Assembly: GCA_947626265.1 (NCBI GenBank) | Contig: CANQRM010000018.1 | Location: 1 to 64,000, forward strand | DNA: 64,000 bases | Source of the DNA: an uncultured Oscillospiraceae bacterium | GTDB lineage: Bacteria > Bacillota > Clostridia > Oscillospirales > Oscillospiraceae | Reading direction: 5' to 3' | Shown here: positions 1 to 64,000 of the stretch, piece by piece | Position numbering within the stretch: the stretch's first letter is position 1 | How the letters are laid out: each line of letters opens with the position of its first letter | The notes under the pieces: model-generated | Told to the model about the DNA's origin: nothing | The model's database searches: none | The model's input: the letters and a program-made list of their open reading frames with translations, nothing else | Made by a program: the position numbers and the translations under genes

Positions 1-30
1 TCTACCCTATCTTTGAAGGAGGTTTTGCCT

Positions 31-1581
31 ATACCATGTCCGCACTTTAAGCTCACGATCACCCAGCGAAGCCGGGGCCAGTCCGCCGTCGCCGGTGCCG
101 CATATCAGAGCGGCGAGAGCCTGTTTTCTGAATACGACGGAAAACGAAAATCCTATTCCGAGAAGCGCGGCATCGTCTACACAGAGATCATGCTCCCGCC
201 AAACGCGCCGCCGGAATTTGCAGATCGGAACACGCTTTGGAATTCGGTTGAACGGAAAGAGAATCAGTGGAACTCTCAGCTTGCCCGCCGCATCGTCATG
301 GCTCTGCCGCGAGAGGTACCGCCGGAACAATATCCGCAGATGCTGCGTGATTACTGCCAGACGCAATTCGTTTCCAAAGGGATGTGCGTGGATTTTGCCA
401 TCCACGACAAGGGGACCGGTAATCCCCACGCCCACGTCATGCTGACCATGCGGCCGATGGACGAGCACGGTCGCTGGCTGCCAAAGACCAGGAAGGTCTA
501 CGATCTGGATGAAAACGGCCAGCGATACAAATGCCCCAACAGCCGCTATTGGGCCAGCCACAAGGAGGACACCGTTGACTGGAATGACCGGAAATACGGC
601 GAGATCTGGCGGCACGCCTGGGAGGTCGTGCAGAACGATTACCTGGAGAGGAACGGCCGCCCGGAGCGCGTGGACCTGCGCTCGTATGTTCGGCAGGGCG
701 TGGATAAAATACCGACTGTCCACATGGGTCCAGCAGTCTTCCAAATGGAGAAGCGGGGCATACGGACCAACATCGGCGATCTCAATCGGGACATCAAAGC
801 CGCCAACAGCCTGATGGCATCCATCCGCGCCCACATCCGGCATTTGAAAGCGTGGCTGGACACGCTGGCGAACGCTCTGGAAACGCGCAAGGAGCCGACC
901 GTCCCGGCGCTGCTGGCTCGGTACATGGAGATGCGGGAGGACGAGCGTGCCAGCTGGTCCGCTATGGGGCAGCTCAAAGGCACCGCTACAGATTTCGATA
1001 AGATGATACAAGCCATATCGTATCTGAAAGAAAACCGCCTGATCTCCGTGGACGCTTTCAGGGCCAAGCTGTCTGCGACACAAAGCCAAGCTGACACGAT
1101 CCGCAGGGATATGCGGGCCAACGAAAAGCGAATGAAGGTCATCGCCGCTACGCTGGACGCATACAGAACATACCTGGACCGCAAGCCCGTATATGACGCT
1201 TACAACAAAAAGGGTTTCAAGCGGACCAAGGAGAAGTATGCCGCCGAGCACAAGGATGAGCTTGCCGCCATGAAAAAGGCGTATGGCTATCTCATGCACC
1301 ACGGCGGAACGGTCGATGTGCCTGTCCAGGCTCTGCATGCGGAGTACAACGCTCTGCAGGAACAGAACCGGGACAAGGAAACCCGGCTGGCCTCCATCCA
1401 AGGCGATCTGCGCAAGCTACGGGAGATCCGCGCCTGGGTCGATAAGGTCATTCCCGGCCTGTTGCCGGGCCCTGCCGAACAGAAGCAGGAGCGTTCTTCT
1501 GTGCTTGCCAAGCTGCAAGACGCCTCACCGCAGCCGATCGTCCATCCGGCGAAGCAAAAAACACAAGACATGGAACACTAA
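31..1581 (+). CDS. mobA: MobA/MobL-family relaxase of a mobilizable element
   Basis: Conjugative relaxase that would nick oriT and pilot the single strand during mobilization. The N-terminus (PCPHFKLTITQRSRGQSAVA, then GAAYQSGE) and the metal-binding stretch HDKGTGNPHAHVML near residues 125-138 (histidines about 125, 133, 135) are typical of MobA/MobL proteins. The C-terminal half is helical and charged, as usual for this group. The sequence decides the start: AAGGAGG at 16-22 lies only 2 nt before an in-frame TTG (25) but 8 nt before ATA at 31, and family members as I recall them begin MPCPHFK. I therefore start at the rare ATA codon, giving 516 aa; TTG at 13 or 25 is the alternative. No mobilization partner or oriT is visible, and the element continues left of the window. 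Function sure, start less so. Confidence 0.88.
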   Translation: MPCPHFKLTITQRSRGQSAVAGAAYQSGESLFSEYDGKRKSYSEKRGIVYTEIMLPPNAPPEFADRNTLWNSVERKENQWNSQLARRIVMALPREVPPEQYPQMLRDYCQTQFVSKGMCVDFAIHDKGTGNPHAHVMLTMRPMDEHGRWLPKTRKVYDLDENGQRYKCPNSRYWASHKEDTVDWNDRKYGEIWRHAWEVVQNDYLERNGRPERVDLRSYVRQGVDKIPTVHMGPAVFQMEKRGIRTNIGDLNRDIKAANSLMASIRAHIRHLKAWLDTLANALETRKEPTVPALLARYMEMREDERASWSAMGQLKGTATDFDKMIQAISYLKENRLISVDAFRAKLSATQSQADTIRRDMRANEKRMKVIAATLDAYRTYLDRKPVYDAYNKKGFKRTKEKYAAEHKDELAAMKKAYGYLMHHGGTVDVPVQALHAEYNALQEQNRDKETRLASIQGDLRKLREIRAWVDKVIPGLLPGPAEQKQERSSVLAKLQDASPQPIVHPAKQKTQDMEH

Positions 1582-1588
1582 CGCGCAA

Positions 1589-1618
1589 GAGGCGGGCATC
1601 GCGCCCGCCTCTTGTTTT
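1589..1618 (+). terminator. Intrinsic terminator after the relaxase gene
   Basis: A 9-bp perfect stem GAGGCGGGC/GCCCGCCTC with a 5-nt loop (atcgc), followed by TTGTTTTGT, lies 7 nt after the relaxase stop. The same stem recurs at 4158 and 5527. Confidence 0.8.
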
Positions 1619-1675
1619 GTATCAGCGTTTACAATCTCTTGCACGCTTCTTAACCGGTATTATCTCAGCTTCCAC

Positions 1676-1704
1676 TTGCACTGATCTTATCTGTATGATA
1701 AGAT
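1676..1704 (+). promoter_or_regulatory. Possible promoter of the lipoprotein/toxin operon
   Basis: TTGCAC, 17-nt spacer, TAAGAT. The spacer and -10 overlap an inverted repeat CTTATC-tgtat-GATAAG (1686-1702), which could be an operator. It is the only candidate in the 150-bp gap before the 1771 gene. Confidence 0.35.
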
Positions 1705-1770
1705 TTCGATGGTGATATCCAAACACATAAGGCAAACTATGTAAGTGGTCTGGAGGGCCTGTCACCAACG

Positions 1771-2142
1771 ATGAAGAACATCAACGGGTTCGTTGCTGAA
1801 AAGTACAACACTTCCGATTATGAGCGGGTTGATTCGGAAGTTTATAAGTATGGCAGCATCTTTGTCACGAGTTTAAGTTTCCAGCAGGAACCGGAACTTG
1901 GAGAAGGTGTTGATGCCGAACACATCTCTCAGTACCCCCTCGAAGATCTGCTGGACCGCTTCACAGTGTATATTTCAGATTTCTATAAAGAGCTGAACGT
2001 CAGCACCTCCGCATGTCATCTGGAATTTGCCGGATTTGACCTTGCTAGCATCCAAAATCTGCGGCAGATCATTGGCAAGCATGTATATAACCGAAAGGTT
2101 CGCATAAATAACGCCGACCATATTGAACTGGTGATAGAGTAG
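1771..2142 (+). CDS. Hypothetical protein, 123 aa, in the mobile element
   Basis: I do not recognise this family. It is a small soluble protein with no signal peptide or membrane segment. A central acidic stretch (QYPLEDLLDRFTVYISDFYK) precedes a C-terminal half that looks alpha/beta. It sits 19 bp before the nuclease lipoprotein gene in the same orientation, so co-expression is likely. A cytoplasmic immunity or chaperone role for that toxin-like protein is possible from position alone. The only nearby SD-like sequence (GGAGG, 1752-1756) is 14 nt from the ATG, longer than usual, so the start is moderately certain. Codon use is AT-richer than in the flanking chromosome. Confidence 0.65.
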   Translation: MKNINGFVAEKYNTSDYERVDSEVYKYGSIFVTSLSFQQEPELGEGVDAEHISQYPLEDLLDRFTVYISDFYKELNVSTSACHLEFAGFDLASIQNLRQIIGKHVYNRKVRINNADHIELVIE

Positions 2143-2161
2143 CCAAATCAGGGAGGATGGT

Positions 2162-3553
2162 ATGAAAGGTCTGTTTAAGCGCTGGACTGCCCTCATACTG
2201 ATAGGCGGTATTCTCATTCAGCTTCTGGCCGGTTGCTCAGGAAATCGCAGCCTACCGAAATCTTCGGACACTAGATTTCAGGAGAAGGTTATCTCGGAGC
2301 AGATCATTACGGAAAGCGGGATTGCAGAAGAGAAATTAGACGAATCCTACATTATCGAAAACCTCGTTTACGAGGAGGGCGTATACGAGTACAAAATCTC
2401 AGAGGATATTATCAGTCAAGCCTATGTGTTTGAAGTAACAATCAGCGAACACACCGAGCAAGACATAGAGGCATTTCTTCCAGATGATCTGGATGAATAT
2501 GACATTGATTGGCTGAAGGTTATCGGCAAGTTTGCTGTTGGCACCACTATTATCATTGGTGTTGGCATCATCAATCACTTCTCTGCTGGCTCCACATACT
2601 TTGTATTTGGTTCCCCTGCCACAGTCGCACGAGACGCATTTGTTGGCGGTGCTATAGGGGCCGCGCTCAAAGAAGTGTTTGAGTGCGTAAAGGAGGGAAA
2701 AGCACCTCTAAAGGCTGTCACCAAATATGCAATTGAAGGGTTTGCGGATGGATATATGTGGGGTGCCATCTCCTCTGTCCTGAAAGTATCCGCAGAGAAC
2801 TTCAAGCGACTAAAGGTCTTTAAACTTGCTACTGGCGGCAAAGCGACCATCAGGCCAAATGGTACGGTTTTTGATGAAGCCGGTAAGTTGATTGGAAGAG
2901 CATATTACGGCAAGGAGGGCCTATGGTATCTGCTGGATGATGCCTCTAAAGCTATCCAAGTCTTTGACAAAGCAGGTAAAGCTATTACAGACACTGCAAT
3001 CCTTTCTGCAGCAAAAACACTTCCTTCTAATGCTAAACTGCGCCTTGGCCCAGCAACAGACGCGCCCATCTGTTACACGGATGATTTAGGGCAGATTATG
3101 AGGACTGGCAATAGCTTGGCCCCAAATCTTTCCTATGAGCTTAATGGATATACTTATACCACAGACGATTTTGGCAGAATCATAAAAGCGGATTTCGCCG
3201 ATCTCAAACTAAAGAATCCAGAGCGTAGGTTTCGGCTTGATATACTGGACAGCAAGCAAAACATTGGGAAGGGCTTTGAACTGACGACTGATGACCGTGG
3301 GCACCTTATCGCGGATATGTTTGACGGCAACAATACCATGGCTAACATAGTAGCTATGAATAGTTCTGTCAATCAGCGTGAGGTCCAGGCAATTGAAAAC
3401 ATATGGAAACTGTGCCTCCAAGACGGCGGGCATGTCCACGGAAGCATTGAGCTTACTTATACTGGTGAATCCTTCCGCCCCGACAGCTTCAAATATATAT
3501 ATGACGCTGGTAAAGGTGAAATCTCAGAAACAATAATTAATAGCATCTCGTAA
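2162..3553 (+). CDS. Lipoprotein with C-terminal DNA/RNA non-specific nuclease domain (polymorphic-toxin-like)
   Basis: 463 aa. The N-terminus is a lipoprotein signal (LLAGC, lipidated Cys25). Residues about 30-115 are acidic and extended. A glycine-rich hydrophobic region (about 118-200, starting WLKVIGKFAVGTTIIIGVGI) resembles the membrane-insertion or pre-toxin segments of polymorphic toxins. The last about 110 residues match the Endonuclease_NS_2 pattern: RGHLIAD with putative catalytic His381, then a conserved Asn-rich stretch, an NQREVQAIENIWK helix, and the closing Y-x-G-x-S-x-RP-x-x-F motif. The family cleaves DNA and RNA without sequence specificity and often forms the C-terminal warhead of secreted toxins. 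An exported, lipid-anchored nuclease on a mobilizable element suggests interference competition or nutrient nucleolysis. The start has SD GGGAGG at 2151-2156. The flanking small genes are candidate immunity proteins. The nuclease call is good; the biological role is inferred. Confidence 0.75.
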   Translation: MKGLFKRWTALILIGGILIQLLAGCSGNRSLPKSSDTRFQEKVISEQIITESGIAEEKLDESYIIENLVYEEGVYEYKISEDIISQAYVFEVTISEHTEQDIEAFLPDDLDEYDIDWLKVIGKFAVGTTIIIGVGIINHFSAGSTYFVFGSPATVARDAFVGGAIGAALKEVFECVKEGKAPLKAVTKYAIEGFADGYMWGAISSVLKVSAENFKRLKVFKLATGGKATIRPNGTVFDEAGKLIGRAYYGKEGLWYLLDDASKAIQVFDKAGKAITDTAILSAAKTLPSNAKLRLGPATDAPICYTDDLGQIMRTGNSLAPNLSYELNGYTYTTDDFGRIIKADFADLKLKNPERRFRLDILDSKQNIGKGFELTTDDRGHLIADMFDGNNTMANIVAMNSSVNQREVQAIENIWKLCLQDGGHVHGSIELTYTGESFRPDSFKYIYDAGKGEISETIINSIS

Positions 3554-3567
3554 AGGGGGAGCCTACT

Positions 3568-4149
3568 ATGAACCATACTCACCTTCTGTCTCGTATAATT
3601 GCCGTGCTATGTTGTCTCTTGCTCCTGCTCTCTGGATGCGGCAAAGATAAAGAAGATTCGTCTGACAGTGCAGTCTCTGAAGAAGAGATTGTGGAAGAAA
3701 AAGATTATCTGTCCGTTGACACCAGCATTGCCTATTCTGCCGGGAATACAAGCGACTGGTCCTACGGCAACCAGCGGAAAGAGTTTCCCGATAATGATGC
3801 CTGCTATGTCAGGGTTGCCAGCACAGCAATCACAAGCGGTTCGTTTGGGAAAGGCAGAGGCGATGAGATCGCTGTAACATACCGTTTCACTGGAACAGAA
3901 AACTGTTCAGTGGAAATTTCTGACGGCAGAGCAACTAAACTTGACAGTGATGATCCCAACATTGTCGAGTTCACGAGGTTTATCACTGCAGAGAAAAGCA
4001 AAAAAGCAGATGAAGACATTCTTATCTTCAGGTATTTGCCTGATGGAGCAGAAAGCATGACCCTTGAAGTCATCTATGACGATCAAGTTGCAGAAAGATT
4101 TGATGCTTTCAACACCGTGTACTTTATCAGTGGGACTGATACCCAATAA
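3568..4149 (+). CDS. Lipoprotein of unknown function, 193 aa
   Basis: It begins 14 bp after the nuclease lipoprotein gene, with SD AAAGGGGG. The signal peptide ends in a clear lipobox (LLLLSGC), followed by an acidic, disordered stretch (KDKEDSSDSAVSEEEIVEEK). The rest is a compact, probably beta-rich domain. I do not recognise the family. Being lipidated and encoded directly downstream of an exported nuclease, it could be a surface immunity protein or a partner; that is inference from position only. A strong terminator follows at once. Confidence 0.7.
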   Translation: MNHTHLLSRIIAVLCCLLLLLSGCGKDKEDSSDSAVSEEEIVEEKDYLSVDTSIAYSAGNTSDWSYGNQRKEFPDNDACYVRVASTAITSGSFGKGRGDEIAVTYRFTGTENCSVEISDGRATKLDSDDPNIVEFTRFITAEKSKKADEDILIFRYLPDGAESMTLEVIYDDQVAERFDAFNTVYFISGTDTQ

Positions 4150-4157
4150 CACGCTAG

Positions 4158-4188
4158 GAGGCGGGCATCGCGCCCGCCTCTTGTTTAT
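4158..4188 (+). terminator. Intrinsic terminator, second copy of the element hairpin
   Basis: Stem GAGGCGGGC/GCCCGCCTC with loop atcgc, identical to the terminator at 1589, followed by TTGTTTATTT. It ends the two-lipoprotein operon and faces the convergent AlbA_2 gene. Confidence 0.8.
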
Positions 4189-4206
4189 TTACATGGTAAT
4201 AAGCAA

Positions 4207-5439
4207 TCAGTCGTTAAGATAAACATCCTTGATTAACGGGTCGATTATATCGGATGCTCTAATACCTAGCGCGAGCGCACAATTCAACTCAAACATTTTC
4301 ATATTCTTGTCCTCTTCGCCTCTATTACTCCAAAAAACTGTCGGTGGACAAATAATTGTGTTTCTGTCTACAATTGGCATTGCCAAAGAAATCCTCGAAG
4401 GAAGTGAAGTGACACCCTTACATCCAATTACAGAGGCGCAAACAAAATAGCGGTTTGCCTTATAATGCTGTGGGAACAAGGAAAAATATGCCATAATAAA
4501 TTCAGGCCACGAATCACGGAGGCTATCAAAACTCAAAATGCCATTGGGGTGCTTCTCGCTAAAAACGTCCACCACATAGTTGCTCTCAAGAGGGAAGTAA
4601 AGTTCAGAAATACCATTGTTGAACAGTAAGCACTCCGTTCCACTTTCTGTGTTTACGCTTCTTATCCCATCGACGCTAGGCTGATAAAAGCTGTTACATC
4701 TAGCAGCAGAAAAGATAGAACCAAACTTAACGTTCTCCCTCTTCTCCATAAGAAAGAGGTTTTTATCATATGTGCTATTCAAAAATGTTTCTGGAATAAT
4801 GTGAAGCAACAGAAACCTGGAATACCTATGGTCATTTGTGTCTTCTTGTTCTAGGAAGTACTGGATACGGTCCCTTCTAAAATATTCAATTTCTTTTTCC
4901 AGAGAAAGAGACTGCGTGAACATATTCCTCATCTCCATGTAGCTGACACTCTTCTTTCCATTCCCCACTCGTCTGAATATTTTGTAATTTGATTCGCCCT
5001 CTAAGTGTATATATGGAGCAAAGAAATCATGTTGCACATGTATAATGACGATGTACTTTCCAGCTTCCATTTTCAAGAATTTGAATTGGACAGGTGGTAT
5101 CTGAGGCGAGATGGAATTTAGGTTATTCTTCCGGTCCAATTCAAACTTATCAATATTATCGTCTGGAATATCAATGCCGATCATCTCGTGTGCGACTCCT
5201 TTTTCTTCTCCAATACCGAATATCAGATACCCGCCATCAGAGTTAGCAAAAGCACATACGTCGCTCCGAAACTCAGAGACTTTTTCGTCCCGCTGCTTTC
5301 CTTTCTCCATTTCAAGAAACGCAAAGTTGCGTTTGAAATCAAGATACTCGCTTTCTCTGTAATCCGGATTGTCCAGCATGATCCGAATGTCCTCTAAACT
5401 GCAGTCCATTAAATCTTTTCCGTTGATTAAAGGCACCAT
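4207..5439 (-). CDS. AlbA_2 (Schlafen-type) putative DNA-binding domain protein
   Basis: Residues about 25-150 carry the AlbA_2/divergent AAA_4 signature: ESEYLDFKR, then VCAFANSDGGYLIFGIGEE, then a short beta-rich stretch ending at YKIFRRVGNGKKSVS. This domain occurs in many mobile-element and defence-island proteins and is proposed to bind nucleic acid. The C-terminal about 250 residues match nothing I know. I start at the ATG with GAGG 11 nt upstream (410 aa); an ATG at 5448 and a TTG at 5478 are in frame. It is AT-rich like the element and convergent with the lipoprotein operon. It is the last element gene before the tmRNA junction. Possible roles are regulation or anti-phage defence; neither is shown. 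Confidence 0.72.
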   Translation of the reverse strand: MVPLINGKDLMDCSLEDIRIMLDNPDYRESEYLDFKRNFAFLEMEKGKQRDEKVSEFRSDVCAFANSDGGYLIFGIGEEKGVAHEMIGIDIPDDNIDKFELDRKNNLNSISPQIPPVQFKFLKMEAGKYIVIIHVQHDFFAPYIHLEGESNYKIFRRVGNGKKSVSYMEMRNMFTQSLSLEKEIEYFRRDRIQYFLEQEDTNDHRYSRFLLLHIIPETFLNSTYDKNLFLMEKRENVKFGSIFSAARCNSFYQPSVDGIRSVNTESGTECLLFNNGISELYFPLESNYVVDVFSEKHPNGILSFDSLRDSWPEFIMAYFSLFPQHYKANRYFVCASVIGCKGVTSLPSRISLAMPIVDRNTIICPPTVFWSNRGEEDKNMKMFELNCALALGIRASDIIDPLIKDVYLND

Positions 5440-5526
5440 GTCTCTCATATCCTCACTTTCCCCCAAATTGTACCACAAACTAACGGAGAAAGCTACTTGC
5501 CCTTCGTACAGTCACTCCCACGCAGA

Positions 5527-5549
5527 GAGGCGGGCATTACGCCCGCCTC
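5527..5549. repeat. Third copy of the GAGGCGGGC hairpin
   Basis: The same 9-bp stem as the terminators at 1589 and 4158, with loop attac. It is followed by CGTTTC, not a clean U-tract, and no plus-strand gene ends here, so its terminator role is doubtful. It lies between the AlbA_2 gene and the tmRNA junction. Confidence 0.6.
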
Positions 5550-5582
5550 CGTTTCATATCCCTATGTCCTCAATATACACAA

Positions 5583-5624
5583 GAAATCCGAACCCGTTTC
5601 CTATTGGAATCAAGTTCGGATTTC
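5583..5624 (-). terminator. Probable ssrA terminator
   Basis: An 11-bp stem GAAATCCGAAC/GTTCGGATTTC lies 7 nt beyond the 3' CCA of the tmRNA gene, followed on the minus strand by TTGTGT. The U-tract is poor, so it might equally be the outer end of the integrated element. Confidence 0.5.
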
Positions 5625-5631
5625 TCGATCT

Positions 5632-5660
5632 TGGTGGAGCTGAGGGGGATCGAACCCCTG
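5632..5660. other. Candidate attachment site of the mobile element (3' end of ssrA)
   Basis: Tyrosine integrases of many elements recombine at the T-arm/acceptor 3' end of tmRNA genes. AT-rich mobile genes start right beyond this point and core genes lie on the other side. The second att copy and an integrase would be left of the window and were not seen. Confidence 0.35.
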
Positions 5661-5993
5661 TCCGAAAGCACTTCAGCGGAACCTTCTCCGGGCGCAGGCG
5701 GTCATCTTGCGCTTACGCGCTCTTCCCCTTCCCGGTGCAGGCCGTCACGCATGACGGGTCGGGTAGCTTCATGATGCATGGTGCGCTCAAAGCTTTGCGC
5801 ACGCACGGACGCTGCTAATCGACGCCCAAGTCCCGGGCCGCAGCGCTCCCGGGCTGGACGGGCCTGCCTTAAGCGGCGGCCAGAGCGAGATTATCGTTCT
5901 CAGTTAATTTGAAAGGTTCCCGGTTTTAAGGATGTCCGGGTCATCCGCCCGCTTATTCCGCCCCCACGCCCCCGTCGAAACCATTGCAGCCCC
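5632..5993 (-). ncRNA. ssrA: Transfer-messenger RNA (tmRNA)
   Basis: Rescues stalled ribosomes by trans-translation together with SmpB, whose gene is nearby. Read on the minus strand, the 5' end GGGGCUG pairs with CAGCUCC before the genome-encoded ACCA 3' end. The T-arm GGGGTTCGATCCCC is intact and a 5' GGTTTCGACGG-type motif is present. The tag frame lies at 5869-5901 and reads ENDNLALAAA followed by TAA. The length (362 nt) is normal for a one-piece tmRNA. A GC-rich hairpin (6000-6021) separates it from ppi, so it may be processed from a smpB-ppi-ssrA transcript or have its own weak promoter. Confidence 0.95.
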
Positions 5994-6045
5994 TCGGAGC
6001 GCGCCCGCCTGCGGGCGCGCGACGCATGAGAACGAATCTATTAAA

Positions 6046-6564
6046 TTAAGCCTTTTTCGGCTCCGGATACGCCTGGCCGAAGGTCTCGGCGGTGACCTTG
6101 TGCATGACCTGGGGGGTCAGGGGCTTGTCGCCCCAGCCGGTCTTGGAGGCGGCGATCTTATCCACCACATCCATGCCCTCCAGCACCTGGCCGAAAGCGG
6201 CATACTGGCCGTCCAGATGGGGGGCGTCCTCGTGCATGATGAAAAACTGGCTGCCGGCGGAGTCCGGGTCCATGGCCCGGGCCATGCTCAGCACACCCCG
6301 GGTATGGCGCAGGTCGTTGATGTAGCCGTTGGCAGTGAACTCGCCGGGGATGGAGTAGCCGGGGCCGCCGGTGCCGTTGCCGTCCGGGTCGCCGCCCTGG
6401 ATCATGAACCCGGGGATGACCCGGTGGAAGATGAGCCCGTTATAGAAGCCCTTGTTTACAAGGGAGAGGAAGTTGTTGACCGTATTGGGCGCGATCTCCG
6501 GGTAGAGCTCGGCCTTGATGACGCCGCCGTCGTGCATACGGATGGTGACGATAGGATTCTTCAT
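6046..6564 (-). CDS. Cyclophilin-type peptidyl-prolyl cis-trans isomerase
   Basis: Catalyses prolyl cis-trans isomerization during protein folding. The 172-residue protein has the compact bacterial cyclophilin core: [25 protein letters not shown], then [17 protein letters not shown], then [21 protein letters not shown], including the catalytic Arg of FHR and the QFF active-site strand. There is no signal peptide, so it is cytoplasmic. The start codon overlaps the smpB stop (ATGA), with AAGGAGG 7 nt upstream, so the two are translationally coupled. Confidence 0.93.
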
Positions 6565-7031
6565 GCGTTTGCCTCCTTGAATTTCCGATCCATTTCCCGC
6601 CGGGCGGACTTCTCCGCCGCGTCGGTGCGCTTGTCGTAGAGCTTTTTGCCCTTGCAAAGGCCCAGCTCCACCTTCACGAGACTGTCCTTGAAGTAGAGGC
6701 TCAGGGGCACCAGCGCCAGACCCTCCTGCTGCACCTTGGCGCCCAGGCGAAGGATCTCCCGCCTGTGCATCAAAAGCCGCCGGTCCCGGTCCGGGTCGGC
6801 GTTGAAATAGCTGCCCTGCTTATAGGGACTTATGTGCATGCCCCGGACCCAGAGCTCGCCGTTCTTCACCCGGGCGTAGCAGTCCTTCAGGTTCACCGTG
6901 CCGGCGCGGACGGATTTCACCTCCGTGCCCGTGAGCTCGATGCCCGCCTCATAGCGGTCCAGGACGAAATAGTCGTGCCGCGCTTTGCGGTTGTCCGTGA
7001 TCAGCTTCGTCCCCTTGCCGCCCGGCGCCAT
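6561..7031 (-). CDS. smpB: SsrA-binding protein SmpB
   Basis: Binds the tRNA-like domain of tmRNA and brings it to stalled ribosomes. All landmarks are present: [33 protein letters not shown], the [12 protein letters not shown] strand, [24 protein letters not shown], and the basic C-terminal tail [16 protein letters not shown] that occupies the empty mRNA channel. At 156 aa it is of usual length. The gene leads a short operon with ppi and lies 570 bp from its partner ssrA, a common Firmicutes arrangement. SD GGGGAGG precedes the ATG. Confidence 0.97.
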
Positions 7032-7075
7032 CGGCTCACCTCCCCATGTCCCGCTGAGTATGTCTCGCTAAGTGG

Positions 7076-7104
7076 ATTATACTACATTTTTCCCGGTTTA
7101 GCAA
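7076..7104 (-). promoter_or_regulatory. smpB promoter
   Basis: On the minus strand TTGCTA, 17-nt spacer, TATAAT; transcription would start about 35 nt before smpB. Confidence 0.65.
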
Positions 7105-7164
7105 TTCTTACCGCCCACAAAGAAAAAAGTTCACAATTGGGCCATTTGCCAGTATAGCAGGCTC

Positions 7165-7620
7165 TCAGCGCGAAAAATAGCGGCCCAGGGCGGCCACGGC
7201 GTCCTCCCGGATAAGGCACAGGCCCTGCTCCCGGGCGTGGACCTCCCATAAGGGGCCTGTCTCCCGGGGCTCGCCGAACTCATAGAGCGCCGCCGTCACC
7301 CCTTCGGGCTCCACCGCCAGCATGTACCCGTCCCCGGCGGCGTATAAGGCGCTTCCCGCCGGCGGGCACCGCAGGGCTCCGCCCAGCAGGGCCTCCAGAT
7401 CGGAAAAATAAAAGGCGCACCGCTTGGGCCTAGCGGGCCGGGCGATGATGAGGGTCTCCTCCCCGGCGGCGAAGCACTCCGCCTCCGTGGAACCCCAGGG
7501 GGCCAAACCCTCCTCCGCCAGGGCCTGGCGCACCAGGCGGAGCATCTGCTCCCGGCTGGGCGGCGCCTCCCGGGATACCCATATGGACACGGCCGTATCC
7601 GTGGCCTGCACTGTTTTCAT
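7165..7620 (-). CDS. MecA-like adaptor protein
   Basis: MecA adaptors deliver substrates to ClpC/ClpP. The C-terminal half of this 151-aa protein follows the MecA C-domain pattern: FYFSDLEALLGGA, then SALYAAGDGYMLAVE, then LYEFGEP, then WEVHAREQGLCLIREDAVAALGRYF. The N-terminal part is shorter and more diverged than in classical MecA (about 220 aa), so the substrate-binding domain may be reduced. I start at ATG 7618-7620 because GGGAGGGG lies 6-7 nt upstream, although the frame is open for 16 more codons. Single gene, divergent from the NUDIX gene. The family call is by motif resemblance only. Confidence 0.55.
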   Translation of the reverse strand: MKTVQATDTAVSIWVSREAPPSREQMLRLVRQALAEEGLAPWGSTEAECFAAGEETLIIARPARPKRCAFYFSDLEALLGGALRCPPAGSALYAAGDGYMLAVEPEGVTAALYEFGEPRETGPLWEVHAREQGLCLIREDAVAALGRYFSR

Positions 7621-7697
7621 ACCTATCCCCTCCCATGTACAGGGCTTCTTAAACCGATTATAATCCAAAGAAATGCCCCGCGCATAGAATAAAAATG

Positions 7698-7726
7698 TGG
7701 AAATTCCCGAAAGAACGTGTTATACT
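7698..7726 (+). promoter_or_regulatory. Probable promoter of the NUDIX gene
   Basis: TGGAAA, 17-nt spacer, TATACT, with the NUDIX ATG 56 nt beyond the -10. Confidence 0.45.
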
Positions 7727-7781
7727 GGGGAAGATCTTGGTATTATGTAACCTTTTTCTGCCAACAAAGGGGGAATGCGGC

Positions 7782-8321
7782 ATGGACCACGAGGAAAAGC
7801 AGCTGCGGCGCGTGAACACCTACCAGGGCGTGGTCGTGGACCTTACGGAGGACATGGTGAGCCTGCCCAACGGGGCGGTATCCATCCGGGAGGTGGTCCA
7901 CCACCCGGGCGGGGTGTGCGTGGCGGCTGTGGACGAGGACGGGAACGTGTTCGTGGTGCGCCAGTGGCGCTATCCCTTCGGCCGGGAGCTCTTGGAGCTG
8001 CCCGCCGGGAAGCTGGAAAAGGGGGAGGACCCCCTGCCGGCGGCGGTGCGGGAGCTGAGCGAGGAGACGGGTCTGGAGGCGGACAACTGGTCCGACCTGG
8101 GCTGCATCTACGTCTCCCCGGGCATCTCCACGGAGAAGCTCTACCTCTATCTCGCCACCGGCCTGCACCAGGGTCAGGCCCATCCCGACCCCAACGAGTT
8201 TTTGGACGTGGAGAAAATGCCCCTGCGGGCGCTGGCGGACATGGCCATGGCCGGCACCATCCACGACGCCAAGACGGTGGTGGGGGCGCTGAAGGCCTTA
8301 TCCCTTCTTGGGAGGAATTGA
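7782..8321 (+). CDS. NUDIX hydrolase, ADP-ribose pyrophosphatase type
   Basis: Hydrolyses nucleoside diphosphate-X substrates, most likely ADP-ribose. The NUDIX box (residues about 70-92) reads GKLEKGEDPLPAAVRELSEETGL, matching G-x5-E-x7-RE-x2-EE-x-G. The preceding strand VFVVRQWRYPFGRELLELPAG is typical of the NudF/ADPRase group. The ATG at 7782 is preceded by AAAGGGGG; the frame is open upstream but without an SD. 179 aa is normal length. The murA promoter begins in its last codons. Confidence 0.88.
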   Translation: MDHEEKQLRRVNTYQGVVVDLTEDMVSLPNGAVSIREVVHHPGGVCVAAVDEDGNVFVVRQWRYPFGRELLELPAGKLEKGEDPLPAAVRELSEETGLEADNWSDLGCIYVSPGISTEKLYLYLATGLHQGQAHPDPNEFLDVEKMPLRALADMAMAGTIHDAKTVVGALKALSLLGRN

Positions 8322-8346
8322 TTTTCCTTCCTGTTTGTGATAAAAT
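8318..8346 (+). promoter_or_regulatory. murA operon promoter
   Basis: TTGATT, 17-nt spacer, TAAAAT, overlapping the NUDIX stop codon and about 75 nt upstream of murA. Confidence 0.5.
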
Positions 8347-8421
8347 AGCAAACTGTATTATTCCGGCTGTATCATAAGGGCGGTCACCGCCCCTATCCTG
8401 ACATATTTTTGGGGAGCATCT

Positions 8422-9732
8422 ATGGAAAAGTACGTTATTCAGGGCGGACGGCCCCTGCACGGCGAAGTGGAGATATCCGGCGCGAAAAACGCGGCGGTGG
8501 CCATCATCCCGGCGGCCCTCATGGTCCACGGCACATGCCGGCTGGAGAACCTGCCCGAGATCAGCGATACCGACACCCTTCTGCACATCCTCACCTATCT
8601 GGGCGCCCGGGTGAACATGATAAACCGCACCACGGTGGAGATAGACTGCACCCACGTGCAGATGGACATCCTCCCGGAGCGGATGTGGGCCCTGACCCGC
8701 AAGATACGGGCCAGCTACTACCTCATCGGCGCCATGCTGGGCCGCTTCGGCAGGGCCCGCACCACCATGCCCGGCGGCTGCAACTTCGGCGTGCGCCCCA
8801 TCGACCAGCACATAAAAGGCCTCACCGCTCTCGGCGCGGACATGGACGTGTCCGGCGGCTTCATCACCGCCGGCTGCCCCGCCGGCCGGCTCAGGGGCAC
8901 CACCATCTACCTTGACAAGGTCTCCGTGGGCGCTACCATCAACATCATGATCGCCGCCGCCACAGCGGAGGGCCGCACGGTCATCGAGAACGTGGCCCGG
9001 GAGCCCCACATCGTGGACCTGGCGAACTTTTTAAACTCCATGGGCGCGGACGTGCGCGGCGCGGGCACCGATACCATCAAGATCCGGGGCGTGAAGCAGC
9101 TGCACGGCGGCTCTTATGCCCTCATCCCCGACCAGATCGAGGCCGGCACTTACATGGCGGCGGTGGCCGCCGCCGGCGGCGCGGTCCGGGTCTCCAACGT
9201 CATCCCCAAGCACCTGGAATGCATCTCCTCCAAGCTGCGGGAGATGGCCGTGGAGGTGGAGGAGGGCGACGACTACGTCCTGGTCCGCCGGGACGGCCCC
9301 CTGCACCGGGCCAATCTCAAGACCATGCCCTACCCCGGCTTCCCCACGGACATGCAGCCCCAGATGGCGGCGGTGCTGTGCTGCGCTCCCGGAAACAGCA
9401 CCGTCACGGAGGGCGTCTGGGCCGGCGGCCGGTTCAAGTATGTGGGAGAGCTGAAAAAGATGGGCGCCCAGATAGAAGTGGAGGACCAGTCCGCCTTCAT
9501 CCAGGGCGTGGATAAGCTCACCGGCTCCGTGGTGAAGGCCTGCGACCTGCGGGCCGGCGCGGCGGTGGTCATCGCCGGGCTCGCCGCCGAGGGCGTCACC
9601 GAGGTGGAGGACATCATCTACATCGAGCGGGGCTACCAGGACCTGGTGGGCAAGTTCCGGGCTCTGGGCGCGGACATCCGCTGCGTCCAGGTACCCGAGC
9701 ACAGCCGCTCCGCCAACTGGAACGCCGGCTGA
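8422..9732 (+). CDS. murA: UDP-N-acetylglucosamine 1-carboxyvinyltransferase
   Basis: First committed step of peptidoglycan synthesis: transfers enolpyruvate from PEP to UDP-GlcNAc in the cytoplasm. The start ISGAKNAA carries the conserved Lys/Asn pair (K22, N23). The catalytic loop [19 protein letters not shown] has the active-site Cys at 120, so the enzyme should be fosfomycin-sensitive in principle. The EPSP-synthase double fold is complete and 436 aa is a normal length. One nucleotide separates its stop from the next gene, pointing to an operon murA-walJ-rlmH-DUF2007-phosphohexomutase. Confidence 0.97.
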
Positions 9733-9733
9733 C

Positions 9734-10516
9734 ATGCGCCTCGTCGTATTCGCCAGCGGCTCCACAGGCAACTGTGCGCTGGTACAGGGCGGTGGCCGGA
9801 GCGTCCTTCTGGACGCGGGGCTTTCCGCCAGGCGTATCCGCGCCGCCCTGGAGGGCGAGGGTATGGACCCCGCTTTATTGGACGGCATATTCATCACCCA
9901 CGAGCACTCCGACCATGTCTCAGGGCTCCCCGTTTTCACCCGGCAGTTCCCCCTGCCGGTCTACGCCCCCGGGACGGTGGCCGGCGCGCTGCGCAGGCTG
10001 TATCCGGGGGCCGCGCCGCTTATTAAGGACATTTACCCGGAGACGCCCCTGTCCCTGGGCTGCATGACCGTCACCGCCTTCCCCACGCCCCACGACGCCA
10101 GGAGCGGCAGCGTGGGTTACCGCGTGGAGGCAGACGGCGCTTCGCTCGTCTGCGCCACGGACACCGGCTGCGTCACCGATACCATGCTCCGGTATTTCGA
10201 CGGGGCGGACGCCGCCCTCATCGAGGCCAACCACGACCCGGACATGCTCATACACGGCCCCTACCCCGCGTATCTGAAGGCCCGCATCCTCTCGGACAGA
10301 GGACACCTTTCCAACAGCGAGTGCACGTGGCTGGCCGCGGTGCTGGCCGGGCGGGGGACGAAAAAGCTGGTGCTGGGGCATCTTTCCAAAAACAACAACC
10401 TCCCCTCCGTGGCGGAGCGCACGGTGCGCCGGGCCCTGGAGGGCAGGGATACGGACCTTTACGTGGCGCCGGAATACGGCCGGCTGGAGGTGGAGGTGGC
10501 GCCGTGCTTCGCGTGA
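9734..10516 (+). CDS. walJ: MBL-fold hydrolase, WalJ/YycJ type
   Basis: Metallo-beta-lactamase-fold protein with the metal motif HEHSDH (residues 56-61), a GSTGNC N-terminus, a CATDTG strand with the bridging Asp, EANHD, and VLGHLSKNNN near the end. This is the pattern of WalJ/YycJ proteins, which are linked to cell-wall homeostasis and possibly have 5'-3' exonuclease-like activity. It usually sits next to rlmH, as here. It starts 1 nt after the murA stop and overlaps the rlmH start by 13 nt. The family is sure, the biochemical role less so. Confidence 0.88.
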   Translation: MRLVVFASGSTGNCALVQGGGRSVLLDAGLSARRIRAALEGEGMDPALLDGIFITHEHSDHVSGLPVFTRQFPLPVYAPGTVAGALRRLYPGAAPLIKDIYPETPLSLGCMTVTAFPTPHDARSGSVGYRVEADGASLVCATDTGCVTDTMLRYFDGADAALIEANHDPDMLIHGPYPAYLKARILSDRGHLSNSECTWLAAVLAGRGTKKLVLGHLSKNNNLPSVAERTVRRALEGRDTDLYVAPEYGRLEVEVAPCFA

Positions 10517-10929
10517 GCGTCATCTGTCAGGGCCGGCTGAAGGAGCCATATTACATCGCCGCCTGCGCCGAGTATTTGAAGCGCCTGGGCGCGTACTGCA
10601 AGGCGGAGGTCACGGAGCTTCCCGAGGATGGGGACGTGGCCGCCCGCATCCCCAAGGGGGCATACGTCATCGCGCTGTGCATCGAGGGGGAGAAGCTTTC
10701 AAGCCCCGATTTGGCGAAGAAGCTGGAAAAGCTGGCCTCGTCGGGCGTCAGCCGCCTGTGCTTTCTCATCGGCGGGTCCGACGGCCTTCCCGAGGACGTA
10801 AAAGCGTCGGCGGACTATAAGCTCTCCATGTCGGACATGACCTTCCCCCACCACCTGGCGCGGGTGATGCTTTTGGAGCAGCTTTATAGGGCGTTCACCA
10901 TCACCGTAGGTGCCAAATACCACAAATAA
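10504..10929 (+). CDS. rlmH: 23S rRNA (pseudouridine1915-N3)-methyltransferase RlmH
   Basis: SPOUT-fold methyltransferase that modifies helix 69 of 23S rRNA. The C-terminal knot LCFLIGGSDGLPEDV, SMSDMTFPHHLARVMLLEQLYRA and the final GAKYHK are diagnostic. I use GTG at 10504, which gives the standard N-terminus (LRVSVICQGRLKEPYY) and 141 aa, a little shorter than the usual about 155-160. The frame is open far upstream only because it lies over the previous gene. Overlaps walJ by 13 nt, indicating coupling. Confidence 0.93.
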   Translation: MLRVSVICQGRLKEPYYIAACAEYLKRLGAYCKAEVTELPEDGDVAARIPKGAYVIALCIEGEKLSSPDLAKKLEKLASSGVSRLCFLIGGSDGLPEDVKASADYKLSMSDMTFPHHLARVMLLEQLYRAFTITVGAKYHK

Positions 10930-10948
10930 TGCTCTTGGGAGGTGTCCC

Positions 10949-11263
10949 ATGAACTGGGGACTGCACCAATTTGGAAAAGAATATGACCAGTGGCCAAAGG
11001 ACCCCTCCGGCCAGCCGGAGCAGCCCGCCTTTCTGGTCCACTGCGCGCCTCTGGATATGGAGGCGGACACGGTGAGATCCATGCTGGAGGCCTACGGCGT
11101 CCCCAGCGTTGCGCAATATCCCGGAGACGGTGCCTTCGGGAAGGTCATGCTCGGCGTCAGCGGCAACGGCGTAGACATATACGTCCCGGCGGGCCGCCTG
11201 GCCGAAGCCCAGGAGCTTTTGAAAGGAGAACCTGACGATGACGGACTACAGGAAGGAATTTGA
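10949..11263 (+). CDS. DUF2007 family protein
   Basis: 104 aa. The core FLVHCAPLDMEADTVRSMLEAYGVPSVAQYPG, then GVDIYVPAGRLAEAQELL is the DUF2007 fold (small ferredoxin-like, often annotated as putative signal transducing protein). No enzymatic residues are apparent. It has a good SD (GGGAGG) and overlaps the start of the phosphohexomutase gene by 26 nt, so the two are probably translated together. Function unknown. Confidence 0.75.
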   Translation: MNWGLHQFGKEYDQWPKDPSGQPEQPAFLVHCAPLDMEADTVRSMLEAYGVPSVAQYPGDGAFGKVMLGVSGNGVDIYVPAGRLAEAQELLKGEPDDDGLQEGI

Positions 11264-12971
11264 GCGCTGGCTGGACAGCCCTTCCCTCTCCGACGGGGAG
11301 TGGCATGAGCTGGACGCCATCCGAAACGACGAGGACGAGATCAAAAGCCGCTTCCGCGGCCCCCTGGAATTCGGCACGGCCGGTCTGCGGGGCGTGATGG
11401 GAGCGGGCCTGGCCCGGATGAACATCCATGTCATCCGCTGGGCCACCCAGGCTTTCGCGTCCCTGGTGGTGGCCGAGGGGGACGAGGCCAGGCACAAGGG
11501 CGTGGTCATCGCCCACGACTGCCGGATAAACTCCCCGGAGTTTGCCCGGGAGGCGGCGTGCGTGTGCGCGGCCAACGGCATCCATGTGCGGCTTTTCGAG
11601 TCCCTGCGCCCCACCCCGGAGCTGAGCTTCGGCGTGATACATTACGGCGCCACCGCCGGCATCAACATCACCGCCAGCCACAACCCCAAGGCCTACAACG
11701 GCTACAAGGTCTACTGGTCCGACGGCGCACAGCTTCCCCCCCACCACGCCGAGGTGGTGGCCCAGAACATGGCGGCCATCGACATCTTCACCGGCCCCGC
11801 CGTCATGGACTTTGAGGAGGCCAAGGCCAAGGGCCTCATCGAGATCATCGGTAAGGAGACCGACGAGCTCTTCCTTGAAAACGTCATGGCCCAGGCCATC
11901 GACCCCGCCGCCGTGAAGGACGTGGCGGACGAGTTCCAGGTGGTGTACACCCCCTTCCACGGCGCGGGCCATATCCTGGTGCCCGAGGCTCTGAAGCGGC
12001 TGGGGCTGAAGCACATCCACCCCGTGCCCGAGCAGATGGTCATCGACGGGGCCTTCCCCACCGTGGAGAGCCCCAACCCCGAGAACCCCGAGGGATTCTA
12101 CCTGGCCGTGGACCTGGCCCGGAAGGTGGGCAGCGACCTCATCATCGGCACCGACCCGGACTCCGACCGTGTGGGCGTCATGGCTCTCGGCAAAGACGGG
12201 GAGTACCACACCATCACCGGCAACCAGATGGGCTGTCTGCTGGCGGACTACGTCATCACCGCCCGCCAGCGCAACCACACCATGCCGGAAAAGCCCGTCA
12301 TCCTCTCCACCATCGTGTCCACCTCTATGGTGAAGACCATCTGCGAGGCAAACGGCGTGGCCTACGGCCAGACCTTCACCGGCTTCAAATTCATGGCCGA
12401 GCGGCTGGCGGGCTACGCCGCCGCGGGCACCGGGGAGAAGTACCTGCTGGCCTTTGAGGAGAGCTACGGCTACATGATGGGCGACTACGTCCGGGACAAG
12501 GACGCCGTCACCGCCTCCATGATGATCGCCGAGATGGCCGCCCACTACTACAAGCAGGGCATGAGCCTGCTGGACGCCCTGGAGGCCCTTTATGAGAAAT
12601 ACGGCTGGTTCTCCGAAAAAACCGTGAACATCTACATGGAGGGCGTGGACGGGCCCGAGCGCATGGCGGCCCTCATGGCCGACCTGCGGGAGCACACCCC
12701 CGTGGAGCTGGGCGGCCAGCGGGTGGCCCGCATGCGGGACTACCGGGACGGCACCGTGTCCGTGCCCGGCCTGGGCGCCGTGGACCATACCCCCATCTCC
12801 GGGTCCAACGTGCTCTACTTCGAGCTGGAGGATGGCACCAACTTCGTCGTCCGCCCCTCCGGCACCGAGCCCAAGATCAAGATGTACATCCTGGCCCGGG
12901 GCGCCGACAAGGCCGAGTGCGCGGCGAAGGTGGAGGCCTTCTCCGCCGCGGCGGACGCGCTGAAGGGCTGA
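11238..12971 (+). CDS. Phosphoglucomutase/phosphomannomutase
   Basis: Alpha-D-phosphohexomutase interconverting hexose 1- and 6-phosphates; given about 577 aa and the long N-terminus it resembles PgcA-type phosphoglucomutases of Firmicutes. Phosphoserine loop TASHNPKAYNGYK (Ser147), metal loop DPDSDR, sugar-binding FEESYGY, and phosphate-binding RPSGTEPKIKMY near the end are all present. It supplies glucose-1-phosphate for envelope polysaccharides and fits the cell-wall context of this operon. Start ATG has AAAGGAG upstream. Confidence 0.92.
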   Translation: MTDYRKEFERWLDSPSLSDGEWHELDAIRNDEDEIKSRFRGPLEFGTAGLRGVMGAGLARMNIHVIRWATQAFASLVVAEGDEARHKGVVIAHDCRINSPEFAREAACVCAANGIHVRLFESLRPTPELSFGVIHYGATAGINITASHNPKAYNGYKVYWSDGAQLPPHHAEVVAQNMAAIDIFTGPAVMDFEEAKAKGLIEIIGKETDELFLENVMAQAIDPAAVKDVADEFQVVYTPFHGAGHILVPEALKRLGLKHIHPVPEQMVIDGAFPTVESPNPENPEGFYLAVDLARKVGSDLIIGTDPDSDRVGVMALGKDGEYHTITGNQMGCLLADYVITARQRNHTMPEKPVILSTIVSTSMVKTICEANGVAYGQTFTGFKFMAERLAGYAAAGTGEKYLLAFEESYGYMMGDYVRDKDAVTASMMIAEMAAHYYKQGMSLLDALEALYEKYGWFSEKTVNIYMEGVDGPERMAALMADLREHTPVELGGQRVARMRDYRDGTVSVPGLGAVDHTPISGSNVLYFELEDGTNFVVRPSGTEPKIKMYILARGADKAECAAKVEAFSAAADALKG

Positions 12972-12981
12972 TACCTCCCCT

Positions 12982-13851
12982 ATGAAGCGTTTTCTCAGCA
13001 CTGTACTTATTTTGAGCCTCTTCCTGGCCCTGGCCGTTCCCGCCCTCGGGGTGAGCGAGGGCCAGGAGCGGGTGGCGCTGGGCGCGGACCTGACCCAGGA
13101 ACAGATACAGACGGTCTATTCCCAGTTCGGTCTCGTCCGGGGCAGCGTCCCCGAGCTCACCGTGACCAACGCCGAGGAGCGGGATTACCTGGAGGGGCTG
13201 GTGGACGAATCCGTCATCGGCCACAACGCCATCTCCTGCGTATACATCCGCATTCTGGGCGCCAACGCGGGGCTCAACGTCACCACCAGCAACATCGACT
13301 GGTGCACCGAGGACATGTACAAGGCCGCCCTGATGACCGCGGGCATATACGACGCCCAGGTGAAGGTGGGCGCGCCCTTCGGCGTGTCCGGCACCGCCGC
13401 CCTCACGGGCATATACAAGGCCTACGAGAGCATCACCGGCACACAGCTCCAGCAGGAGGCCAAGGACGCCGCCGCCGATGAGCTTGTCACCACCGCACAG
13501 CTGGCCGACCAGATAGACGACCTGGACGCGGTGGCCATCGTCAACGAGCTGAAGCTCTTGCTGGACGAGACCAAGTCCATGTCCGACGAGGACCTGAAAA
13601 GCCAGGTGAGCTCCATCGCGGGCCGGTACGGCTACGACCTCTCCGACGAGACCATGGATAGGCTGGTGAGCCTCTGCAGGACCTTGGAGGGTCTTTCCAC
13701 CAACGAGCTGCAGGAGAAGGTCCGGCAGTTCAAAGGAGCCCTCTCCACCGTGGCCCAGTACGCGGAGAAGGCCGCCAGCTTCGGCGGGAAGATCACGGGC
13801 CTCGTCCAAAAGGCCGTGGACTTTGTGACGGGGCTGTTCCATAAGGACTGA
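12982..13851 (+). CDS. Exported DUF1002 protein
   Basis: 289 aa with a clear Sec signal peptide (cleavage after AVPALG, about residue 23). The mature part (GADLTQEQIQTVYSQFG, VTNAEERDYLEG, SCVYIRILGANAGLNVTTSNIDWCTEDMYKAALMTAGIYDAQVKVGAPF...) is the DUF1002 domain, found in secreted Firmicutes proteins of unknown role. The C-terminal third is helical. It lies 10 bp after the phosphohexomutase gene and ends the operon at a strong terminator. I see no catalytic motif. Confidence 0.85.
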   Translation: MKRFLSTVLILSLFLALAVPALGVSEGQERVALGADLTQEQIQTVYSQFGLVRGSVPELTVTNAEERDYLEGLVDESVIGHNAISCVYIRILGANAGLNVTTSNIDWCTEDMYKAALMTAGIYDAQVKVGAPFGVSGTAALTGIYKAYESITGTQLQQEAKDAAADELVTTAQLADQIDDLDAVAIVNELKLLLDETKSMSDEDLKSQVSSIAGRYGYDLSDETMDRLVSLCRTLEGLSTNELQEKVRQFKGALSTVAQYAEKAASFGGKITGLVQKAVDFVTGLFHKD

Positions 13852-13865
13852 AAGAATATAGCAAG

Positions 13866-13893
13866 GCGCCGCCGGATTTCCGGCGGCGCTTTT
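13866..13893 (+). terminator. Intrinsic terminator of the murA operon
   Basis: 10-bp GC stem GCGCCGCCGG/CCGGCGGCGC with loop attt, followed by TTTT. Confidence 0.85.
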
Positions 13894-13904
13894 GACGCGC
13901 GGCG

Positions 13905-14040
13905 AGAACCGGCCGCCCTCGCCAATCCGACGCCCGGCGGGAACCGGCAGTGTCACGGCCTCACGGCTCGTGAGCGCAGCGTAACAAGTGAGCCGGGATA
14001 CTGTCGGGCCCGTCCGGGCTATACCGACATTGTTCTTGGG
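13905..14040. repeat. Dispersed intergenic repeat, GAACCGGCAGTG type
   Basis: Contains GACGCCCGGCGGGAACCGGC followed by AGTG, then GTGAGC and AAGTGAGC-like words and a closing CTGTCGGG. The same order of motifs occurs at 18350-18450. The ends CCGAC and GTCGGG can pair, so the unit is a weak palindrome. No gene is visible in it. Confidence 0.5.
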
Positions 14041-14052
14041 CGGCGAGTTTCT

Positions 14053-15300
14053 TTACCCCATCTCCGTCACCGCGCCGATAAACAGGGGCACGTTATGCCC
14101 GCAGTCGATGAGCATATAGAGAAACGGCCTGTCCAGCACCACCTGCTTCTCCGGGCCCATGAGGCTGGCCGCCTTTACCCCCACGGCGGTGGCCGCCCCG
14201 GCCTGGGTGCCCTTCTCGTCCACGTTGATGAAGGTCCTGTGCTGCACCTGACTCACGTGCAGGGCGGCGTCCGCCGCTATGGCGGGCAGGTCCGCCTTCT
14301 CCGGGTCGAAGAGGTCCGGCATGCCCATGTCCGCGAGGGAAGCGGACAGCTCCGCGCCCCAGCTCGCCGTGAATTTGGGCAGGGCGGCGCTCACCGGCTC
14401 CGCGGACGGGTTTTCCAGCATGGCCCGCAGGCCCTCCGCCGTCAATGTGGCGGCATAGTCCGCAAGACCCATGCCCTCCTCCGGCAGCAGCGCCGCGAAG
14501 GCATAGTCCCGGCCCTCATAGTACTTTATAAACCCCTCCGCGTGACCGTCGGCGAGATACGCCTCCTCGTCGGACCACATGAAAGTTGCGTCCTGCTCCT
14601 CCCCAGCGGCGCTAATAAAGGCGCCCTCCTGTATCTGGTCCTCCCGATAGATGTTCTCCCATGTCCCGTCAAAGGACAGGGCGTTCACCAGCACCATGGC
14701 CGCCGCCGGGTCCAGCTCGTCCAATATGCGCTGGATACGCCCGGCGGTGTGGTCCCGGACGAAGGCGTTGATCTCGTCCCGGGCCGCCTCGTCGAAGGCC
14801 CCCTGGGTGACGCCCGCGCCGTAATAGTCCGCGTTGGCCTGCAAAAAGGGCTCCTTCACGGCGAGGCCCAGCTCATCGTTGAGCCATATGCCGTTGGCCA
14901 GGCTGGCCCCCTCCCCCAGGCCCTGCCGGTAGGCCAGCAGAAAGCCGTTGAGGGCGTCCCGGTCAAGGCCGAACACGCTCTCCATCTGCGCCAGGGTGTC
15001 CCCCGCCGCGCCGTTGGCGGTCATGGCCAGGGCTTCCAATACGGACAGGGGCGACACCAGGGTGTTCTCCCCGTCCAGGCTCTCCCGGAAGAGGTCCAGC
15101 CCGAAGCCTATAGCCGCGAGGGCCCCTTCCTCCGTCACCTCCGCCCCCATCACGGGCCGGGCGGTCACCTTTGCCGCCAGGTCCCGCTCCGGGGTCTGTT
15201 CTGGGGTCATCTCCGGCGCCGGGGGCGCCTCCTTCCCCTTATTTCCCCCACAGCCGGCCAGCAGGGCCAGGGCCAGCGCCAATGCCAAGATACGTCTCAT
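14053..15300 (-). CDS. Serpin-family protease inhibitor, lipoprotein
   Basis: Bacterial serpins trap serine (sometimes cysteine) proteases through a reactive-centre loop. Lipobox LLAGC (Cys17) and a Pro/Glu-rich linker precede a full serpin domain of about 370 residues: NTLVSPLSVLEALAMTANGA, then LVNALSFDGTWE, then the loop VDEKGTQAGAATAVGVKAAS and the breach strand DRPFLYMLID ... PLFIGAV. The hinge (EKGTQAGAATA) is small-residue rich, as in inhibitory serpins. It would sit on the outer face of the membrane, where host or self proteases are plausible targets. I start at ATG 15298-15300 with AAGGAGG upstream (415 aa). Monocistronic. Confidence 0.9.
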   Translation of the reverse strand: MRRILALALALALLAGCGGNKGKEAPPAPEMTPEQTPERDLAAKVTARPVMGAEVTEEGALAAIGFGLDLFRESLDGENTLVSPLSVLEALAMTANGAAGDTLAQMESVFGLDRDALNGFLLAYRQGLGEGASLANGIWLNDELGLAVKEPFLQANADYYGAGVTQGAFDEAARDEINAFVRDHTAGRIQRILDELDPAAAMVLVNALSFDGTWENIYREDQIQEGAFISAAGEEQDATFMWSDEEAYLADGHAEGFIKYYEGRDYAFAALLPEEGMGLADYAATLTAEGLRAMLENPSAEPVSAALPKFTASWGAELSASLADMGMPDLFDPEKADLPAIAADAALHVSQVQHRTFINVDEKGTQAGAATAVGVKAASLMGPEKQVVLDRPFLYMLIDCGHNVPLFIGAVTEMG

Positions 15301-15350
15301 ACTGTACGCCTCCTTACCTCTATTCTGACCCATAAGACGGCGTTTTTATC

Positions 15351-15383
15351 AAAAAGTTCCCCCGTTTGGAAAAAACGGGGGAA
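15351..15383 (-). terminator. Terminator of the bceAB-type operon
   Basis: Stem GTTCCCCCGTTT/AAACGGGGGAAC, followed on the minus strand by TTTTTG, just beyond the permease gene. Confidence 0.75.
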
Positions 15384-15416
15384 CTGCTGTCTCCGTGAGG
15401 GGCCCGCCTGCCGCGC

Positions 15417-17426
15417 TCACATGCTCACGAGCTTATAATAGGTCCGGGCGGTGAGGGCGTACACCACGGCGTACAGCGCCGCGAACGCCCCAAAACTGCC
15501 CAGCACGCACCAGATATAAAAGTCCGTGCCCACCAGGCTGAAGATGGCCAGGACCCGGTTGATGATTGGGAAGGCGAAACCGGTGTGCAGCCCCGCCACC
15601 ACCAGGGGCAGGAAGAACACGATCAGCACCTGGCTCTGGATGGTGCGCTTCACCTCCAGGCGGCTCATGCCCACCTTCTGCATGATCTGAAACCGCTCCC
15701 GGTCGTCCCGGCCCTCGCTCATCTGCTTGTAGTAGATGATGAGGATGGCCGCCATGGTGAAGAGAAGCCCCAGGAACATGCCGAGGAAGAAGAGACTGCC
15801 GTAGATGCTCACGAAATCCTGCCGCTCCCAGGCACGTATCTCATAGGTCCCGGCCAGGTCCACGGTCCCGTCGTCCGACGCCTTGGACCATGCGGCCCGG
15901 ATGGCCTTCCGGGCGGCAAGGGCCGTGTCCTCGTCGTGGCCGGGCACTTCAAAGCCGTAGTATTGGTGCGGCTGGCCGTCGGTCATGCCGCCCCCCGTGG
16001 CCTGCTCCGCCGCGGCGATGCGCACGAGCTCCTCCCTGTCTGCCACAACGATGTACCAAGTGCTGGTGAGGTTCGCGGTGGCGTCGCCGTTTTTCATCAT
16101 CTCGTCTACCTGCGCCTTGACGGTATAGGTCTTGCCGTGGAGAGTCAGCGTATCGGCGGTATATTCCGCCCTATCCACCCGGAGCAGTATCTCATCCGGG
16201 GCCAGCGTATGATCCTGGCCAGTAATACGGTTATAGTCGGCCAGGTCCACCACCATCACATCCGCCAGCAGGTCCTGGGAATCGGCGTCGAAGGAGTAGT
16301 CCCGGGTAGGCATGAGCCCATCCTCCGTCCGCCGGGCCGCGAAGGAGACGTACTCGTACCACACCTCATCCTCCGGCTGGATGCCCGCCTCCGCCACGGC
16401 CTTTTTTACCATTTCAATGGTCTCGGCGTTGGTCAGCGGGATATTCACGTCGCAGGGGTATCGCTCGGAAAGACTCTTCTCCATGCCCAGCATGAGGCAG
16501 CTCGTCCCCGATATCATCACCAGCACCATGGTGGAGAGGATGCAGATGTTGGCCAGACCCACGGCGTTTTGCTTCATCCGGTACATCATGCCGGAGACGG
16601 CGGTGAAGTGCCGGGTCTTATAGTAATAGCGCTTGTTGTTCTTGAGAATTTTCAGCATGGCGATGCTGCCCGCCGTGAAGAGAAGGTACGTGCCGATGAT
16701 GACCAGCACCACCGCCACGAAAAACAGCAGCATGGCCTGCAGCACGTTGGTGGTGGTGATGGAGATATAGTACCCCGCCCCCAGGCAGGCGAGGCCCAGC
16801 GCCGCCATGAGCCACTTGGCTTTGGGCTCCCGCTCCCCGGCGTGCTCGGCCTGCAGCAGTTCCACCGGCCGGGCCACGTACACCCGCCGGACGCCGAAGA
16901 GGAAGATAAAGAGGAATATGGCCCCGAAGAGCCCCGCCGTCACAGCCAGCACCGTGCCCAGCAGCCGGGGAGACAGCAGAAACCCCATGGGCGCGGCCAC
17001 GCCCAAGATCTTCGCCACCACGAGGAACAGCGCCTTATTGAGGGCGAGGCCCACGATAAGGCCCAGCGCCAGGCTCAGGAGGAAGATATACAGCGTCTCC
17101 CAGCCGATGACCTTCACCAGATGGCGCTTTTCCATGCCCAGGACGTTGAAGAGCCCGAACTCCCGCTGCCGGCGCTTTAAGAGAAAGCTGTTGGTGTAGA
17201 AAAGGAAGATGACCGCGAACAGGCCCACCACGACGACCCCGTACCGGAGCACGATCTGGATGGTGGTCGCCCCGGTCATGGACTCCATGTTGGGGTCCAC
17301 GGCCAGGGCCAGAATGATATAGAACATGGCGACAGTGAGCACCGCGGCCAGGATGAACGGCCCGTAGGCCCGGGCGTTTTTCCGAAGATTCTGCCGGGCC
17401 AGGCGGGAGTAAAAGCCCTTATTCAT
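15417..17426 (-). CDS. bceB: ABC transporter permease, BceB/FtsX type
   Basis: 669-aa permease with the BceB architecture: four N-terminal membrane segments, two further pairs, then a large extracytoplasmic domain (about residues 310-530) before the last segments. That domain serves as the antimicrobial-peptide sensor or receptor in this family. The FtsX core (IIYYKQMSEGRDDRERFQIMQKVGMSRLEVKRTIQSQ) is near the end. It overlaps the ATPase gene by 8 nt and sits downstream of a matching two-component system, so it is likely a peptide-antibiotic detoxification and sensing module. Substrate unknown. Confidence 0.88.
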   Translation of the reverse strand: MNKGFYSRLARQNLRKNARAYGPFILAAVLTVAMFYIILALAVDPNMESMTGATTIQIVLRYGVVVVGLFAVIFLFYTNSFLLKRRQREFGLFNVLGMEKRHLVKVIGWETLYIFLLSLALGLIVGLALNKALFLVVAKILGVAAPMGFLLSPRLLGTVLAVTAGLFGAIFLFIFLFGVRRVYVARPVELLQAEHAGEREPKAKWLMAALGLACLGAGYYISITTTNVLQAMLLFFVAVVLVIIGTYLLFTAGSIAMLKILKNNKRYYYKTRHFTAVSGMMYRMKQNAVGLANICILSTMVLVMISGTSCLMLGMEKSLSERYPCDVNIPLTNAETIEMVKKAVAEAGIQPEDEVWYEYVSFAARRTEDGLMPTRDYSFDADSQDLLADVMVVDLADYNRITGQDHTLAPDEILLRVDRAEYTADTLTLHGKTYTVKAQVDEMMKNGDATANLTSTWYIVVADREELVRIAAAEQATGGGMTDGQPHQYYGFEVPGHDEDTALAARKAIRAAWSKASDDGTVDLAGTYEIRAWERQDFVSIYGSLFFLGMFLGLLFTMAAILIIYYKQMSEGRDDRERFQIMQKVGMSRLEVKRTIQSQVLIVFFLPLVVAGLHTGFAFPIINRVLAIFSLVGTDFYIWCVLGSFGAFAALYAVVYALTARTYYKLVSM

Positions 17427-18186
17427 GGCTCTCCCCTCCCGTGGCCAGGAGCGTCAGGGTGTCCGCGATCTTCTGATAGAACTGCTCCTTTGCCATGTCG
17501 CCCCGGTAGAGTTGGTGGAAAAGCTCCCCGTCCTTGATGAAGATGACCCGCCCGGCATGGCTGGCCGCCCGGACGGAGTGGGTGACCATGAGGATGGTCT
17601 GGCCGTCGGCGTTGAGGGAGGCGAACAGCTCCATCAGCCCTTCGGAGGACTTGGAGTCCAGCGCCCCGGTGGGCTCGTCCGCCAGCAGCAGCTTAGGGCC
17701 CGTGATGACCGCTCTCGCCACCGCGGCGCGCTGTTTCTGGCCGCCGGAGACCTCGTAGGGGTACTTGTTCAATATGTCCGTGATGCCCATCTTCTGGGCC
17801 ACGGGCTGCAGACGCTTGGACATGTCCACATAGCTCATCCCCGCCAGCACCAGAGGCAGGAAGATGTTGTCCCGGAGGTTGAAGTTGTCAAGTAAATTGA
17901 AGTCCTGGAACACGAACCCCAGGCAGTCCCGCCTAAAGGCGGCCAGCTCGTCCTCGTGTATCTCGGAGATGTCCCGGCCCTCTAAGAGCACCTTGCCGCC
18001 GGTGGGCTTATCGAAGGCCGCCAGCATATTGAGCAGGGTAGTCTTGCCGGAGCCGGACTCGCCCATGATGGCCACATACTCCCCCTGCTCCACGGAAAAG
18101 GACACATTGGAAAGGGCCTTCACCTGGTTGGCCCCGAACCGGCCCGTGTATGTCTTCGACAGGCCCTCCACTTGCAGTATCGTCAT
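17419..18186 (-). CDS. bceA: ABC transporter ATPase, BceA type
   Basis: 255-aa ATPase partner of the adjacent permease. Walker A GESGSGKTT (residues 42-50), Q-loop FQDFNLLD, signature SGGQKQR, Walker B LLLADEPTGALD and H-loop VTHS are intact. I start at ATG 18184-18186 (MTILQVEGLSKTY) with AAAGGAGG upstream; the frame continues open for about 150 codons without support. A 269-bp repeat-bearing gap separates it from the histidine kinase gene, so it may have its own promoter. Confidence 0.93.
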   Translation of the reverse strand: MTILQVEGLSKTYTGRFGANQVKALSNVSFSVEQGEYVAIMGESGSGKTTLLNMLAAFDKPTGGKVLLEGRDISEIHEDELAAFRRDCLGFVFQDFNLLDNFNLRDNIFLPLVLAGMSYVDMSKRLQPVAQKMGITDILNKYPYEVSGGQKQRAAVARAVITGPKLLLADEPTGALDSKSSEGLMELFASLNADGQTILMVTHSVRAASHAGRVIFIKDGELFHQLYRGDMAKEQFYQKIADTLTLLATGGESHE

Positions 18187-18285
18187 ATCTATGACCTCCT
18201 TTGTGTCCTCATCATAGCAAAACATCCGGGCTGTCAAAATCGATTCCCGTGACATTTTGACGCCCGGATATGACAATTTTGTAAG

Positions 18286-18345
18286 GTGTCTCTCCCTCCG
18301 TCGCGGCTTCGCCGTGCCACCTTCCTCGTCAGAGGGAGGCTTTTG
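18286..18345. repeat. Fragment of the dispersed GGGAGG palindromic element
   Basis: CTCCCTCCGTCGCGGCTTCG, then CCGTGCCACCTTCC and AGAGGGAGGCTTTT. Same type as the longer copies at 20164 and 52481 but only one arm pair. Confidence 0.5.
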
Positions 18346-18349
18346 CCAG

Positions 18350-18450
18350 CCCGACGGGCGGCGAGAACCGGCAGTGCCCCGCACGCGCTCGGTGAGCAAA
18401 GCGAACTTTAGCGGGAGGGGCCCTGTCGGGCGAGGCCGCCCTGGCACCGC
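18350..18450. repeat. Second copy of the GAACCGGCAGTG repeat
   Basis: CCCGACGGGCGGCGAGAACC, then GGCAGTG, GGTGAGCAAAGCGAAC and CCCTGTCGGG; the outer CCCGAC/GTCGGG can pair. Parallel to 13905-14040. It lies between the kinase and ATPase genes. Confidence 0.5.
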
Positions 18451-18454
18451 GCCC

Positions 18455-19441
18455 TTACTCCACTTCCAGCTCGTCGCTGTGCAGGTCCAGGCAGAAGATG
18501 CTGCCTCGGCCAGGCTCCGATTCCGCCCACAAGCGGTGGTGGAGCTTGTCCGCCGCCTGGCGGCAGAGATAGAGCCCCAGGCCCGTGGCGGTCTTATCTG
18601 CCCGGCCATTGTAGCCGGTGAAGCCCTTTTCAAAGATGCGGGGCAGGTCCTCGGCCGCCACGCCGATGCCCGTGTCCTGCACCCGCAGGACCTTTTCCGG
18701 CGTCACCGTGATGGTGACGGACCCGGCGGGGGTGTACTTCACCGCGTTGTCCAATAGCTGCTCCAATATGAAGGACAGCCACTTTTCGTCGGTCAGGGCC
18801 TCCGCCTCGGTGGGCTCATAGCGCAATGCCAGCTTTTTCTGCACGAACAGTGCCGCGTATTTTCGCACCGCCTGGCGTATGACCCCGTCCAGCTTAACGG
18901 TCCTGATCACCAGGTCGGAGGCCCCCTCCCCCAGCCGCAGGTAGGTCAGGGCCATCTCCGCGTACTGCCGCACCCGGAACAGCTCCGCCTCCAGCGCCCG
19001 GTGCTCCGGGGTGTCCTCGGATTGGAGCGTCATCTGCATGACGGCGATGGGGGTCTTGATCTGATGCACCCAGGCGGTGTACCAGTCCAGACTCTCCCGC
19101 CGGGCCCGGTCGTTCTCCTCCGAAAGCTGGGCGCACACGGCGCGCATCTTCTCCGCCATGGCCCGGAAGTCCTCCGCCTCAGGGCTCCCCGCCTCCGGCA
19201 GGGACCCGGCCCACACGGGCAGGTTCTCCAGCGCCTCCATGCGCGCCTCCCGGGCCCGCCGGGCATGCATCCACCCCGCCCATAAAAGCCCCAACCCGAT
19301 AAGGGCGCAGAGGCCCCCGGCGTACAGCGCCGCCTCGGTAGACACATTATAGAGCCACAGCACCAAGGCGAACACCGCCGTGAACAGGGCCAGCACCAGC
19401 GCGGCATACCGGTGGCTTTTCAGATACGTCCAAAAGCTCAT
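18455..19441 (-). CDS. bceS: Sensor histidine kinase, BceS-like
   Basis: 328 aa with two closely spaced N-terminal membrane helices (residues about 12-31 and 40-57) and almost no extracellular loop, the intramembrane-sensing layout that relies on a BceAB transporter for signal detection. H-box WVHQIKTPIAVM (His126), N-box ILEQLLDNAVKY, G1 VQDTGIGVAAEDL and G2 TGLGLYLC are present. Its ATG overlaps the regulator stop (ATGA). The true start (MSFWTYLK) follows from the overlap and the membrane segments. Confidence 0.9.
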   Translation of the reverse strand: MSFWTYLKSHRYAALVLALFTAVFALVLWLYNVSTEAALYAGGLCALIGLGLLWAGWMHARRAREARMEALENLPVWAGSLPEAGSPEAEDFRAMAEKMRAVCAQLSEENDRARRESLDWYTAWVHQIKTPIAVMQMTLQSEDTPEHRALEAELFRVRQYAEMALTYLRLGEGASDLVIRTVKLDGVIRQAVRKYAALFVQKKLALRYEPTEAEALTDEKWLSFILEQLLDNAVKYTPAGSVTITVTPEKVLRVQDTGIGVAAEDLPRIFEKGFTGYNGRADKTATGLGLYLCRQAADKLHHRLWAESEPGRGSIFCLDLHSDELEVE

Positions 19442-20112
19442 GGCCCCACCATATATCCCGCGCCCACCCGGGTGGTGATGAAGTCGGAAAGCCCCGCGTC
19501 CTCCAGCTTTTTCCGAAGCCTCGTCACGTTCACGGTGAGGGTATTTTCCTCCACGTAGGCGTCCATCTGCCACAGCCGGGTCATGAGGGTGTCGCGGCTG
19601 ACGATCTTCCCCTTGTTCTCCATGAGGGTCTGCAGGATGCGGAACTCGTTTTTCGTAAGCTCCACCCGCCTGCCCTCGTAAGTAAGGCTCGCGTCATTCA
19701 AATTCAGCACCGCGCCCTTATGCTCCAGCACCGGCGCCTTGCCGCCCATGTCGTAGGCCCGGCGCAGCACCGCGTTGAGTTTGGCCGTCATCACGTTCAG
19801 GTCCACAGGCTTGGGCAGAAAGTCGTCCCCGCCCATGGTCATGGCCATGACGATATTCATGTTGTCCGAGGCGGAGGAGATGAACACCACCGGCACCTGG
19901 GAGACCTTGCGTATCTGCTCGCACCAGTGGTAGCCGTTATAAAAGGGCAGGCCGATGTCCAGCAGCACCAGATGGGGGTCGAAGGCGGTAAACTCCGCCA
20001 TCACGTCCTGAAAGTCCCGGGCGCAGCGCACCTCGTGGCCCCAGGAGCCGATCTGCCGGGCCATCACGTCCGCCAGCGCCCCGTCGTCCTCCACGATGAA
20101 TATGCGGTACAT
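19438..20112 (-). CDS. bceR: OmpR-family response regulator, BceR-like
   Basis: 224 aa. Receiver domain with acidic pocket EDD and phosphoacceptor Asp52 (LVLLDIGLP), switch residues ISSAS and KPVD, and a C-terminal winged helix ending VNVTRLRKKLEDAGLSDFITTRVGAGYMV. It is co-encoded with the kinase and probably activates the downstream bceAB-like genes in response to a peptide antibiotic. Start ATG at 20110-20112 with GGGAGGTG upstream. Confidence 0.92.
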   Translation of the reverse strand: MYRIFIVEDDGALADVMARQIGSWGHEVRCARDFQDVMAEFTAFDPHLVLLDIGLPFYNGYHWCEQIRKVSQVPVVFISSASDNMNIVMAMTMGGDDFLPKPVDLNVMTAKLNAVLRRAYDMGGKAPVLEHKGAVLNLNDASLTYEGRRVELTKNEFRILQTLMENKGKIVSRDTLMTRLWQMDAYVEENTLTVNVTRLRKKLEDAGLSDFITTRVGAGYMVGP

Positions 20113-20163
20113 CCTCTTCACCTCCCCGGCTACTTTAGCACGGCCCATGGGCCCAAGTCAAAT

Positions 20164-20330
20164 ACAACAAAAGGGCCCCCTCGTAAGAGGGGGCTCCGCT
20201 TGAAGGCCCCCTTGTGCAAAGGGGGCTGTCAGCGCCGTCAGGCGGTGACTGAGGGATTGTCGTTTACAACCCCTCCACCACACTTCGTGTGGTCCCTCTC
20301 CCCTTGCACAGGGGAGGCTTCCATAATGTA
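20164..20330. repeat. Dispersed palindromic element (TTGTGCAAAGGGGG type)
   Basis: Several hairpins in tandem: GGCCCCCTC/GAGGGGGCT, GCCCCCTTGTGCAAAGGGGG, the word GACTGAGGGATTG, and a closing CCTCCACCACACTTCGTGTG, then CCCCTTGCACAGGGGAGG. The element fills the gap between bceR and the kinase-like gene and has no coding potential. Related copies lie at 18286 and 52481. Confidence 0.7.
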
Positions 20331-20339
20331 GAATCTTTC

Positions 20340-20924
20340 TTAATACAGCGATGCGATGATGTCCACGCAGCGGTCGATGCCCAGGGCGCCGCTGTCCATG
20401 GCGATATGGTAGTGCTGGGCCTTGCCCCACTCCATGTCGGTGTAGAACTGGTAGTAGGCCGCCCGGCGCTTGTCCTTGTCTTTGAGGCGCTTTTCCGGCG
20501 TCTCGCTGGTCTCGCCGTAGAGCTTCACGATGCGCTCCGCCCGCTTTTCCATGCTGGCGTAGACGAACACCTTCAGAAGGTCCGCCTTGCCGTCCAGGAT
20601 ATAGTCGGCGCACCGGCCCACGATGACGCAGCTCTCCTGCTCCGCAAGCTCCAGAATGAGCTTTCTCTGCACGGTCCAGAGGTAGTCCTGCACGGAAAGG
20701 CCGTTCACGGACCGGTCCGCGAAGGCGGTGGCCAGCCACCCGCCCCGGGGGGTGTACTCGCCCCGCTCGGCTATGTATTCCTTTGCCAGGCCGCTCTCCT
20801 CGGCGATCTTCTCCAGAAGCTCGTTGTCGTAGCAGTGGATGCCCAGCTTTTCCGCCGTCATCTTTCCCACCGTGCGCCCGCCGCTGCCGAATTCACGGCT
20901 GATGGTGATGATCCTGTTTGCCAT
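20340..20924 (-). CDS. Cytidylate kinase-like family protein
   Basis: 194 aa. The P-loop REFGSGGRTVGK (about residues 10-21) and the layout ITISREFGSGG ... CYDNELLEKIAEESGLAKEY ... ESCVIVGRCADYIL ... VFVYA identify the cytidylate_kin2 family, relatives of CMP kinase. The substrate of this branch is not established. Start at ATG 20922-20924 with GGAAAGGAGCG upstream. Monocistronic with its own promoter. Confidence 0.85.
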   Translation of the reverse strand: MANRIITISREFGSGGRTVGKMTAEKLGIHCYDNELLEKIAEESGLAKEYIAERGEYTPRGGWLATAFADRSVNGLSVQDYLWTVQRKLILELAEQESCVIVGRCADYILDGKADLLKVFVYASMEKRAERIVKLYGETSETPEKRLKDKDKRRAAYYQFYTDMEWGKAQHYHIAMDSGALGIDRCVDIIASLY

Positions 20925-20984
20925 AGTTATCGCTCCTTTCCAAAAGGCGCGGGCCGGTATTTCCGGCGCTGTTGGCCTAACTAA

Positions 20985-21013
20985 AAAATACCACAAACCG
21001 GCCGTCCCGTCAA
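20985..21013 (-). promoter_or_regulatory. Promoter of the cytidylate kinase-like gene
   Basis: Minus strand TTGACG, 17-nt spacer, TATTTT. Confidence 0.5.
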
Positions 21014-21045
21014 TATTCCGGCGCCCCGCGCAACCCCATATATGC

Positions 21046-21074
21046 TTGCATCAGGGCACTATATCCACTATAAT
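21046..21074 (+). promoter_or_regulatory. Promoter of the restriction-modification genes
   Basis: TTGCAT, 17-nt spacer, TATAAT, about 40 nt before the methyltransferase ATG. Confidence 0.7.
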
Positions 21075-21115
21075 AATTAAAATAGCTGCTTATAAGGCCA
21101 GGAAGGGATGGTGTC

Positions 21116-22768
21116 ATGGAAAAGTTCAGCCCGCTGGACCAGGATATCGTGCAGCTGAGCCGGGAGGCGTCGGCCAGTGCCATGCCGCTGGGAGACTATT
21201 ATACGCCGGCGGCGCTGGTGGACCTTATGTGCGGCCTGCTGGACTTCAGGGGCGGCAGCGTGTACGACCCCTGCTGCGGCAGCGGCGCGCTCCTGGCCGC
21301 CGCCAAACGTTCCCTCCCGGACAGGGAGCCATGCCGGCTATACGGCCAGACGACCGATGAGACGGCCTATCGCCTGTGCCAAATGGACCTGTTTCTGGAG
21401 GGTCTCTCTGCCGATCTGGGCGGCAGAGCCGCGAATACGCTGACAGAGGACCTGCACTCCGGCATGGAATTCGACGTCATTCTGGCGAATCCGCCGTTCA
21501 ATCTCTCCGGCTGGTGCGGGGACGCTCTCCCGGAGGAGTCCCTGTGGCAGTACGGCGTCCCGCCCCGCTCCAACGGGAATTTCGCGTGGCTGCAGCTCAT
21601 CATCCGCCACATGAGAATGGAGAGCCGCGCCGCGGTCATTATGCCGAACGGCACGCTGACGAGCCAGGTCCGCGCGGAACGGCAGATACGTGAGGGTATC
21701 CTGCTGGACGGTCTGGTGGAAGCCGTCATCTCCCTGCCCTCCGGGCTGTTCCGCAATACGAAGATCCCCTGCAGCCTGTGGCTGCTGCACAGGACGGAGC
21801 GGCCGGTGTCCGACCTTCTCATGGTCGACGCGAGGGAGCTGCGCCTGCGCGAAGAGATCGGGGACGCCGCTGCGCTTACGGACCTGGTGGAGCGTTACCG
21901 GGCGGGCGAGCCGCTGGAGGCCACCTCATGGTACGCCGTGGTCCCCACCGAGCGCATCCTGGCCGGCCGGGCGCTTTTGAGCCCCAACCTGTACACCGCG
22001 GAAAAGCCCCTGCCCGCCGCGTCCGTCCTCCCGGACCCCGGACGTCTCCGGGCGCTGATCGGCTTTCTGTGCTCCTGGCTCAAGGATGGATCCCTCGCCG
22101 CGAAAATCGGCATGTGGGCCGGCATGCCCGCCTTTGAACACTGGGAGAAGGACCTTCTGACGGAGCGGTACCATGTCATCGGAGGCATCACAAAGAAGGG
22201 GGCGTCTTTTGGGCACGGCGTACCGATGGCGGATCTGAAGACCGTACTTGAACATCCGTTCCTTCCGGAGAAGCTGCCGCAGGCAGTGGATATCACAGAG
22301 GCGGAAATGGAACGCTTCCGGCTCCGGGCCGGTGACATCCTCATGGGCAGGACAAGCGAGACCCTGCAGCAGCTGGGCTGCTGCTGTGTCGTCCCAGAAG
22401 ACCGCAGCGCCGTCTTCGGCTGTCACCTGAAGCGCCTGCGTCCCTGTGACACGGACCGGCCGGACAGCTTTTATATGGCCGGTTTTTTCCAAAGCGCCGT
22501 TTACCGCCGGCAGATAGAGCGGCTCACCCCCGTCTATACCACCCGCGCGAATATGAACCGGGATATCCTCTCCAAAATCGTTATCTATCTCCAGGACCAG
22601 CCGTCACAAAAGGCTCTGGGCGAGACTCTGTATTCCCTGTACCGCTGCCGCCGGCGGAGCGGCGACGCTGTACTCAACGCCGCGCTGGACGAATTTGCCC
22701 GTCTGCTGACGGAGCAGTTCATCACCTACCCCATACTTTGCCTGGAGGAGGGAGAAGCGAAGACATGA
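21116..22768 (+). CDS. N6-adenine methyltransferase fused to a specificity-like (HsdS) region
   Basis: 550 aa. Residues 1-300 are a gamma-type N6-adenine methyltransferase like HsdM: LGDYYTPAALV, SAM motif I DPCCGSGALL (51-60) and catalytic motif IV NPPF (125-128). Residues about 330-510 resemble a single HsdS target-recognition domain: GVPMADLKTVLEHPFLPEK, then ERFRLRAGDILMGRTSET, then CHLKRLRP, then TPVYTTRANMNRDILSKIVI. So this is a compact M-S fusion with one recognition domain instead of separate hsdM and hsdS genes. It overlaps the HNH endonuclease start (ATGA). No HsdR translocase is present. Likely a host-specificity system; the recognition sequence cannot be read from the protein. 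Confidence 0.82.
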   Translation: MEKFSPLDQDIVQLSREASASAMPLGDYYTPAALVDLMCGLLDFRGGSVYDPCCGSGALLAAAKRSLPDREPCRLYGQTTDETAYRLCQMDLFLEGLSADLGGRAANTLTEDLHSGMEFDVILANPPFNLSGWCGDALPEESLWQYGVPPRSNGNFAWLQLIIRHMRMESRAAVIMPNGTLTSQVRAERQIREGILLDGLVEAVISLPSGLFRNTKIPCSLWLLHRTERPVSDLLMVDARELRLREEIGDAAALTDLVERYRAGEPLEATSWYAVVPTERILAGRALLSPNLYTAEKPLPAASVLPDPGRLRALIGFLCSWLKDGSLAAKIGMWAGMPAFEHWEKDLLTERYHVIGGITKKGASFGHGVPMADLKTVLEHPFLPEKLPQAVDITEAEMERFRLRAGDILMGRTSETLQQLGCCCVVPEDRSAVFGCHLKRLRPCDTDRPDSFYMAGFFQSAVYRRQIERLTPVYTTRANMNRDILSKIVIYLQDQPSQKALGETLYSLYRCRRRSGDAVLNAALDEFARLLTEQFITYPILCLEEGEAKT

Positions 22769-23616
22769 ACCGACAGAAACAGATATGGCTTGTGATGCTG
22801 TACGCGATGAACGAGATGGACGGCGGAGGCGGCCGGAGAAAAGACGTCCTGGCGCATATCAACAGCCGCGGGTATTGGAAGAAGAACGACTCGAACGACG
22901 CCATCCGTGCCAGCCGCAATGAGCCCGTCTGGCGGAACAACTTTTCCTTTGAGCGGGAGCACCTGGCAGACGCGGGATATATGCAGCCGGGCGGGAACGG
23001 CGTCTGGAAGATCACGGACAGCGGCCGTCAGCATCTGTCGGAGCTGATCGGCGAGGCAGTGCGGCAGCCGGACGGCGCCGGCTATACGGACGCGTTTTCT
23101 CAAACGCTCCGCGATGAGCAGGACCTGACCGACGACCTCTTGCAGGATGAGATCCTGATGGAGCAGCTGGCCGCGGAGGACATCCCGAAGCCGGAAGCGC
23201 CGCCGGAGCTGAGCAGCGCCCCCCGGCCGCCCAGGACCGCGGTCGCACGGCGCAACGGGCATGCCTACCGGCACGACCCTGCCGTATCCGACGCCGCGCT
23301 GATGCGCGCCGGGAACCACTGCCAGATCGACCCGGCGCACACATCCTTCCTGCGCCGCGACGGACAGACGGTGTACATGGAACCGCACCATCTCATTCCC
23401 CTGTCCAAGACCAGGCGCTTCAACGTGGATCTGGACAGGGAGCAGAATATAATCTGCCTGTGCTGCACCTGCCACAAACAGATCCATTACGGCCGCAGGG
23501 AGGACGTAAGAGCCATGCTGGAAAAGCTGTTTCTGCCCCGGCGGCAGGATATCTGCGCCATCCTGGGGCGGGACATATCCCTGGAGGAGCTGTTCGCACT
23601 TTACGAAAACCCGTGA
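22765..23616 (+). CDS. HNH restriction endonuclease with N-terminal winged helix
   Basis: 283 aa. Residues about 1-95 look like an Mrr_N-type winged helix (FEREHLADAGYMQPGGNGVWKITDSGRQHL). A charged, Pro-rich linker follows (about 100-165). The C-terminal HNH domain has Cys186, the catalytic HHLIPL (His208-209), the Asn of REQNIICLC, and zinc-type CxxCxCH (231-237). The start overlaps the methyltransferase stop, so the pair is coupled, as expected for a toxin-like endonuclease kept with its protecting methylase. It ends about 50 bp before tRNA-Leu. Confidence 0.82.
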   Translation: MNRQKQIWLVMLYAMNEMDGGGGRRKDVLAHINSRGYWKKNDSNDAIRASRNEPVWRNNFSFEREHLADAGYMQPGGNGVWKITDSGRQHLSELIGEAVRQPDGAGYTDAFSQTLRDEQDLTDDLLQDEILMEQLAAEDIPKPEAPPELSSAPRPPRTAVARRNGHAYRHDPAVSDAALMRAGNHCQIDPAHTSFLRRDGQTVYMEPHHLIPLSKTRRFNVDLDREQNIICLCCTCHKQIHYGRREDVRAMLEKLFLPRRQDICAILGRDISLEELFALYENP

Positions 23617-23625
23617 ACTTGTCTC

Positions 23626-23654
23626 TTGCAACCTGCCCCGCCATCGGCTATAAT
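23626..23654 (+). promoter_or_regulatory. tRNA-Leu promoter
   Basis: TTGCAA, 17-nt spacer, TATAAT, 11 nt before the tRNA 5' end. Confidence 0.8.
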
Positions 23655-23665
23655 GGCCCTGTCAT

Positions 23666-23748
23666 GCGGGTATGGTGGAATTGGCAGACACGCGGGATTT
23701 AGGTTCCCGTGGGCGACCGTGGGAGTTCAAATCTCCCTACCCGCACCA
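23666..23748 (+). tRNA. tRNA-Leu (anticodon UAG)
   Basis: Class II tRNA of 83 nt. The acceptor GCGGGTA pairs with TACCCGC, followed by A and an encoded CCA. Anticodon stem CGGGA/TCCCG encloses TTTAGGT, giving anticodon TAG for CUN leucine codons. A short variable arm and the T-arm GGGAGTTCAAATCTCCC are intact. Confidence 0.97.
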
Positions 23749-23755
23749 CAGCGTC

Positions 23756-23871
23756 GGAAGTTTCCCGAAGATGTCGGGTCCTCGCAAGGGAGGCCCCTCC
23801 ATCGGCCGGAAAACTTCCTCCTTCTCCCCATGCGACCCGCTGCGCTGGGCTCGCATGGGGGCCCCGAAAGA
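23756..23871 (+). other. Structured leader region before pheST
   Basis: Two dyads: GGAAGTTT near 23756 with AAACTTCC near 23812, and CCCCATGCGA near 23838 with TCGCATGGGG ending at 23871. I looked for T-box hallmarks (an AGGGTGGNACCGCG-like box, a UUC specifier bulge) and did not find them, so it may be a tRNA terminator or an undescribed leader. Confidence 0.3.
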
Positions 23872-23897
23872 TAATCCACAACATTGGAGGCGTCAGA

Positions 23898-24950
23898 ATG
23901 AATCAGGAGATCGCCGCGCTGACTGAAAAGTTCGAGGCGGAACTGAAAAAGATCGAAAACGCGCTGGACCTGGAGAACATGCGCGTGGCCTACCTGGGCA
24001 AGAAGGGCAGCGTCACCGCCCTCTTGAAGTCCATGGGCACCCTGTCCGGCGAGGCCCGCCGGGAGCTGGGCCAGGAGGTCAACGAGCTCAAGGACCGGGT
24101 GGCGGAGCGCATCGCGGTGCGCAAGGAGGAGCTGCAGGCATTGGAGCTGAAGCGGCAGATAGACGCCGTGGACGAGTTCGACCTGTCCCTGCCCCCCGTC
24201 CTGGACCGGGGCTCCTATCACCCCATCACCCTTGTTCAGCGTCAGTGCGAGCGGGTGTTCAAGTCCATGGGCTTCACCGTGGAGGACTACAAGGAGGTCG
24301 TCAGCGACTACGAGTGCTTCGAGTCGCTGAACATCCCCAAGTTCCACCCCGCCCGGGACATGCAGGACACCTATTACCTGGAAAACGGCCAGCTTCTGAA
24401 GAGCCAGACCTCCGCGGCCCAGAACGCCATCTACCGCAAGTACCGCAAGGCCCTCGTCGAGGACGGCACCCCCATCAAGGCCATCTTCCCCGGCCGCTGC
24501 TTCCGCAACGAGGCTACCGACGCCTGCCACGAGAATACCTTCTTCCAGATGGAGGGGGTCATGGTGGACAGGAATATCTCCATCTCCAACCTCATCTTCT
24601 TTATGAAGACCATGCTCTCCGAGGTCTTTGAGCGGGACATCAAGGTCCGGCTGCGCCCGGGCTTCTTCCCCTTCGTGGAGCCCGGCTTCGAGCTGGACAT
24701 CAACTGCCTCATCTGCGGCGGCGAGGGCTGCCCCTCCTGCAAGCACAGCGGGTGGCTGGAGCTGTGCCCCTGCGGCATGATCCACCCCGAGGTGCTGCGC
24801 ATGGGCGGCATCGACCCGGAGGAGTACACCGGCTTCGCCTTCGGGCTGGGCCTCACCCGCCTGGCCATGATGAAGTACGGCATCGCGGACATCCGCGATC
24901 TGAACGGCGGCAGCCTTATGAGCATGTGCCAGTTCACCGACGACGAATAA
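23898..24950 (+). CDS. pheS: Phenylalanine--tRNA ligase alpha subunit
   Basis: Catalytic subunit of the (alpha-beta)2 enzyme that charges tRNA-Phe. N-terminal coiled coil for tRNA binding (1-90), then class II motifs: motif 2 FPGRCFRNEATDACHENTFFQ, motif 3 GFAFGLGLTRLAMMKYGI. The insert CLICGGEGCPSCKHSGWLELCPCG bears a four-plus cysteine cluster, likely zinc-binding, seen in many Clostridia and spirochaete PheS. 350 aa. The ATG at 23898 has TTGGAGG upstream; the longer open frame is unsupported. Followed after 16 bp by pheT. Confidence 0.97.
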   Translation: MNQEIAALTEKFEAELKKIENALDLENMRVAYLGKKGSVTALLKSMGTLSGEARRELGQEVNELKDRVAERIAVRKEELQALELKRQIDAVDEFDLSLPPVLDRGSYHPITLVQRQCERVFKSMGFTVEDYKEVVSDYECFESLNIPKFHPARDMQDTYYLENGQLLKSQTSAAQNAIYRKYRKALVEDGTPIKAIFPGRCFRNEATDACHENTFFQMEGVMVDRNISISNLIFFMKTMLSEVFERDIKVRLRPGFFPFVEPGFELDINCLICGGEGCPSCKHSGWLELCPCGMIHPEVLRMGGIDPEEYTGFAFGLGLTRLAMMKYGIADIRDLNGGSLMSMCQFTDDE

Positions 24951-24966
24951 GAAAGGAGCGTTCGGC

Positions 24967-27327
24967 ATGTTTCTCTCTATGAATTGGATAGGCGACTTCG
25001 TCGATCTCTCCGGCCTGGATAAAAACGCCCTCATCCACCAGTTCTCCCTGTCCACCGCCGAGGTGGAGAACGAGATATTCTACAAGGGCAGCGACCTGGA
25101 CGGCGTGGTGGTGGGCCAGATCGTGTCCGTCCAGCCCCACCCCGAGTCCAAAAAATTGCACCTTCTGAAGGTGGACGCCGGCGGCGCGGAGCCCGTGGAC
25201 GTGGTCTGCGGCGCGCCCAACGTCCGGGAGGGCATGAAGACCGCATTCGCAAAGGTTGGCGCCCGCCTGGGCGACGTCACCATCGCCCCCCGGCCTCTCG
25301 CGGGCCACATGTCCAACGGCATGTGCTGCTCGGAAAAGGAGATCGGCATCTCCGACGACCACTCCGGCATCATGGATATCACCGACGACGTGCCCAACGG
25401 CACGGACCTCAAATCCATCTACGGCATCGAGGACATCATCTTTGAGGTGGACAACAAGTCCATCACCAACCGCCCGGACCTGTGGGGCCACTACGGCGTG
25501 GCCCGGGAGTTCGCCACCCTGGCGGGCCGGCCCCTGAAACCCATCGAGACACTGGACCTGACCCCCTACGACGGCCTGCCCAAAATAGACATGAAGATAC
25601 TGGACCCCCTGTGCCAGCGCTATTCCGCCCTGCAGGTGGAGAACATCACCACCACCGTGAGCCCCGTGGACATGCGCATCCGCCTTTACTACTGCGGCAT
25701 GCGGGCCATCAACTTCCTGGCTGATCTGACGAACTACCTGATGCTGGAGATGGGCCAGCCCATGCACGCCTTCGACTCCCGGAAGGTCACGAAGATACGT
25801 ATCCGCCGCTTCGACGAGCCCTTCACCTTCCAGACCCTGGACGGCGTGGAGCGCCACATCGACGAAAACACCCTCATGATATGCAACGATGAGACACCTG
25901 TGGCCATCGCCGGCATCATGGGCGGCCTGGACTCGGAGATCGTGGACGACACCACCTCCCTGACCCTGGAATCGGCCACCTTCGACCCGGTATCCATCCG
26001 CAAGTCCACGGTGCGCCTCAGCCACCGGACCGACGCCTCCATGCGCTACGAAAAGAGTCTGGACCCGGAGATGACCGTCACCGCCATCGCCCGGTTCATG
26101 AAGCTCCTCATGGACACCGACCCCGGCGCGAAGGTCACCTCCTCCCTCACGGACGAGTACGCCTTCCATTATCCCCCGGTGGAGCTCAGCTTTGACAAGG
26201 CCTATGTGGACCGCTACACCGGCATCGAGATATCCAACGACACCATCGTCAAGACCCTCACGGCCCTGGGCTTTGGGGTAAAGAACGAGGGCGACGATTT
26301 CACCGTCTCCGTCCCCTCCTGGCGGGCCACCAAGGACGTGACCATCAAGGCGGACATCATCGAGGAGATCACCCGCATCTACGGCTACGACAACTTCGAC
26401 GTGCACACCGCCGTGTCCCCCCTGTACCCGGTGCGGGCCGCCGCGGAAAAGACCGTGGAGGACAAGCTCAAGGACATGCTGGTGAAGCGGTTCTCCCTGC
26501 ACGAGCTGCACTCCTACGTCTGGGCCTACTACGACGACTACAAGCGCCTCGGCATCGAGGTGGAGCCCAACGTGGACCTGGCCAACGCCTCCAACCCCAA
26601 CATAAAGACCCTGCGCCGCTCCATCGTGCCCACCCAGCTTTGCCAGGTGAAGCTGAACACCGGCTATGGCCCCGCCTTCGGCGTGTTCGAGATCGGCCGT
26701 GTGGTCCAGGGCCTGGACGAAGAGGGTCTCTGCGTGGAGCAGAAAAAGCTCTGCGTCACCCTTTTCAGCAAGCTGGAAAAGCTGGAGAGCCTCTATTTCA
26801 GGCTGCGGGACATGGCCGCCGTGCTGGTGGCCGACATCCGCCACAAGAGCCTCTCCTATGAAAAGATAGAGGCCACCCACTCCTATGAGCACCCCAAGAA
26901 CCTGAACGCCATCCTCTGCGACGGCGAGGTATTGGGCGAGATCGGCGTGGTCCACCCCACCGTGGGCCAGAAGATAGACAAGAAGGCGGCCATCGTCTTC
27001 ATGGAGCTGGACGTGGCGAAGCTCACCCAGGTCGTCCCTGAGCCCATCGTCTACGAGGAGCCCTCCAAGTACCCCGGCATGGAGGTGGACATGACCTTCC
27101 TGGCGGACAAATATGAGCCCATCGAAAAGGCCATCGCCGCCGCCAATTCCCCCATCCTCAAAAAGGCCCGGGTCACCGGCACCTATGCCGACGAGGCGGG
27201 CAAGTCCATCACCGTGCGCCTCACCTTCTCCCACAGCGAGCGCACCCTGACCCGGGAGGAGGTCATGGCCGTCACGGACGGTATCGTGGACGCCCTTGCC
27301 AAGGAGGGCGTCGCCCTCAAGGCGTAA
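24967..27327 (+). CDS. pheT: Phenylalanine--tRNA ligase beta subunit
   Basis: 786 aa, normal length. N-terminal EMAP/tRNA-binding domain (VVVGQIVSVQPHPESKKLHLLKVDAG), then B3/B4 with editing function, B5 (ATKDVTIKADIIEEITRIYGYDNF), and the C-terminal anticodon-binding ferredoxin-like FDX-ACB domain (YPGMEVDMTFLADKYEPIEKAI ... SHSERTLTREEV). Operon with pheS, SD AAAGGAG. Confidence 0.97.
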   Translation: MFLSMNWIGDFVDLSGLDKNALIHQFSLSTAEVENEIFYKGSDLDGVVVGQIVSVQPHPESKKLHLLKVDAGGAEPVDVVCGAPNVREGMKTAFAKVGARLGDVTIAPRPLAGHMSNGMCCSEKEIGISDDHSGIMDITDDVPNGTDLKSIYGIEDIIFEVDNKSITNRPDLWGHYGVAREFATLAGRPLKPIETLDLTPYDGLPKIDMKILDPLCQRYSALQVENITTTVSPVDMRIRLYYCGMRAINFLADLTNYLMLEMGQPMHAFDSRKVTKIRIRRFDEPFTFQTLDGVERHIDENTLMICNDETPVAIAGIMGGLDSEIVDDTTSLTLESATFDPVSIRKSTVRLSHRTDASMRYEKSLDPEMTVTAIARFMKLLMDTDPGAKVTSSLTDEYAFHYPPVELSFDKAYVDRYTGIEISNDTIVKTLTALGFGVKNEGDDFTVSVPSWRATKDVTIKADIIEEITRIYGYDNFDVHTAVSPLYPVRAAAEKTVEDKLKDMLVKRFSLHELHSYVWAYYDDYKRLGIEVEPNVDLANASNPNIKTLRRSIVPTQLCQVKLNTGYGPAFGVFEIGRVVQGLDEEGLCVEQKKLCVTLFSKLEKLESLYFRLRDMAAVLVADIRHKSLSYEKIEATHSYEHPKNLNAILCDGEVLGEIGVVHPTVGQKIDKKAAIVFMELDVAKLTQVVPEPIVYEEPSKYPGMEVDMTFLADKYEPIEKAIAAANSPILKKARVTGTYADEAGKSITVRLTFSHSERTLTREEVMAVTDGIVDALAKEGVALKA

Positions 27328-27340
27328 ACGCTTCAAACAC

Positions 27341-27370
27341 TTTCCCGGCCCCCATCAGAGGGCCGGGAAA
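27341..27370 (+). terminator. Hairpin after pheT
   Basis: 11-bp perfect stem TTTCCCGGCCC/GGGCCGGGAAA with an 8-nt loop and no U-tract; a factor-aided or attenuating stop, or an mRNA 3'-end protector. Confidence 0.5.
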
Positions 27371-27398
27371 CCATACTGTCACACAGGAGGCATGCCCC

Positions 27399-28097
27399 AT
27401 GCGCATGCGCAACAAGAAAAACCTCATCCCCCGGATGGAGAGGTGCGCCGCGGTGCAGGTGTTCGACCCGGCGGCCCAGAAAGGCCAATGGGCAGCGCTG
27501 CTGCCCGGCTGCAAGGATGTCCGGGCGGAGATGGGCTGCGGCAAGGGCCGCTTCACCGCCGAGACGGCGAAAGCTGACCCCGACACGCTACTGGTGGCCC
27601 TCGAGAAGGTGCCCAACGCCATGGTCACGGCCATGGAGCGGGTCTGCCGGGAGGAGATAGGCAATGTCCGGTTCATCGACACGGACGTGGTGAACCTGCC
27701 TGACATCTTCGCGCCGGGGGAGGTATCCTGCATCTACATCAACTTCCCGGACCCCTGGCCCCGGAAGAAGGAGGCCAAGCACCGGCTCACCGCCCCCAGC
27801 TTCCTGGCACTCTATTGGGACGCGCTGCCCATTGGCGGGCGCATCGAGTATAAGACCGACCAGCCGTGGCTCTTCGAGTGGAGCCTGGAACAGTTCCAGC
27901 TTCTGGGCTACGAGCTCCGGGAGGTGACCCGGGACCTGCACGGGGCCGGCCCCGTGGGGGTCATGACCGACTACGAGGCCAAATTCCACGAGCAGGGCGT
28001 CCCCATCCACCGGTGCGTGGCCGTGAAGACCAAGGCGGAGCACCCGCCCATCCCCGAGACAGAGCGGCGGCCCCGGGGCGCGGAGGCCCGGCCGTGA
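27399..28097 (+). CDS. trmB: tRNA (guanine46-N7)-methyltransferase
   Basis: Methylates G46 in the tRNA variable loop using SAM. Motif I AEMGCGKGRF (44-52) and the family signature FPDPWPRKKEAKHRL (116-130) are clear, with the substrate loop KTDQPWLFEW behind. 232 aa. The stop overlaps the next start (GTGA). Confidence 0.95.
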   Translation: MRMRNKKNLIPRMERCAAVQVFDPAAQKGQWAALLPGCKDVRAEMGCGKGRFTAETAKADPDTLLVALEKVPNAMVTAMERVCREEIGNVRFIDTDVVNLPDIFAPGEVSCIYINFPDPWPRKKEAKHRLTAPSFLALYWDALPIGGRIEYKTDQPWLFEWSLEQFQLLGYELREVTRDLHGAGPVGVMTDYEAKFHEQGVPIHRCVAVKTKAEHPPIPETERRPRGAEARP

Positions 28098-29272
28098 CCC
28101 CCCGGCGGGAGCGGCTGGCCGCCCCGGATGTGCTGCGGGTGGCCGCCATCTTCATCGTGGCGTGGTTCCACATCTGGCAGCAGAGTTGGCTGGACCCGGG
28201 GTTCATGATAGGTTCACATTATGTAAACCTTCAGCAGATCGTCCGCCACGGCTACATGATGGTGGACGAGCTCCTGCTCCTGTCCGGTTTTCTCCTGGCC
28301 CTGCCCTATGCCCGGCGTCAGCTCCGGGGCCAGGAACTGGAGCCGCCGGAGGAACACTACCGCAGGCGGTTCTGGCGCATCGTGCCCAGCTATTATTTGA
28401 CCATCCTTATCATGCTCTACGGCTGGGCCATCCCCCAGGGGCTCTACCGCAGCGGCTGGGTCATGGCGAAGGACCTGTGGGCCCACTTTACCTTCACCCA
28501 CACGCTGTTTTACGAAAGCTACCTCCTCTCCCCCCTGTCCGGGGTGCTGTGGACACTGGCGGTGGAGGTGCAGTTTTACATCCTCTGGCCCCTCATCGCC
28601 CGGGCGTTCGCAAAGCGCCCCGCCCTCACCTGCGGGACCATGGTGGTGCTGGCCTTCACCTACCGGGCCTGGGTCTACGGGGAGCAGGACTGCTCCATGT
28701 ACTTCAACCAGCTCCCCGCCCAACTGGATCTGTACGCCTGCGGCATGGCCGCGGCGCTGATCTTCGCCCGGCTGGAAGTATCCGATAAGCCCTCCGTGAC
28801 GGCCCGGCGCGTCCTCGCCCCGGCGGGGATGGTGCTTGCCTTTCTCGGGATGCTGCTGGTGATGTACCTGCAGCCCATAGGGGACTACGAGGCCATCCGC
28901 CACGGCCAGATGAACTGGCGGCCCGCGCTGGGGCTCTTGGGCGGGGCATTTCTCGTGTGCGGGTGCCTGGCGCCGCCAAAACTGGCCCGGGCCCTGGATA
29001 ACCCGGTGACAAAAGTGCTGGCGGACATCTCCTTCAACTTCTACATGTGGCATCAGTTCCTGGCCCTGCGGTGGAAGGACTGGCACATCCCGCCCTACGT
29101 CTCGGACCTGCCCAACCAGGCCTATGAGCAGCCCTGGCAGACGATCTATACCGTCGTGTGCTTCGTCTTTGCCGCCATTATCGCCGCGGCGCTGACCTAC
29201 TTCTGGGAAAAGCCCGTGCAGCGCTGGGGCCTGCGTGTCACAAAGCCCCCGGAAAAGGACCCCGAAAGCTGA
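28094..29272 (+). CDS. Acyltransferase 3 family membrane protein
   Basis: 392 aa with about ten membrane helices. The N-terminus LAAPDVLRVAAIFIVAWFHIWQQ carries the R/H pattern of Acyl_transf_3 (OatA-like O-acetylation domain), and MMVDELLLLSGFLLALPYARR is the second conserved block. It probably O-acylates a cell-surface glycan or an exported small molecule; the acceptor is unknown and no extracytoplasmic SGNH domain follows. It starts at GTG overlapping the trmB stop. A strong terminator lies just after. Confidence 0.85.
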   Translation: MTPRRERLAAPDVLRVAAIFIVAWFHIWQQSWLDPGFMIGSHYVNLQQIVRHGYMMVDELLLLSGFLLALPYARRQLRGQELEPPEEHYRRRFWRIVPSYYLTILIMLYGWAIPQGLYRSGWVMAKDLWAHFTFTHTLFYESYLLSPLSGVLWTLAVEVQFYILWPLIARAFAKRPALTCGTMVVLAFTYRAWVYGEQDCSMYFNQLPAQLDLYACGMAAALIFARLEVSDKPSVTARRVLAPAGMVLAFLGMLLVMYLQPIGDYEAIRHGQMNWRPALGLLGGAFLVCGCLAPPKLARALDNPVTKVLADISFNFYMWHQFLALRWKDWHIPPYVSDLPNQAYEQPWQTIYTVVCFVFAAIIAAALTYFWEKPVQRWGLRVTKPPEKDPES

Positions 29273-29275
29273 AAA

Positions 29276-29315
29276 GACCCTCCCTGCCGCCTGACGCGGC
29301 AGGGAGGGTCTTAAT
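29276..29315. terminator. Bidirectional terminator between acyltransferase and peptide operon
   Basis: 15-bp perfect stem GACCCTCCCTGCCGC/GCGGCAGGGAGGGTC with a 5-nt loop; T-rich on both strands (TTAATGTCTT on plus, TTTTC on minus). It closes both the trmB operon and, from the other side, the long minus-strand operon. Confidence 0.85.
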
Positions 29316-29341
29316 GTCTTATAGTCATCCCTTTTTATCTT

Positions 29342-29557
29342 TTAGTAAAGGATGAGTAGTCTTTGCGGGCACTTCGCGCGCGGGTCGCAGCCCAATGCTT
29401 CAAAGGCCTGATCATACGTACCGTAGGAACAGTTTCTGTCAGTGTAGCGACGGCAAATTAGACAATTCCTTTTAAAAAATGCATCCTTCTCCTCATCGGA
29501 CCCCCCGCCGGACACTTTTTCCAGGGTGCTCTCGTCCAGTCTCTTTTCGTCGTTCAT
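29342..29557 (-). CDS. Double-glycine-leader Cys-rich peptide 7 (last of array)
   Basis: 71 aa. Leader MNDEKRLDESTLEKVSGG, then a core with four cysteines in the array pattern NC-x2-C-x5-NC-x-YG ... AFEALG-x4-AKCP. Its tail QRLLILY differs from its siblings, which end in an SD-coding KEAW or KGG; this one is last and needs no downstream SD. The ATG overlaps the stop of peptide 6 by one base (TGATG), with AAGGAGG inside that gene. The G run after the leader is only 6 long here. Likely a secreted peptide matured by a C39-type protease encoded elsewhere. Confidence 0.7.
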   Translation of the reverse strand: MNDEKRLDESTLEKVSGGGSDEEKDAFFKRNCLICRRYTDRNCSYGTYDQAFEALGCDPRAKCPQRLLILY

Positions 29558-29778
29558 CACCAAGCCTCCTTATCAGGGCACTTCGCGTACCGGTTGCTGC
29601 CCAATGCTTTGAAAGCATCTTCGTTCGAACCATAGGGACAGGTCCCGAAGAAATTGCGGTAACAGGAATAACAATTCTCCTGCACAAATCTAACAATACG
29701 ATTCATATAATCTTGATCGTCGCCCCCCCCCGACACTTTTTCCAGGGCCTCGTCGTCCAGTCTCTTTTCGTCGGTCAT
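29557..29778 (-). CDS. Double-glycine-leader Cys-rich peptide 6
   Basis: 73 aa. Leader MTDEKRLDDEALEKVSGGG, core NCYSCYRNFFGTCPYGSNED, then AFKALGSNRYAKCPDKEAW. It is nearly identical to peptide 4, 432 bp upstream, and belongs to a tandem duplication. A G9 tract (29723-29731) encodes the triple glycine at the leader/core junction; gain or loss of one G would keep the leader but destroy the core. The final codons AAG GAG GCT TGG double as the ribosome binding site of peptide 7. Confidence 0.75.
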   Translation of the reverse strand: MTDEKRLDDEALEKVSGGGDDQDYMNRIVRFVQENCYSCYRNFFGTCPYGSNEDAFKALGSNRYAKCPDKEAW

Positions 29779-29781
29779 AGG

Positions 29782-29989
29782 TCAACCCCCCTTATAGGGG
29801 CACTTCGCGCGCGGGTTGCTGCCCAGCGTTTCAAAAGCTGTTATGCTGCTCCCATAGTAACAGTTCGGGGTGTTATTGTGGCGGCAGGAAAAGCAATTAT
29901 TCTCCTTGAATCTATAATGCGTTGTACCCCCACCCCCCCCCGGACACTTTTTCCAGGGTGCTCTCGTCCAGTCTCTTTTCGTCGTTCAT
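29782..29989 (-). pseudogene. Double-glycine-leader peptide 5, out of frame at a G9 tract
   Basis: The leader MNDEKRLDESTLEKVSGG is intact, but the tract G9-T-G5 (29927-29941) leaves the core one base out, giving a stop after 25 codons. Removing one G restores a typical core: NCFSCRHNNTPNCYYGSS, AFETLGSNPRAKCPYKGG. The restored frame ends 3 nt before the ATG of peptide 6. The frame break lies in a homopolymer, so it may be a phase-off state, a sequencing slip, or a dead copy. The ATG overlaps the stop of peptide 4. Confidence 0.65.
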
Positions 29990-30210
29990 CACCAAGCCTC
30001 CTTACAGGGGCACTTCGCGTACGGGTTGCTGCCCAATTCTTTGAAAGCATCTTCGTTCGAACCATAGGGACAGGTCCCGAAGAAATTGCGGTAACAGGAA
30101 TAACAATTCTCCTGCACAAATCTAACAATACGATTCATATAATCTTGATCGTCGCCCCCCCCCGACACTTTTTCCAGGGCCTCGTCGTCCAGTCTCTTTT
30201 CGTCGTTCAT
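29989..30210 (-). CDS. Double-glycine-leader Cys-rich peptide 4
   Basis: 73 aa, almost the same as peptide 6: leader MNDEKRLDDEALEKVSGGG, core NCYSCYRNFFGTCPYGSNED, then AFKELGSNPYAKCPCKEAW. G9 tract at 30155-30163, in frame here. It starts 3 nt after peptide 3, whose last codons AAG GGG GGT serve as its SD. Its own last codons AAG GAG GCT TGG provide the SD for peptide 5. Confidence 0.75.
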   Translation of the reverse strand: MNDEKRLDDEALEKVSGGGDDQDYMNRIVRFVQENCYSCYRNFFGTCPYGSNEDAFKELGSNPYAKCPCKEAW

Positions 30211-30213
30211 AGG

Positions 30214-30429
30214 TCAACCCCCCTTATAGGGGCACTTCGCGTCCAGGTCGCAGCCCAATTCTTTGAAGGCCTCCTTGTGTCCCCCATAGGGACAGTCAAC
30301 CTCATTGTGGCTGCAGTGAAAACAGTTTTTAGCCGCAAATATATATACCTTATTCGCATTCATAGACTCACCCTGACCGCCCGACACCTTTTCAAGAGCC
30401 TCGTCGTCCAGTCTCTTTTCCTCGCTCAT
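30214..30429 (-). CDS. Double-glycine-leader Cys-rich peptide 3
   Basis: 71 aa. Leader MSEEKRLDDEALEKVSGG, core NCFHCSHNEVDCPYGGHKEA, then FKELGCDLDAKCPYKGG, five cysteines. No poly-G tract (the junction reads GGQGES). SD AAGGAGG upstream in the 21-bp gap after peptide 2. Confidence 0.75.
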   Translation of the reverse strand: MSEEKRLDDEALEKVSGGQGESMNANKVYIFAAKNCFHCSHNEVDCPYGGHKEAFKELGCDLDAKCPYKGG

Positions 30430-30450
30430 GGTATGTTCCTCCTTGGTTTT

Positions 30451-30678
30451 TCAGCAGATATCGGGGCAGCGCGCGTTTCCGTCGCCATGGACCGCGCCGT
30501 ACTTCGACATCGGATCGCAGTACGGTGCATCCCGATAATAGGCGGCATTCAGGGCCTTACTGCAGTGTTGGCAATTGTTCATGGTAAAGTCGTACAGAAA
30601 ATCAGGATTCTCCTCATTCCCGGTCCCGCCGGACACCTTTTCCAGAGCCTCGTCGTCCAGTCTCTTCTCGTCGTTCAT
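30451..30678 (-). CDS. Double-glycine-leader Cys-rich peptide 2
   Basis: 75 aa. Leader MNDEKRLDDEALEKVSGG, core with NCQHCSKALNAAYYRDAPYC and a tail GNARCPDIC. It keeps the CxxC and the CP near the end but has a longer middle and lacks the YG...AFxxLG block. Preceded by AGAAGGAGG. Confidence 0.72.
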   Translation of the reverse strand: MNDEKRLDDEALEKVSGGTGNEENPDFLYDFTMNNCQHCSKALNAAYYRDAPYCDPMSKYGAVHGDGNARCPDIC

Positions 30679-30698
30679 AGTATGTTCCTCCTTCTGCC

Positions 30699-30908
30699 TT
30701 AATTCGGCTCGGCCTGTTTGCGGGCAGAGCATCCACCCAGGGCTTTAAAGTTGCCATAGAACTCCCACTTATTGACAGAGACGGGACATTTGCCCTTCCT
30801 CTGGCAGCCGCCGCAGTTGGCCGCATAAAACGCGTCTACCTCCTCAGCAGAGACCCCGCCGGTGACCTCTTCCAGTTTCTTCTCGTCCAGTCTCTTCTCG
30901 TCGTTCAT
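30699..30908 (-). CDS. Double-glycine-leader Cys-rich peptide 1 (first of array)
   Basis: 69 aa. Leader MNDEKRLDEKKLEEVTGG, core NCGGCQRKGKCPVSVNKWEF, then YGNFKALGGCSARKQAEPN. The most divergent core, lacking the AKCP tail. SD AAAAAGGAGG, 76 bp after the giant Sel1 gene. I see no convincing separate promoter in that gap, so the array is probably read from the long upstream operon, perhaps with processing. Confidence 0.72.
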   Translation of the reverse strand: MNDEKRLDEKKLEEVTGGVSAEEVDAFYAANCGGCQRKGKCPVSVNKWEFYGNFKALGGCSARKQAEPN

Positions 30909-30984
30909 AGGTCGAGCCTCCTTTTTGTTTCTGTCTCTTTATACGATTTACAGGGACAAAAGGGCTAACGGACCGGGAAATTTT

Positions 30985-33900
30985 TTACGCCGCGGGCTCC
31001 GCCGCCAGGTCCGCCAGCCGCTGTACGGCGGCCTCCACGCCCCTGTCCGCGGCCTGGGTGTAGTAATCCATGGCCTTGTCCATGTCCGCCTCTACGCCCA
31101 GGCCGTTTTCATATATCGTGCCCAGGGCGTACAGGGACTCGTCGTCCTCGTCCATGGCCTCCTCGAAGAGCTTCCGGGCCTGGGCATAGTCCTGCTCCAC
31201 GCCCTCGCCTTCCAGGTACAGATATCCCAGGTAACCCTGGCAGTAGGCGTCGCCCATGTCCGCGCCCAGCTTGAGCCACTTGTACGCCTCTTCGCAGCTC
31301 TGCTCCACGCCCTCGCCGTAATAGTACATGTACCCCAGATCGGCGGCGGAGCTGGCTTCGCCGTGGGCCGCGGCCAGCTCATAGAGCTCCACTGCCTTGG
31401 CATGATCCTGCTCCACGCCCACGCCGTCGCGATAGCACCGCGCCAGGGAGTCGGCTGCCTGGTAGTTGTTCTCCTCCACGGCGGCGGTCAGCAGCTCCAC
31501 AGCCTTAGCCTCGTCCTGCTCCACGCCCTTGCCGTCCCGGTAAAGGTAGGCCAGGACGCGCTTTTCGGTGAAACCAAGATCGTCCTCTTCCTCTTTCTGG
31601 GTGAGGCGGGCAGCCAGGTCGGCAAACATCTCCCCGGCCTTAGCCTCGTCCTTCTCCACGCCGTCGCCGTACAGATACAGGCACGCCAAGTAATAGGCGG
31701 CCTCCGCGTTGTCCTGCTCCGCCGCCTTTTCGAACCACTCCGCCGCCTGGGCATAGTCCTGCTCCAGCGAACCCTTGCCGAACAGATAGGCCTCGCCTAC
31801 GCCCTCCATGGCCGTGGCGTTCTCTCCGTCCACCTCCAGCGCCGTGTTATAGAGCTCAAAGCTCTTGTCCAGGTCCACCTCCACGCCTTTGCCGCGGGAA
31901 TACATATAGGCCAGGCTCAGCGCGGCCTGGTTTTCACCCAGCTCCATGGACTTTTCGTAATACTCCGCGCCCTTGGCATCATCTTCTTCCACGCCCTCGC
32001 CCTGGCTGTACAGCACACCCAGGTTGTACGCGGCGTAGGCGTCGCCAAGGTCCGCCGCCTTTTCGTAATACTCTACGGCCCTGGCGTAATCCTGCTCCAC
32101 GCCCACGCCTTCGTTGTAGAGCCAGCCCAGGTTGTAATACGCCTCGGGCAGCTCCTGCTCCACGGCCTTTTCAAGCCACTGGACCGTCTGGGCGTAGTCC
32201 TGGTCCACACCTTCACCGGCGTAATACAAATACGCCAGGTCATACATCGCCCCGCGCACGCCGTGCTCCGCCGCCTGGGTGTAGAGCTCCGCGGCCTGGG
32301 CGTCATCCTTCTCCACGCCGACGCCGTAGTAATAGAACTGGCCCAGATAGTACACGGCCCTGCTGTCGCCCATTTCCGCGGCGGCGGCCATGATCTCTGC
32401 GGACTTGGCCTCGTCCTTGTCCACGCCCAGGCCAAATTCATACATGCAGGCGAGAACGCGCGCCTCCGCGGCGGTGAGCTCACCCTCGTCCATGGCGGTG
32501 AGCCGGGCGGCCACGCGCTCATAGAGCTCCTGGGCCTTGGCCTCGTCCTGCTCCACACCGGTGCCGTCGGCATAGCATCCGGCCAGATTGTAAATGGCCT
32601 CCGGCTGGTCCTGCTCCGCCGCCTTTTCGTACCACTCCACGGCCTTGGCCTCGTCTATATCCACCACGCCGTAGCCGCACTCATAGAAGTCGCCCGCCAT
32701 ATACATGCCGTCGGCGCTGCCCAGCGCCGCGGCCTGGGTGTAGTACTCAAAGGCCTTGGCCTTGTCAGGCTCCACGCCCTCGCCGAAATAGTACATATTC
32801 CCCAGCGCATAGGCGGCCCGGGGCTCGCTCCATCCGGCCGCGGCGGTCAGGTATTCCACCGCCCTGGCATAGTCCTGCTCCACGGCCGCGCCGTCACGAT
32901 AGAAGCAGCCCAGCGTGTACAGGGCGTTCGCATCGTCGTCCTCCGCCGCGGCGGTCAAAAGCTCCACGCCTTTGCCCTCATCCTTTTCCACGCCGTCACC
33001 GTTGACGTACATCTTGCCCAGCAGCGCCTGCTCGCTGGCGGAGAGAGTGTCCCTCTCTTCCCACTCCTGCAGCAGCGGGGCGGCCTGGGCATAGAGCTCC
33101 GCGGCCCTGGCCCCGTCCTTTTCCACGCCTTCGCCCTGGTCATACATGGAGCCCAGCTGCACCATGGCCTCGGCGTTTTCATCGTCCTCCTCCAGGGCCT
33201 TTTCATACCACGCCACGGCCTGGGCGTCGTCCACGTCCACCGCGCCGAAGCCCATGTCACAGAGCTCGCCCATCAGCAGCATGCCGTAGGGATCGTCCGC
33301 GTCCGCGGCCTGCTGTGCCAGCTCCAGGGCCTTGGCGGCATCCCGCTCCACGCCCTGGCCGTAGAGATAGAGCTTTGCCAGGCGGTACATCGCATGGCTA
33401 TTGCCCATATCCACGGCCTGGGTGTACAGCTCCAGGGCCTTGGCCTTGTCCTTCTCCACGCCATGGCCGCGCTCGTACATGTCGGCCATGTTGGTGAGGG
33501 CCAGCCCTTCGCCCATATCCGCGGCCTGGGTATAGAGCTCAATGGCCTTGTCATAGTCCTGCTCCACGCCCTGGCCGAACTCATACATATTGCCCAGGTT
33601 GTTGATGGCCATGCTGTTGCCCAGCTCCGCCGCCTGGCTGTAGAGCTCAAAGGCCTTTTCATCATCCTCTTCCACGCCGTTGCCACGGCTGTACATATAG
33701 CCCAGGTTCAGCATGGCCCAGTCGTAGCCCAGGTCCGCCGACTGGGTGTAATACGCCACGGCCCTGTCATAGTCCTGCTCCACGCCCTCGCCGTGGGCAT
33801 ACAACCAGCCCAGGGTGTACGCGGCGACGGCGTCGCCCATGTCCGCGGCCTGGGTATAGAGCTCAATGGCCTTGGCGTAGTCCTGCTCCACGGCCGTGCC

Positions 33901-36900
33901 GGTTTCATACATCCAGCCCAGGTTATTCGCGGCGTAGGCGCTGCCCAACTCCGCGGCCCGGGTATAATACTCCACAGCCTTGGCGCCGTCCTCCTCCACA
34001 CCGTCGCCGTGGGCATACATCCAGCCCAGGGTGTAATAGGCTTCGGGGAGGTCCTGCTCCGCCGCCTTTTCGATCCACTCGAGCGCCTTGGCGTAGTCCT
34101 GGTCCACGCCGTCGCCTTCCAGGTACATCGCGCCCAGCTCGTACATCGCCCGGCGCACGCCGTGCTCCGCCGCCAGGGTGTAGAGCTCCACGGCCTTGCC
34201 GTAGTCCTGCTCCACGCCGGTGCCGAAGTAATAGTACTGGCCCAGATAGTGCACGGCCCGGTAGTCTTCCTCTTCCGCGGCGGCAGCCATGAGCTCTGCG
34301 GACTTGGCGTCGTCCTGCTCCACGCCCTCGCCATCGGCATAGAGGCAGGCGAGGATGCGCGCCTCAGCGCCGGTCAGCTCGCTCTCGTCCTTGGCGGTGA
34401 GCTGGGCGGCCAGGCGGTCGAAAAGCTCCTGGGCCTTGGCCTCGTCCTGCTCCACGCCCTCGCCGTACTCATAATCGTATGCCAGATAGAACAGGGCCTC
34501 CGGCTGGTCCTGCTCCGCCGCCTTTTCATACCATTCCACAGACTTGGCCTGGTCTATATCCACCACGCCGAAGCCGTTTTCATAGAAGTCGCCCACCATG
34601 TACTGGGCCTCCGCGTCGCACAGCTCCGCCGCCTGGCTGTACCAGTCAAAGGCCTTGGCCAGGTCCTGCTCCACGCCGACGGCGAACATATACATGTCGG
34701 CCATATTGTACATGGCCCAGGTGTCGCCCAGGTCCGCGGCCTGGGTGTAATACTCCATGGCCTTGGCGCTGTCCTTCTCCACGCCCTCGCCCGATTCGTA
34801 AAAATAGCCCAGGTTGTAGAGCGCGACCGCCCTTGCCTCGTCCTCATTGTTCTCATCCGCGGCAAGTTCACTGTATTCCATGCTCCTGCCGTAGTCCGGC
34901 TCCACGCCCTCGCCGAAATAATACACATTGGACAACGCGTTCTGGGCCGGGGCATAGCCCAGGTCCGCCGCCTGGGTGTAATACTCTATGGCCTTGGCGC
35001 TGTCCTGCTCCACGCCCATGCCCTCGGAATACATATAACCCAGCTCGTACATGGCCCGGATGACGCCGTGCTCCGCCGCCTGGGCGAAGAGCTCCGCTGC
35101 TTTGGCGTAGTCCTGCTCCACGCCTATGCCGTTCCGATAGGCGACGCCCAGGGCGGCCGCCGCCTCGTAGTTACCGTCCTCCGCGGCCTCGGCATAGAGG
35201 GCCGCGGCCTTTTCCTCGTCCTTTTCCAGGATGCCGCCGCTGACGTAGAGGGTGGCCAGGACCCGTTTCTCCGTGGAGGCGAGGGAGCCCTCTTCCTCCT
35301 TCTCCGTGAGCTTTTCCGCCAGGTCCTTTATGATCTCTTTGGCCTTGGCCTCGTCCTTTTCCACGCCGTGGCCGGTCAGATAGAGCCGCGCCAGGGCCAG
35401 CATGCCCTCCTCGTCCTTCTGCTCCGCGGCCTTTTCGTACCACGCCACCGCCTGGGCCATGTCCTTGTCCGTCACGCCGAAGCCGTACTGACAGAACCGG
35501 CCCATCTGGAACTGGGCGTCCTCGTCGCCCATGTCCGCGGCCTGGGTATAGCAGTCAAATGCCTTGGCGTAATCCTGCTCCACCCCGACGCCGTACATAT
35601 ACAAGTCGCCCATGCAGTCCGGGCCGTCGGGATTGCCGGCCTCCCCGGCCTTGGCATACCACTTCAGGGCCTCTTCGGTGTTTTGCTCCACGCCCCGGCC
35701 GTAGGCATAGGCGCTGCCCAGGCGGGACATGGCCAGGCTCTCGCCCAGCTCCGCCGCCTGGGTGTAAAACTCTGCGGCCTTGGCGTCGTCTTCCTCCACG
35801 CCCCAGCCATGTCCGTACATATAGCCCATGCCGTACAGCGCATAGCCTCTGGCGTTGTCGGACGCGTCCGACGCCGCCACCTGGGTGAACAGCTCCATGG
35901 CCCTGTCGTAGTCGTGGTCCACGCCATCGCCGTTGGCGTACAGATAGCCCGCCGCGTCCATAGCATAGACATAACCCAGGGCCGCGGCCTTTTCGTACCA
36001 CTCTATCGCCTGGGCGCTATCCTGCTCCACGCCCTCGCCGGCCTCGCAGGCGTAGCCCATATCGTACATGGCCGCGCGGATGCCGTGCTCCGCCGCCATG
36101 CGGTAGTATTCCACGGACTTTTCGTAGTCCACGTCCACGCCTTCGCCCTGGTAATACATGTCGCCTGCGTACTTCGCCGCCTCCCAGCTGCCGTCCGCCG
36201 CGGCGGCGGCGAAGAGCGCCGCGGCCTTAGCGTCGTCCTCTTCCAGGCCGTAGCCGTGGTCATAGAGCTTGCCCAGCACCCACTTCTCGGCGGCGTTGAG
36301 CTCACTCTCGTCCACAGCGGTGAGCTGCGCGGCAAGGCTGTCAAAGAGCTCCTGGGCCTTCGCCTCGTCCTGCTCCACGCCCTTGCCGTTATTATAGAAC
36401 TTTGCCAGGACGTAGGCGGCCTCCGCCTGGTCCAGAGCCGCGGCCTTTTCGTACCACGCCGCCGCCTGGGCCGGGTCCTTTTCCACCACGCCGTAGCCGT
36501 TTTCGCAGAAATCACCCACCTGATACTGGGCGTTGGCGTCGCCGTCCTCCGCAGCCTGGGTGTAGTATTCAAAGGCCTTGGCCTTGTCCAGCTCCGCGCC
36601 CTCAGCGTAGTTATACATATCGCCCAGGGCGGTCATGGACCACATGTCGCTCAGGGCCGCGCCCTGCTCGTAGAACTCCTTTGCCTTGGCCAGGTCCTGC
36701 TCCACGCCGGCGCCGACCTGATAGACCTGGCCCAGGTAGGCGTAAGCCTCCGGCACACCGTGGGCCGCCGCGTCGGAGAGCATCTCAATGCCCTTTGCCT
36801 CGTCCTTCTCCGTGCCCAGGCCCATGATGTACATCACGCCCGCCTGGCACTCGGCCTCAAAGATATCGTCCTCCGCCGCGGCGGTGAAATACGCCAGGGC

Positions 36901-39399
36901 CTTTTCATCGTCCTGCTCCACGCCCTCGCCGTTGGCATAGAGGTAGCCCAGCACCAGCGCGTTGTAGCTGTAGTCCTCGTCCTCCGAGGCGGTCTCGAAG
37001 GCCTGGGAGAAGAGCTCCGCAGCCTTGTCCTTATCCATCTCCACGCCCTGGCCCTGCTCATAGAGCCAGCCCAGATACAGCATGGCCTCGGCGTCTCCCT
37101 GGTCCGCGGCCTTCTGGTAGAGCTCCGCCGCCTTAGCATAGTCCACGTCCACCACGCCGTAGCCGTAGTCGTAGTACCGGCCCAGGGAGGTCTGGCCGTC
37201 CACATAGCCCAGCTCCGCCGACTGGGTGTAGAGCTCGAAGGCCTTCGCCTTATCCATCTCCACGCCCATGCCGTAGTCATAGAACCAGCCCACATTCTCC
37301 GCGGCGTAGCCCAGATCGTCGTCGTTCCGGGCGCGGGTCATGCTCAGCTCATAGTTCTCCCGCGCCTTGGCATAGTCCTCTTCCCCGCCCATGCCGTACA
37401 TATACATGTCGGCCAGGTAGAAGCTGACGTCGGGGGCGCCCAGAGCCCCGCCCTGTTCCAACAGCTCCCGGCCCTTTTCATAGTCCTGCTCCACGCCGGT
37501 GCCGTCCACATAGGCGTGGCCCAGATAGTAATATGCCTCGGGTACGCCGTGAGCCGCGGCGTCTTCCAGCAGCTCAATGCCCCTGGCCTCGTCCTTCTCC
37601 GTGCCGTAGCCCATGAGATACATCCCGCCCGCATGGCACTCGGCCTCGAAGATATCGTCCTCCGCCGCGGCGGTGAAGTACGCCAGGGCCTTCTCATCGT
37701 CCTGCTCCACGCCCTCTCCCATCTGGTAAAGGTAGCCCAGCACCAGCTGGTTATAGCTGTAGTCCTCATCCTCCGAGGCAGTCTCAAGGGCCTGAGCATA
37801 GAGCTCGTCGGCCTTGGCCTGGTCCATCTCCACGCCCTCGCCCTGCTCATAGAGCCAGCCCAGATACACCATGGCCTCGGCGTCGCCCTGGTCCGCGGCC
37901 TTCTGGTACCACTCCGCGGCTGTGGCGTAGTCCTTGTCCATTATGCCGTAGCCGTAGTCATAGAACCGGCCCAGGGAGGTCTGGCCGTCCACATAGCCCA
38001 GCTCCGCGGATTGAGTGTAGAGCTCGAAGGCCTTGGCCTTGTCCATCTCCACGCCCATGCCGTACTCATAGAACCAGCCGTCGTTCTCCAGAATGTAGCC
38101 CAGGGTGGCGTCGTCCAGCCCGGCGATGGTCATGGCCTGCTCATAATACTCCCGGGCCTTGACATAGTCCTCCTCCACGCCCAGGCCGTACATGTATATG
38201 TCGGCCAGGTAGAAGCAGACGTAGGGGTCGTCCAGGGCCTCGGCCTCGGTCAGAAGCTCCAGGGCTTTGGCATAGTCCTGCTCCACGCCCTCGCCCCTGC
38301 CGTACATCACGCCCAGAAGCACTATAGCCTCGGGCATGTTCATGTCCGCGCACTGGTTCATAAGCTCCAGGGCCTTGTCGTACTCGCCCGCCTCGTAATA
38401 GCACCGGGCCAGGTCGAACATGCCGTCCGGGTCGCCGATCTCCGCAGAGGAGGTGAAGTACTCCATGGCCTTGTCGGCGTCTTCCTCCACGCCCAGGCCG
38501 TTTTTGTAGATATAGCCCAGCAGGAACCAGCCGTTATCATACCGCGCGTCCTCGCCGGCCTCGGTGAGGGTATCCAGCGCCTGGCCGTAGAGCTCGTTGG
38601 CCTTGGCCTCATCCTGCTCCACGCCCTCGCCGCTGGCGTAAAGGTCACCCAGGAAGACCATGCCGCCCGCGTCGCCCTGATCTGCGGCCTTCTGGTACCA
38701 CTCTGCCGCCTGGGCGCAGTCTATGTCCACCACGCCGTAGCCGAACTGATATATCCGGCCCACATACTCCTGGGCGTAGGCGGAGCCAGCCTCTGCGGCC
38801 TGAGAGAACATCTCATAGGCCTTCTCAAAGCTCTGCTCCGTGCCCTTGCCGTAGTAATAGGCCTCGCCCAGGCACTCGGCGCACTGGATCTTGTAAGGTC
38901 CATCATCGCATTCCTCATAGCCCCTGGTCCAGCACTCCACGGCCTTGCCGTAGTCCTTCTCCGTGCCGGCGCCGTTCCAATAGAGGATGCCCAGGTTGGC
39001 GCAGGCCTCTGAAGCCAGCTCCGCGGCCTGGGTGAACAGCTCAAAGGCTTTGGCCTCGTCCTTTTCCACGCCCTCGCCGCAGTAATACATCGTGCCCAGT
39101 TCAAGCATGCTCCCGCCGTCGCCGCCGTCCGCGGCCTTCTGGTACATCTCCGCGGCCTTGGCGTAGTCCTGCTCCACGCCCTCGCCGTAAGAATACATGT
39201 CGCCCAGCGCCGCGCTGGCGGGGACATAGTCCTTCTCCGCCGCCTTGGTCAGCAGCTCCTCGCCCTTGGCGGCGTCGCCGCCCTGGATGGCCTCCATGGC
39301 CTCGTCATACATCTCCTCGGGCTTTTTTCCGCAGCCCGCGCACAGGCCCAGCAGCATGGCCGCCGCCAGGACGAACGCCAATACCTTCCGCAGCTTCAT
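30985..39399 (-). CDS. Giant Sel1-repeat lipoprotein, 2804 aa
   Basis: The N-terminus is a lipoprotein signal (GLCAGC, lipidated Cys23), so the chain should hang from the outer face of the membrane. Practically the whole remainder is Sel1-like repeats of about 36 residues, with the motif A-x2-LG-x-MY-x2-GEGVEQDYAKA-x-E-x-Y-x-QAA, of the order of 70 units forming a superhelix. It is strongly acidic with no catalytic domain visible. Near residues 410-930 there is a 263-aa super-repeat (789-bp DNA period, compare 37201 and 37990), a sign of recent internal expansion. Sel1 arrays bind proteins or peptides. Being 30 bp behind a second Sel1 protein gene and ahead of seven secreted-peptide genes, a peptide-binding, receptor or immunity scaffold is a reasonable guess, not shown. 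SD GGGGAGGT. Confidence 0.85.
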   Translation of the reverse strand: MKLRKVLAFVLAAAMLLGLCAGCGKKPEEMYDEAMEAIQGGDAAKGEELLTKAAEKDYVPASAALGDMYSYGEGVEQDYAKAAEMYQKAADGGDGGSMLELGTMYYCGEGVEKDEAKAFELFTQAAELASEACANLGILYWNGAGTEKDYGKAVECWTRGYEECDDGPYKIQCAECLGEAYYYGKGTEQSFEKAYEMFSQAAEAGSAYAQEYVGRIYQFGYGVVDIDCAQAAEWYQKAADQGDAGGMVFLGDLYASGEGVEQDEAKANELYGQALDTLTEAGEDARYDNGWFLLGYIYKNGLGVEEDADKAMEYFTSSAEIGDPDGMFDLARCYYEAGEYDKALELMNQCADMNMPEAIVLLGVMYGRGEGVEQDYAKALELLTEAEALDDPYVCFYLADIYMYGLGVEEDYVKAREYYEQAMTIAGLDDATLGYILENDGWFYEYGMGVEMDKAKAFELYTQSAELGYVDGQTSLGRFYDYGYGIMDKDYATAAEWYQKAADQGDAEAMVYLGWLYEQGEGVEMDQAKADELYAQALETASEDEDYSYNQLVLGYLYQMGEGVEQDDEKALAYFTAAAEDDIFEAECHAGGMYLMGYGTEKDEARGIELLEDAAAHGVPEAYYYLGHAYVDGTGVEQDYEKGRELLEQGGALGAPDVSFYLADMYMYGMGGEEDYAKARENYELSMTRARNDDDLGYAAENVGWFYDYGMGVEMDKAKAFELYTQSAELGYVDGQTSLGRYYDYGYGVVDVDYAKAAELYQKAADQGDAEAMLYLGWLYEQGQGVEMDKDKAAELFSQAFETASEDEDYSYNALVLGYLYANGEGVEQDDEKALAYFTAAAEDDIFEAECQAGVMYIMGLGTEKDEAKGIEMLSDAAAHGVPEAYAYLGQVYQVGAGVEQDLAKAKEFYEQGAALSDMWSMTALGDMYNYAEGAELDKAKAFEYYTQAAEDGDANAQYQVGDFCENGYGVVEKDPAQAAAWYEKAAALDQAEAAYVLAKFYNNGKGVEQDEAKAQELFDSLAAQLTAVDESELNAAEKWVLGKLYDHGYGLEEDDAKAAALFAAAAADGSWEAAKYAGDMYYQGEGVDVDYEKSVEYYRMAAEHGIRAAMYDMGYACEAGEGVEQDSAQAIEWYEKAAALGYVYAMDAAGYLYANGDGVDHDYDRAMELFTQVAASDASDNARGYALYGMGYMYGHGWGVEEDDAKAAEFYTQAAELGESLAMSRLGSAYAYGRGVEQNTEEALKWYAKAGEAGNPDGPDCMGDLYMYGVGVEQDYAKAFDCYTQAADMGDEDAQFQMGRFCQYGFGVTDKDMAQAVAWYEKAAEQKDEEGMLALARLYLTGHGVEKDEAKAKEIIKDLAEKLTEKEEEGSLASTEKRVLATLYVSGGILEKDEEKAAALYAEAAEDGNYEAAAALGVAYRNGIGVEQDYAKAAELFAQAAEHGVIRAMYELGYMYSEGMGVEQDSAKAIEYYTQAADLGYAPAQNALSNVYYFGEGVEPDYGRSMEYSELAADENNEDEARAVALYNLGYFYESGEGVEKDSAKAMEYYTQAADLGDTWAMYNMADMYMFAVGVEQDLAKAFDWYSQAAELCDAEAQYMVGDFYENGFGVVDIDQAKSVEWYEKAAEQDQPEALFYLAYDYEYGEGVEQDEAKAQELFDRLAAQLTAKDESELTGAEARILACLYADGEGVEQDDAKSAELMAAAAEEEDYRAVHYLGQYYYFGTGVEQDYGKAVELYTLAAEHGVRRAMYELGAMYLEGDGVDQDYAKALEWIEKAAEQDLPEAYYTLGWMYAHGDGVEEDGAKAVEYYTRAAELGSAYAANNLGWMYETGTAVEQDYAKAIELYTQAADMGDAVAAYTLGWLYAHGEGVEQDYDRAVAYYTQSADLGYDWAMLNLGYMYSRGNGVEEDDEKAFELYSQAAELGNSMAINNLGNMYEFGQGVEQDYDKAIELYTQAADMGEGLALTNMADMYERGHGVEKDKAKALELYTQAVDMGNSHAMYRLAKLYLYGQGVERDAAKALELAQQAADADDPYGMLLMGELCDMGFGAVDVDDAQAVAWYEKALEEDDENAEAMVQLGSMYDQGEGVEKDGARAAELYAQAAPLLQEWEERDTLSASEQALLGKMYVNGDGVEKDEGKGVELLTAAAEDDDANALYTLGCFYRDGAAVEQDYARAVEYLTAAAGWSEPRAAYALGNMYYFGEGVEPDKAKAFEYYTQAAALGSADGMYMAGDFYECGYGVVDIDEAKAVEWYEKAAEQDQPEAIYNLAGCYADGTGVEQDEAKAQELYERVAARLTAMDEGELTAAEARVLACMYEFGLGVDKDEAKSAEIMAAAAEMGDSRAVYYLGQFYYYGVGVEKDDAQAAELYTQAAEHGVRGAMYDLAYLYYAGEGVDQDYAQTVQWLEKAVEQELPEAYYNLGWLYNEGVGVEQDYARAVEYYEKAADLGDAYAAYNLGVLYSQGEGVEEDDAKGAEYYEKSMELGENQAALSLAYMYSRGKGVEVDLDKSFELYNTALEVDGENATAMEGVGEAYLFGKGSLEQDYAQAAEWFEKAAEQDNAEAAYYLACLYLYGDGVEKDEAKAGEMFADLAARLTQKEEEDDLGFTEKRVLAYLYRDGKGVEQDEAKAVELLTAAVEENNYQAADSLARCYRDGVGVEQDHAKAVELYELAAAHGEASSAADLGYMYYYGEGVEQSCEEAYKWLKLGADMGDAYCQGYLGYLYLEGEGVEQDYAQARKLFEEAMDEDDESLYALGTIYENGLGVEADMDKAMDYYTQAADRGVEAAVQRLADLAAEPAA

Positions 39400-39429
39400 T
39401 TTGTATGTACCTCCCCGGTAAATTATTTT

Positions 39430-41388
39430 TTATTCAGACAGGTCCGCCAGCGCCTGGGCGGCGTCCTCTTCCACGCCCTTGCCAAAGTAGTACATGTCGC
39501 CCAGGTCGTACGCGGCCCAGTAGTCGTTGTCCTCCACGGCGGCAGCCAAGAGCGCCGCGGCCTTTGCGTCGTCCTCCTCCACGCCGTATCCGTAGTCATA
39601 GAGCTTGCCCAGCGCCCGCTCTTCGCTGGCGGAGAGCTCCTCCTCCGGCTTTTCCGTGAGACGCGCGGCCAGGCTTTCGTAGAGCTCCTGGGCCTTTGCC
39701 TCGTCCTGCTCCACGCCCTCGCCGTTTTTATAGAGCCTCGCCAGGGCGTAGGCGGCCATCGGGTGGTCCTTTTCGGCAGCCTTTTCGTACCACTCCGCCG
39801 CCTGGGCGCAGTCTATATCCACCACGCCGTAGCCGTTTTCATAGAAATCGCCCATGGAATACAGAGCCTCTGCGCTGCCAAGCTCCGCGCCCTGGGTATA
39901 GTATTCAAAGGCCTTGGCCTTATCCACTTCCGTGCCCAGGCCGCAGTCATAGAAGAAGCCGGCGTTATTGGCGGCCGCGCCCCGGATATCGTTGTCGCCC
40001 GCGCCCAACACAGCCTTTTCCATCCACTGAAGGGCCTTGACGTAGTCCTGCTCCACACCTTCGCCGGAATAGTACATCTCGGAGAGATACTCTCCGGCAT
40101 AGGTGCTGCCAAGCGCCGCCGCGGCCTCGTAATATTCCGCCGCTTTGGCGTAGTCCTGCTCCACGTCCTCGCCGAAATAGTACATGTCGCCCAGCATGAT
40201 CTGGGCGAAGGTGTCCTGCCGCTCCGCGCCAAGGGTGAACAGCTCAAAGGCCTTGTCATAGTCCTGCTCCACGCCCTTGCCGCTGACATACATATGCCCC
40301 AGCAGGCCCGGCGCCAGCATGTCACCGCCCTCGGTCGCCTGGGTCAGCAGTTCCAGGGCCTTGTCATAGTCCTGCTCCGCGCCCCGGCCCAGAAGATACA
40401 TCTTTCCCAAAATGCGCTGGGACGTGGCGACCGCAAGCTCGTCGTCGGCAGAGAGGATATCGAAGACCTGACCGTACAGCTCCTCTGCCTTTGTCTCGTC
40501 CCGCTCCACGCCAAGGCCATTTTCATAGAGGGCGCCCAGACGGTACATAGCCTCGACATTGCCCGCGTCCGCGGCTTTCTGGTACCACTCCGCCGCCTGG
40601 GCATAGTCCACGTCCATGACGCCGTAGCCCTCAGCGCAGAACTCGCCCATGAACTCCATGGCGTTTATGACGCCGCTCTCCGCCGCCTGCCGGGCCAGCT
40701 CCATGGCCTTGGCCATATCCCGCTCCACGCCCTCGCCGTAGAAGTACATCACGGCCAGGTCCTGCTGAGCCGTGGGGTCGCCCAGGTCCGCCGCCTGCTG
40801 GTAGAGTTCCACCGCCCTGGCGTCATCCTTCTCCACGCCCAGGCCCTCGTCATAGGCATAGCCCAGACCCGCCATGGCCGTGGGATAGCCCAGGTCCGCC
40901 GAGCGCTGATAGAGCTCCACGGCCTTTTCGTAATCCTGCTCCACGCTCTCGCCGGTGGCGTACATGTGGGCCAGGTTGCACAGGGCCACGGCGTTATCCT
41001 GGTCCGCGGCCTTTTCCGTCCACTGCCGGGCCAGGTCCATATCCGGCTCCGTGCCCTGGCCGCTGTAATACATGTATCCCAGCAGCATCTGGGCCTCGGC
41101 GTCACCCATCTCCGCGCCCTGGCCGGCCCACTGGAAGGCCTGGTCCGGGTCCGGCTCGGTGCCTGTTCCGGACATATACATGTACGCCAGCATGCCGGCT
41201 GCCTCGCCGCTGCCGGCCTCCGCCGCGGCGGTGAACTTTTCCAGCGCGCCCGCCGTGTCGCCCGCGTCAAAGGCCTCCCGCCCCTGCTCGCAGAGAGCGG
41301 AGGCGTCCTCCGACGCCAGGGCCGCGGGCCCCAGGCTCAGCACCATCACCGCCGCCAGAAGCAGCGCCAACATTTTCTTGAGCTTCAT
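39430..41388 (-). CDS. Secreted Sel1-repeat protein, 652 aa
   Basis: Sec signal peptide (cleavage near ALA-SED, about residue 25) without a lipobox, so probably exported and free or wall-associated. The mature protein is about 16-17 Sel1-like repeats of the same type as the giant neighbour (GTGTEPDPDQAFQWAGQGAE, GEGVERDMAKAMELARQAAE). It lies 32 bp after the GHKL kinase gene with SD AGGAGGT and 30 bp before the lipoprotein, so all three share a transcript. Its sequence is close to segments of the 2804-aa protein, suggesting one arose from the other. Confidence 0.85.
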   Translation of the reverse strand: MKLKKMLALLLAAVMVLSLGPAALASEDASALCEQGREAFDAGDTAGALEKFTAAAEAGSGEAAGMLAYMYMSGTGTEPDPDQAFQWAGQGAEMGDAEAQMLLGYMYYSGQGTEPDMDLARQWTEKAADQDNAVALCNLAHMYATGESVEQDYEKAVELYQRSADLGYPTAMAGLGYAYDEGLGVEKDDARAVELYQQAADLGDPTAQQDLAVMYFYGEGVERDMAKAMELARQAAESGVINAMEFMGEFCAEGYGVMDVDYAQAAEWYQKAADAGNVEAMYRLGALYENGLGVERDETKAEELYGQVFDILSADDELAVATSQRILGKMYLLGRGAEQDYDKALELLTQATEGGDMLAPGLLGHMYVSGKGVEQDYDKAFELFTLGAERQDTFAQIMLGDMYYFGEDVEQDYAKAAEYYEAAAALGSTYAGEYLSEMYYSGEGVEQDYVKALQWMEKAVLGAGDNDIRGAAANNAGFFYDCGLGTEVDKAKAFEYYTQGAELGSAEALYSMGDFYENGYGVVDIDCAQAAEWYEKAAEKDHPMAAYALARLYKNGEGVEQDEAKAQELYESLAARLTEKPEEELSASEERALGKLYDYGYGVEEDDAKAAALLAAAVEDNDYWAAYDLGDMYYFGKGVEEDAAQALADLSE

Positions 41389-41420
41389 TGTATGTACCTC
41401 CTGTGCTTTCGCGCACGTAT

Positions 41421-42854
41421 TTACTGTTTATTCGTTCCAGCGGGGCGGAAGGTCCAATACCCCCCCCCGCTTTTATTCATGCCTGTTGGCATATTGAGCC
41501 GCATCCGCGCGGTGAAGGTCCTCGTCTCGGCGTTGAAGCGGAACATGGCGCTGCCGCCGTATTTTTGCGCCGTATGGGCTATGCTCCGCAGGCCGTAGCC
41601 CACCTTCCCGTCGCTCAAAAACGCCTCCGCCGGGGAGAAGCCGTCCGCCGTCTGGTAGCGCCGGTCCAGGCGCACCTCCCGGCATGAATTGGCTATCTCC
41701 ACGGCCAGGGAGCCCTGCACTGTGCCCACCTGCACCCGTATCCACTTGTCGTCCGGGCACTTCCGGCAGGCGTTCACCGCGTTTTCCAGGGCGTTGCCGA
41801 ACAGCACGGTAAGGTCCGCCGGCTCGATGGACAGCTCCCCGCACGCCGCCTGGATGACGCAGCGGATGCCCTCCTCCCGGGCCAGGCCCGCGTAGTACTG
41901 CAAAAGCCCGTTCACCACCATGTTTTCGCAGAAGACCTCGTTCAGCCGCTGGGCGGTGGCGTCCAGCACCTGGGCCAGGTACCCCTTCATCTCCTCCAGC
42001 TTGCCCTTCTGGAGCATCTCGTTCAGGGCGTTATAGTGGTGGCGCATGTCATGGCGCATCCGCCGGGTGCTCTCCATGTCGCTGACGATCCGCTCATATT
42101 GCAGCTGCTGCATCTCCATGGCCCGCTGGTAGTCGCTGTCCCGCTTGCGCCGCACCGACTCCCGGAACACCAGCCAATAGATGAGCACCTGGTCCAGCAG
42201 CACCACCACGAACAGCAGCATCTCCTGCACATACCGCCGGTAGCCCACCCGGTAGAAGGTCATATCCGCGCCCATCAGAAGGGCCAGGAACACGGCCGTG
42301 GACACCACCAGGATGAAAAACTCCTGGCGCATCTGCTCCATCTCGATCTCCTGCAGGTACTCCCGCAGAGGCCGGAGCACGAACCGGTCCATGATAGGAA
42401 ACAGCAGCACCGCCGTGAGCGCGTACATCACCACGCCGCAGGGGGAATAGACGGCCCCGCTCTCAAGCTGGGTGGAAAGGCCCAGAGGCTCCGCCAGCAC
42501 GCCGATGAGGATATTCACCAGCCAGTACTGGGACGCGCCGTAGAAGAACACCGCGAACAGCACCAAGACCTTTTTGATCGCCGCCTCCCGCACCAGCCAG
42601 CTCTCGGCGGCCAGTGTCAGCAGTATGGCGGCCAGCATGTAGAGGTTCGCGCCCAGCGCCACATCCCAGGCCGCCGCGGCGCCCATCAGGGCGGGGAACA
42701 GCGCCGCCAGCCCAACGCCCAGCCCGGCGAAGGCGGCGAAGACCGTCCTCCTCCCGAACCGGAGGGACCCCTCGGAGAAGGGCAGAAAGACCATCAGCAT
42801 GCAGGGGAAGACCTGCACGAAAAAGCCCGCCGCGTTTCGCAGATATGCGCTCAT
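41421..42854 (-). CDS. AgrC-like GHKL sensor histidine kinase
   Basis: 477 aa. Six to seven N-terminal membrane helices (residues about 10-235), a coiled linker, the phosphoacceptor region RRMRHDMRHHYNALNEML (His268) and a GHKL ATPase: FGNALENAVNAC N-box and GYGLRSIAHTAQKYGGSAMF G-box. This is the architecture of peptide-pheromone receptors such as AgrC, PlnB and ComD. Its ATG overlaps the regulator stop. A G9 tract (41460-41468) lies about 14 codons before the stop, so slippage would change the C-terminal tail only. The ligand may be one of the downstream peptides; that is inference. Confidence 0.88.
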   Translation of the reverse strand: MSAYLRNAAGFFVQVFPCMLMVFLPFSEGSLRFGRRTVFAAFAGLGVGLAALFPALMGAAAAWDVALGANLYMLAAILLTLAAESWLVREAAIKKVLVLFAVFFYGASQYWLVNILIGVLAEPLGLSTQLESGAVYSPCGVVMYALTAVLLFPIMDRFVLRPLREYLQEIEMEQMRQEFFILVVSTAVFLALLMGADMTFYRVGYRRYVQEMLLFVVVLLDQVLIYWLVFRESVRRKRDSDYQRAMEMQQLQYERIVSDMESTRRMRHDMRHHYNALNEMLQKGKLEEMKGYLAQVLDATAQRLNEVFCENMVVNGLLQYYAGLAREEGIRCVIQAACGELSIEPADLTVLFGNALENAVNACRKCPDDKWIRVQVGTVQGSLAVEIANSCREVRLDRRYQTADGFSPAEAFLSDGKVGYGLRSIAHTAQKYGGSAMFRFNAETRTFTARMRLNMPTGMNKSGGGYWTFRPAGTNKQ

Positions 42855-43582
42855 GGCGTCCCCTCTCCCATGCCGCCGCGCCGGGAAAGCCTGTCGAAGA
42901 CGTAGTTATCGTAGGCCGCGCGGATGGCGGCGCTCTGCCGCACCGCGATGGGCAGACGGCTGCCGTCCCGGAGAGTGCATATGTCCGTCTCCATATGTAC
43001 GATGTGATCCATATTCACCACGATGCCCCGGTTGATGCGCAGAAAGCTTGCGTCCAGCTTCTGCACCAGCTCGTTGAAGGGCGTCCAGACCTTCAGCCGC
43101 CGGCCATCGGAAAGGGAGACGTTCACCGCGTGGTTGTCGTTTTCCAGAAGGGATATCTGGTCCATGAAGACCGTGTACCGGTCCGGGCCCACGGTGAAGG
43201 ATATCCGCTCCCGCTGCCGGGCGCGCAGCTCCGTCAGCCGCCGAAACGCCTCCACCACGCCCTCGGTGGTCACCGGCTTTACCAGGTAGTGCAGGGCATG
43301 CAGGGAGAAGGCCTCCACCGCGTGCTCCCGGCTGGTGGTGACAAAGGCGACGCCCGTCTCCGGGGATACCTCCCGCAGCGCTTTGGCTATGTCCATGCCA
43401 TTCTCGCCGGGCATGTAGATATCCAAAAACACGATGTCGAAGGGGGGTGTCTCCCGGGCCGCCTCCAGCAGGGCCGCCCCGCTCAAAAACTTTTCCGCGC
43501 TCCGGGTCGGGTCCCACCCGTGCAGCGCCTCGTCGAACTGTTCCTGTTCCGCAAGGTCATCGTCGCAGACCGCGATCCGCAT
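42851..43582 (-). CDS. LytTR-family response regulator
   Basis: 243 aa. Receiver domain (CDDD pocket, phosphoacceptor Asp54 in IVFLDIYMP, TTS, KPV) followed by a LytTR DNA-binding domain (DQISLLENDNHAVNVSLSDGRRLKVWTPFNELVQKL ... FLRINRGIVVNMDHIVHM). With the GHKL kinase this is an AgrA/ComE-type pair, usually answering peptide signals. First gene of the long operon, so it would autoregulate through the repeats just upstream (43671-43698). SD GGGAGGA. Confidence 0.92.
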   Translation of the reverse strand: MRIAVCDDDLAEQEQFDEALHGWDPTRSAEKFLSGAALLEAARETPPFDIVFLDIYMPGENGMDIAKALREVSPETGVAFVTTSREHAVEAFSLHALHYLVKPVTTEGVVEAFRRLTELRARQRERISFTVGPDRYTVFMDQISLLENDNHAVNVSLSDGRRLKVWTPFNELVQKLDASFLRINRGIVVNMDHIVHMETDICTLRDGSRLPIAVRQSAAIRAAYDNYVFDRLSRRGGMGEGTP

Positions 43583-43638
43583 ATGCCATTCCTCCCGCTG
43601 CGGGTCCTCATTCCATACATTCTCTATTCCAACTACAC

Positions 43639-43667
43639 ATTATAACATTATTTTTCCGTGTTGGCAC
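43639..43667 (-). promoter_or_regulatory. Promoter of the LytTR/Sel1/peptide operon
   Basis: Extended -10 TGTTATAAT on the minus strand with a poor -35 (TGCCAA or GTGCCA), the profile of an activator-dependent promoter. Transcription would start about 60 nt before the regulator gene. Confidence 0.6.
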
Positions 43668-43670
43668 TAA

Positions 43671-43698
43671 CATTTCAGGGCCGTATTCGGCCATTTCA
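43671..43698 (-). promoter_or_regulatory. Putative LytTR operator: TGAAATG direct repeats 21 bp apart
   Basis: Two TGAAATG copies on the minus strand, start-to-start 21 bp, abutting the -35. Known LytTR regulators bind two about 9-bp direct repeats separated by about 12 bp at this position. The repeat sequence itself is not one I recognise. Confidence 0.5.
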
Positions 43699-43896
43699 CG
43701 CTCAGCCGCTGCGGAAATAATGCTTCTATTATAAATTTAACACTATGGCAGGAACTGTTCAATGCGGCGGCTCTGACTTTTTCGCAGTCAAAGCTGATTT
43801 TTGCGAAATGGCCGCTTTCGGGCTTTTCACGGGGCAAAAACTGTGGTATGCTGAGGCAGAAAGAAGACATGATAACGCCAGGGAGCAGAATGGAGC

Positions 43897-44358
43897 ATGT
43901 ATAGGATACTTTTTGTGTGCCACGGGAACATCTGCCGCAGTCCCATGGCCGAGTTCGTGATGAAGGACCTCGTGAAAAAAGCGGGCCTCTCAGCGGAATT
44001 CACCATCGCCTCCGCCGCCACCAGCACGGAGGAGATCGGAAATCCCGTCTATCCCCCTGCCCGGCGGATGCTGGCCAAACACGGCATCGACTGCGCCGGG
44101 AAGGTGGCCCGGCAGATGACCCGGGAGGACTATAAGAAATATGACCTGCTGGTTGGCATGGACGGGGCAAACCTCCGCAACATGCGCCGCATCTGCGGCG
44201 GCGGCAGCGAGGACAAACTGCGCATGCTTTTGGAGTACACCGACCGGCCCGGGGACGTGGCGGACCCCTGGTACACCGGGGACTTTGAGGCCACCTGGCG
44301 GGACGTGGACGAGGGCTGCCGGGGGCTTCTGGCCGCCATTCAGGAGGGCCGGGCATAA
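43897..44358 (+). CDS. Low-molecular-weight protein tyrosine phosphatase
   Basis: 153 aa. P-loop CHGNICRS (nucleophile Cys8, Arg14) at the N-terminus and the general-acid loop DPWYTGDF are intact, so it should be active as a phosphotyrosine phosphatase; relatives regulate capsule tyrosine kinases or resemble arsenate reductases. No kinase is adjacent. Divergent from the LytTR operon; a weak promoter-like TTTCAC...TATGCT precedes it. Confidence 0.92.
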   Translation: MYRILFVCHGNICRSPMAEFVMKDLVKKAGLSAEFTIASAATSTEEIGNPVYPPARRMLAKHGIDCAGKVARQMTREDYKKYDLLVGMDGANLRNMRRICGGGSEDKLRMLLEYTDRPGDVADPWYTGDFEATWRDVDEGCRGLLAAIQEGRA

Positions 44359-44362
44359 GGGG

Positions 44363-44391
44363 TTGACATCCCCGCCCGGCCGTATTATAAT
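44363..44391 (+). promoter_or_regulatory. Consensus promoter of the lic-type operon
   Basis: Perfect TTGACA, 17-nt spacer, perfect TATAAT. It should be strong, so the wHTH domain of the first gene product may act as its repressor (inference). Confidence 0.85.
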
Positions 44392-44421
44392 GTCCTTATG
44401 TTCACGAAATGAGGTTTTATT

Positions 44422-46161
44422 TTGTTTATGAACATTCAGGAAATGGATATCCTGAACATTCTGGGCGGCGCGCCCTATGCCGGCCAGCGGTCCTTGGCGG
44501 AGCAGAGCGGTCACAGCCTGGGGGCGGTGAACCGCTGCCTCCGGTCATTGACGGAGCAGGGGTATCTTGAAGACACATGCCCCACGGAAAAGGCCCGGGT
44601 GCTTATGGAGGAAAATCGCCCCCGGCAGGCGGTGATATTGGCCGCCGGGGCGGGCATGCGCATGGCGCCCATCAACACCGAGACGCCCAAGGGGCTTTTG
44701 GAGGTCCGCGGGGAGACGCTCATCGAGCGGCTCATCCGCCAGCTCCACGCCGCGGGCGTCACCGATATCGCCGTCGTCGTGGGCTTCATGAAGGAGGCCT
44801 ATGAGTTTTTGATCGACCAGTACGGCGTTCGTCTCATCGTGAACCGGGACTACGCCGGGCGGAACAACCTCCACTCCCTGGCGCTGGCGGCGGACCGGCT
44901 GGAAAATGCCTACGTGCTGCCCTGCGACGTGTGGTGCGCGGATAACCCCTTCTCCCCCCGGGAACTGTACGGCTGGTACATGGTCACCGATGAGCCCTCC
45001 CCCGCCTCCACCGTCCGGCCCAACAGGCGCATGGAGCTCATTGCCGCCCAGGGCGGCAGCGCCATGGTGGGGGTAGCCTACATCCCCCGGGCCATGGCGG
45101 GGCCCCTCAAGGCGCGCATCCTTGAGATGGACGGCGACAGCCGCTTTCACGATGCTTGGTGGGAGGACGCCCTCTTTTCCTGCGGCGGGACGGTGTACGC
45201 CCGGGTCTGGCCCGCCGGAAGAGCGGTGGAGATCAACACCTACGACGGCCTGCGGGAGCTGGACAGCGGCTCGGCCCATCTCCGCTCCCGGGCCATATCC
45301 GCCGCCGCGGCGGCGCTGGGCGCGGACCCCGCGGACATCCTGGACGTGGAGGTGCTGAAAAAGGGCATCACCAACCGCTCCTTCCTCTTCACCTGCCGGG
45401 GCGAACGGTATGTCATGCGGGTGCCCGGGGAGGGCACAGACAAGCTCATCGACCGCCGTCAGGAGGCGGCGGCCTACGCCGCCATCCGGGGGAAGGGGCT
45501 GTGCGACGACCCGGTGCTTTTAGACCCCGACACGGGCTACAAGCTGACCCGGTTCCTGGACCGGGTGCGGGTATGCGACCCGGATGACCCGGAGGACGTG
45601 CGCCGGTGCATGGCCCGGCTGCGGGCGTTCCATGAGATGCGCCTCACGGTGCCCCACGAGTTCGACATCTTCGCCACCATCGACTACTACGAATCCCTCT
45701 GGGATGGGGCCCCCTCCATCTATCGGGACTACACCGTGACCAAGGCGAACGTCCTTTCCCTGCGGCCCTACATCGACGCCCACGCCGGGGAGAAGTGCCT
45801 CACCCACATGGACGCGGTGCCGGACAATTTCCTGTTCACCGGCCGGGATGGGGCGGAGATCCAGCTCATCGACTGGGAATACGCCGGGATGCAGGACCCA
45901 CATGTGGACGTCGCCATGTTCGCCATCTATGCCCTCTACGACAGGGCGCAGACGGACCTGCTCATAGACGCCTACTTCCCCGAGGGCTGCCCGGCGGAGA
46001 CACGGCTCAAGATATACTGCTATATGGCCGCCGGGGGGCTATTGTGGAGCAACTGGTGCGAGTATAAGCGCAACTTGGGCGTGGAGTTCGGGGAGTATTC
46101 CCTGCGGCAGTACCGCTACGCCAAGGATTTCTACCGCCTTGCGAAGGAGCTGGGAGCATGA
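44422..46161 (+). CDS. Three-domain fusion: winged helix, LicC-type cytidylyltransferase, LicA-type choline kinase
   Basis: 579 aa. Residues 1-55 form a winged helix (MDILNILGG ... SLAEQSGHSLGAVNRCLRSLTEQGYLED). Residues about 68-300 are a nucleotidyltransferase with AVILAAGAGMRMAPINTETPK and a metal Asp in PCDVW. Residues about 310-579 are a choline/ethanolamine kinase-type fold: ITNRSFLF, HMDAVPDNFLF (Brenner motif) and LIDWEYAG with the metal Asp. Together they would phosphorylate choline and convert it to CDP-choline for surface phosphocholine decoration. I use TTG 44422 because GAGG lies 7 nt upstream; ATG 44428 is the alternative. Overlaps the next gene (ATGATC). The N-terminal DNA-binding domain hints at autoregulation. 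Substrate is inferred from the neighbouring transporter. Confidence 0.82.
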   Translation: MFMNIQEMDILNILGGAPYAGQRSLAEQSGHSLGAVNRCLRSLTEQGYLEDTCPTEKARVLMEENRPRQAVILAAGAGMRMAPINTETPKGLLEVRGETLIERLIRQLHAAGVTDIAVVVGFMKEAYEFLIDQYGVRLIVNRDYAGRNNLHSLALAADRLENAYVLPCDVWCADNPFSPRELYGWYMVTDEPSPASTVRPNRRMELIAAQGGSAMVGVAYIPRAMAGPLKARILEMDGDSRFHDAWWEDALFSCGGTVYARVWPAGRAVEINTYDGLRELDSGSAHLRSRAISAAAAALGADPADILDVEVLKKGITNRSFLFTCRGERYVMRVPGEGTDKLIDRRQEAAAYAAIRGKGLCDDPVLLDPDTGYKLTRFLDRVRVCDPDDPEDVRRCMARLRAFHEMRLTVPHEFDIFATIDYYESLWDGAPSIYRDYTVTKANVLSLRPYIDAHAGEKCLTHMDAVPDNFLFTGRDGAEIQLIDWEYAGMQDPHVDVAMFAIYALYDRAQTDLLIDAYFPEGCPAETRLKIYCYMAAGGLLWSNWCEYKRNLGVEFGEYSLRQYRYAKDFYRLAKELGA

Positions 46162-46883
46162 TCGCGCACACCGTGAGAAGGGCCATTATCATGGCCGCCG
46201 GGGAGGGCACCCGGCTCCGGCCCCTGACCCTCGCCACCCCCAAGCCCCTCATCCCCGTGAACGGCGTGCCCATGATCGAGTCCTGCATCGGCGCCCTGCA
46301 TGAAAACGGCATTCGGGAGATATACGTGGTGGTGGGGTACAAGAAGGAGCAGTTCGCCCATCTGCCCGCGAAATACCCGGGCCTTACGCTCATCGAAAAC
46401 CCCTGGTACGACGCCTGCAACAACATCTCCTCCCTGTACGCCGCCCGGGAGCACATAGAGGACGCCATCATCCTGGACGGGGACCAGCTCATCCGCGACC
46501 CCGCCGCCCTGGCGCCCGATTTCGATCGCTCCGGCTACAACTGCGTGTGGACCGAGGGGCATACGGACGAGTGGCTGCTGACCGTGGAGAATGGCGTGGT
46601 GACCCATTGCAGCCGCACCGGGGGCAGCCACGGCTGGCAGCTCTACAGCGTCTCCCGCTGGTCGGCGGAGGACGGGCAAAGGCTCAAAAAGCACCTGGAA
46701 CTGGAATTTGAAGAGAAGAAAAACCGCGGGATATACTGGGACGACGTGGCGCTCTTCTGCCACCCGACGGACTACCGCTTGGGCGTGCGGCCCATGAACC
46801 GGGGCGACGTGGTGGAGATAGACAGCCTCGCGGACCTGGCCGCCGCGGACCCAAGCTACCGGCATCTTTTGAAGGAGGGATGA
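46158..46883 (+). CDS. licC: LicC-like nucleotidyltransferase (CTP:phosphocholine cytidylyltransferase)
   Basis: 241 aa. AIIMAAGEGTRLRPLTLATPKPL nucleotide loop, ILDGDQ metal site, NNISSLYAA and GIYWDDVALF as in LicC proteins. It partly duplicates the second domain of the upstream fusion protein, so the operon carries two cytidylyltransferase modules; one may use another alcohol phosphate. Overlaps both neighbours. Confidence 0.82.
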   Translation: MIAHTVRRAIIMAAGEGTRLRPLTLATPKPLIPVNGVPMIESCIGALHENGIREIYVVVGYKKEQFAHLPAKYPGLTLIENPWYDACNNISSLYAAREHIEDAIILDGDQLIRDPAALAPDFDRSGYNCVWTEGHTDEWLLTVENGVVTHCSRTGGSHGWQLYSVSRWSAEDGQRLKKHLELEFEEKKNRGIYWDDVALFCHPTDYRLGVRPMNRGDVVEIDSLADLAAADPSYRHLLKEG

Positions 46884-46885
46884 AC

Positions 46886-48415
46886 ATGGAAAAGAAAAAT
46901 ACCGCCCAAAAGCGGCGTCTGGACCCCTTTACCACCATAGTGCCCTTTGGGGCGATATTGGCACTGTGCGTGGTGTTCATCCTCGCGCCGGAGCGCTCCA
47001 CCGGGGCTCTGGCCGCGATACGGGGCTTTCTCGGCGATAGCTTCGGGGTCTATTACCTGATCATCGGTCTCGGCGTGCTCATCGTGTCCCTCTGGATATC
47101 CTTCTCCCCCATCGGGAAGATCACCCTGGGAAAGCCCGGGGAGAAACCCAAGTACGGCTTTTGGACCTGGGGTGCCATGGTGTTTACCTGCGGCCTGGCC
47201 GCCGACATCCTCTTCTACTCCCTGTGCGAGTGGATATACTACGCCCAGGAGCCCCACGTGGCGGAGATGGGCTCCATCCAGGACTGGGCCTCCACCTACC
47301 CCCTGTTCCACTGGGGCCCCACGGTGTGGAGCTTTTACGCCACGCTGGCCGCCTGCTTCGGGTTCATGCTCCACGTGCGGGGGGTGAAGAAGCAGAAATA
47401 CTCCGAGGCCTGCCGGGCCATTCTGGGCCCCCATACGGACAGGGCGGCGGGCCGGTTTATAGATGTCCTGGCGGTCATCGCCCTCATCGCGGGCACCGCC
47501 ACCACCTTCTCCGTGGCCACGCCGCTTTTATCGGCGGCCCTCACCTCCCTGGTGGGGGTGCAAAGCTCCAAGTACCTCACCATCGCCATTCTGGTCATCA
47601 CCTGCCTCGTCTACACCGCGGCGGTGCTGAAGGGCATCAGGGGGGTATCGTGGCTCGCCAACGCCTGCATGTACCTCTTCGGCGCGCTGCTGGCGTACGT
47701 ACTCCTCTTCGGCGGCCAGGCCCGGTACATCATCGAGACCGGCTTCACCGCTCTCGGGAACATGTTCCAAAATTACATCGGCCTCAGCACCTGGACGGAC
47801 GCCCTTCGTACCTCCTCCTTCCCCCAGAACTGGACCATCTTCTACTGGGCCTACTGGATGGTGTGGGCGGTGGCCTCCCCCTTCTTCATGGGCTCTATCA
47901 GCCGGGGCCGCACGGTGAAGCAGGTCATTTTGGGCACCTATATCTTCGGCGTCAGCAGCACGCTGGTATCCTTCATCGTGCTGGGCAACTATGGGCTGGG
48001 GCTTCAGATGATGGGGAAGATGGACGTGCTGGGCTTTTACGGCGCCTGCGGGGACCTCTACGAGACCGTCATCGCCATTCTGGGGACCCTGCCCTGCCAC
48101 CAGATCGTGCTGGGGCTGCTGGCCCTTTCCATGATCGCCTTTTACGCCACCAGCTTCGACTCCATCACCCTGGTGGCCAGTCAGTACAGCTACCGGGAGC
48201 TCACCGGCGGCGAGGAGGCCGGCCGGGGGATGAAGCTCTTCTGGGCCATCCTCCTTATCCTCCTGCCCATCGCCCTCATCTTCTCCGAGGGGTCCATGAA
48301 CAACCTGCAGACCGTGTCCATCATCGCGGCCTTCCCCATCGCCATGGTCATCGTGCTCATCATCGCCAGCTTCATCAAGGACGCCAAGGCGTATTTGAAG
48401 GAGCTGGGCGGCTGA
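46886..48415 (+). CDS. BCCT-family choline/betaine transporter
   Basis: 509 aa, about 12 membrane helices. The BCCT signature region is present (FWTWGAMVFTCGLAADILFYSLCEW, then FYWAYWMVWAVASPFFMGSISRGRTVKQ). With the kinase and cytidylyltransferase genes it would import choline, the role of LicB elsewhere. I choose ATG 46886 because AAGGAGG (46872-46878) is 7 nt upstream; ATG 46880 overlaps the previous stop but sits too close to the SD. No licD phosphocholine transferase is in the window. Confidence 0.9.
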   Translation: MEKKNTAQKRRLDPFTTIVPFGAILALCVVFILAPERSTGALAAIRGFLGDSFGVYYLIIGLGVLIVSLWISFSPIGKITLGKPGEKPKYGFWTWGAMVFTCGLAADILFYSLCEWIYYAQEPHVAEMGSIQDWASTYPLFHWGPTVWSFYATLAACFGFMLHVRGVKKQKYSEACRAILGPHTDRAAGRFIDVLAVIALIAGTATTFSVATPLLSAALTSLVGVQSSKYLTIAILVITCLVYTAAVLKGIRGVSWLANACMYLFGALLAYVLLFGGQARYIIETGFTALGNMFQNYIGLSTWTDALRTSSFPQNWTIFYWAYWMVWAVASPFFMGSISRGRTVKQVILGTYIFGVSSTLVSFIVLGNYGLGLQMMGKMDVLGFYGACGDLYETVIAILGTLPCHQIVLGLLALSMIAFYATSFDSITLVASQYSYRELTGGEEAGRGMKLFWAILLILLPIALIFSEGSMNNLQTVSIIAAFPIAMVIVLIIASFIKDAKAYLKELGG

Positions 48416-48434
48416 CGCACCATCATAACTGCCA

Positions 48435-48470
48435 GTCCCCGGCCCCATTTGGCCGGGGACTTGTCTATTT
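48435..48470 (+). terminator. Terminator of the lic-type operon
   Basis: Stem GTCCCCGGCC/GGCCGGGGAC, 6-nt loop, then TTGTCTATTTT. Confidence 0.85.
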
Positions 48471-48502
48471 TCCCAAAAAGCGGCCCGGCCGCATAAAAAG
48501 GA

Positions 48503-48531
48503 TTGCAAATCCAGACCGCATCTATTATACT
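48503..48531 (+). promoter_or_regulatory. Promoter of the aminotransferase at 48558
   Basis: TTGCAA, 17-nt spacer, TATACT, 26 nt before the ATG. Confidence 0.75.
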
Positions 48532-48557
48532 GTATGGGAATAAAATAAGGAACGGTT

Positions 48558-49847
48558 ATGATAATGAAAAGTTATCTTGATATGACCAAAGAAGAACTTC
48601 AGGCCGAGCACGAGCTGGTCGCCAAGGAATACAAGGAGCTGGCGGCCATCCCCCGGGACCTGAACATGGCCCGGGGCAAGCCCAACCCGGTGCAGCTGGA
48701 CCTGTCCATGGGCCTGCTGGGCCAGGACCCCGCCGGCCTCATCGTCACCCGCAAGGGCACGGACGTGCGCAACTACGGCGAACTGGCCGGCGTGGACGAG
48801 TGTAAGCAGCTGTTCGCGGACCTTCTGGGCCTGGAACAGAAGAACATCATCATGGGCGGCCAGTCCAGCCTGAACCTGATGTACGACGCAGTGGTGAAGG
48901 CCCTGCTGCTGGGGGTCTACAAGGGCTCCAAGCCCTGGGGACAGCAGGGGACGGTGAAGTTCCTCTGCCCGGTGCCGGGCTATGACCGCCACTTCGCCAT
49001 ATGCGAGGCCTTCGGCATCGAGATGATCAACGTCCCCCTGCTGCCCACCGGCCCGGACATGGACATGGTGAAGCAGCTTGTGGAATCCGACCCCGCCGTG
49101 AAGGGCATATGGTGCGTGCCCAAGTACTCCAACCCCTCCGGCGTCACCTATTCCGACGACACGGTGCGGGCCTTCGCGGCCCTGAAGCCCGCGGCGGACG
49201 ACTTTCGCATCTTCTGGGACAACGCCTACATCGTCCACGGTTTCGAGGCGGAGGACGACCACCTTCTCAACATCTTCGACGCCTGCAAAGAGCAGGGCAG
49301 CGAGGACATGGTCTACGAGTTCGCCTCCACCAGCAAGGTCACCTTCTCCGGGGCGGGTCTCGCCGTCATGGCGGCCAGCGAGGGGAACGTGAAGTTCCTC
49401 CTCAAGCAGATGGGCGTGCAGACCATCGGCTACGACAAGATAAACCAGCTCCGCCACGTCCACTTCTTCGGGGACGTGAACGGCATCTACGCCCACATGA
49501 AAAAGCACGCCGCCATCGTCAAGCCCAAGTTCGACTGCGTGCTGCACACCCTGGACAAGGAGATCGCCCCCCGGGGCATCGCCCACTGGATCCGCCCCAA
49601 GGGCGGCTACTTCGTGGCCTATGAGGGCCTGGACGGCACCGCCGCCCGGTGCGTGGCCCTGTGCAAAGAGGCGGGCCTCGTGCTGACCCCCGCCGGCGCC
49701 CCCTTCCCCTACGGGAAGGACCCCCACGACAGCGTCATCCGCATCGCCCCCACCTTCCCGGACCTGCCCTCCCTGGCGGCGGCCGTGCAGCTGTTCTGCG
49801 TGGCGGCCCGCCTCGCAGCCCTGGAGGTCCTGCTGGAAAAGGCATAA
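48558..49847 (+). CDS. PLP-dependent aspartate-type aminotransferase (PF12897-like)
   Basis: 429 aa. PLP lysine in EFASTSKVTFSGAGL, Asn/Tyr ligands in FWDNAYIVHGF and the N-terminal NMARGKPNPVQLDLS substrate loop identify the family of long aminotransferases often annotated as aspartate aminotransferase. It probably transfers the amino group of aspartate or a related acid to 2-oxoglutarate; the exact substrate is not fixed by sequence. Monocistronic between its own promoter and terminator. Confidence 0.85.
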   Translation: MIMKSYLDMTKEELQAEHELVAKEYKELAAIPRDLNMARGKPNPVQLDLSMGLLGQDPAGLIVTRKGTDVRNYGELAGVDECKQLFADLLGLEQKNIIMGGQSSLNLMYDAVVKALLLGVYKGSKPWGQQGTVKFLCPVPGYDRHFAICEAFGIEMINVPLLPTGPDMDMVKQLVESDPAVKGIWCVPKYSNPSGVTYSDDTVRAFAALKPAADDFRIFWDNAYIVHGFEAEDDHLLNIFDACKEQGSEDMVYEFASTSKVTFSGAGLAVMAASEGNVKFLLKQMGVQTIGYDKINQLRHVHFFGDVNGIYAHMKKHAAIVKPKFDCVLHTLDKEIAPRGIAHWIRPKGGYFVAYEGLDGTAARCVALCKEAGLVLTPAGAPFPYGKDPHDSVIRIAPTFPDLPSLAAAVQLFCVAARLAALEVLLEKA

Positions 49848-49864
49848 AGCGTTCTGTAGAAATA

Positions 49865-49897
49865 AGCGCCTGACCTCCATGGGTCAGGCGCTTTTCT
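49865..49897 (+). terminator. Terminator of the aminotransferase gene
   Basis: Stem AGCGCCTGACC/GGTCAGGCGCT, followed by TTTTCT; the convergent symporter gene ends at its edge. Confidence 0.85.
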
Positions 49898-51252
49898 CAT
49901 TTCTTCTCCCCTTTGCAGAGGGCGGTATACTCCTTCAGCATATCCAGCACTTGCGGGCTCAGGGCCAGCACGGCGATCATGTTGGGGATGAAGATGAACC
50001 CCACCACCATGTCCGCCAGGTCCCAGACCTGGCTCACCGGCATGGTGCAGGAGAGGATGGGCGGGATGAAGAAGAGCCACTTCAGATATCGGGTCAGCCT
50101 TTCGTGGAAGAGGTACTCCAGGCTGGTCCGAAACTCCACGAAAAAGCCGAGATAGGACGAGTAGGCGAACAGGAACACGCACACCCCCGCCACCGCCGCC
50201 CCGGCGGGGCCGAAGGTCTCCCGGAAGGCGGCGAAGGTGAGGTAGACCCCTTCCTGGCCGCCCGCCCACAGGTCCCCGCAGCAGAGGATGGCGAGGCCCG
50301 TGAGGGTGCATATGACGATGGTGTCGATGAATACCTCCACCACGCCGTAAAAGCCCTGGTGGATGGGGTGGTCGGTCCTGGCGTTGGCGTGGACGGTGGC
50401 GGCGGTACCCTCCCCGGCCTCGTTGGAGAAGATGCCCCTAAAGCCGCCCTTCGTCATGGTATTGAGCACCGTGGAGCCCACGAACCCGCCCACGGCCCCC
50501 ATGGGGGTAAAGGCGTACTTGAACACCATCCCCAGGGCCGGGCCCAGGTTCTCAAGATGCGTTCCGATGACGGCCAGGCACCCCACGATGTACAATAGGC
50601 ACATGGGCGGCACCAGCCGGGCGCAGAATTTTCCTATGCCCTTCGTCCCGCCCAGCACCACCAGCAGGCTCACCCCCGCGATGGCGGCGCCGGTGAAGGG
50701 CAATGGCACATGAAAGGCGTCGTCCAGCGCCGTAGCGGCGGTGTTCACCTGCACGAAGGCCGCGTCCGTCAGCACCAGGCATAACAGCGCTACCGCGTTC
50801 ATCCCCGCCAGCCACCGCCACTTGGGCCCCAGGCCGTTTCGCATATAGTGCATGGGCCCGCCGTACCACTCACCGTCCTCCCCCTTTTTCCGGTAACGGA
50901 TGGTGAGGGCCACCTCGGCCAGCTTCGTCATCATGCCGAACACCGCCGTGACCCACATCCAGAAAAGCGCCCCCGGCCCGCCCACGGCGATGGCGCTGGC
51001 CACACCGGCGATGTTGCCGGAGCCCACCGTCCCCGCGAGGACCGTGGACAGCGTCTCCAATGGCGTGAGGCTCCCCTCCCCGCCGCCGTCTTTTTTGAAC
51101 ATCTCCCCGAAGGTCTTGCGGAAGATGAGGGGCAGACACCGTATCTGATAAAACCCGGTGCGTACGCCGTAATACAGTCCGCCGCCCACCAGCAGAATGA
51201 GCATGGGATATCCCCATAAGGTATCAAAAAAATCGTTAATTTTCTCCCACAT
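49897..51252 (-). CDS. Alanine/glycine:cation symporter, AGCS family
   Basis: 451 aa with about ten membrane helices. Family motifs: YGVRTGFYQIR, TVLAGTVGSGNIAGVASAIAVGGPGALFWMW, WYGGPMHYMRNGLG and NEAGEGTAATVHANARTDHP. Sodium- or proton-driven uptake of alanine or glycine. I start at ATG 51250-51252 with AAAGGAGG upstream. Divergent from the ATP-grasp gene. Confidence 0.93.
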   Translation of the reverse strand: MWEKINDFFDTLWGYPMLILLVGGGLYYGVRTGFYQIRCLPLIFRKTFGEMFKKDGGGEGSLTPLETLSTVLAGTVGSGNIAGVASAIAVGGPGALFWMWVTAVFGMMTKLAEVALTIRYRKKGEDGEWYGGPMHYMRNGLGPKWRWLAGMNAVALLCLVLTDAAFVQVNTAATALDDAFHVPLPFTGAAIAGVSLLVVLGGTKGIGKFCARLVPPMCLLYIVGCLAVIGTHLENLGPALGMVFKYAFTPMGAVGGFVGSTVLNTMTKGGFRGIFSNEAGEGTAATVHANARTDHPIHQGFYGVVEVFIDTIVICTLTGLAILCCGDLWAGGQEGVYLTFAAFRETFGPAGAAVAGVCVFLFAYSSYLGFFVEFRTSLEYLFHERLTRYLKWLFFIPPILSCTMPVSQVWDLADMVVGFIFIPNMIAVLALSPQVLDMLKEYTALCKGEKK

Positions 51253-51348
51253 GGAAGGGTCCTCCTTTCTGGCACTGGCTCGAAGGTAACCCTCCCAAAC
51301 GCCCATGTCAAGGCGGTTTGGGCCATTTAATGAACTCTTAAAAAGGCC

Positions 51349-51402
51349 GATGCCGTTTCGATGCAGCTATGATGCAAGTCCGACGCATCGGGCCCCTATC
51401 CT
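51349..51402 (+). promoter_or_regulatory. GATGC iteron array and -10 of the ATP-grasp gene
   Basis: GATGC at 51349, 51360 and 51371, and GACGC at 51382, an 11-bp spacing, then TATCCT as the -10 at 51397. The first iteron to -10 distance is 48 nt, identical to the array at 54250. No good -35 exists, consistent with activator dependence. Confidence 0.5.
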
Positions 51403-51445
51403 GTTTCCTGCCGGGGTCCGCGCCCCGGGGAAAGGAACCTATAAA

Positions 51446-52471
51446 ATGAACCTATCCTATTATCTCCGCGTCCTGGGCGGCATGCGATGGAGCCGCTTCC
51501 GGCCCATCCTGGACCGGGCCCATGACCTGAGCGGCCGGAGCCGGGCGTGGCTGGCGGCGGACATGGTCCGCTGCGCCATCCGCTACGGCGCGGGCTACCA
51601 CGACTATATCCAGTTCGGCATGTACGATCTGACCGAGGCGCAGAAGGCCACTATGGTCACCCGGCTCGTGAGCCGCAAGCTCATGGACTGCCTCAACGAC
51701 GAACACTACGCCCCCAATATCGAGGACAAGGCCCTGTTCGCCCGGCTCTACGCGCCCTATGTGAAGCGGGACGTACTGGACCCAGAAGAGGCCACGGAGG
51801 AAAAATTGGCCGCCTTTTTGCAGAAGCACCCCCGCTTTTTCGTAAAGCCCCGGACCGGCTCCTGCGGCCACGGGTGTTTCATCCATGACGCGGCCCCGGA
51901 GGCGGCGCCCTCCGCGGTGAAGGCGGCGCTCTCGGACAAGGGCCCCTGCGTGTGGGAGGAGATCCTTGCCCAGCACCCGGACGTGGCGGCCTACAACCCC
52001 GCCAGCCTCAACTGCGTGCGCATCGTGACCCTCATCGACTCCGGCGGGGACGGCCACGTCATCTACGCCGTGCAGAAGTTCGGCGTGGAGGACGTGTGCG
52101 TGGACAACTACGGCCCCGGGGGCATCGGCTGTCGGGTGGACCTGGACGCGGGCACGGTCCTCTGGCCCGGGGTGCTGGGAGAGGGGTATATGCGCCAGAC
52201 GTACACAAACCACCCCCGCTCCGGCCTGCCGCTCCTGGGCTACCAGGTTCCCTTTTTCAAAGAAGCCTGCCAAATGTGCCTGGACGCGGCCATGGTGACC
52301 CCCCAGCTGCGCTACGTGGGCTGGGACGTTGGCATCACCCCCGACGGCCCCGCCATCGTGGAGGGCAACGACTTCACCGACTATCTCTTCTACCAGCATG
52401 TGCCCCAGACCCCCGACGGCATCGGCATGCTGCCGGTGTTTTTGCGGTATGTGCCGGAGTTCAGGCGATGA
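51446..52471 (+). CDS. Sugar-transfer-associated ATP-grasp protein
   Basis: 341 aa. ATP-grasp features: FFVKPRTGSCGHGCF as nucleotide strand, CVWEEIL hinge, NPASLNCVRIVTL, and the metal-site end YVGWDVGITPDGPAIVEGND. It matches the family found in capsule and exopolysaccharide loci (PF14397), thought to ligate a carboxylate to an amine or hydroxyl on a sugar. No glycosyltransferase genes are adjacent. The start is at ATG with AAAGGAAC upstream; the longer open frame runs through the promoter. Confidence 0.82.
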   Translation: MNLSYYLRVLGGMRWSRFRPILDRAHDLSGRSRAWLAADMVRCAIRYGAGYHDYIQFGMYDLTEAQKATMVTRLVSRKLMDCLNDEHYAPNIEDKALFARLYAPYVKRDVLDPEEATEEKLAAFLQKHPRFFVKPRTGSCGHGCFIHDAAPEAAPSAVKAALSDKGPCVWEEILAQHPDVAAYNPASLNCVRIVTLIDSGGDGHVIYAVQKFGVEDVCVDNYGPGGIGCRVDLDAGTVLWPGVLGEGYMRQTYTNHPRSGLPLLGYQVPFFKEACQMCLDAAMVTPQLRYVGWDVGITPDGPAIVEGNDFTDYLFYQHVPQTPDGIGMLPVFLRYVPEFRR

Positions 52472-52480
52472 GCCCAGCAT

Positions 52481-52706
52481 AAGAAAAAGCCCCCCTTGTG
52501 TAAAGAGGGGTGACCAAGGTTTCTTTCAAAGCCTCCCCTGTGCAAGGGGAGGTGGGCGCCGCCTGCGGCGCTCGGAGGGGTTGTTACCAGTCTTGGAATT
52601 CTACCTAGCTTGGTAACAATCCCTCAGACTCCGGCTGACGCCGGAGCCAGCTCCCTTTGCACAAGGGAGCCTCCAAAAGGAAAAGCCTCCCCGAGGGGAG
52701 GCTTTG
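52481..52706. repeat. Dispersed palindromic element, long copy
   Basis: Built of hairpins CCCCCTTGTGTAAAGAGGGG, GCCTCCCCTGTGCAAGGGGA (paired GG), GCGCCGCCTGCGGCGC, TTGTTACCAG...CTTGGTAACAA, CTCCGGCTGACGCCGGAG, and CTCCCTTTGCACAAGGGAG with CCTCCCCGAGGGGAGG at the end. No ORF of note. Related to 20164 and 18286. The final hairpin plus TTTGATAC may serve as the cysK terminator. Confidence 0.7.
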
Positions 52707-52711
52707 ATACT

Positions 52712-53641
52712 TTACTCCTGGAACATCGGGGTCGAGAGGTATCTGTCTCCCGTGTCGGGGAGCAGGGCCACGATGGTCTTGCCCTCGTTTTCCGGACGCT
52801 TGGCCAGCTCGATGGCCGCCCAGAGGGCCGCACCGGAGGAGATGCCCACCAATATGCCCTCGGTCCGGCCCAGCTCCCGGCCCAGGGCGAAGGCGTCCTC
52901 CGCCTCCACGGGGATGATCTCGTCGTAGACCTTCGTGTTCAGCACCTCCGGCACGAAGCCCGCGCCGATGCCCTGTATCTTGTGGGGCCCGGCCACGCCC
53001 TTACTAAGCACCGGGGAGGCGGAGGGCTCCACGGCCACCACCTTCACGGAGGGCTTTTTCTCCTTCAGATACTCGCCCACGCCGGTGAGAGTGCCGCCGG
53101 TGCCCACGCCGGCCACGAAGATGTCCACCGCGCTGTCGGTATCGGCCCATATCTCCGGGCCGGTGGTGGCCTTATGGGCGGCGGGGTTGGCGGGGTTCAC
53201 GAACTGGCCGGGGATGAAGGCGCCGGGGGTATTGGCGGCGATCTCGTCCGCCTTGGCGATGGCCCCCTTCATGCCCTTGGCCCCCTCGGTGAGGACCAGC
53301 TCCGCGCCGTAGGCCTTCAGGAGATTCCGCCGCTCCACGCTCATGGTCTCCGGCATGGTCAGGATGATCTTATAGCCCTTGGAGGCCGCCACGGCGGCGA
53401 GACCTATGCCCGTGTTGCCGGAGGTGGGCTCCACGATGACGGCGCCGGGCTTCAGTTTGCCGCTGGCCTCCGCGTCCTCTATCATCGCCTTGGCGATGCG
53501 GTCCTTCACGGACCCGGCGGGGTTGAAGTACTCCAGCTTCGCCACCACCTTCGCCTTCAGGCCCAGCTTCTTCTCCAGATTGGTCAGTTCCAGCAGGGGC
53601 GTGCCCCCCACCAGCTCGGTAAAAGACTTATAGATACCCAT
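52712..53641 (-). CDS. cysK: Cysteine synthase (O-acetylserine sulfhydrylase)
   Basis: 309 aa. PLP lysine in NPAGSVKDR (Lys46), [11 protein letters not shown] phosphate/substrate loop and [10 protein letters not shown] phosphate cup are intact; forms cysteine from O-acetylserine and sulfide. Downstream of the Rrf2 regulator gene and behind its own strong promoter with an operator-like palindrome, so cysteine-responsive control is likely. Confidence 0.96.
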
Positions 53642-53672
53642 GATGAAATTCCCCTCTATTTCCTATCGGTTT

Positions 53673-53691
53673 AGTATGCTTTTCGCATACT
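53673..53691 (-). promoter_or_regulatory. Operator-like palindrome at the cysK start site
   Basis: Perfect 7-bp inverted repeat AGTATGC/GCATACT with a 5-nt loop, at about -3 to +16 of the predicted transcript. Candidate binding site of the adjacent Rrf2 regulator; it could alternatively be an mRNA hairpin. Confidence 0.45.
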
Positions 53692-53694
53692 GTT

Positions 53695-53722
53695 ATTATA
53701 CACCATTTTTCCCCGCTGTCAA
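53695..53722 (-). promoter_or_regulatory. cysK promoter
   Basis: Minus strand TTGACA, 16-nt spacer, TATAAT. Confidence 0.8.
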
Positions 53723-53734
53723 CTATGCCGCGCG

Positions 53735-53766
53735 AAAAATATCCCGGCCCTTCACAAGGCCGGGAT
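53735..53766 (-). terminator. Terminator of the Rrf2 regulator gene
   Basis: Stem ATCCCGGCC/GGCCGGGAT followed on the minus strand by ATTTTTC, 10 nt after the regulator stop. Confidence 0.8.
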
Positions 53767-53775
53767 ATCGCCATA

Positions 53776-54213
53776 TTAAATCACGTAGTCGTTTCCCGCG
53801 GTCGCGTTGGCCCGCTGGACCACGTCCGCCAGGGTGATGTTCCCCAGGTAGTCGGTGACGACTTTATAAAGGCCCGTCCACATGTCGATGGTGGCGCAGG
53901 AGGAGCACCGCTCGCAGGTGTTCTTCTCCGCCTCCAGGCACTCCACCGGAGCCAGGGAGCCCTCCACCTGTTCCAATATCTCCGCCACGGTGTAGTCCCT
54001 TGGGTCCCGGGCAAGCCTGTAGCCCCCCTGAGGGCCCCGGGTGCCCTTGACGAGCCCCGCCTTGCTGAGCTGCGTGACGATCTGTTCCAGATACTTCTGG
54101 CTCAGGTCCTGCCGGGCGGCCACGTCCTTCAATGTCACCAGCCCCTCCCCGCCGTGCTGGGCCAGGTCCACCATGGTCCGCAGGGCATATCTGCCTCTGG
54201 TCGATATTTTCAT
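53776..54213 (-). CDS. Rrf2-family regulator, IscR/CymR-like
   Basis: 145 aa. N-terminal winged helix (MKISTRGRYALRTMVDLAQH ... SQKYLEQIVTQLSKAGLVKGTRGPQGGY). Four cysteines, 92, 100, 103 and 106 (CLEAEKNTCERCSSC), suit an iron-sulfur cluster, closer to IscR than to cluster-free CymR. It lies between the isc/mnmA genes and cysK, so it may sense Fe-S or cysteine status and control both. Start at ATG 54211-54213 with GAGGAGGG upstream. Confidence 0.9.
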   Translation of the reverse strand: MKISTRGRYALRTMVDLAQHGGEGLVTLKDVAARQDLSQKYLEQIVTQLSKAGLVKGTRGPQGGYRLARDPRDYTVAEILEQVEGSLAPVECLEAEKNTCERCSSCATIDMWTGLYKVVTDYLGNITLADVVQRANATAGNDYVI

Positions 54214-54249
54214 TTCGACGCCCTCCTCTTTGGGGTTTTTAAGAAAAAA

Positions 54250-54303
54250 GATGCCGTTTCGATGCCGGTTTGTTACCGAATTGATGCTTTTGTGCCCTAT
54301 GCT
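54250..54303 (+). promoter_or_regulatory. GATGC iteron array and -10 of the small ORF
   Basis: GATGC at 54250, 54261 and 54283 (spacings 11 and 22; the middle slot 54272 is degenerate), then TATGCT at 54298. It shares 16 identical bases, GATGCCGTTTCGATGC, with the 51349 array and the same 48-nt offset to the -10. Confidence 0.5.
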
Positions 54304-54334
54304 CATCCCATCCGATGAAAGTGAGGGGATCAGG

Positions 54335-54409
54335 ATGAGCGGCGCCATCGTGCTGATCGGGCTGGGAGCCTATCTCGTCTGGTGTCTCTGGGACAGGACC
54401 GTGTTCTAA
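54335..54409 (+). CDS. Putative 24-aa single-pass membrane peptide
   Basis: MSGAIVLIGLGAYLVWCLWD followed by RTVF. One hydrophobic helix, no signal cleavage site. GAGGGG lies 6 nt before the ATG, and a promoter-like array with a counterpart at 51349 stands upstream, with a 5' leader of about 25 nt. Such small membrane proteins often tune a larger transporter. Convergent with the HD gene. Evidence is the SD and promoter geometry only. Confidence 0.4.
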   Translation: MSGAIVLIGLGAYLVWCLWDRTVF

Positions 54410-54417
54410 CGCGTTGA

Positions 54418-54999
54418 TTATTCTGGTATTTTGGCCATCTCCGCCTGCACCTGTGCCTCGCAGGAGCGCATGGCGGCGATGGTCTTTTCCATCAGCGTCT
54501 CCAAAGGCCAGCCCAGCATGTCCGCGCCCTTCTGGATGACCTCCCGGCTGCACCCGGCGGCAAAGCCGGTGGATTTGAACTTCTTCTTGAGGCTCTTGAC
54601 CTCCATGTCCTGCACGCTCTTGCTGGGCCGCATGAGGGCCGCCGCGCCGATGAGCCCAGTGAGCTCGTCCGCGGCGAAGAGCACCTTCTCCATCTCCAGG
54701 GTGGGCTCCATGTCCACACCGGTGAGGCCGTAGCCGTGGCTGCATGTGGCGTGGATGAGCGCCTCGTCGAGACCCGCGTCGCGCATCAGCTCTTGGGCCT
54801 TCACGCAGTGCTCCTCCGGCCACATCTCAAAGTCCAGGTCGTGGAGAAGCCCCACCATGGCCCAGAAATCCGCCTCGTCCCCATAGCCCAGGTCGTTTGC
54901 GTACCAGCGCATCACGCCCTCCACCGTCAGCGCGTGCTGCAGGTGGAAGCGGTCTTTATTGTACTTCGTGAGCAGGGCCCACGCCTCGTCTCTCGTCAT
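54418..54999 (-). CDS. HD-domain hydrolase
   Basis: 193 aa. HD phosphohydrolase pattern: RFHLQHALTVEGVMRWYA, GLLHDLDFEMWPEEHCVKA (metal HD pair) and ATCSHGYG, then FAADELTGLIGAAALMRP. Members hydrolyse phosphate esters of nucleotides; the substrate is unknown. It starts 1 nt after the mnmA stop, so it is the end of the isc-mnmA operon. ATG 54997-54999 with CGGAGG upstream. Confidence 0.82.
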   Translation of the reverse strand: MTRDEAWALLTKYNKDRFHLQHALTVEGVMRWYANDLGYGDEADFWAMVGLLHDLDFEMWPEEHCVKAQELMRDAGLDEALIHATCSHGYGLTGVDMEPTLEMEKVLFAADELTGLIGAAALMRPSKSVQDMEVKSLKKKFKSTGFAAGCSREVIQKGADMLGWPLETLMEKTIAAMRSCEAQVQAEMAKIPE

Positions 55000-55000
55000 G

Positions 55001-56101
55001 TCAAATATCCTCCGTGTCGCATATGGTCCCGCCCCCCAGCACCGTGTCCCCGTCGTAGAGGACCACGGCCTGGCCGGGGGTGACGGCCCGCTGGGGCTCG
55101 TCAAAGAGCACCTCTATCTCGTCCGGCCCGGTCTGGGTCACCAGAGTGGGCTGCTCGACGTGCTTATACCGTATCCGGGCCCTGCACCGGACCGTGCCCG
55201 GCAGGATGTCCCAGGGTATCAGGTTTATGTTCCTGGCCCGCAGGCGGCGGGTGAAAAGTTTGTCGTTATCTCCCAGCAGGACGGTGTTCTTCTCCATATC
55301 CCGGCCGCAGACGTAGAGCCTCCGGCCCCCGGATACGCCGAGGCCCCGGCGCTGGCCCAATGTATAGGCGATCTGCCCCTCGTGGCGGCCCAGCACCTTC
55401 CCGCTCTCGTCCACGAAGTCCCCGGGGGGATAGTCCCGGCCCGTATAGCGGCGGATGAAGGCGGCGTAGTCCCCGTCGGGAACGAAACATATATCCTGGC
55501 TGTCCTTCTTGTGGGCGTTCAAAAACCCATTTTCCTCCGCCAGGGCCCGGACCGCGTCCTTGGTCATGCCCCCAAGGGGGAAGCGGATGTGGGCAAGCTG
55601 CTGCTGGGTGAGCATGTAGAGCACATAGCTCTGGTCCTTCTCCGGATTCGCGGCCTTTTTCAAAAGCCACCGGCCCGCGTCATTCTGCTCCACCCGGGCG
55701 TAGTGGCCCGTGGCGAGAGTGTCGCAGCCCAGCACGCGGCTCTTTTCCAGCAGCCGCTCGAATTTCATGTGCCGGTTGCACTCGATGCAGGGGTTCGGCG
55801 TCTCGCCCGCCTCATAGGCGGCTACGAAGCGGCCGATGACTTCCCTCGCGAAGTCCTCCCCCATGTTGAACACGTAAAAGGGCATCCCCAGGCGCATGGC
55901 CACGCTCCGGGCGTCCATGGCGTCGTCGGCGGAGCAGCAGGTCTTGTCCCCCGTCTCGCCGTCAAAGAGCTTCATGGTCACGCCGAGGCACTCATAGCCC
56001 GCCCGCCGCATCAGCAGCGCCGCCACGGAGGAGTCCACGCCGCCGGACATGGCGACCAGGGCCTTATTATTACTCCCCGTCGGGGGCGTGGTCGTGCTCA
56101 T
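55001..56101 (-). CDS. mnmA: tRNA-specific 2-thiouridylase
   Basis: 366 aa. Uses sulfur relayed from IscS to thiolate U34 of tRNA-Lys, -Glu and -Gln. PP-loop SGGVDSS (19-25), catalytic Cys in NPCIECN, second Cys in DSQDICFV, and TLGQRRGLGV are all present. The start overlaps the iscU end by 32 nt, keeping thiolase and sulfur-donor genes coupled. Confidence 0.96.
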   Translation of the reverse strand: MSTTTPPTGSNNKALVAMSGGVDSSVAALLMRRAGYECLGVTMKLFDGETGDKTCCSADDAMDARSVAMRLGMPFYVFNMGEDFAREVIGRFVAAYEAGETPNPCIECNRHMKFERLLEKSRVLGCDTLATGHYARVEQNDAGRWLLKKAANPEKDQSYVLYMLTQQQLAHIRFPLGGMTKDAVRALAEENGFLNAHKKDSQDICFVPDGDYAAFIRRYTGRDYPPGDFVDESGKVLGRHEGQIAYTLGQRRGLGVSGGRRLYVCGRDMEKNTVLLGDNDKLFTRRLRARNINLIPWDILPGTVRCRARIRYKHVEQPTLVTQTGPDEIEVLFDEPQRAVTPGQAVVLYDGDTVLGGGTICDTEDI

Positions 56102-56516
56102 GGGCGCAGCTGTCGCAGCCGAACATGGCCGGGTCGTAGGCGATATGATTCTTGTCGTAGTAGTCCTTCACCGCCGCCCGCACGGCCTCCTCGGCCAGCA
56201 CGGAGCAGTGCAGCTTATGGGCGGGCAGGCCGTCCAACGCCTGGGCCACCGCCTTGTTGGAGAGCTCCAGGGCCTCCTCGATGGGCTTGCCCTTGATCAT
56301 CTCCGTGGCCATGGAAGAGCTGGCGATGGCGCTGCCGCAGCCGAAGGTCTTGAACTTCACGTCGGTGATGATGCCATTGTCCACCTTGATATACATGCGC
56401 ATGATGTCGCCGCATACGGCGTTGCCCACCTCGCCGATGCCGTCGGCGTCCTCCATCTCGCCCACGTTCCGGGGGTGCTGGAAGTGGTCCATCACGGTCT
56501 CGCTGTAAAGTGCCAT
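56070..56516 (-). CDS. iscU: Fe-S cluster scaffold IscU/NifU-like
   Basis: 148 aa. Ligands Cys35, Asp37, Cys60 and Cys104 (VCGD, GCGSAIASSSMATEMIKG, HCSVLAEEAV) as in NifU N-terminal-type scaffolds of Clostridia. The His/Asp-rich Cys tail (CDSCAHEHDHAPDGE) is unusual and could bind an extra metal. 13 bp after iscS. Confidence 0.93.
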   Translation of the reverse strand: MALYSETVMDHFQHPRNVGEMEDADGIGEVGNAVCGDIMRMYIKVDNGIITDVKFKTFGCGSAIASSSMATEMIKGKPIEEALELSNKAVAQALDGLPAHKLHCSVLAEEAVRAAVKDYYDKNHIAYDPAMFGCDSCAHEHDHAPDGE

Positions 56517-56529
56517 TTCAATGTCCTCC

Positions 56530-57717
56530 TCAGATAAGATGGGGCGTCACGCCCCGCTCCAGTTCGTCCCACACCGGGGACATATCCCGCAGATAGTCCA
56601 CCACCTCGGGCACCGCCTGGAGGATGTGGTCTATCTCCTCTTCCGTATTCCAGGCGTCCACGCTCAGGCGAAGAGAGCCGTGGGCGATCTCGTGGGGCAG
56701 GCCCAGGGCCAGCAGCACATGGCTGGGGTCCAGGGAGCCGGAGGTGCAGGCGCTGCCGGAGGAGGCCGCCACGCCCTTGGCGTCCAGCCAGAGCAAAAGC
56801 CCCTCGCCCTCGATGCCCTCAAAGCAGAAATTCACCGTGCCGGGATTCCTCTTTTCCCTGTCGCCGTTCAGGCGGCTGTGGGGTATCTTGGAGAGTCCTT
56901 CGATGAGCTTTTCCCGCAGGCCGGTGACGTAGGCCATGTCGTGGTCCAGATTGGCGGTCGCCTCCTCCAGCGCCGCGGCCATGCCCACGATGGCGGGGAT
57001 GTTCTCCGTGCCGCCCCGCTTGCCCCGCTCCTGCTGGCCGCCCTCGATGACGTTGGCGACGGCCACGCCCTTTCGGGCATAGAGGGCGCCCACGCCCTTG
57101 GGGCCGTGGAACTTGTGCCCCGCCATGGAGAGCATATCCACGTTCAGCGCCTTCACGTCCACGGGCAGATGGCCCACGGCCTGGACCGCGTCGGTGTGGA
57201 ACAAAACGCCCCTTTCGCGGCACACCGCGCCTATCTCGGCGATGGGCTGGACCGTGCCGATCTCGTTATTGACCATCATGATGGTCACCAGCGCCGTATC
57301 CTCCCGGATGGCGGCCGCCACGTCCTGAGCCGTCACCACGCCGTTTTCATGCACCGGCAGCAGGGTCACCTCGTAGCCCTCTTTTTCCAGCTTCTCCAGG
57401 GTATGCAGCACCGCGTGGTGCTCGAAGGCGGTGGAGATGATGTGCTTTTTCCCCTTCCGGGCGCCCAGCACGGCGCCGGTGAGGATGGCCTGGTTGTCGG
57501 CCTCGCTGCCGCCGCCGGTGAAGTAGATCTCCCGGGCGTCGGCGTTGATGGCCTTCGCCACCGTCTCCCGGGCCTTCAGAAGGGCCTCAGCGGCCCGCTG
57601 GCCGGGGGTATGGAGGCTGGAGGCATTGCCGTACTCCTCCGTGAAATAGGGGAGCATGGCCTCCAGCGCCGTCTTGCTCACGGATGTGGTCGCCGCGTTG
57701 TCCGCATATACATACAT
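56530..57717 (-). CDS. iscS: Cysteine desulfurase (IscS/NifS)
   Basis: 395 aa. PLP enzyme releasing sulfur from cysteine for Fe-S assembly and MnmA. PLP Lys202 in [12 protein letters not shown], catalytic Cys324 in the SSGSACTSG loop (class I, mobile loop), YADNAATT N-terminus. First gene of iscS-iscU-mnmA-HD. Start ATG 57715-57717 with AGAGG upstream. Confidence 0.96.
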
Positions 57718-57759
57718 AAGTCCTCTCACCTTTCCGGGTAAGCTAATCGTCCGCAGGAT

Positions 57760-57788
57760 AGTATAACCCCCATTTCCTAGTATGTCAA
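57760..57788 (-). promoter_or_regulatory. isc operon promoter
   Basis: Minus strand TTGACA, 17-nt spacer, TATACT. ATTTCCTA occurs (plus-strand reading) at 57772-57779, inside the spacer, and at 57802-57809, exactly 30 bp apart; these could be operator half-sites of the Rrf2 regulator. Confidence 0.8.
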
Positions 57789-57821
57789 CGGGTTTTAGAA
57801 AATTTCCTACCTGTTTTAAGG

Positions 57822-57852
57822 AAAAAACGGTCCGGAGACCGGACCGTTTTTT
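57822..57852. terminator. Bidirectional terminator downstream of tspO
   Basis: Stem ACGGTCCGG/CCGGACCGT flanked by A6 and T6; it terminates tspO on the minus strand. Confidence 0.85.
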
Positions 57853-57879
57853 CCCTGGGCTTTCATGGGGACCCCAATA

Positions 57880-58341
57880 TCAATTCAGATACCACACCCC
57901 GGCGTTGAGATAGGCCGCGAAGGTGACCCAGAGAAGGTAGGGCGCCATCAGCCTCCCCGCCGTGACGTTCTCCCGCCAAAAGCTCAGGAGCGCGGCCAGG
58001 ATGAGGCCCCACAGGATGATGAGCCATACGAGCGCGAAGCCGTACCGGGCCATGTTGAAGAAGATGATGGTCCAGAGGAAGTTGAAGACGAGCTGCACCC
58101 CGTAAAGCGTCAGCGCGCTCTTCCTTCCAGGGCCGTTCTCCCGCCATACCAGATACGCCGCAATGCCCATGAGCACGAACAGCACCGTCCACACCACCGG
58201 GAACACCCACCCCGGCGGGGCCAGGGGCGGCTGGTCCAAATAGGCGTACTTCTCCATGGACCTGTTGGTCAGCAGCGCTGACAGCCCGCCCACCCCCAGG
58301 CTGACGGCAAGACTTATGATAAGAGGCTTCTTTTCCGTCAT
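57880..58341 (-). CDS. tspO: TspO/MBR family membrane protein
   Basis: 153 aa, five membrane helices. Family motifs PPLAPPGWVFPVVWTVLFVLMGIAAYLVW (tryptophan-rich) and GVQLVFNFLWTIIFF. TspO proteins bind porphyrins and related ligands and are linked to stress responses. Start ATG 58339-58341 with AAAGGACGG upstream. Monocistronic. Confidence 0.93.
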   Translation of the reverse strand: MTEKKPLIISLAVSLGVGGLSALLTNRSMEKYAYLDQPPLAPPGWVFPVVWTVLFVLMGIAAYLVWRENGPGRKSALTLYGVQLVFNFLWTIIFFNMARYGFALVWLIILWGLILAALLSFWRENVTAGRLMAPYLLWVTFAAYLNAGVWYLN

Positions 58342-58407
58342 GACGACCGTCCTTTCCCATTCGCTTTTGTAAAGTATATGTGTTTTCCGGGGGAACATGC
58401 GGACCGC

Positions 58408-58436
58408 TTGCGAAAGGGGCGGACATACGGTATAAT
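58408..58436 (+). promoter_or_regulatory. Promoter of the lipoprotein at 58477
   Basis: TTGCGA, 17-nt spacer, TATAAT, about 40 nt before the ATG. Confidence 0.7.
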
Positions 58437-58476
58437 GTTCAGGAAGATAAAACCTTTGGAAAGGAACCGACATAAA

Positions 58477-59292
58477 ATGAAACGTACCTGCATAGCGGCG
58501 CTGCTGCTCATGGCGGCTTTGCTCACCGGCTGCGCCCGCACCGCCGGCCCGGATATCCTGGACCCGGAGGGCGTGGGCGGCGTCCACGCGGCCCCCGCGG
58601 CGGAAGACGAGCTGGTGCCCGCCACCGCCACCCCGGAGCCCACGGCGACCCCCGCACCCACCGAGACGCCCGCGCCTACGGCCACCCCCGCGCCCACCGA
58701 AAAGCCCGCCAAGGCCACCGCCACGCCCGCCGCCAATACGGATGCGGTGCCCACGGCCAGCTCCATGACCAAGGCGGACCTGGTCTCCGCCCTGACCGGG
58801 GCCCTGGGCTTTTACGGCAGCTGGTGCTATGACACCGCCTCCCTCATCGACCCCGACGCAGCCGAGCCCGCCGCCACCGTGGCCCACCTGACCGGGGAGA
58901 TGGACATATTCCCCGTCAGCTCGCGGAACTTCGCCACCTACGACGAGCTCTTCGCCGCCGTCTGCCGCCATTTCCACGAGGAGATCGCGGACGTGCTCTT
59001 AGACGAGGCCGGCGCTCAGGACGTGGACGGGAAGCTGTGCATCGGCAAGATCGCCCCGGCGGACACGACTGAATACCTCTGCGAGCTGGACATCGAGCGG
59101 GAGGGGGATATGTTCGACTTCGACCTGGAATACGCCCCCGCGGACGCGCCCCAGGCCGACCAGGACGTGACGGTGCGCTATGAGCTGAGAAACGGCACAT
59201 GGGCCTTTTCCGGCCGGCCCTCGGCCATCAACCGGTTCTTCACCGTCCTGATGACGGCCCAGGACCTGGTGGTCAAATACGACCCCGACTGA
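58477..59292 (+). CDS. Lipoprotein with Thr/Pro/Ala linker, unknown function
   Basis: 271 aa. Lipobox LLTGC (Cys19), then a low-complexity linker rich in ATPEPTATPAPTETPAPT (about residues 45-90) that should hold the C-terminal domain away from the membrane. The domain (about 95-271: MTKADLVSALTGALGFYGSW ... SSRNFATYDELFAAVCRHFHEEIADVLL) vaguely recalls IseA-type endopeptidase inhibitors but I cannot confirm it. Single gene between its own promoter and terminator. Confidence 0.75.
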   Translation: MKRTCIAALLLMAALLTGCARTAGPDILDPEGVGGVHAAPAAEDELVPATATPEPTATPAPTETPAPTATPAPTEKPAKATATPAANTDAVPTASSMTKADLVSALTGALGFYGSWCYDTASLIDPDAAEPAATVAHLTGEMDIFPVSSRNFATYDELFAAVCRHFHEEIADVLLDEAGAQDVDGKLCIGKIAPADTTEYLCELDIEREGDMFDFDLEYAPADAPQADQDVTVRYELRNGTWAFSGRPSAINRFFTVLMTAQDLVVKYDPD

Positions 59293-59309
59293 TACCCGCC
59301 TGTATCAAG

Positions 59310-59337
59310 GCGCCCGGACCCGTGTCCGGGCGCTTTT
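59310..59337 (+). terminator. Terminator of the lipoprotein gene
   Basis: Stem GCGCCCGGAC/GTCCGGGCGC, loop ccgt, then TTTT. Confidence 0.88.
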
Positions 59338-59371
59338 CGTGCCATGGGGCAGCGCAATTATAATTTTTCTC

Positions 59372-59400
59372 TTTACATTGTTATAAGAATATGTTATAGT
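59372..59400 (+). promoter_or_regulatory. Promoter of the dicarboxylate symporter
   Basis: TTTACA, 17-nt spacer, TATAGT. Confidence 0.7.
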
Positions 59401-59435
59401 CTTATACGTTAAAAAACTTCGAAGGAGTGGAGACA

Positions 59436-60671
59436 ATGAAGAAGCTGAAACTGCCCGCATGGATCTTTATCGGCATGATCCTGGGCATCATCGCCGGCCT
59501 GGCCTGCATGTACGGCATGGCCGACGGCGGCGCGTTCACCACCGCCTACCTGAAACCCTTCGGCGACATCTACATCAACCTGCTGAAGTTCCTGGTCGTG
59601 CCCGTGGTGCTGACCAGCATCGTCAGCGGCGTGGTGAGCCTGGGCGACATCAAGCGCGTGGGCTCCATCGGCTGGAAGACCATCGTCTACTACCTGGGCA
59701 CCACCGCCGTGGCCATCATCATCGGCCTGGTGTTCGCCAACATCGCCAACGCCATGAACCTGTTCCCGGTGCTGAAGACCTCAGGCCTGGAATATGAGGC
59801 CAACTCCTCCAACGTCATGGACGTTATCAAGGGCATCTTCCCCTCCAACATGTGGCAGAGCTTCTCCGACGCCAACATGCTGCAGGTCATCGTCGTGGCC
59901 CTGTTCCTGGGCGCGGGCATCCTGCTGGCGGGCGACGCGGGAAAGAAGTTCAGCGACGTGATGGAGAGCGCTTACGCCGTGGTCATGAAGATCATGGGCT
60001 TCATCATCAAGCTGACCCCTATTGGTGTGTTCTGCCTGATGGCCGACGTGGTGGCCGTGAACGGCCCCAAGATCGTGGGCTCGCTGATGATCGTCATCGG
60101 CGTGGCCTATCTTGCCTACATCCTCCACTTCCTGGTGTGCTACGGCGTTTCCGTCACCGCCCTGGGCAAGGTGGGCTTCGCCAAGTTCGTAAAGGGCATC
60201 TGGCCGGCCATGGTCGTGGCCTTCACCACCACCTCCTCCGCCGCCACCCTGCCCGTGACCATCGACTGCTCCAACAAGATGGGCTCTGACCCCGAGGTCA
60301 GCTCCTTCGTGCTGCCCCTGGGCGCCACCATCAACATGGACGGCACCGCCATCTACATGGGCGTCACCTCCATCTTCATCGCCACCTGCTATGGCATCAG
60401 CCTGACCCTGGGCCAGATGGCCATGATCGTCCTCACCGCCACCCTGGCCTCCATCGGCACGGCGGGCGTGTCCGGCGCGGGCATGATCATGCTGGCCATG
60501 GTGCTGGAGAGCGTGGGCCTTCCCGTGGAAGGCATCGCGCTGATCGCCGGCGTCGACAAGCTGTTCGATATGGGCCGTACCACGCTGAACATCGTGGGCG
60601 ACTCCACCTGCGCGCTGTACATGACCCGTCTGGATGCCAAGCGCGCAGCACGTCTGGCCGCAAAGAAGTAA
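59436..60671 (+). CDS. Sodium:dicarboxylate/amino-acid symporter (DAACS family)
   Basis: 411 aa, eight membrane helices plus two re-entrant hairpins. Signatures AFTTTSSAATLPVTI (HP1) and NMDGTAIYMGV (TM7 sodium site), GTAGVSGAGMIMLAM (HP2). Takes up glutamate, aspartate, serine or C4-dicarboxylates with sodium. Codon choice is unusually uniform (AAG, CTG, ATC almost throughout), suggesting high expression. ATG 59436 with AAGGAG 8 nt upstream; an in-frame GTG at 59427 overlaps the SD and is not the start. Confidence 0.93.
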   Translation: MKKLKLPAWIFIGMILGIIAGLACMYGMADGGAFTTAYLKPFGDIYINLLKFLVVPVVLTSIVSGVVSLGDIKRVGSIGWKTIVYYLGTTAVAIIIGLVFANIANAMNLFPVLKTSGLEYEANSSNVMDVIKGIFPSNMWQSFSDANMLQVIVVALFLGAGILLAGDAGKKFSDVMESAYAVVMKIMGFIIKLTPIGVFCLMADVVAVNGPKIVGSLMIVIGVAYLAYILHFLVCYGVSVTALGKVGFAKFVKGIWPAMVVAFTTTSSAATLPVTIDCSNKMGSDPEVSSFVLPLGATINMDGTAIYMGVTSIFIATCYGISLTLGQMAMIVLTATLASIGTAGVSGAGMIMLAMVLESVGLPVEGIALIAGVDKLFDMGRTTLNIVGDSTCALYMTRLDAKRAARLAAKK

Positions 60672-60730
60672 GGCCAGCGTAAAAAAACCGTCTGGCCGCT
60701 GAGAAGAGGCCGGACGCACAGGATAGCATC

Positions 60731-60770
60731 CATCCCCCGGCCTCATCAAGGGCCGGGGGATGCTTTTTTG
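60731..60770 (+). terminator. Terminator of the symporter gene
   Basis: Stem CATCCCCCGGCC/GGCCGGGGGATG, 8-nt loop, then CTTTTTTG. Confidence 0.88.
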
Positions 60771-60773
60771 TCC

Positions 60774-60802
60774 TTGCGGAAAGTGATAAACCGTGCTAAT
60801 AT
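60774..60802 (+). promoter_or_regulatory. Promoter of the aminotransferase at 60849
   Basis: TTGCGG, 17-nt spacer, TAATAT. Confidence 0.5.
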
Positions 60803-60848
60803 ACTTTCCGCTTCATATAAGAAAATATTTATAGAGGAGCATACAGAT

Positions 60849-62060
60849 ATGAGACCGATCGAAAGTTCCGATAAACTGAAGCTCGTCCACAGCGACATCC
60901 GGGGCCCCGTATACCAGAAGGCCCTGGACATGGAGCGCCGGGGGATAGAGATACTGAAGCTCAATACCGGCAACCCCGGCGCCTTCGGCTTCACCATGCC
61001 CGAGAGCGTGAAGACCGCGCTCCTGGAAAACGCGGACAAAGCCGTGGCCTACTGCGACCCCAAGGGCATGCCGGAGGCAAGGGAGGCCCTGCGGGCTTAC
61101 CACGCCGCCCAGGGCGTGCAGGATATAACCATCGACGACATCTTCATCGGCAACGGGGTCAGCGAGATGGCCCAGATGCTCTGCTCCTGCGTCCTCAGCG
61201 CCGGGGATGAGCTTCTCATGCCCGCCCCCAGCTACAGCCTCTGGTCCAACGCCGCCTATCTCGCGGGAGCGAAGCCGGTGTTCTACCGCTGCGACGAGGC
61301 CGCGGGCTGGTATCCCGACGTGGCCGACATGGCCGCGAAGGTGACGGCAAGGACAAAGGCCATCGTACTTATAAATCCCAACAACCCCACCGGGCAGGTC
61401 TACGCCCCCGCCCTGACGGAGCAGGTGGCGAAGCTCTGCCGGGAAAAGGAGCTCCTGCTCATAGCCGACGAGATATACGATAGACTCATCATGGACGACG
61501 CGCCCTTTAAATCCGCCGCCGCCATCGCCCCGGACATCCCGGTGGTGACACTGAACGGCCTTTCCAAGAGCCACGTCGTCTGCGGTTTCCGGTGCGGCTG
61601 GGCGGTGGTGTCCGGCCCGGCGGCCCTCACAGCGGAGCTTAAGGAGTGCATGACGAAGCTCTCGGCTCTCCGCCTTTGCGGCAACGCGCTGACCCAGCTG
61701 GTCATCCCCGCGGCCATGGCGGACCCGGACAGCACCCGGGCCATGCTCACCCCCGGCGGGCGCATCTACGAGCAGCGGGCCGCCGCCGTGAAGGCCCTGG
61801 ACCAGCTCAGCTGCGTAAGCTACTTAAAGCCCCAGGCCGCCTTCTACCTCTTCCCCAAGATCGCGGACCGCGTCGTCATCCATGACGACCGCCAGTTTGC
61901 CGTGGACCTTCTGGAGGCCAAGCACATCCTCTTGGTCCCCGGCAGCGGCTTCGACTGGCCCCGGCCCGACCACTTCCGGCTGGTGCTCCTGCCGGAGCCG
62001 GAGGTCACCTATAAGGCCATATTGGAGATCGGGGACTTCCTGGAGGGATACCGCCAGTAA
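60849..62060 (+). CDS. Class I/II PLP-dependent aminotransferase, AlaT-like
   Basis: 403 aa. LNTGNPGAFGF substrate loop, NPNNPTGQVY, DEIYDRLIMDD, PLP lysine in TLNGLSKSHVVCGFRCGW. The layout matches alanine transaminases of the AlaA/AlaT branch, which make alanine from pyruvate and glutamate; a nearby amino-acid symporter fits. ATG 60849 with GAGGAG upstream; the longer frame begins in the terminator. Confidence 0.88.
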   Translation: MRPIESSDKLKLVHSDIRGPVYQKALDMERRGIEILKLNTGNPGAFGFTMPESVKTALLENADKAVAYCDPKGMPEAREALRAYHAAQGVQDITIDDIFIGNGVSEMAQMLCSCVLSAGDELLMPAPSYSLWSNAAYLAGAKPVFYRCDEAAGWYPDVADMAAKVTARTKAIVLINPNNPTGQVYAPALTEQVAKLCREKELLLIADEIYDRLIMDDAPFKSAAAIAPDIPVVTLNGLSKSHVVCGFRCGWAVVSGPAALTAELKECMTKLSALRLCGNALTQLVIPAAMADPDSTRAMLTPGGRIYEQRAAAVKALDQLSCVSYLKPQAAFYLFPKIADRVVIHDDRQFAVDLLEAKHILLVPGSGFDWPRPDHFRLVLLPEPEVTYKAILEIGDFLEGYRQ

Positions 62061-62067
62061 CAGAGGC

Positions 62068-62095
62068 TTGAAAAGCGTCGAAAATGTGATATACT
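62068..62095 (+). promoter_or_regulatory. Promoter of the DUF554 gene
   Basis: TTGAAA, 16-nt spacer, TATACT. Confidence 0.65.
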
Positions 62096-62120
62096 GCTTC
62101 TGCTACATCTCTTTAAATCA

Positions 62121-62915
62121 GTGAGGACAAAGGCTGTGTGGAAGTATTTCGGCGTGTTCGCCAACGTGATAACGGTGCTCATGGGCAGTACCCTGGGGCT
62201 GCTGCTGCGGCGCAGGTCCGGCGGGACGAAAAAGCCAGGCAAATTCCCGCCCCGGGAGAACCTGCCCGACGCCATGATGGCGTGTCTCGGCTTCTGCACC
62301 GTGTTCTCGGCAGCCTCGGGGCTTCTGGGCGTGGAAAGCGGCGTGCAGGCCCTCATATGCGTGGCCAGCATGGCGGCGGGGCTGCTCATCGGCTGGGCCC
62401 TTCGCATCGACGACCGGCTGGGCCGGCTGGGGGACGCGGTGCTTGCCCGGATGGGCGGCGGCGTGGCCGGGCTCAAGAACCCGGCGGAGGGCTTCGTCAC
62501 GGCGTGCCTTCTCTTTTGCATCGGCTCCATGACCGTGCTGGGCTCCTTCGAGAGCGCGGCCAACCCCGCGGGCCATCTGGCCCTGGAGTGCCACACCACG
62601 CTCCTTATCAAGTCCATGCTGGACTTCTGCTCCAGCACCTGCCTCGCCGTGACCTACGGTGCGTCGGTGCTGGCCTCGGCGGCTTTCGTGCTGGTGTTCC
62701 AGGGGGCCCTGGTGGCCCTGGCTGCCTCCATCCAGCCCTTTTTGGAGCGCATCGGCGTCATGCCCGTGATGAACTGTGTGGGCTCCATGATCCTGCTGGC
62801 CATCGCCCTGAATCTCCTGGGCATCAAAAAGCTCAAGACCGCGGACTATCTGCCGGCGCTGTTCCTGCCCATCCTCATCTGCTGGGTCCTCACCGCCTGC
62901 GGCGCGGCCGTATGA
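62121..62915 (+). CDS. DUF554 family membrane protein
   Basis: 264 aa, about seven membrane helices. GVFANVITVLMGSTLGLLLRRR, MMACLGFCTVFSAASGLLG and CTACLLFCIGSMTVLGSF-like stretches are the DUF554 pattern (YqgA-type transporters of unknown substrate). Start uncertain: GTG 62121 or GTG 62136; the latter has GAGG 10 nt upstream and gives a more typical N-terminus. Confidence 0.85.
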   Translation: MRTKAVWKYFGVFANVITVLMGSTLGLLLRRRSGGTKKPGKFPPRENLPDAMMACLGFCTVFSAASGLLGVESGVQALICVASMAAGLLIGWALRIDDRLGRLGDAVLARMGGGVAGLKNPAEGFVTACLLFCIGSMTVLGSFESAANPAGHLALECHTTLLIKSMLDFCSSTCLAVTYGASVLASAAFVLVFQGALVALAASIQPFLERIGVMPVMNCVGSMILLAIALNLLGIKKLKTADYLPALFLPILICWVLTACGAAV

Positions 62916-62920
62916 GACAC

Positions 62921-62953
62921 AAAAAACGCCCCGGCTCTTCCCGAGCCGGGGCA
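62921..62953. terminator. Terminator between DUF554 and gamma-carbonic anhydrase genes
   Basis: Stem GCCCCGGCTC/GAGCCGGGGC. On the minus strand it is followed by GTTTTTTG, an ideal terminator for the carbonic anhydrase gene; it may also stop DUF554 transcripts. Confidence 0.8.
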
Positions 62954-62966
62954 TATCGCGTCTATC

Positions 62967-63476
62967 TCATTTTCCCGCCAGGTAGGCGTTTTTCCGGGCC
63001 ACATAGCCCCGGGCGTTGGCGGTATTCGTCTCCCTCTGGGTGGCGACGTCGGTCTTGATGACCTTCGCCGGGATGCCCACCGCGAGGGACATGGGCGGGA
63101 TGACGTCGTTCTGCTTCACCACGGCCCCGGCACCCACGGTGGCGTACTCGCCGACGACCGCCTCGTTGAGAACCACCGCGCCCATGCCTATGAGGGCGCC
63201 GGTGCGCACCTCGCCGCAGTGGACCACCGCGTTGTGGCCGATGGTCACGTCCTCGCCCACGGTGAGGGAGAACCCCGGCTCCGTGTGGAGGGTGGCGTTA
63301 TCCTGCACATTGCTGCCCCGGCCGATGGTGATGGGGCCGTTGTCCCCCCGTATGACCGCGCCGAACCAGACGGAGGCGTCCGGCCCCACGGTCACGTCCC
63401 CGATGAGGGTGGCGTTCTCCGCGACAAAAGCGGTCTCATCTATCACGGGGGTCTTCCCCTTATAGGTCACGATCAT
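62967..63476 (-). CDS. Gamma-carbonic anhydrase family protein (left-handed beta helix)
   Basis: 169 aa of hexapeptide repeats (IGDVTVGPDASVWFGAVIRGD). Metal histidines His64, His81 and His86 (LHTEPG, IGHNAVVHCG) are conserved, so it may be a zinc or iron carbonic anhydrase; many relatives (PaaY, YrdA) are acyl-related or inactive. ATG 63474-63476 with AGAGGG upstream. Divergent from the TauE gene. Confidence 0.9.
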   Translation of the reverse strand: MIVTYKGKTPVIDETAFVAENATLIGDVTVGPDASVWFGAVIRGDNGPITIGRGSNVQDNATLHTEPGFSLTVGEDVTIGHNAVVHCGEVRTGALIGMGAVVLNEAVVGEYATVGAGAVVKQNDVIPPMSLAVGIPAKVIKTDVATQRETNTANARGYVARKNAYLAGK

Positions 63477-63528
63477 AATGCGGTCCCTCTTGCTTTTCAC
63501 GCGCCGGGCGCGTATAGTATCAGGGAAA

Positions 63529-63557
63529 ATTATACTGTCTTTCCCGGTCCATGTCAA
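63529..63557 (-). promoter_or_regulatory. Promoter of the gamma-carbonic anhydrase gene
   Basis: Minus strand perfect TTGACA, 17-nt spacer, perfect TATAAT. Confidence 0.88.
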
Positions 63558-63575
63558 CCGCAGGAGGCTCTTCAC

Positions 63576-64000
63576 ATGTCCTGGACTCAGTACCTCATCG
63601 TCTGCCCGCTGGTGTTTCTCGGCGGGTTCGTGGACGCCATCGCCGGGGGCGGCGGGCTCATATCCCTGCCCGCCTACCTCATCGCCGGGCTGCCGGTGCA
63701 TATGAGCATCGGCACCAATAAAATAAGCTCCGCCATGGGCACCACCCTCACCACCTTCAAGTTCTGGAAGGCGGGGTACATAAAGCCGAAGCTGTGCCTT
63801 CTCTGCGCCGTGTTTGCCCTCGCGGGCTCCGCGGGCGGGGCCAATCTGGCGCTGCTGGTGTCGGACCGGGTGTTCAAAATAATCCTCCTGTTCGTCCTGC
63901 CCCTGACGGCGCTGTACGTGTTCAAGAGCAAGGCCATGGACACCGCCGGGAAGGACCCCCTCCCCCCGGGAAAGACCGCCCTCATCGCCTCGGCCCTGGC
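63576..64000 (+). CDS. TauE/SafE-family anion exporter, truncated by window end
   Basis: The first 141 codons are visible. VCPLVFLGGFVDAIAGGGGLISLPAYL followed by IGTNKISSAMGTTLTTFKFWKAG is the TauE/SafE repeat with conserved GGG and GTNK-S motifs. Family members export sulfite, sulfoacetate or similar anions; substrate unknown here. ATG 63576 with CAGGAGG upstream. The C-terminal half lies outside. Confidence 0.9.
   Translation, partial: MSWTQYLIVCPLVFLGGFVDAIAGGGGLISLPAYLIAGLPVHMSIGTNKISSAMGTTLTTFKFWKAGYIKPKLCLLCAVFALAGSAGGANLALLVSDRVFKIILLFVLPLTALYVFKSKAMDTAGKDPLPPGKTALIASAL

What the first reader, a model, noticed from the sequence alone, without database searches (positions are those of the whole stretch)
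29342..43582. A 14-kb operon joins an AgrCA-like signalling pair, two Sel1-repeat surface proteins and seven double-glycine Cys-rich peptides
Seen: RR (43582), GHKL kinase, 652-aa secreted Sel1 protein, 2804-aa Sel1 lipoprotein and seven peptide genes all run on the minus strand with gaps of 76 bp or less and no internal terminator I can find; promoter at 43639 and terminator at 29276 bound it. Known: LytTR/GHKL pairs commonly sense secreted peptides whose GG-leaders are cut by C39 proteases. Inference: the peptides are the ligands or effectors, and the Sel1 proteins are surface receptors, immunity or scaffold proteins. I know no described system with this combination.
Basis: partly seen in the sequence, partly recalled or inferred. 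Interest (0 to 1): 0.88.

Follow-up and report, generated by a model that had tools for sequence, protein, structure and literature searches.

The report
Master operon of secreted-peptide gut regulon
A gut bacterium carries an operon that joins a two-gene sensor switch, two helical-repeat surface proteins (one giant) and a string of small cysteine-rich peptides, and the DNA control site in front of it recurs in front of a peptide exporter and scattered peptide genes elsewhere in the genome, so the operon looks like the control centre of a dispersed peptide-secretion system.

Summary
The operon is real at the stated coordinates: LytTR response regulator, GHKL kinase, 652-aa and 2804-aa Sel1 proteins, then double-glycine Cys-rich peptides (six intact; a seventh is frameshifted at a G tract). 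A related species has the same operon at the same site. The key new evidence is a 34-bp direct repeat (21-bp period, as for LytTR regulators) at 43774-43807. In 35 genomes of the genus it occurs in exactly the 8 that carry this regulator (49 sites, 37 of them not at a regulator gene; reversed control 0). In the window's genome it also heads the operon of the only C39 peptide exporter over cut-off (NHLM/NHLP type, on another contig), a second Sel1-peptide operon and several peptide genes. Strong relatives of the giant Sel1 protein occur only in regulator-positive genomes; 10 of 13 are directly followed by a double-glycine peptide gene. Regulator relatives lie near NHLM exporters in 12 of 80 loci, all from outside the genus. 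Best reading: autoregulated control operon of a genome-dispersed, NHLM-exported peptide system, with Sel1 solenoids as surface partners. That the kinase senses the peptides, and that Sel1 proteins bind them, is untested. New variant of a known kind.

The parts
42851..43582 (-). LytTR-type response regulator (243 aa)
   Evidence: PF00072 59.2 bits, PF04397 41.6 bits; orthologs in 8 of 35 genus genomes at E 1e-30
41421..42854 (-). GHKL sensor histidine kinase (477 aa)
   Evidence: PF14501 55.2 bits; 92% identical in G027
39430..41388 (-). SelA: secreted Sel1-repeat protein, 652 aa, 16 Sel1 stretches
   Evidence: PF08238; AlphaFold2 model from the single sequence is all-helical, mean pLDDT 85.8
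30985..39399 (-). SelB: giant Sel1-repeat probable lipoprotein, 2804 aa, 62 Sel1 stretches
   Evidence: PF08238 1552 bits; its N-terminal 60 aa find 13 genes at E below 1e-15 including itself, all in regulator-positive genomes
30699..30908 (-). double-glycine Cys-rich peptide 1
   Evidence: ortholog in G027
30451..30678 (-). double-glycine Cys-rich peptide 2 (ATG at 30678)
30214..30429 (-). double-glycine Cys-rich peptide 3
   Evidence: core dN/dS 0.14 against G027 from five substitutions
29989..30210 (-). double-glycine Cys-rich peptide 4 (near-identical to peptide 6)
29779..29989 (-). peptide 5, frameshifted at a G9 tract at the GG site; only leader plus 7 residues are read
   Evidence: intact ortholog in G027
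29557..29778 (-). double-glycine Cys-rich peptide 6
29342..29557 (-). double-glycine Cys-rich peptide 7
43774..43807 (-). LytTR-type box: direct repeat with 21-bp period; proposed binding site of the regulator
   Evidence: 0 mismatches to the genus pattern, 0 in 100 shuffles; conserved upstream of 12 regulator genes; 49 sites in 8 of 35 genomes
43735..43762 (-). promoter-like hexamers TTGAAC-16-TTAAAT directly downstream of the box (inferred)
   Evidence: similar hexamers at this place in the alignment; sequence
   Evidence: number of such hits in the region is at chance
29274..29312 (.). 17-bp palindrome, probable terminator shared with the convergent gene

Best explanation
This is the autoregulated control operon of a genome-dispersed secreted-peptide system. 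Step 1 (inferred): the GHKL kinase phosphorylates the LytTR regulator in response to an unknown outside signal. Step 2 (supported by sequence conservation, binding not measured): the regulator binds a 34-bp direct repeat at its own operon and at further transcription units, among them the NHLM/NHLP C39-peptidase exporter operon on another contig, Sel1-peptide operons and scattered double-glycine or Nif11-leader peptide genes. Step 3 (inferred from homology): the peptides made here are cut after their GG motif and exported in trans by that exporter. Step 4 (inferred from conserved gene order): the Cys-rich cores work outside the cell together with SelA and SelB, helical solenoids of which SelB is probably lipid-anchored, as surface partners (scaffold, receptor or self-protection).
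For: Operon and domains. Same operon and flanks in G027. Conserved block upstream of 12 regulator genes. Box in exactly the 8 of 35 genomes with the regulator, reversed control 0; 37 of the 49 sites are not upstream of a regulator gene, and each of the 8 genomes has at least one such site. In the loci scanned with a weight matrix, boxes score 40-62 bits and the best other hit 8.8 (a 13.3-bit hit overlaps a true box by one repeat); 25 loci of regulator-less genomes (369,881 bases, some overlapping) reach 4.3. Box heads the exporter operon in G000, G027, G014, G033, and in G021 the exporter follows in the same gene run as the boxed regulator. Exporter over the curated cut-offs of TIGR03796 and TIGR03797 and the only PF03412 hit over cut-off in the genome. 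SelB type: 13 genes at E below 1e-15 in 5 genomes, all regulator-positive; 10 of 13 followed within 284 bp by a GG peptide gene. Regulator relatives in 12 of 80 loci have NHLM exporter genes within the flank, with Nif11 peptides in some loci read; many carry the box. C39 recognition lay in the last 13 leader residues in LahT150 (PMC6363468, passages); the leaders here have 18.
Against: No binding, expression or export was measured. The box was derived from regulator upstream regions, so its match there is circular; only the 37 other sites are independent. Own-genome peptide loci L061, L062, L066 and L067 have no box. Two of 13 SelB genes (G014:C2, G033:C29) have no peptide gene directly downstream and no box in the fetched stretch; one (G009:C59) runs off its contig. 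Eight regulator-less genomes have an NHLM exporter over cut-off, and G009, G012 and G018 have the regulator without one (regulator x exporter p=0.10). Outside the genus only 31 of 71 loci with enough upstream sequence have a box of 12 bits or more. The five window peptides scanned match no curated leader family over cut-off.
Confidence: 0.68

Rival explanations
1. Auto-inducing bacteriocin or quorum circuit: one or more of the peptides is the ligand of the kinase (as in sil), the others are bacteriocins, and the Sel1 proteins give immunity.
For: A LytTR regulator with its kinase, secreted peptides and one direct-repeat box at several promoters is the layout of the sil regulon (PMC2766830, passages). 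Autoregulation is implied by the box.
Against: No window peptide stands out as a pheromone; all six intact ones have a Cys-rich core. In other genera related kinase-regulator pairs sit with different, Nif11-leader peptides, and G018 has the pair but no match to the peptide profile. I recall no Sel1 immunity family; this was not searched.
Confidence: 0.3
2. Structural or nutrient function: the peptides are small metal-binding (zinc-ribbon-like) modules exported to bind metal or other ligands, and the Sel1 proteins are cell-surface adaptors unrelated to signalling or killing.
For: Of 167 GG-leader ORFs listed, 48 have CxxC...CxxC and 127 have 4-5 Cys (the list includes a few chance ORFs). Weak zinc-ribbon matches in related peptides.
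Against: Those zinc-ribbon matches are all below cut-off; the AlphaFold2 model of peptide 3 is of low confidence (64.3). Disulphide-bonded peptides fit equally well.
Confidence: 0.25
3. Coincidental neighbourhood: unrelated genes happen to lie on one strand and are separately controlled.
For: Peptide units and Sel1 units also occur elsewhere without the kinase.
Against: Gaps of 76 bp or less, conserved whole operon in G027, SelB-to-peptide gap of 77-79 bp at seven loci, shared box.
Confidence: 0.04

Closest known systems
NHLP/Nif11 (N11P) precursor families with the TIGR03794/03796/03797 exporter (Haft et al. 2010, PMC2887384, passages seen)
   Same: Double-glycine peptides in paralogous sets with variable cores; NHLM exporter with C39 peptidase in the same genome; Nif11-leader peptides among the box-bearing genes.
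   Different: Window leaders are short (18 aa) and below the curated leader models; no modification enzyme was seen beside them; the exporter is on another contig; the terms Sel1 and histidine kinase do not occur in that paper's main text.
LahA/LahT of Lachnospiraceae C6A11 (PMC6363468, passages seen)
   Same: One C39 transporter for several divergent double-glycine precursors of Nif11 type.
   Different: lah is a lanthipeptide operon; here peptides are spread over many contigs and co-occur with Sel1 proteins.
sil quorum-sensing regulon of streptococci (PMC2766830, passages seen; PMC9298176, passages)
   Same: LytTR regulator and kinase, peptide system, direct-repeat box with 21-bp period shared by several promoters.
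   Different: Ligand known there, unknown here; Sel1 proteins and an NHLM exporter are not mentioned in the passages seen.
Agr systems
   Same: GHKL kinase plus LytTR regulator.
   Different: No AgrB on this contig; the genome's three AgrB genes sit by other kinases.

Membership tests
LytTR response regulator with GHKL kinase | Receiver plus LytTR domain; GHKL ATPase domain | tested here: met
   All over Pfam cut-offs
LytTR response regulator with GHKL kinase | Direct-repeat site, 9-10 bp units with 11-12 bp between them (21-bp period) | tested here: met
   Box; period as quoted in PMC2766830. Binding itself not tested
AgrCA | AgrB beside the pair; AgrA model over cut-off | tested here: not met
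   AgrB only on C16, C1, C2; AgrA model 26.1 of 400 bits. AgrD not searched
NHLM/NHLP peptide export system | TIGR03796 and TIGR03797 exporters over cut-off in the genome | tested here: met
   950.4 (cut-off 853.3) and 751.4 (709.4) bits on contig C11
NHLM/NHLP peptide export system | TIGR03794 HlyD-like protein over cut-off | tested here: not met
   157-aa protein, 43.9 of 156.2 bits, model positions 1-59 of 421 only
NHLM/NHLP peptide export system | Precursor with Nif11 or NHLP leader | tested here: not met
   The five window peptides scanned match neither over cut-off (peptide 6, near-identical to 4, and broken peptide 5 not scanned); Nif11 domain 24.8 of 23.8 bits in another peptide of the genome, L069
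NHLM/NHLP peptide export system | Exporter cuts and exports these peptides | not testable with these tools
   Only presence and shared box shown
Class II bacteriocin with double-glycine leader | PF10439, PF03047 or TIGR01847 over cut-off | tested here: not met
   Weak hits below cut-off
Sel1-repeat proteins | PF08238 repeats over cut-off | tested here: met
   16 and 62 stretches

The most novel reading that the evidence does not exclude
A previously undescribed class of secretion regulon in gut Clostridia: one LytTR regulator, through a single conserved box, switches on an NHLM exporter and many scattered Cys-rich peptides that assemble on giant Sel1 solenoid lipoproteins at the cell surface, a modular peptide-on-scaffold system whose repeat number and peptide set differ between species.
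Probability: 0.3. Interest if true: 0.87.

Novelty: new variant of a known kind. Interest (0 to 1): 0.72.

Why it matters
Double-glycine and Nif11 peptides with an NHLM exporter have been catalogued, but I found no described control circuit for them in the open-access searches made (0 papers; 2 papers judged unrelated from the listing, not read; two searches gave RiPP papers, of which two were looked into). Here a single 34-bp motif predicts which genes belong, links peptide genes to an exporter on another contig, and points to a new partner class, giant Sel1 probable lipoproteins. That makes function testable: one binding assay, one co-expression profile and one pull-down would go far. It also gives a DNA signature for finding the regulon in other gut genomes.

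Tried and rejected
AgrCA identity: rejected. Exporter within the operon: none; found on C11. Phase variation by G tracts as a general feature: rejected as general, since G runs of 7 or more at the GG site were seen in 3 of 167 listed GG ORFs (window peptides 4 and 6, which also have G9, were missed by that listing, which asks for a ribosome site); kept as a local oddity. RNA elements: no Rfam match at gathering score in 28000-45000. Peptide fold: model too uncertain for a fold search. SelA model not searched, since Sel1 is already certain. Regulator x exporter co-occurrence in the genus is not significant (p=0.10), unlike peptide x exporter (10 of 13 against 4 of 22, p=0.001) and regulator x box.

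Limits: gene calls outside the window come from my own script, trained on 27 window ORFs; it misses genes in low-GC genomes (e.g. L164) and may misplace starts. Names such as dGTPase, dnaG, rpoD, MATE, IPP isomerase and PheS are recognised by eye and come from no call. That 'Lapin' in record titles means rabbit is recalled. Sel1 genes of the genus were fetched from a listing that showed only the best 150 or so matches.
Full report
What is there. The minus strand of 29342-43582 carries, in order, a LytTR response regulator, a GHKL kinase, a 652-aa secreted Sel1 protein (SelA), a 2804-aa Sel1 protein with a lipoprotein-like start (SelB) and seven small genes. Pfam gives Response_reg 59.2 and LytTR 41.6 bits, HATPase_c_5 55.2 bits, 16 Sel1 stretches in SelA and 62 in SelB. 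Gaps are 76 bp or less. The six intact peptides share a leader of the type MNDEKRLDxxxLEKVSGG and a Cys-rich core, in four of them of the type NCxxC...(C)xYG. The seventh reads its leader and stops seven residues later because of a G9 tract; its core lies in another frame. In the related genome G027 the counterpart of that gene is intact while a different peptide gene is frameshifted at its own G tract.

Conserved as a unit. G027 has the same operon between the same flanking genes: regulator 95%, kinase 92%, SelA 962 aa, SelB with an open frame of 3084 codons, and seven peptide genes, one of them broken. Between the two species dN/dS is 0.15 for the regulator and 0.21 for the kinase; three peptide cores give 0.14, 0.32 and 0.85, from few substitutions.

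The exporter is elsewhere. The genome has one C39 peptidase over the Pfam cut-off, on contig C11. It is an NHLM/NHLP exporter: TIGR03796 950.4 bits (cut-off 853.3) and, next to it, TIGR03797 751.4 (709.4); the neighbouring HlyD-like protein is short and below cut-off. Double-glycine peptides lie beside it and on other contigs. The window-peptide profile has 21 matches at E 1 or better in the genome, eight of them in the window itself, and matches at E 0.1 or better in 26 of 99 genomes, the own one included: 14 in the genus, 12 outside it, where the best is E 0.0015. A looser pattern lists 167 GG-leader ORFs in 47 fetched loci of the genus, 127 with 4-5 Cys (a few are chance ORFs). Across 35 genus genomes, peptide matches occur in 10 of 13 with the exporter over cut-off and 4 of 22 without (p=0.001).

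Giant Sel1 genes and peptides belong together. The first 60 residues of SelB find 13 genes at E below 1e-15, itself included, in 5 genomes (G000 3, G027 4, G014 2, G033 2, G009 2); eight weaker hits follow, mostly SelA-type, among them two in G021 and one in regulator-less G024 at E 9.6e-6. The five genomes, and G021, carry the regulator. Ten of the 13 have a GG peptide gene within 284 bp downstream, seven of them at 77-79 bp. Of the other three, G014:C2 has a peptide gene 2.9 kb upstream in the same run, G033:C29 has none within 6 kb, and G009:C59 runs off its contig. The 17 other Sel1 ORFs of at least four repeats that I fetched outside peptide clusters, a few with a signal-like start, have no GG gene within 6 kb; three short secreted ones (L096, L151, L153) lie inside peptide clusters. 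SelA-type genes stand directly before SelB in five places (window; G027 C13, C23, C3; G009 C59).

The box. Aligning 320 bp upstream of 12 regulator genes of the genus shows one conserved block, TTCGnAAAAGTCAGGTTTGAyTTCGAAAAyGTCA, two 13-bp repeats with a 21-bp period, followed by TTGA and, some 17 bp on, TAAAAT-like hexamers in most. LytTR regulators bind two direct repeats of 9-10 bp with 11-12 bp between them (PMC2766830, passages), the same period. In the window it lies at 43774-43807 with no mismatch to the pattern and in none of 100 shuffles. In 35 genus genomes, with up to 3 mismatches, it occurs at 49 places in exactly the 8 genomes that have the regulator (G000, G009, G012, G014, G018, G021, G027, G033) and nowhere in the other 27; the reversed pattern never occurs (p=4e-8). 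Twelve of the 49 are the regulator sites from which the pattern came; 37 are not, and each of the 8 genomes has at least one of these.

What the box may control. By my gene calls all 49 sites point at a gene start 30-301 bp downstream (for C11:42847); three overlap a small called ORF. The first gene is the regulator (12), a STAS gene at the head of the exporter operon (4: G000, G014, G027, G033), a GG or Nif11-type peptide or fragment (11), a STAS or C39-like gene at the head of a Sel1-peptide operon (2), an M13-type peptidase (5, by likeness to L094:1277-3295, which has both M13 domains), a dGTPase-like gene before dnaG- and rpoD-like genes (4), a MATE-like gene or fragment (4), an IPP-isomerase-like gene (2) or other (5). 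The labels dGTPase, dnaG, rpoD, MATE and IPP isomerase are by eye. In G021 the exporter follows in the same gene run as the boxed regulator. With a weight matrix, boxes in the scanned loci score 40-62 bits; the best other hit is 8.8, apart from a 13.3-bit hit overlapping a true box by one repeat; 25 loci of regulator-less genomes (369,881 bases, some overlapping) reach 4.3. The matrix also shows one further site on C11 (L060 16252, 41.9 bits) that the pattern missed. Against a universal rule: peptide loci L061, L062, L066 and L067 of the same genome have no box, nor do the fetched stretches around the two SelB genes without an adjacent downstream peptide gene.

Other genera. The regulator alignment finds relatives in other Clostridia; of 555 the best 80 were kept, most of them from MAGs titled Lapin. 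A related kinase lies in the fetched stretch in 60 of 80 and NHLM exporter genes in 12 of 80 (many stretches are cut by contig ends). Seven loci were read: five have STAS, HlyD-like and NHLM genes or Nif11-leader peptides behind the pair (L173, L178, L192, L193, L197), two (L164, L182) do not; no one locus shows all parts. A box of 12 bits or more stands within 350 bp upstream of the regulator in 31 of 71 loci outside the genus with at least 120 bp upstream; 30 of these 31 have a regulator of 60% identity or more. A whole-genome search of 10 such genomes finds boxes in 9 (21 sites, reversed control 0). About half are at the regulator. Others lie before STAS proteins (2), a small anti-sigma-like/ECF/Nif11-peptide cluster (1), secreted-looking proteins and, in G102, 101 bp before a SelA-type Sel1 gene in a cluster with GG/Nif11 peptides; two have no called gene downstream. 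So the regulator-box circuit is wider than the genus, and the Sel1 addition is seen in this genus and in G102, whose kinship is not told. One further locus with small Sel1 ORFs (L229) has a regulator of only 35% identity.

How it most likely works. Shown by sequence: operon, domains, box, its distribution, the exporter, the linkage of SelB with peptides. Inferred: the regulator binds the box and activates its own operon and the exporter; the peptides are cut at GG and leave through the NHLM exporter. LahT150, a C39 protease from Lachnospiraceae, recognises the last 13 leader residues and tolerates varied cores (PMC6363468, passages). Least certain: that Cys-rich cores act on or with the Sel1 solenoids. 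SelA is modelled as all-helical (pLDDT 85.8, single sequence); the peptide model is poor (64.3).

Known or new. Every component class is known: NHLP/Nif11 peptides with this exporter (PMC2887384, passages), one exporter for several precursors (PMC6363468), LytTR quorum regulons with direct-repeat boxes (PMC2766830). The combination with giant Sel1 proteins, the short leaders and the dispersed regulon under one box were not found in print in these searches of an open-access library: Sel1+double-glycine+LytTR (0 papers), NHLM+bacteriocin+double-glycine (41, 0), Nif11+NHLM+export (47, 0), Nif11+Clostridia+histidine kinase (48, 2, listing only), LytTR+NHLP (67, 0), Sel1 repeat+lipoprotein+peptide export (84, 0). 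Searches gave papers on RiPPs and on LytTR bacteriocin regulation, of which four were looked into by passages. Subscription papers and preprints were not searched. Hence new variant of a known kind, with high interest because the motif makes the function testable.

Noticed in passing
window 29723-29731, 29933-29941, 30155-30163; L070 about 3850-3925: G9-G10 tracts at the GG cleavage codons of several peptides; in the window one peptide and in G027 a different one are out of frame there. Possible on/off switching, or assembly error.
   Followed up: partly
window 41460-41468: Another G9 tract near the 3' end of the kinase gene.
   Followed up: no
L299 4316-4349, L307, L303, L313: In four genomes a regulator box sits about 100 bp upstream of what looks by eye like a dGTPase-dnaG-rpoD run, near Nif11 peptide genes; replication or sigma genes might be under the peptide regulator.
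   Followed up: no
L060, L094, L151, L173, L338: NHLM-associated operons contain STAS proteins, in L151 a SpoIIE-phosphatase/HATPase protein, and in L094 and L338 an ECF sigma with a small partner gene: a partner-switching module.
   Followed up: partly
L339 6446-7498, L340 6080-8608: In other genera Nif11-leader peptides have cores that look like zinc ribbons (CPxC...CxxC); Pfam zinc-ribbon matches are below cut-off.
   Followed up: partly
L142 1001-1216: In G018 the gene after the kinase encodes a 71-aa zinc-ribbon-like protein without a GG leader.
   Followed up: no
L063 13473-13748: A third copy of the regulator in the genome is truncated (91 aa) but keeps its box and downstream peptide genes.
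   Followed up: no
L246 12894-14636: Behind a SelB gene without peptide neighbour, a 580-aa ORF begins with a leader-like sequence.
   Followed up: no
L143 8883-8916, L145 1850-1883, L149 7313-7346, L151 7600-7633: A secreted M13-type peptidase gene carries the box in five places, in some beside the regulator; it could process the peptides outside the cell.
   Followed up: partly
L068 13257-14033: A secreted papain/C39-like protein lies between a STAS protein and a giant Sel1 gene in the boxed operon on C17.
   Followed up: no
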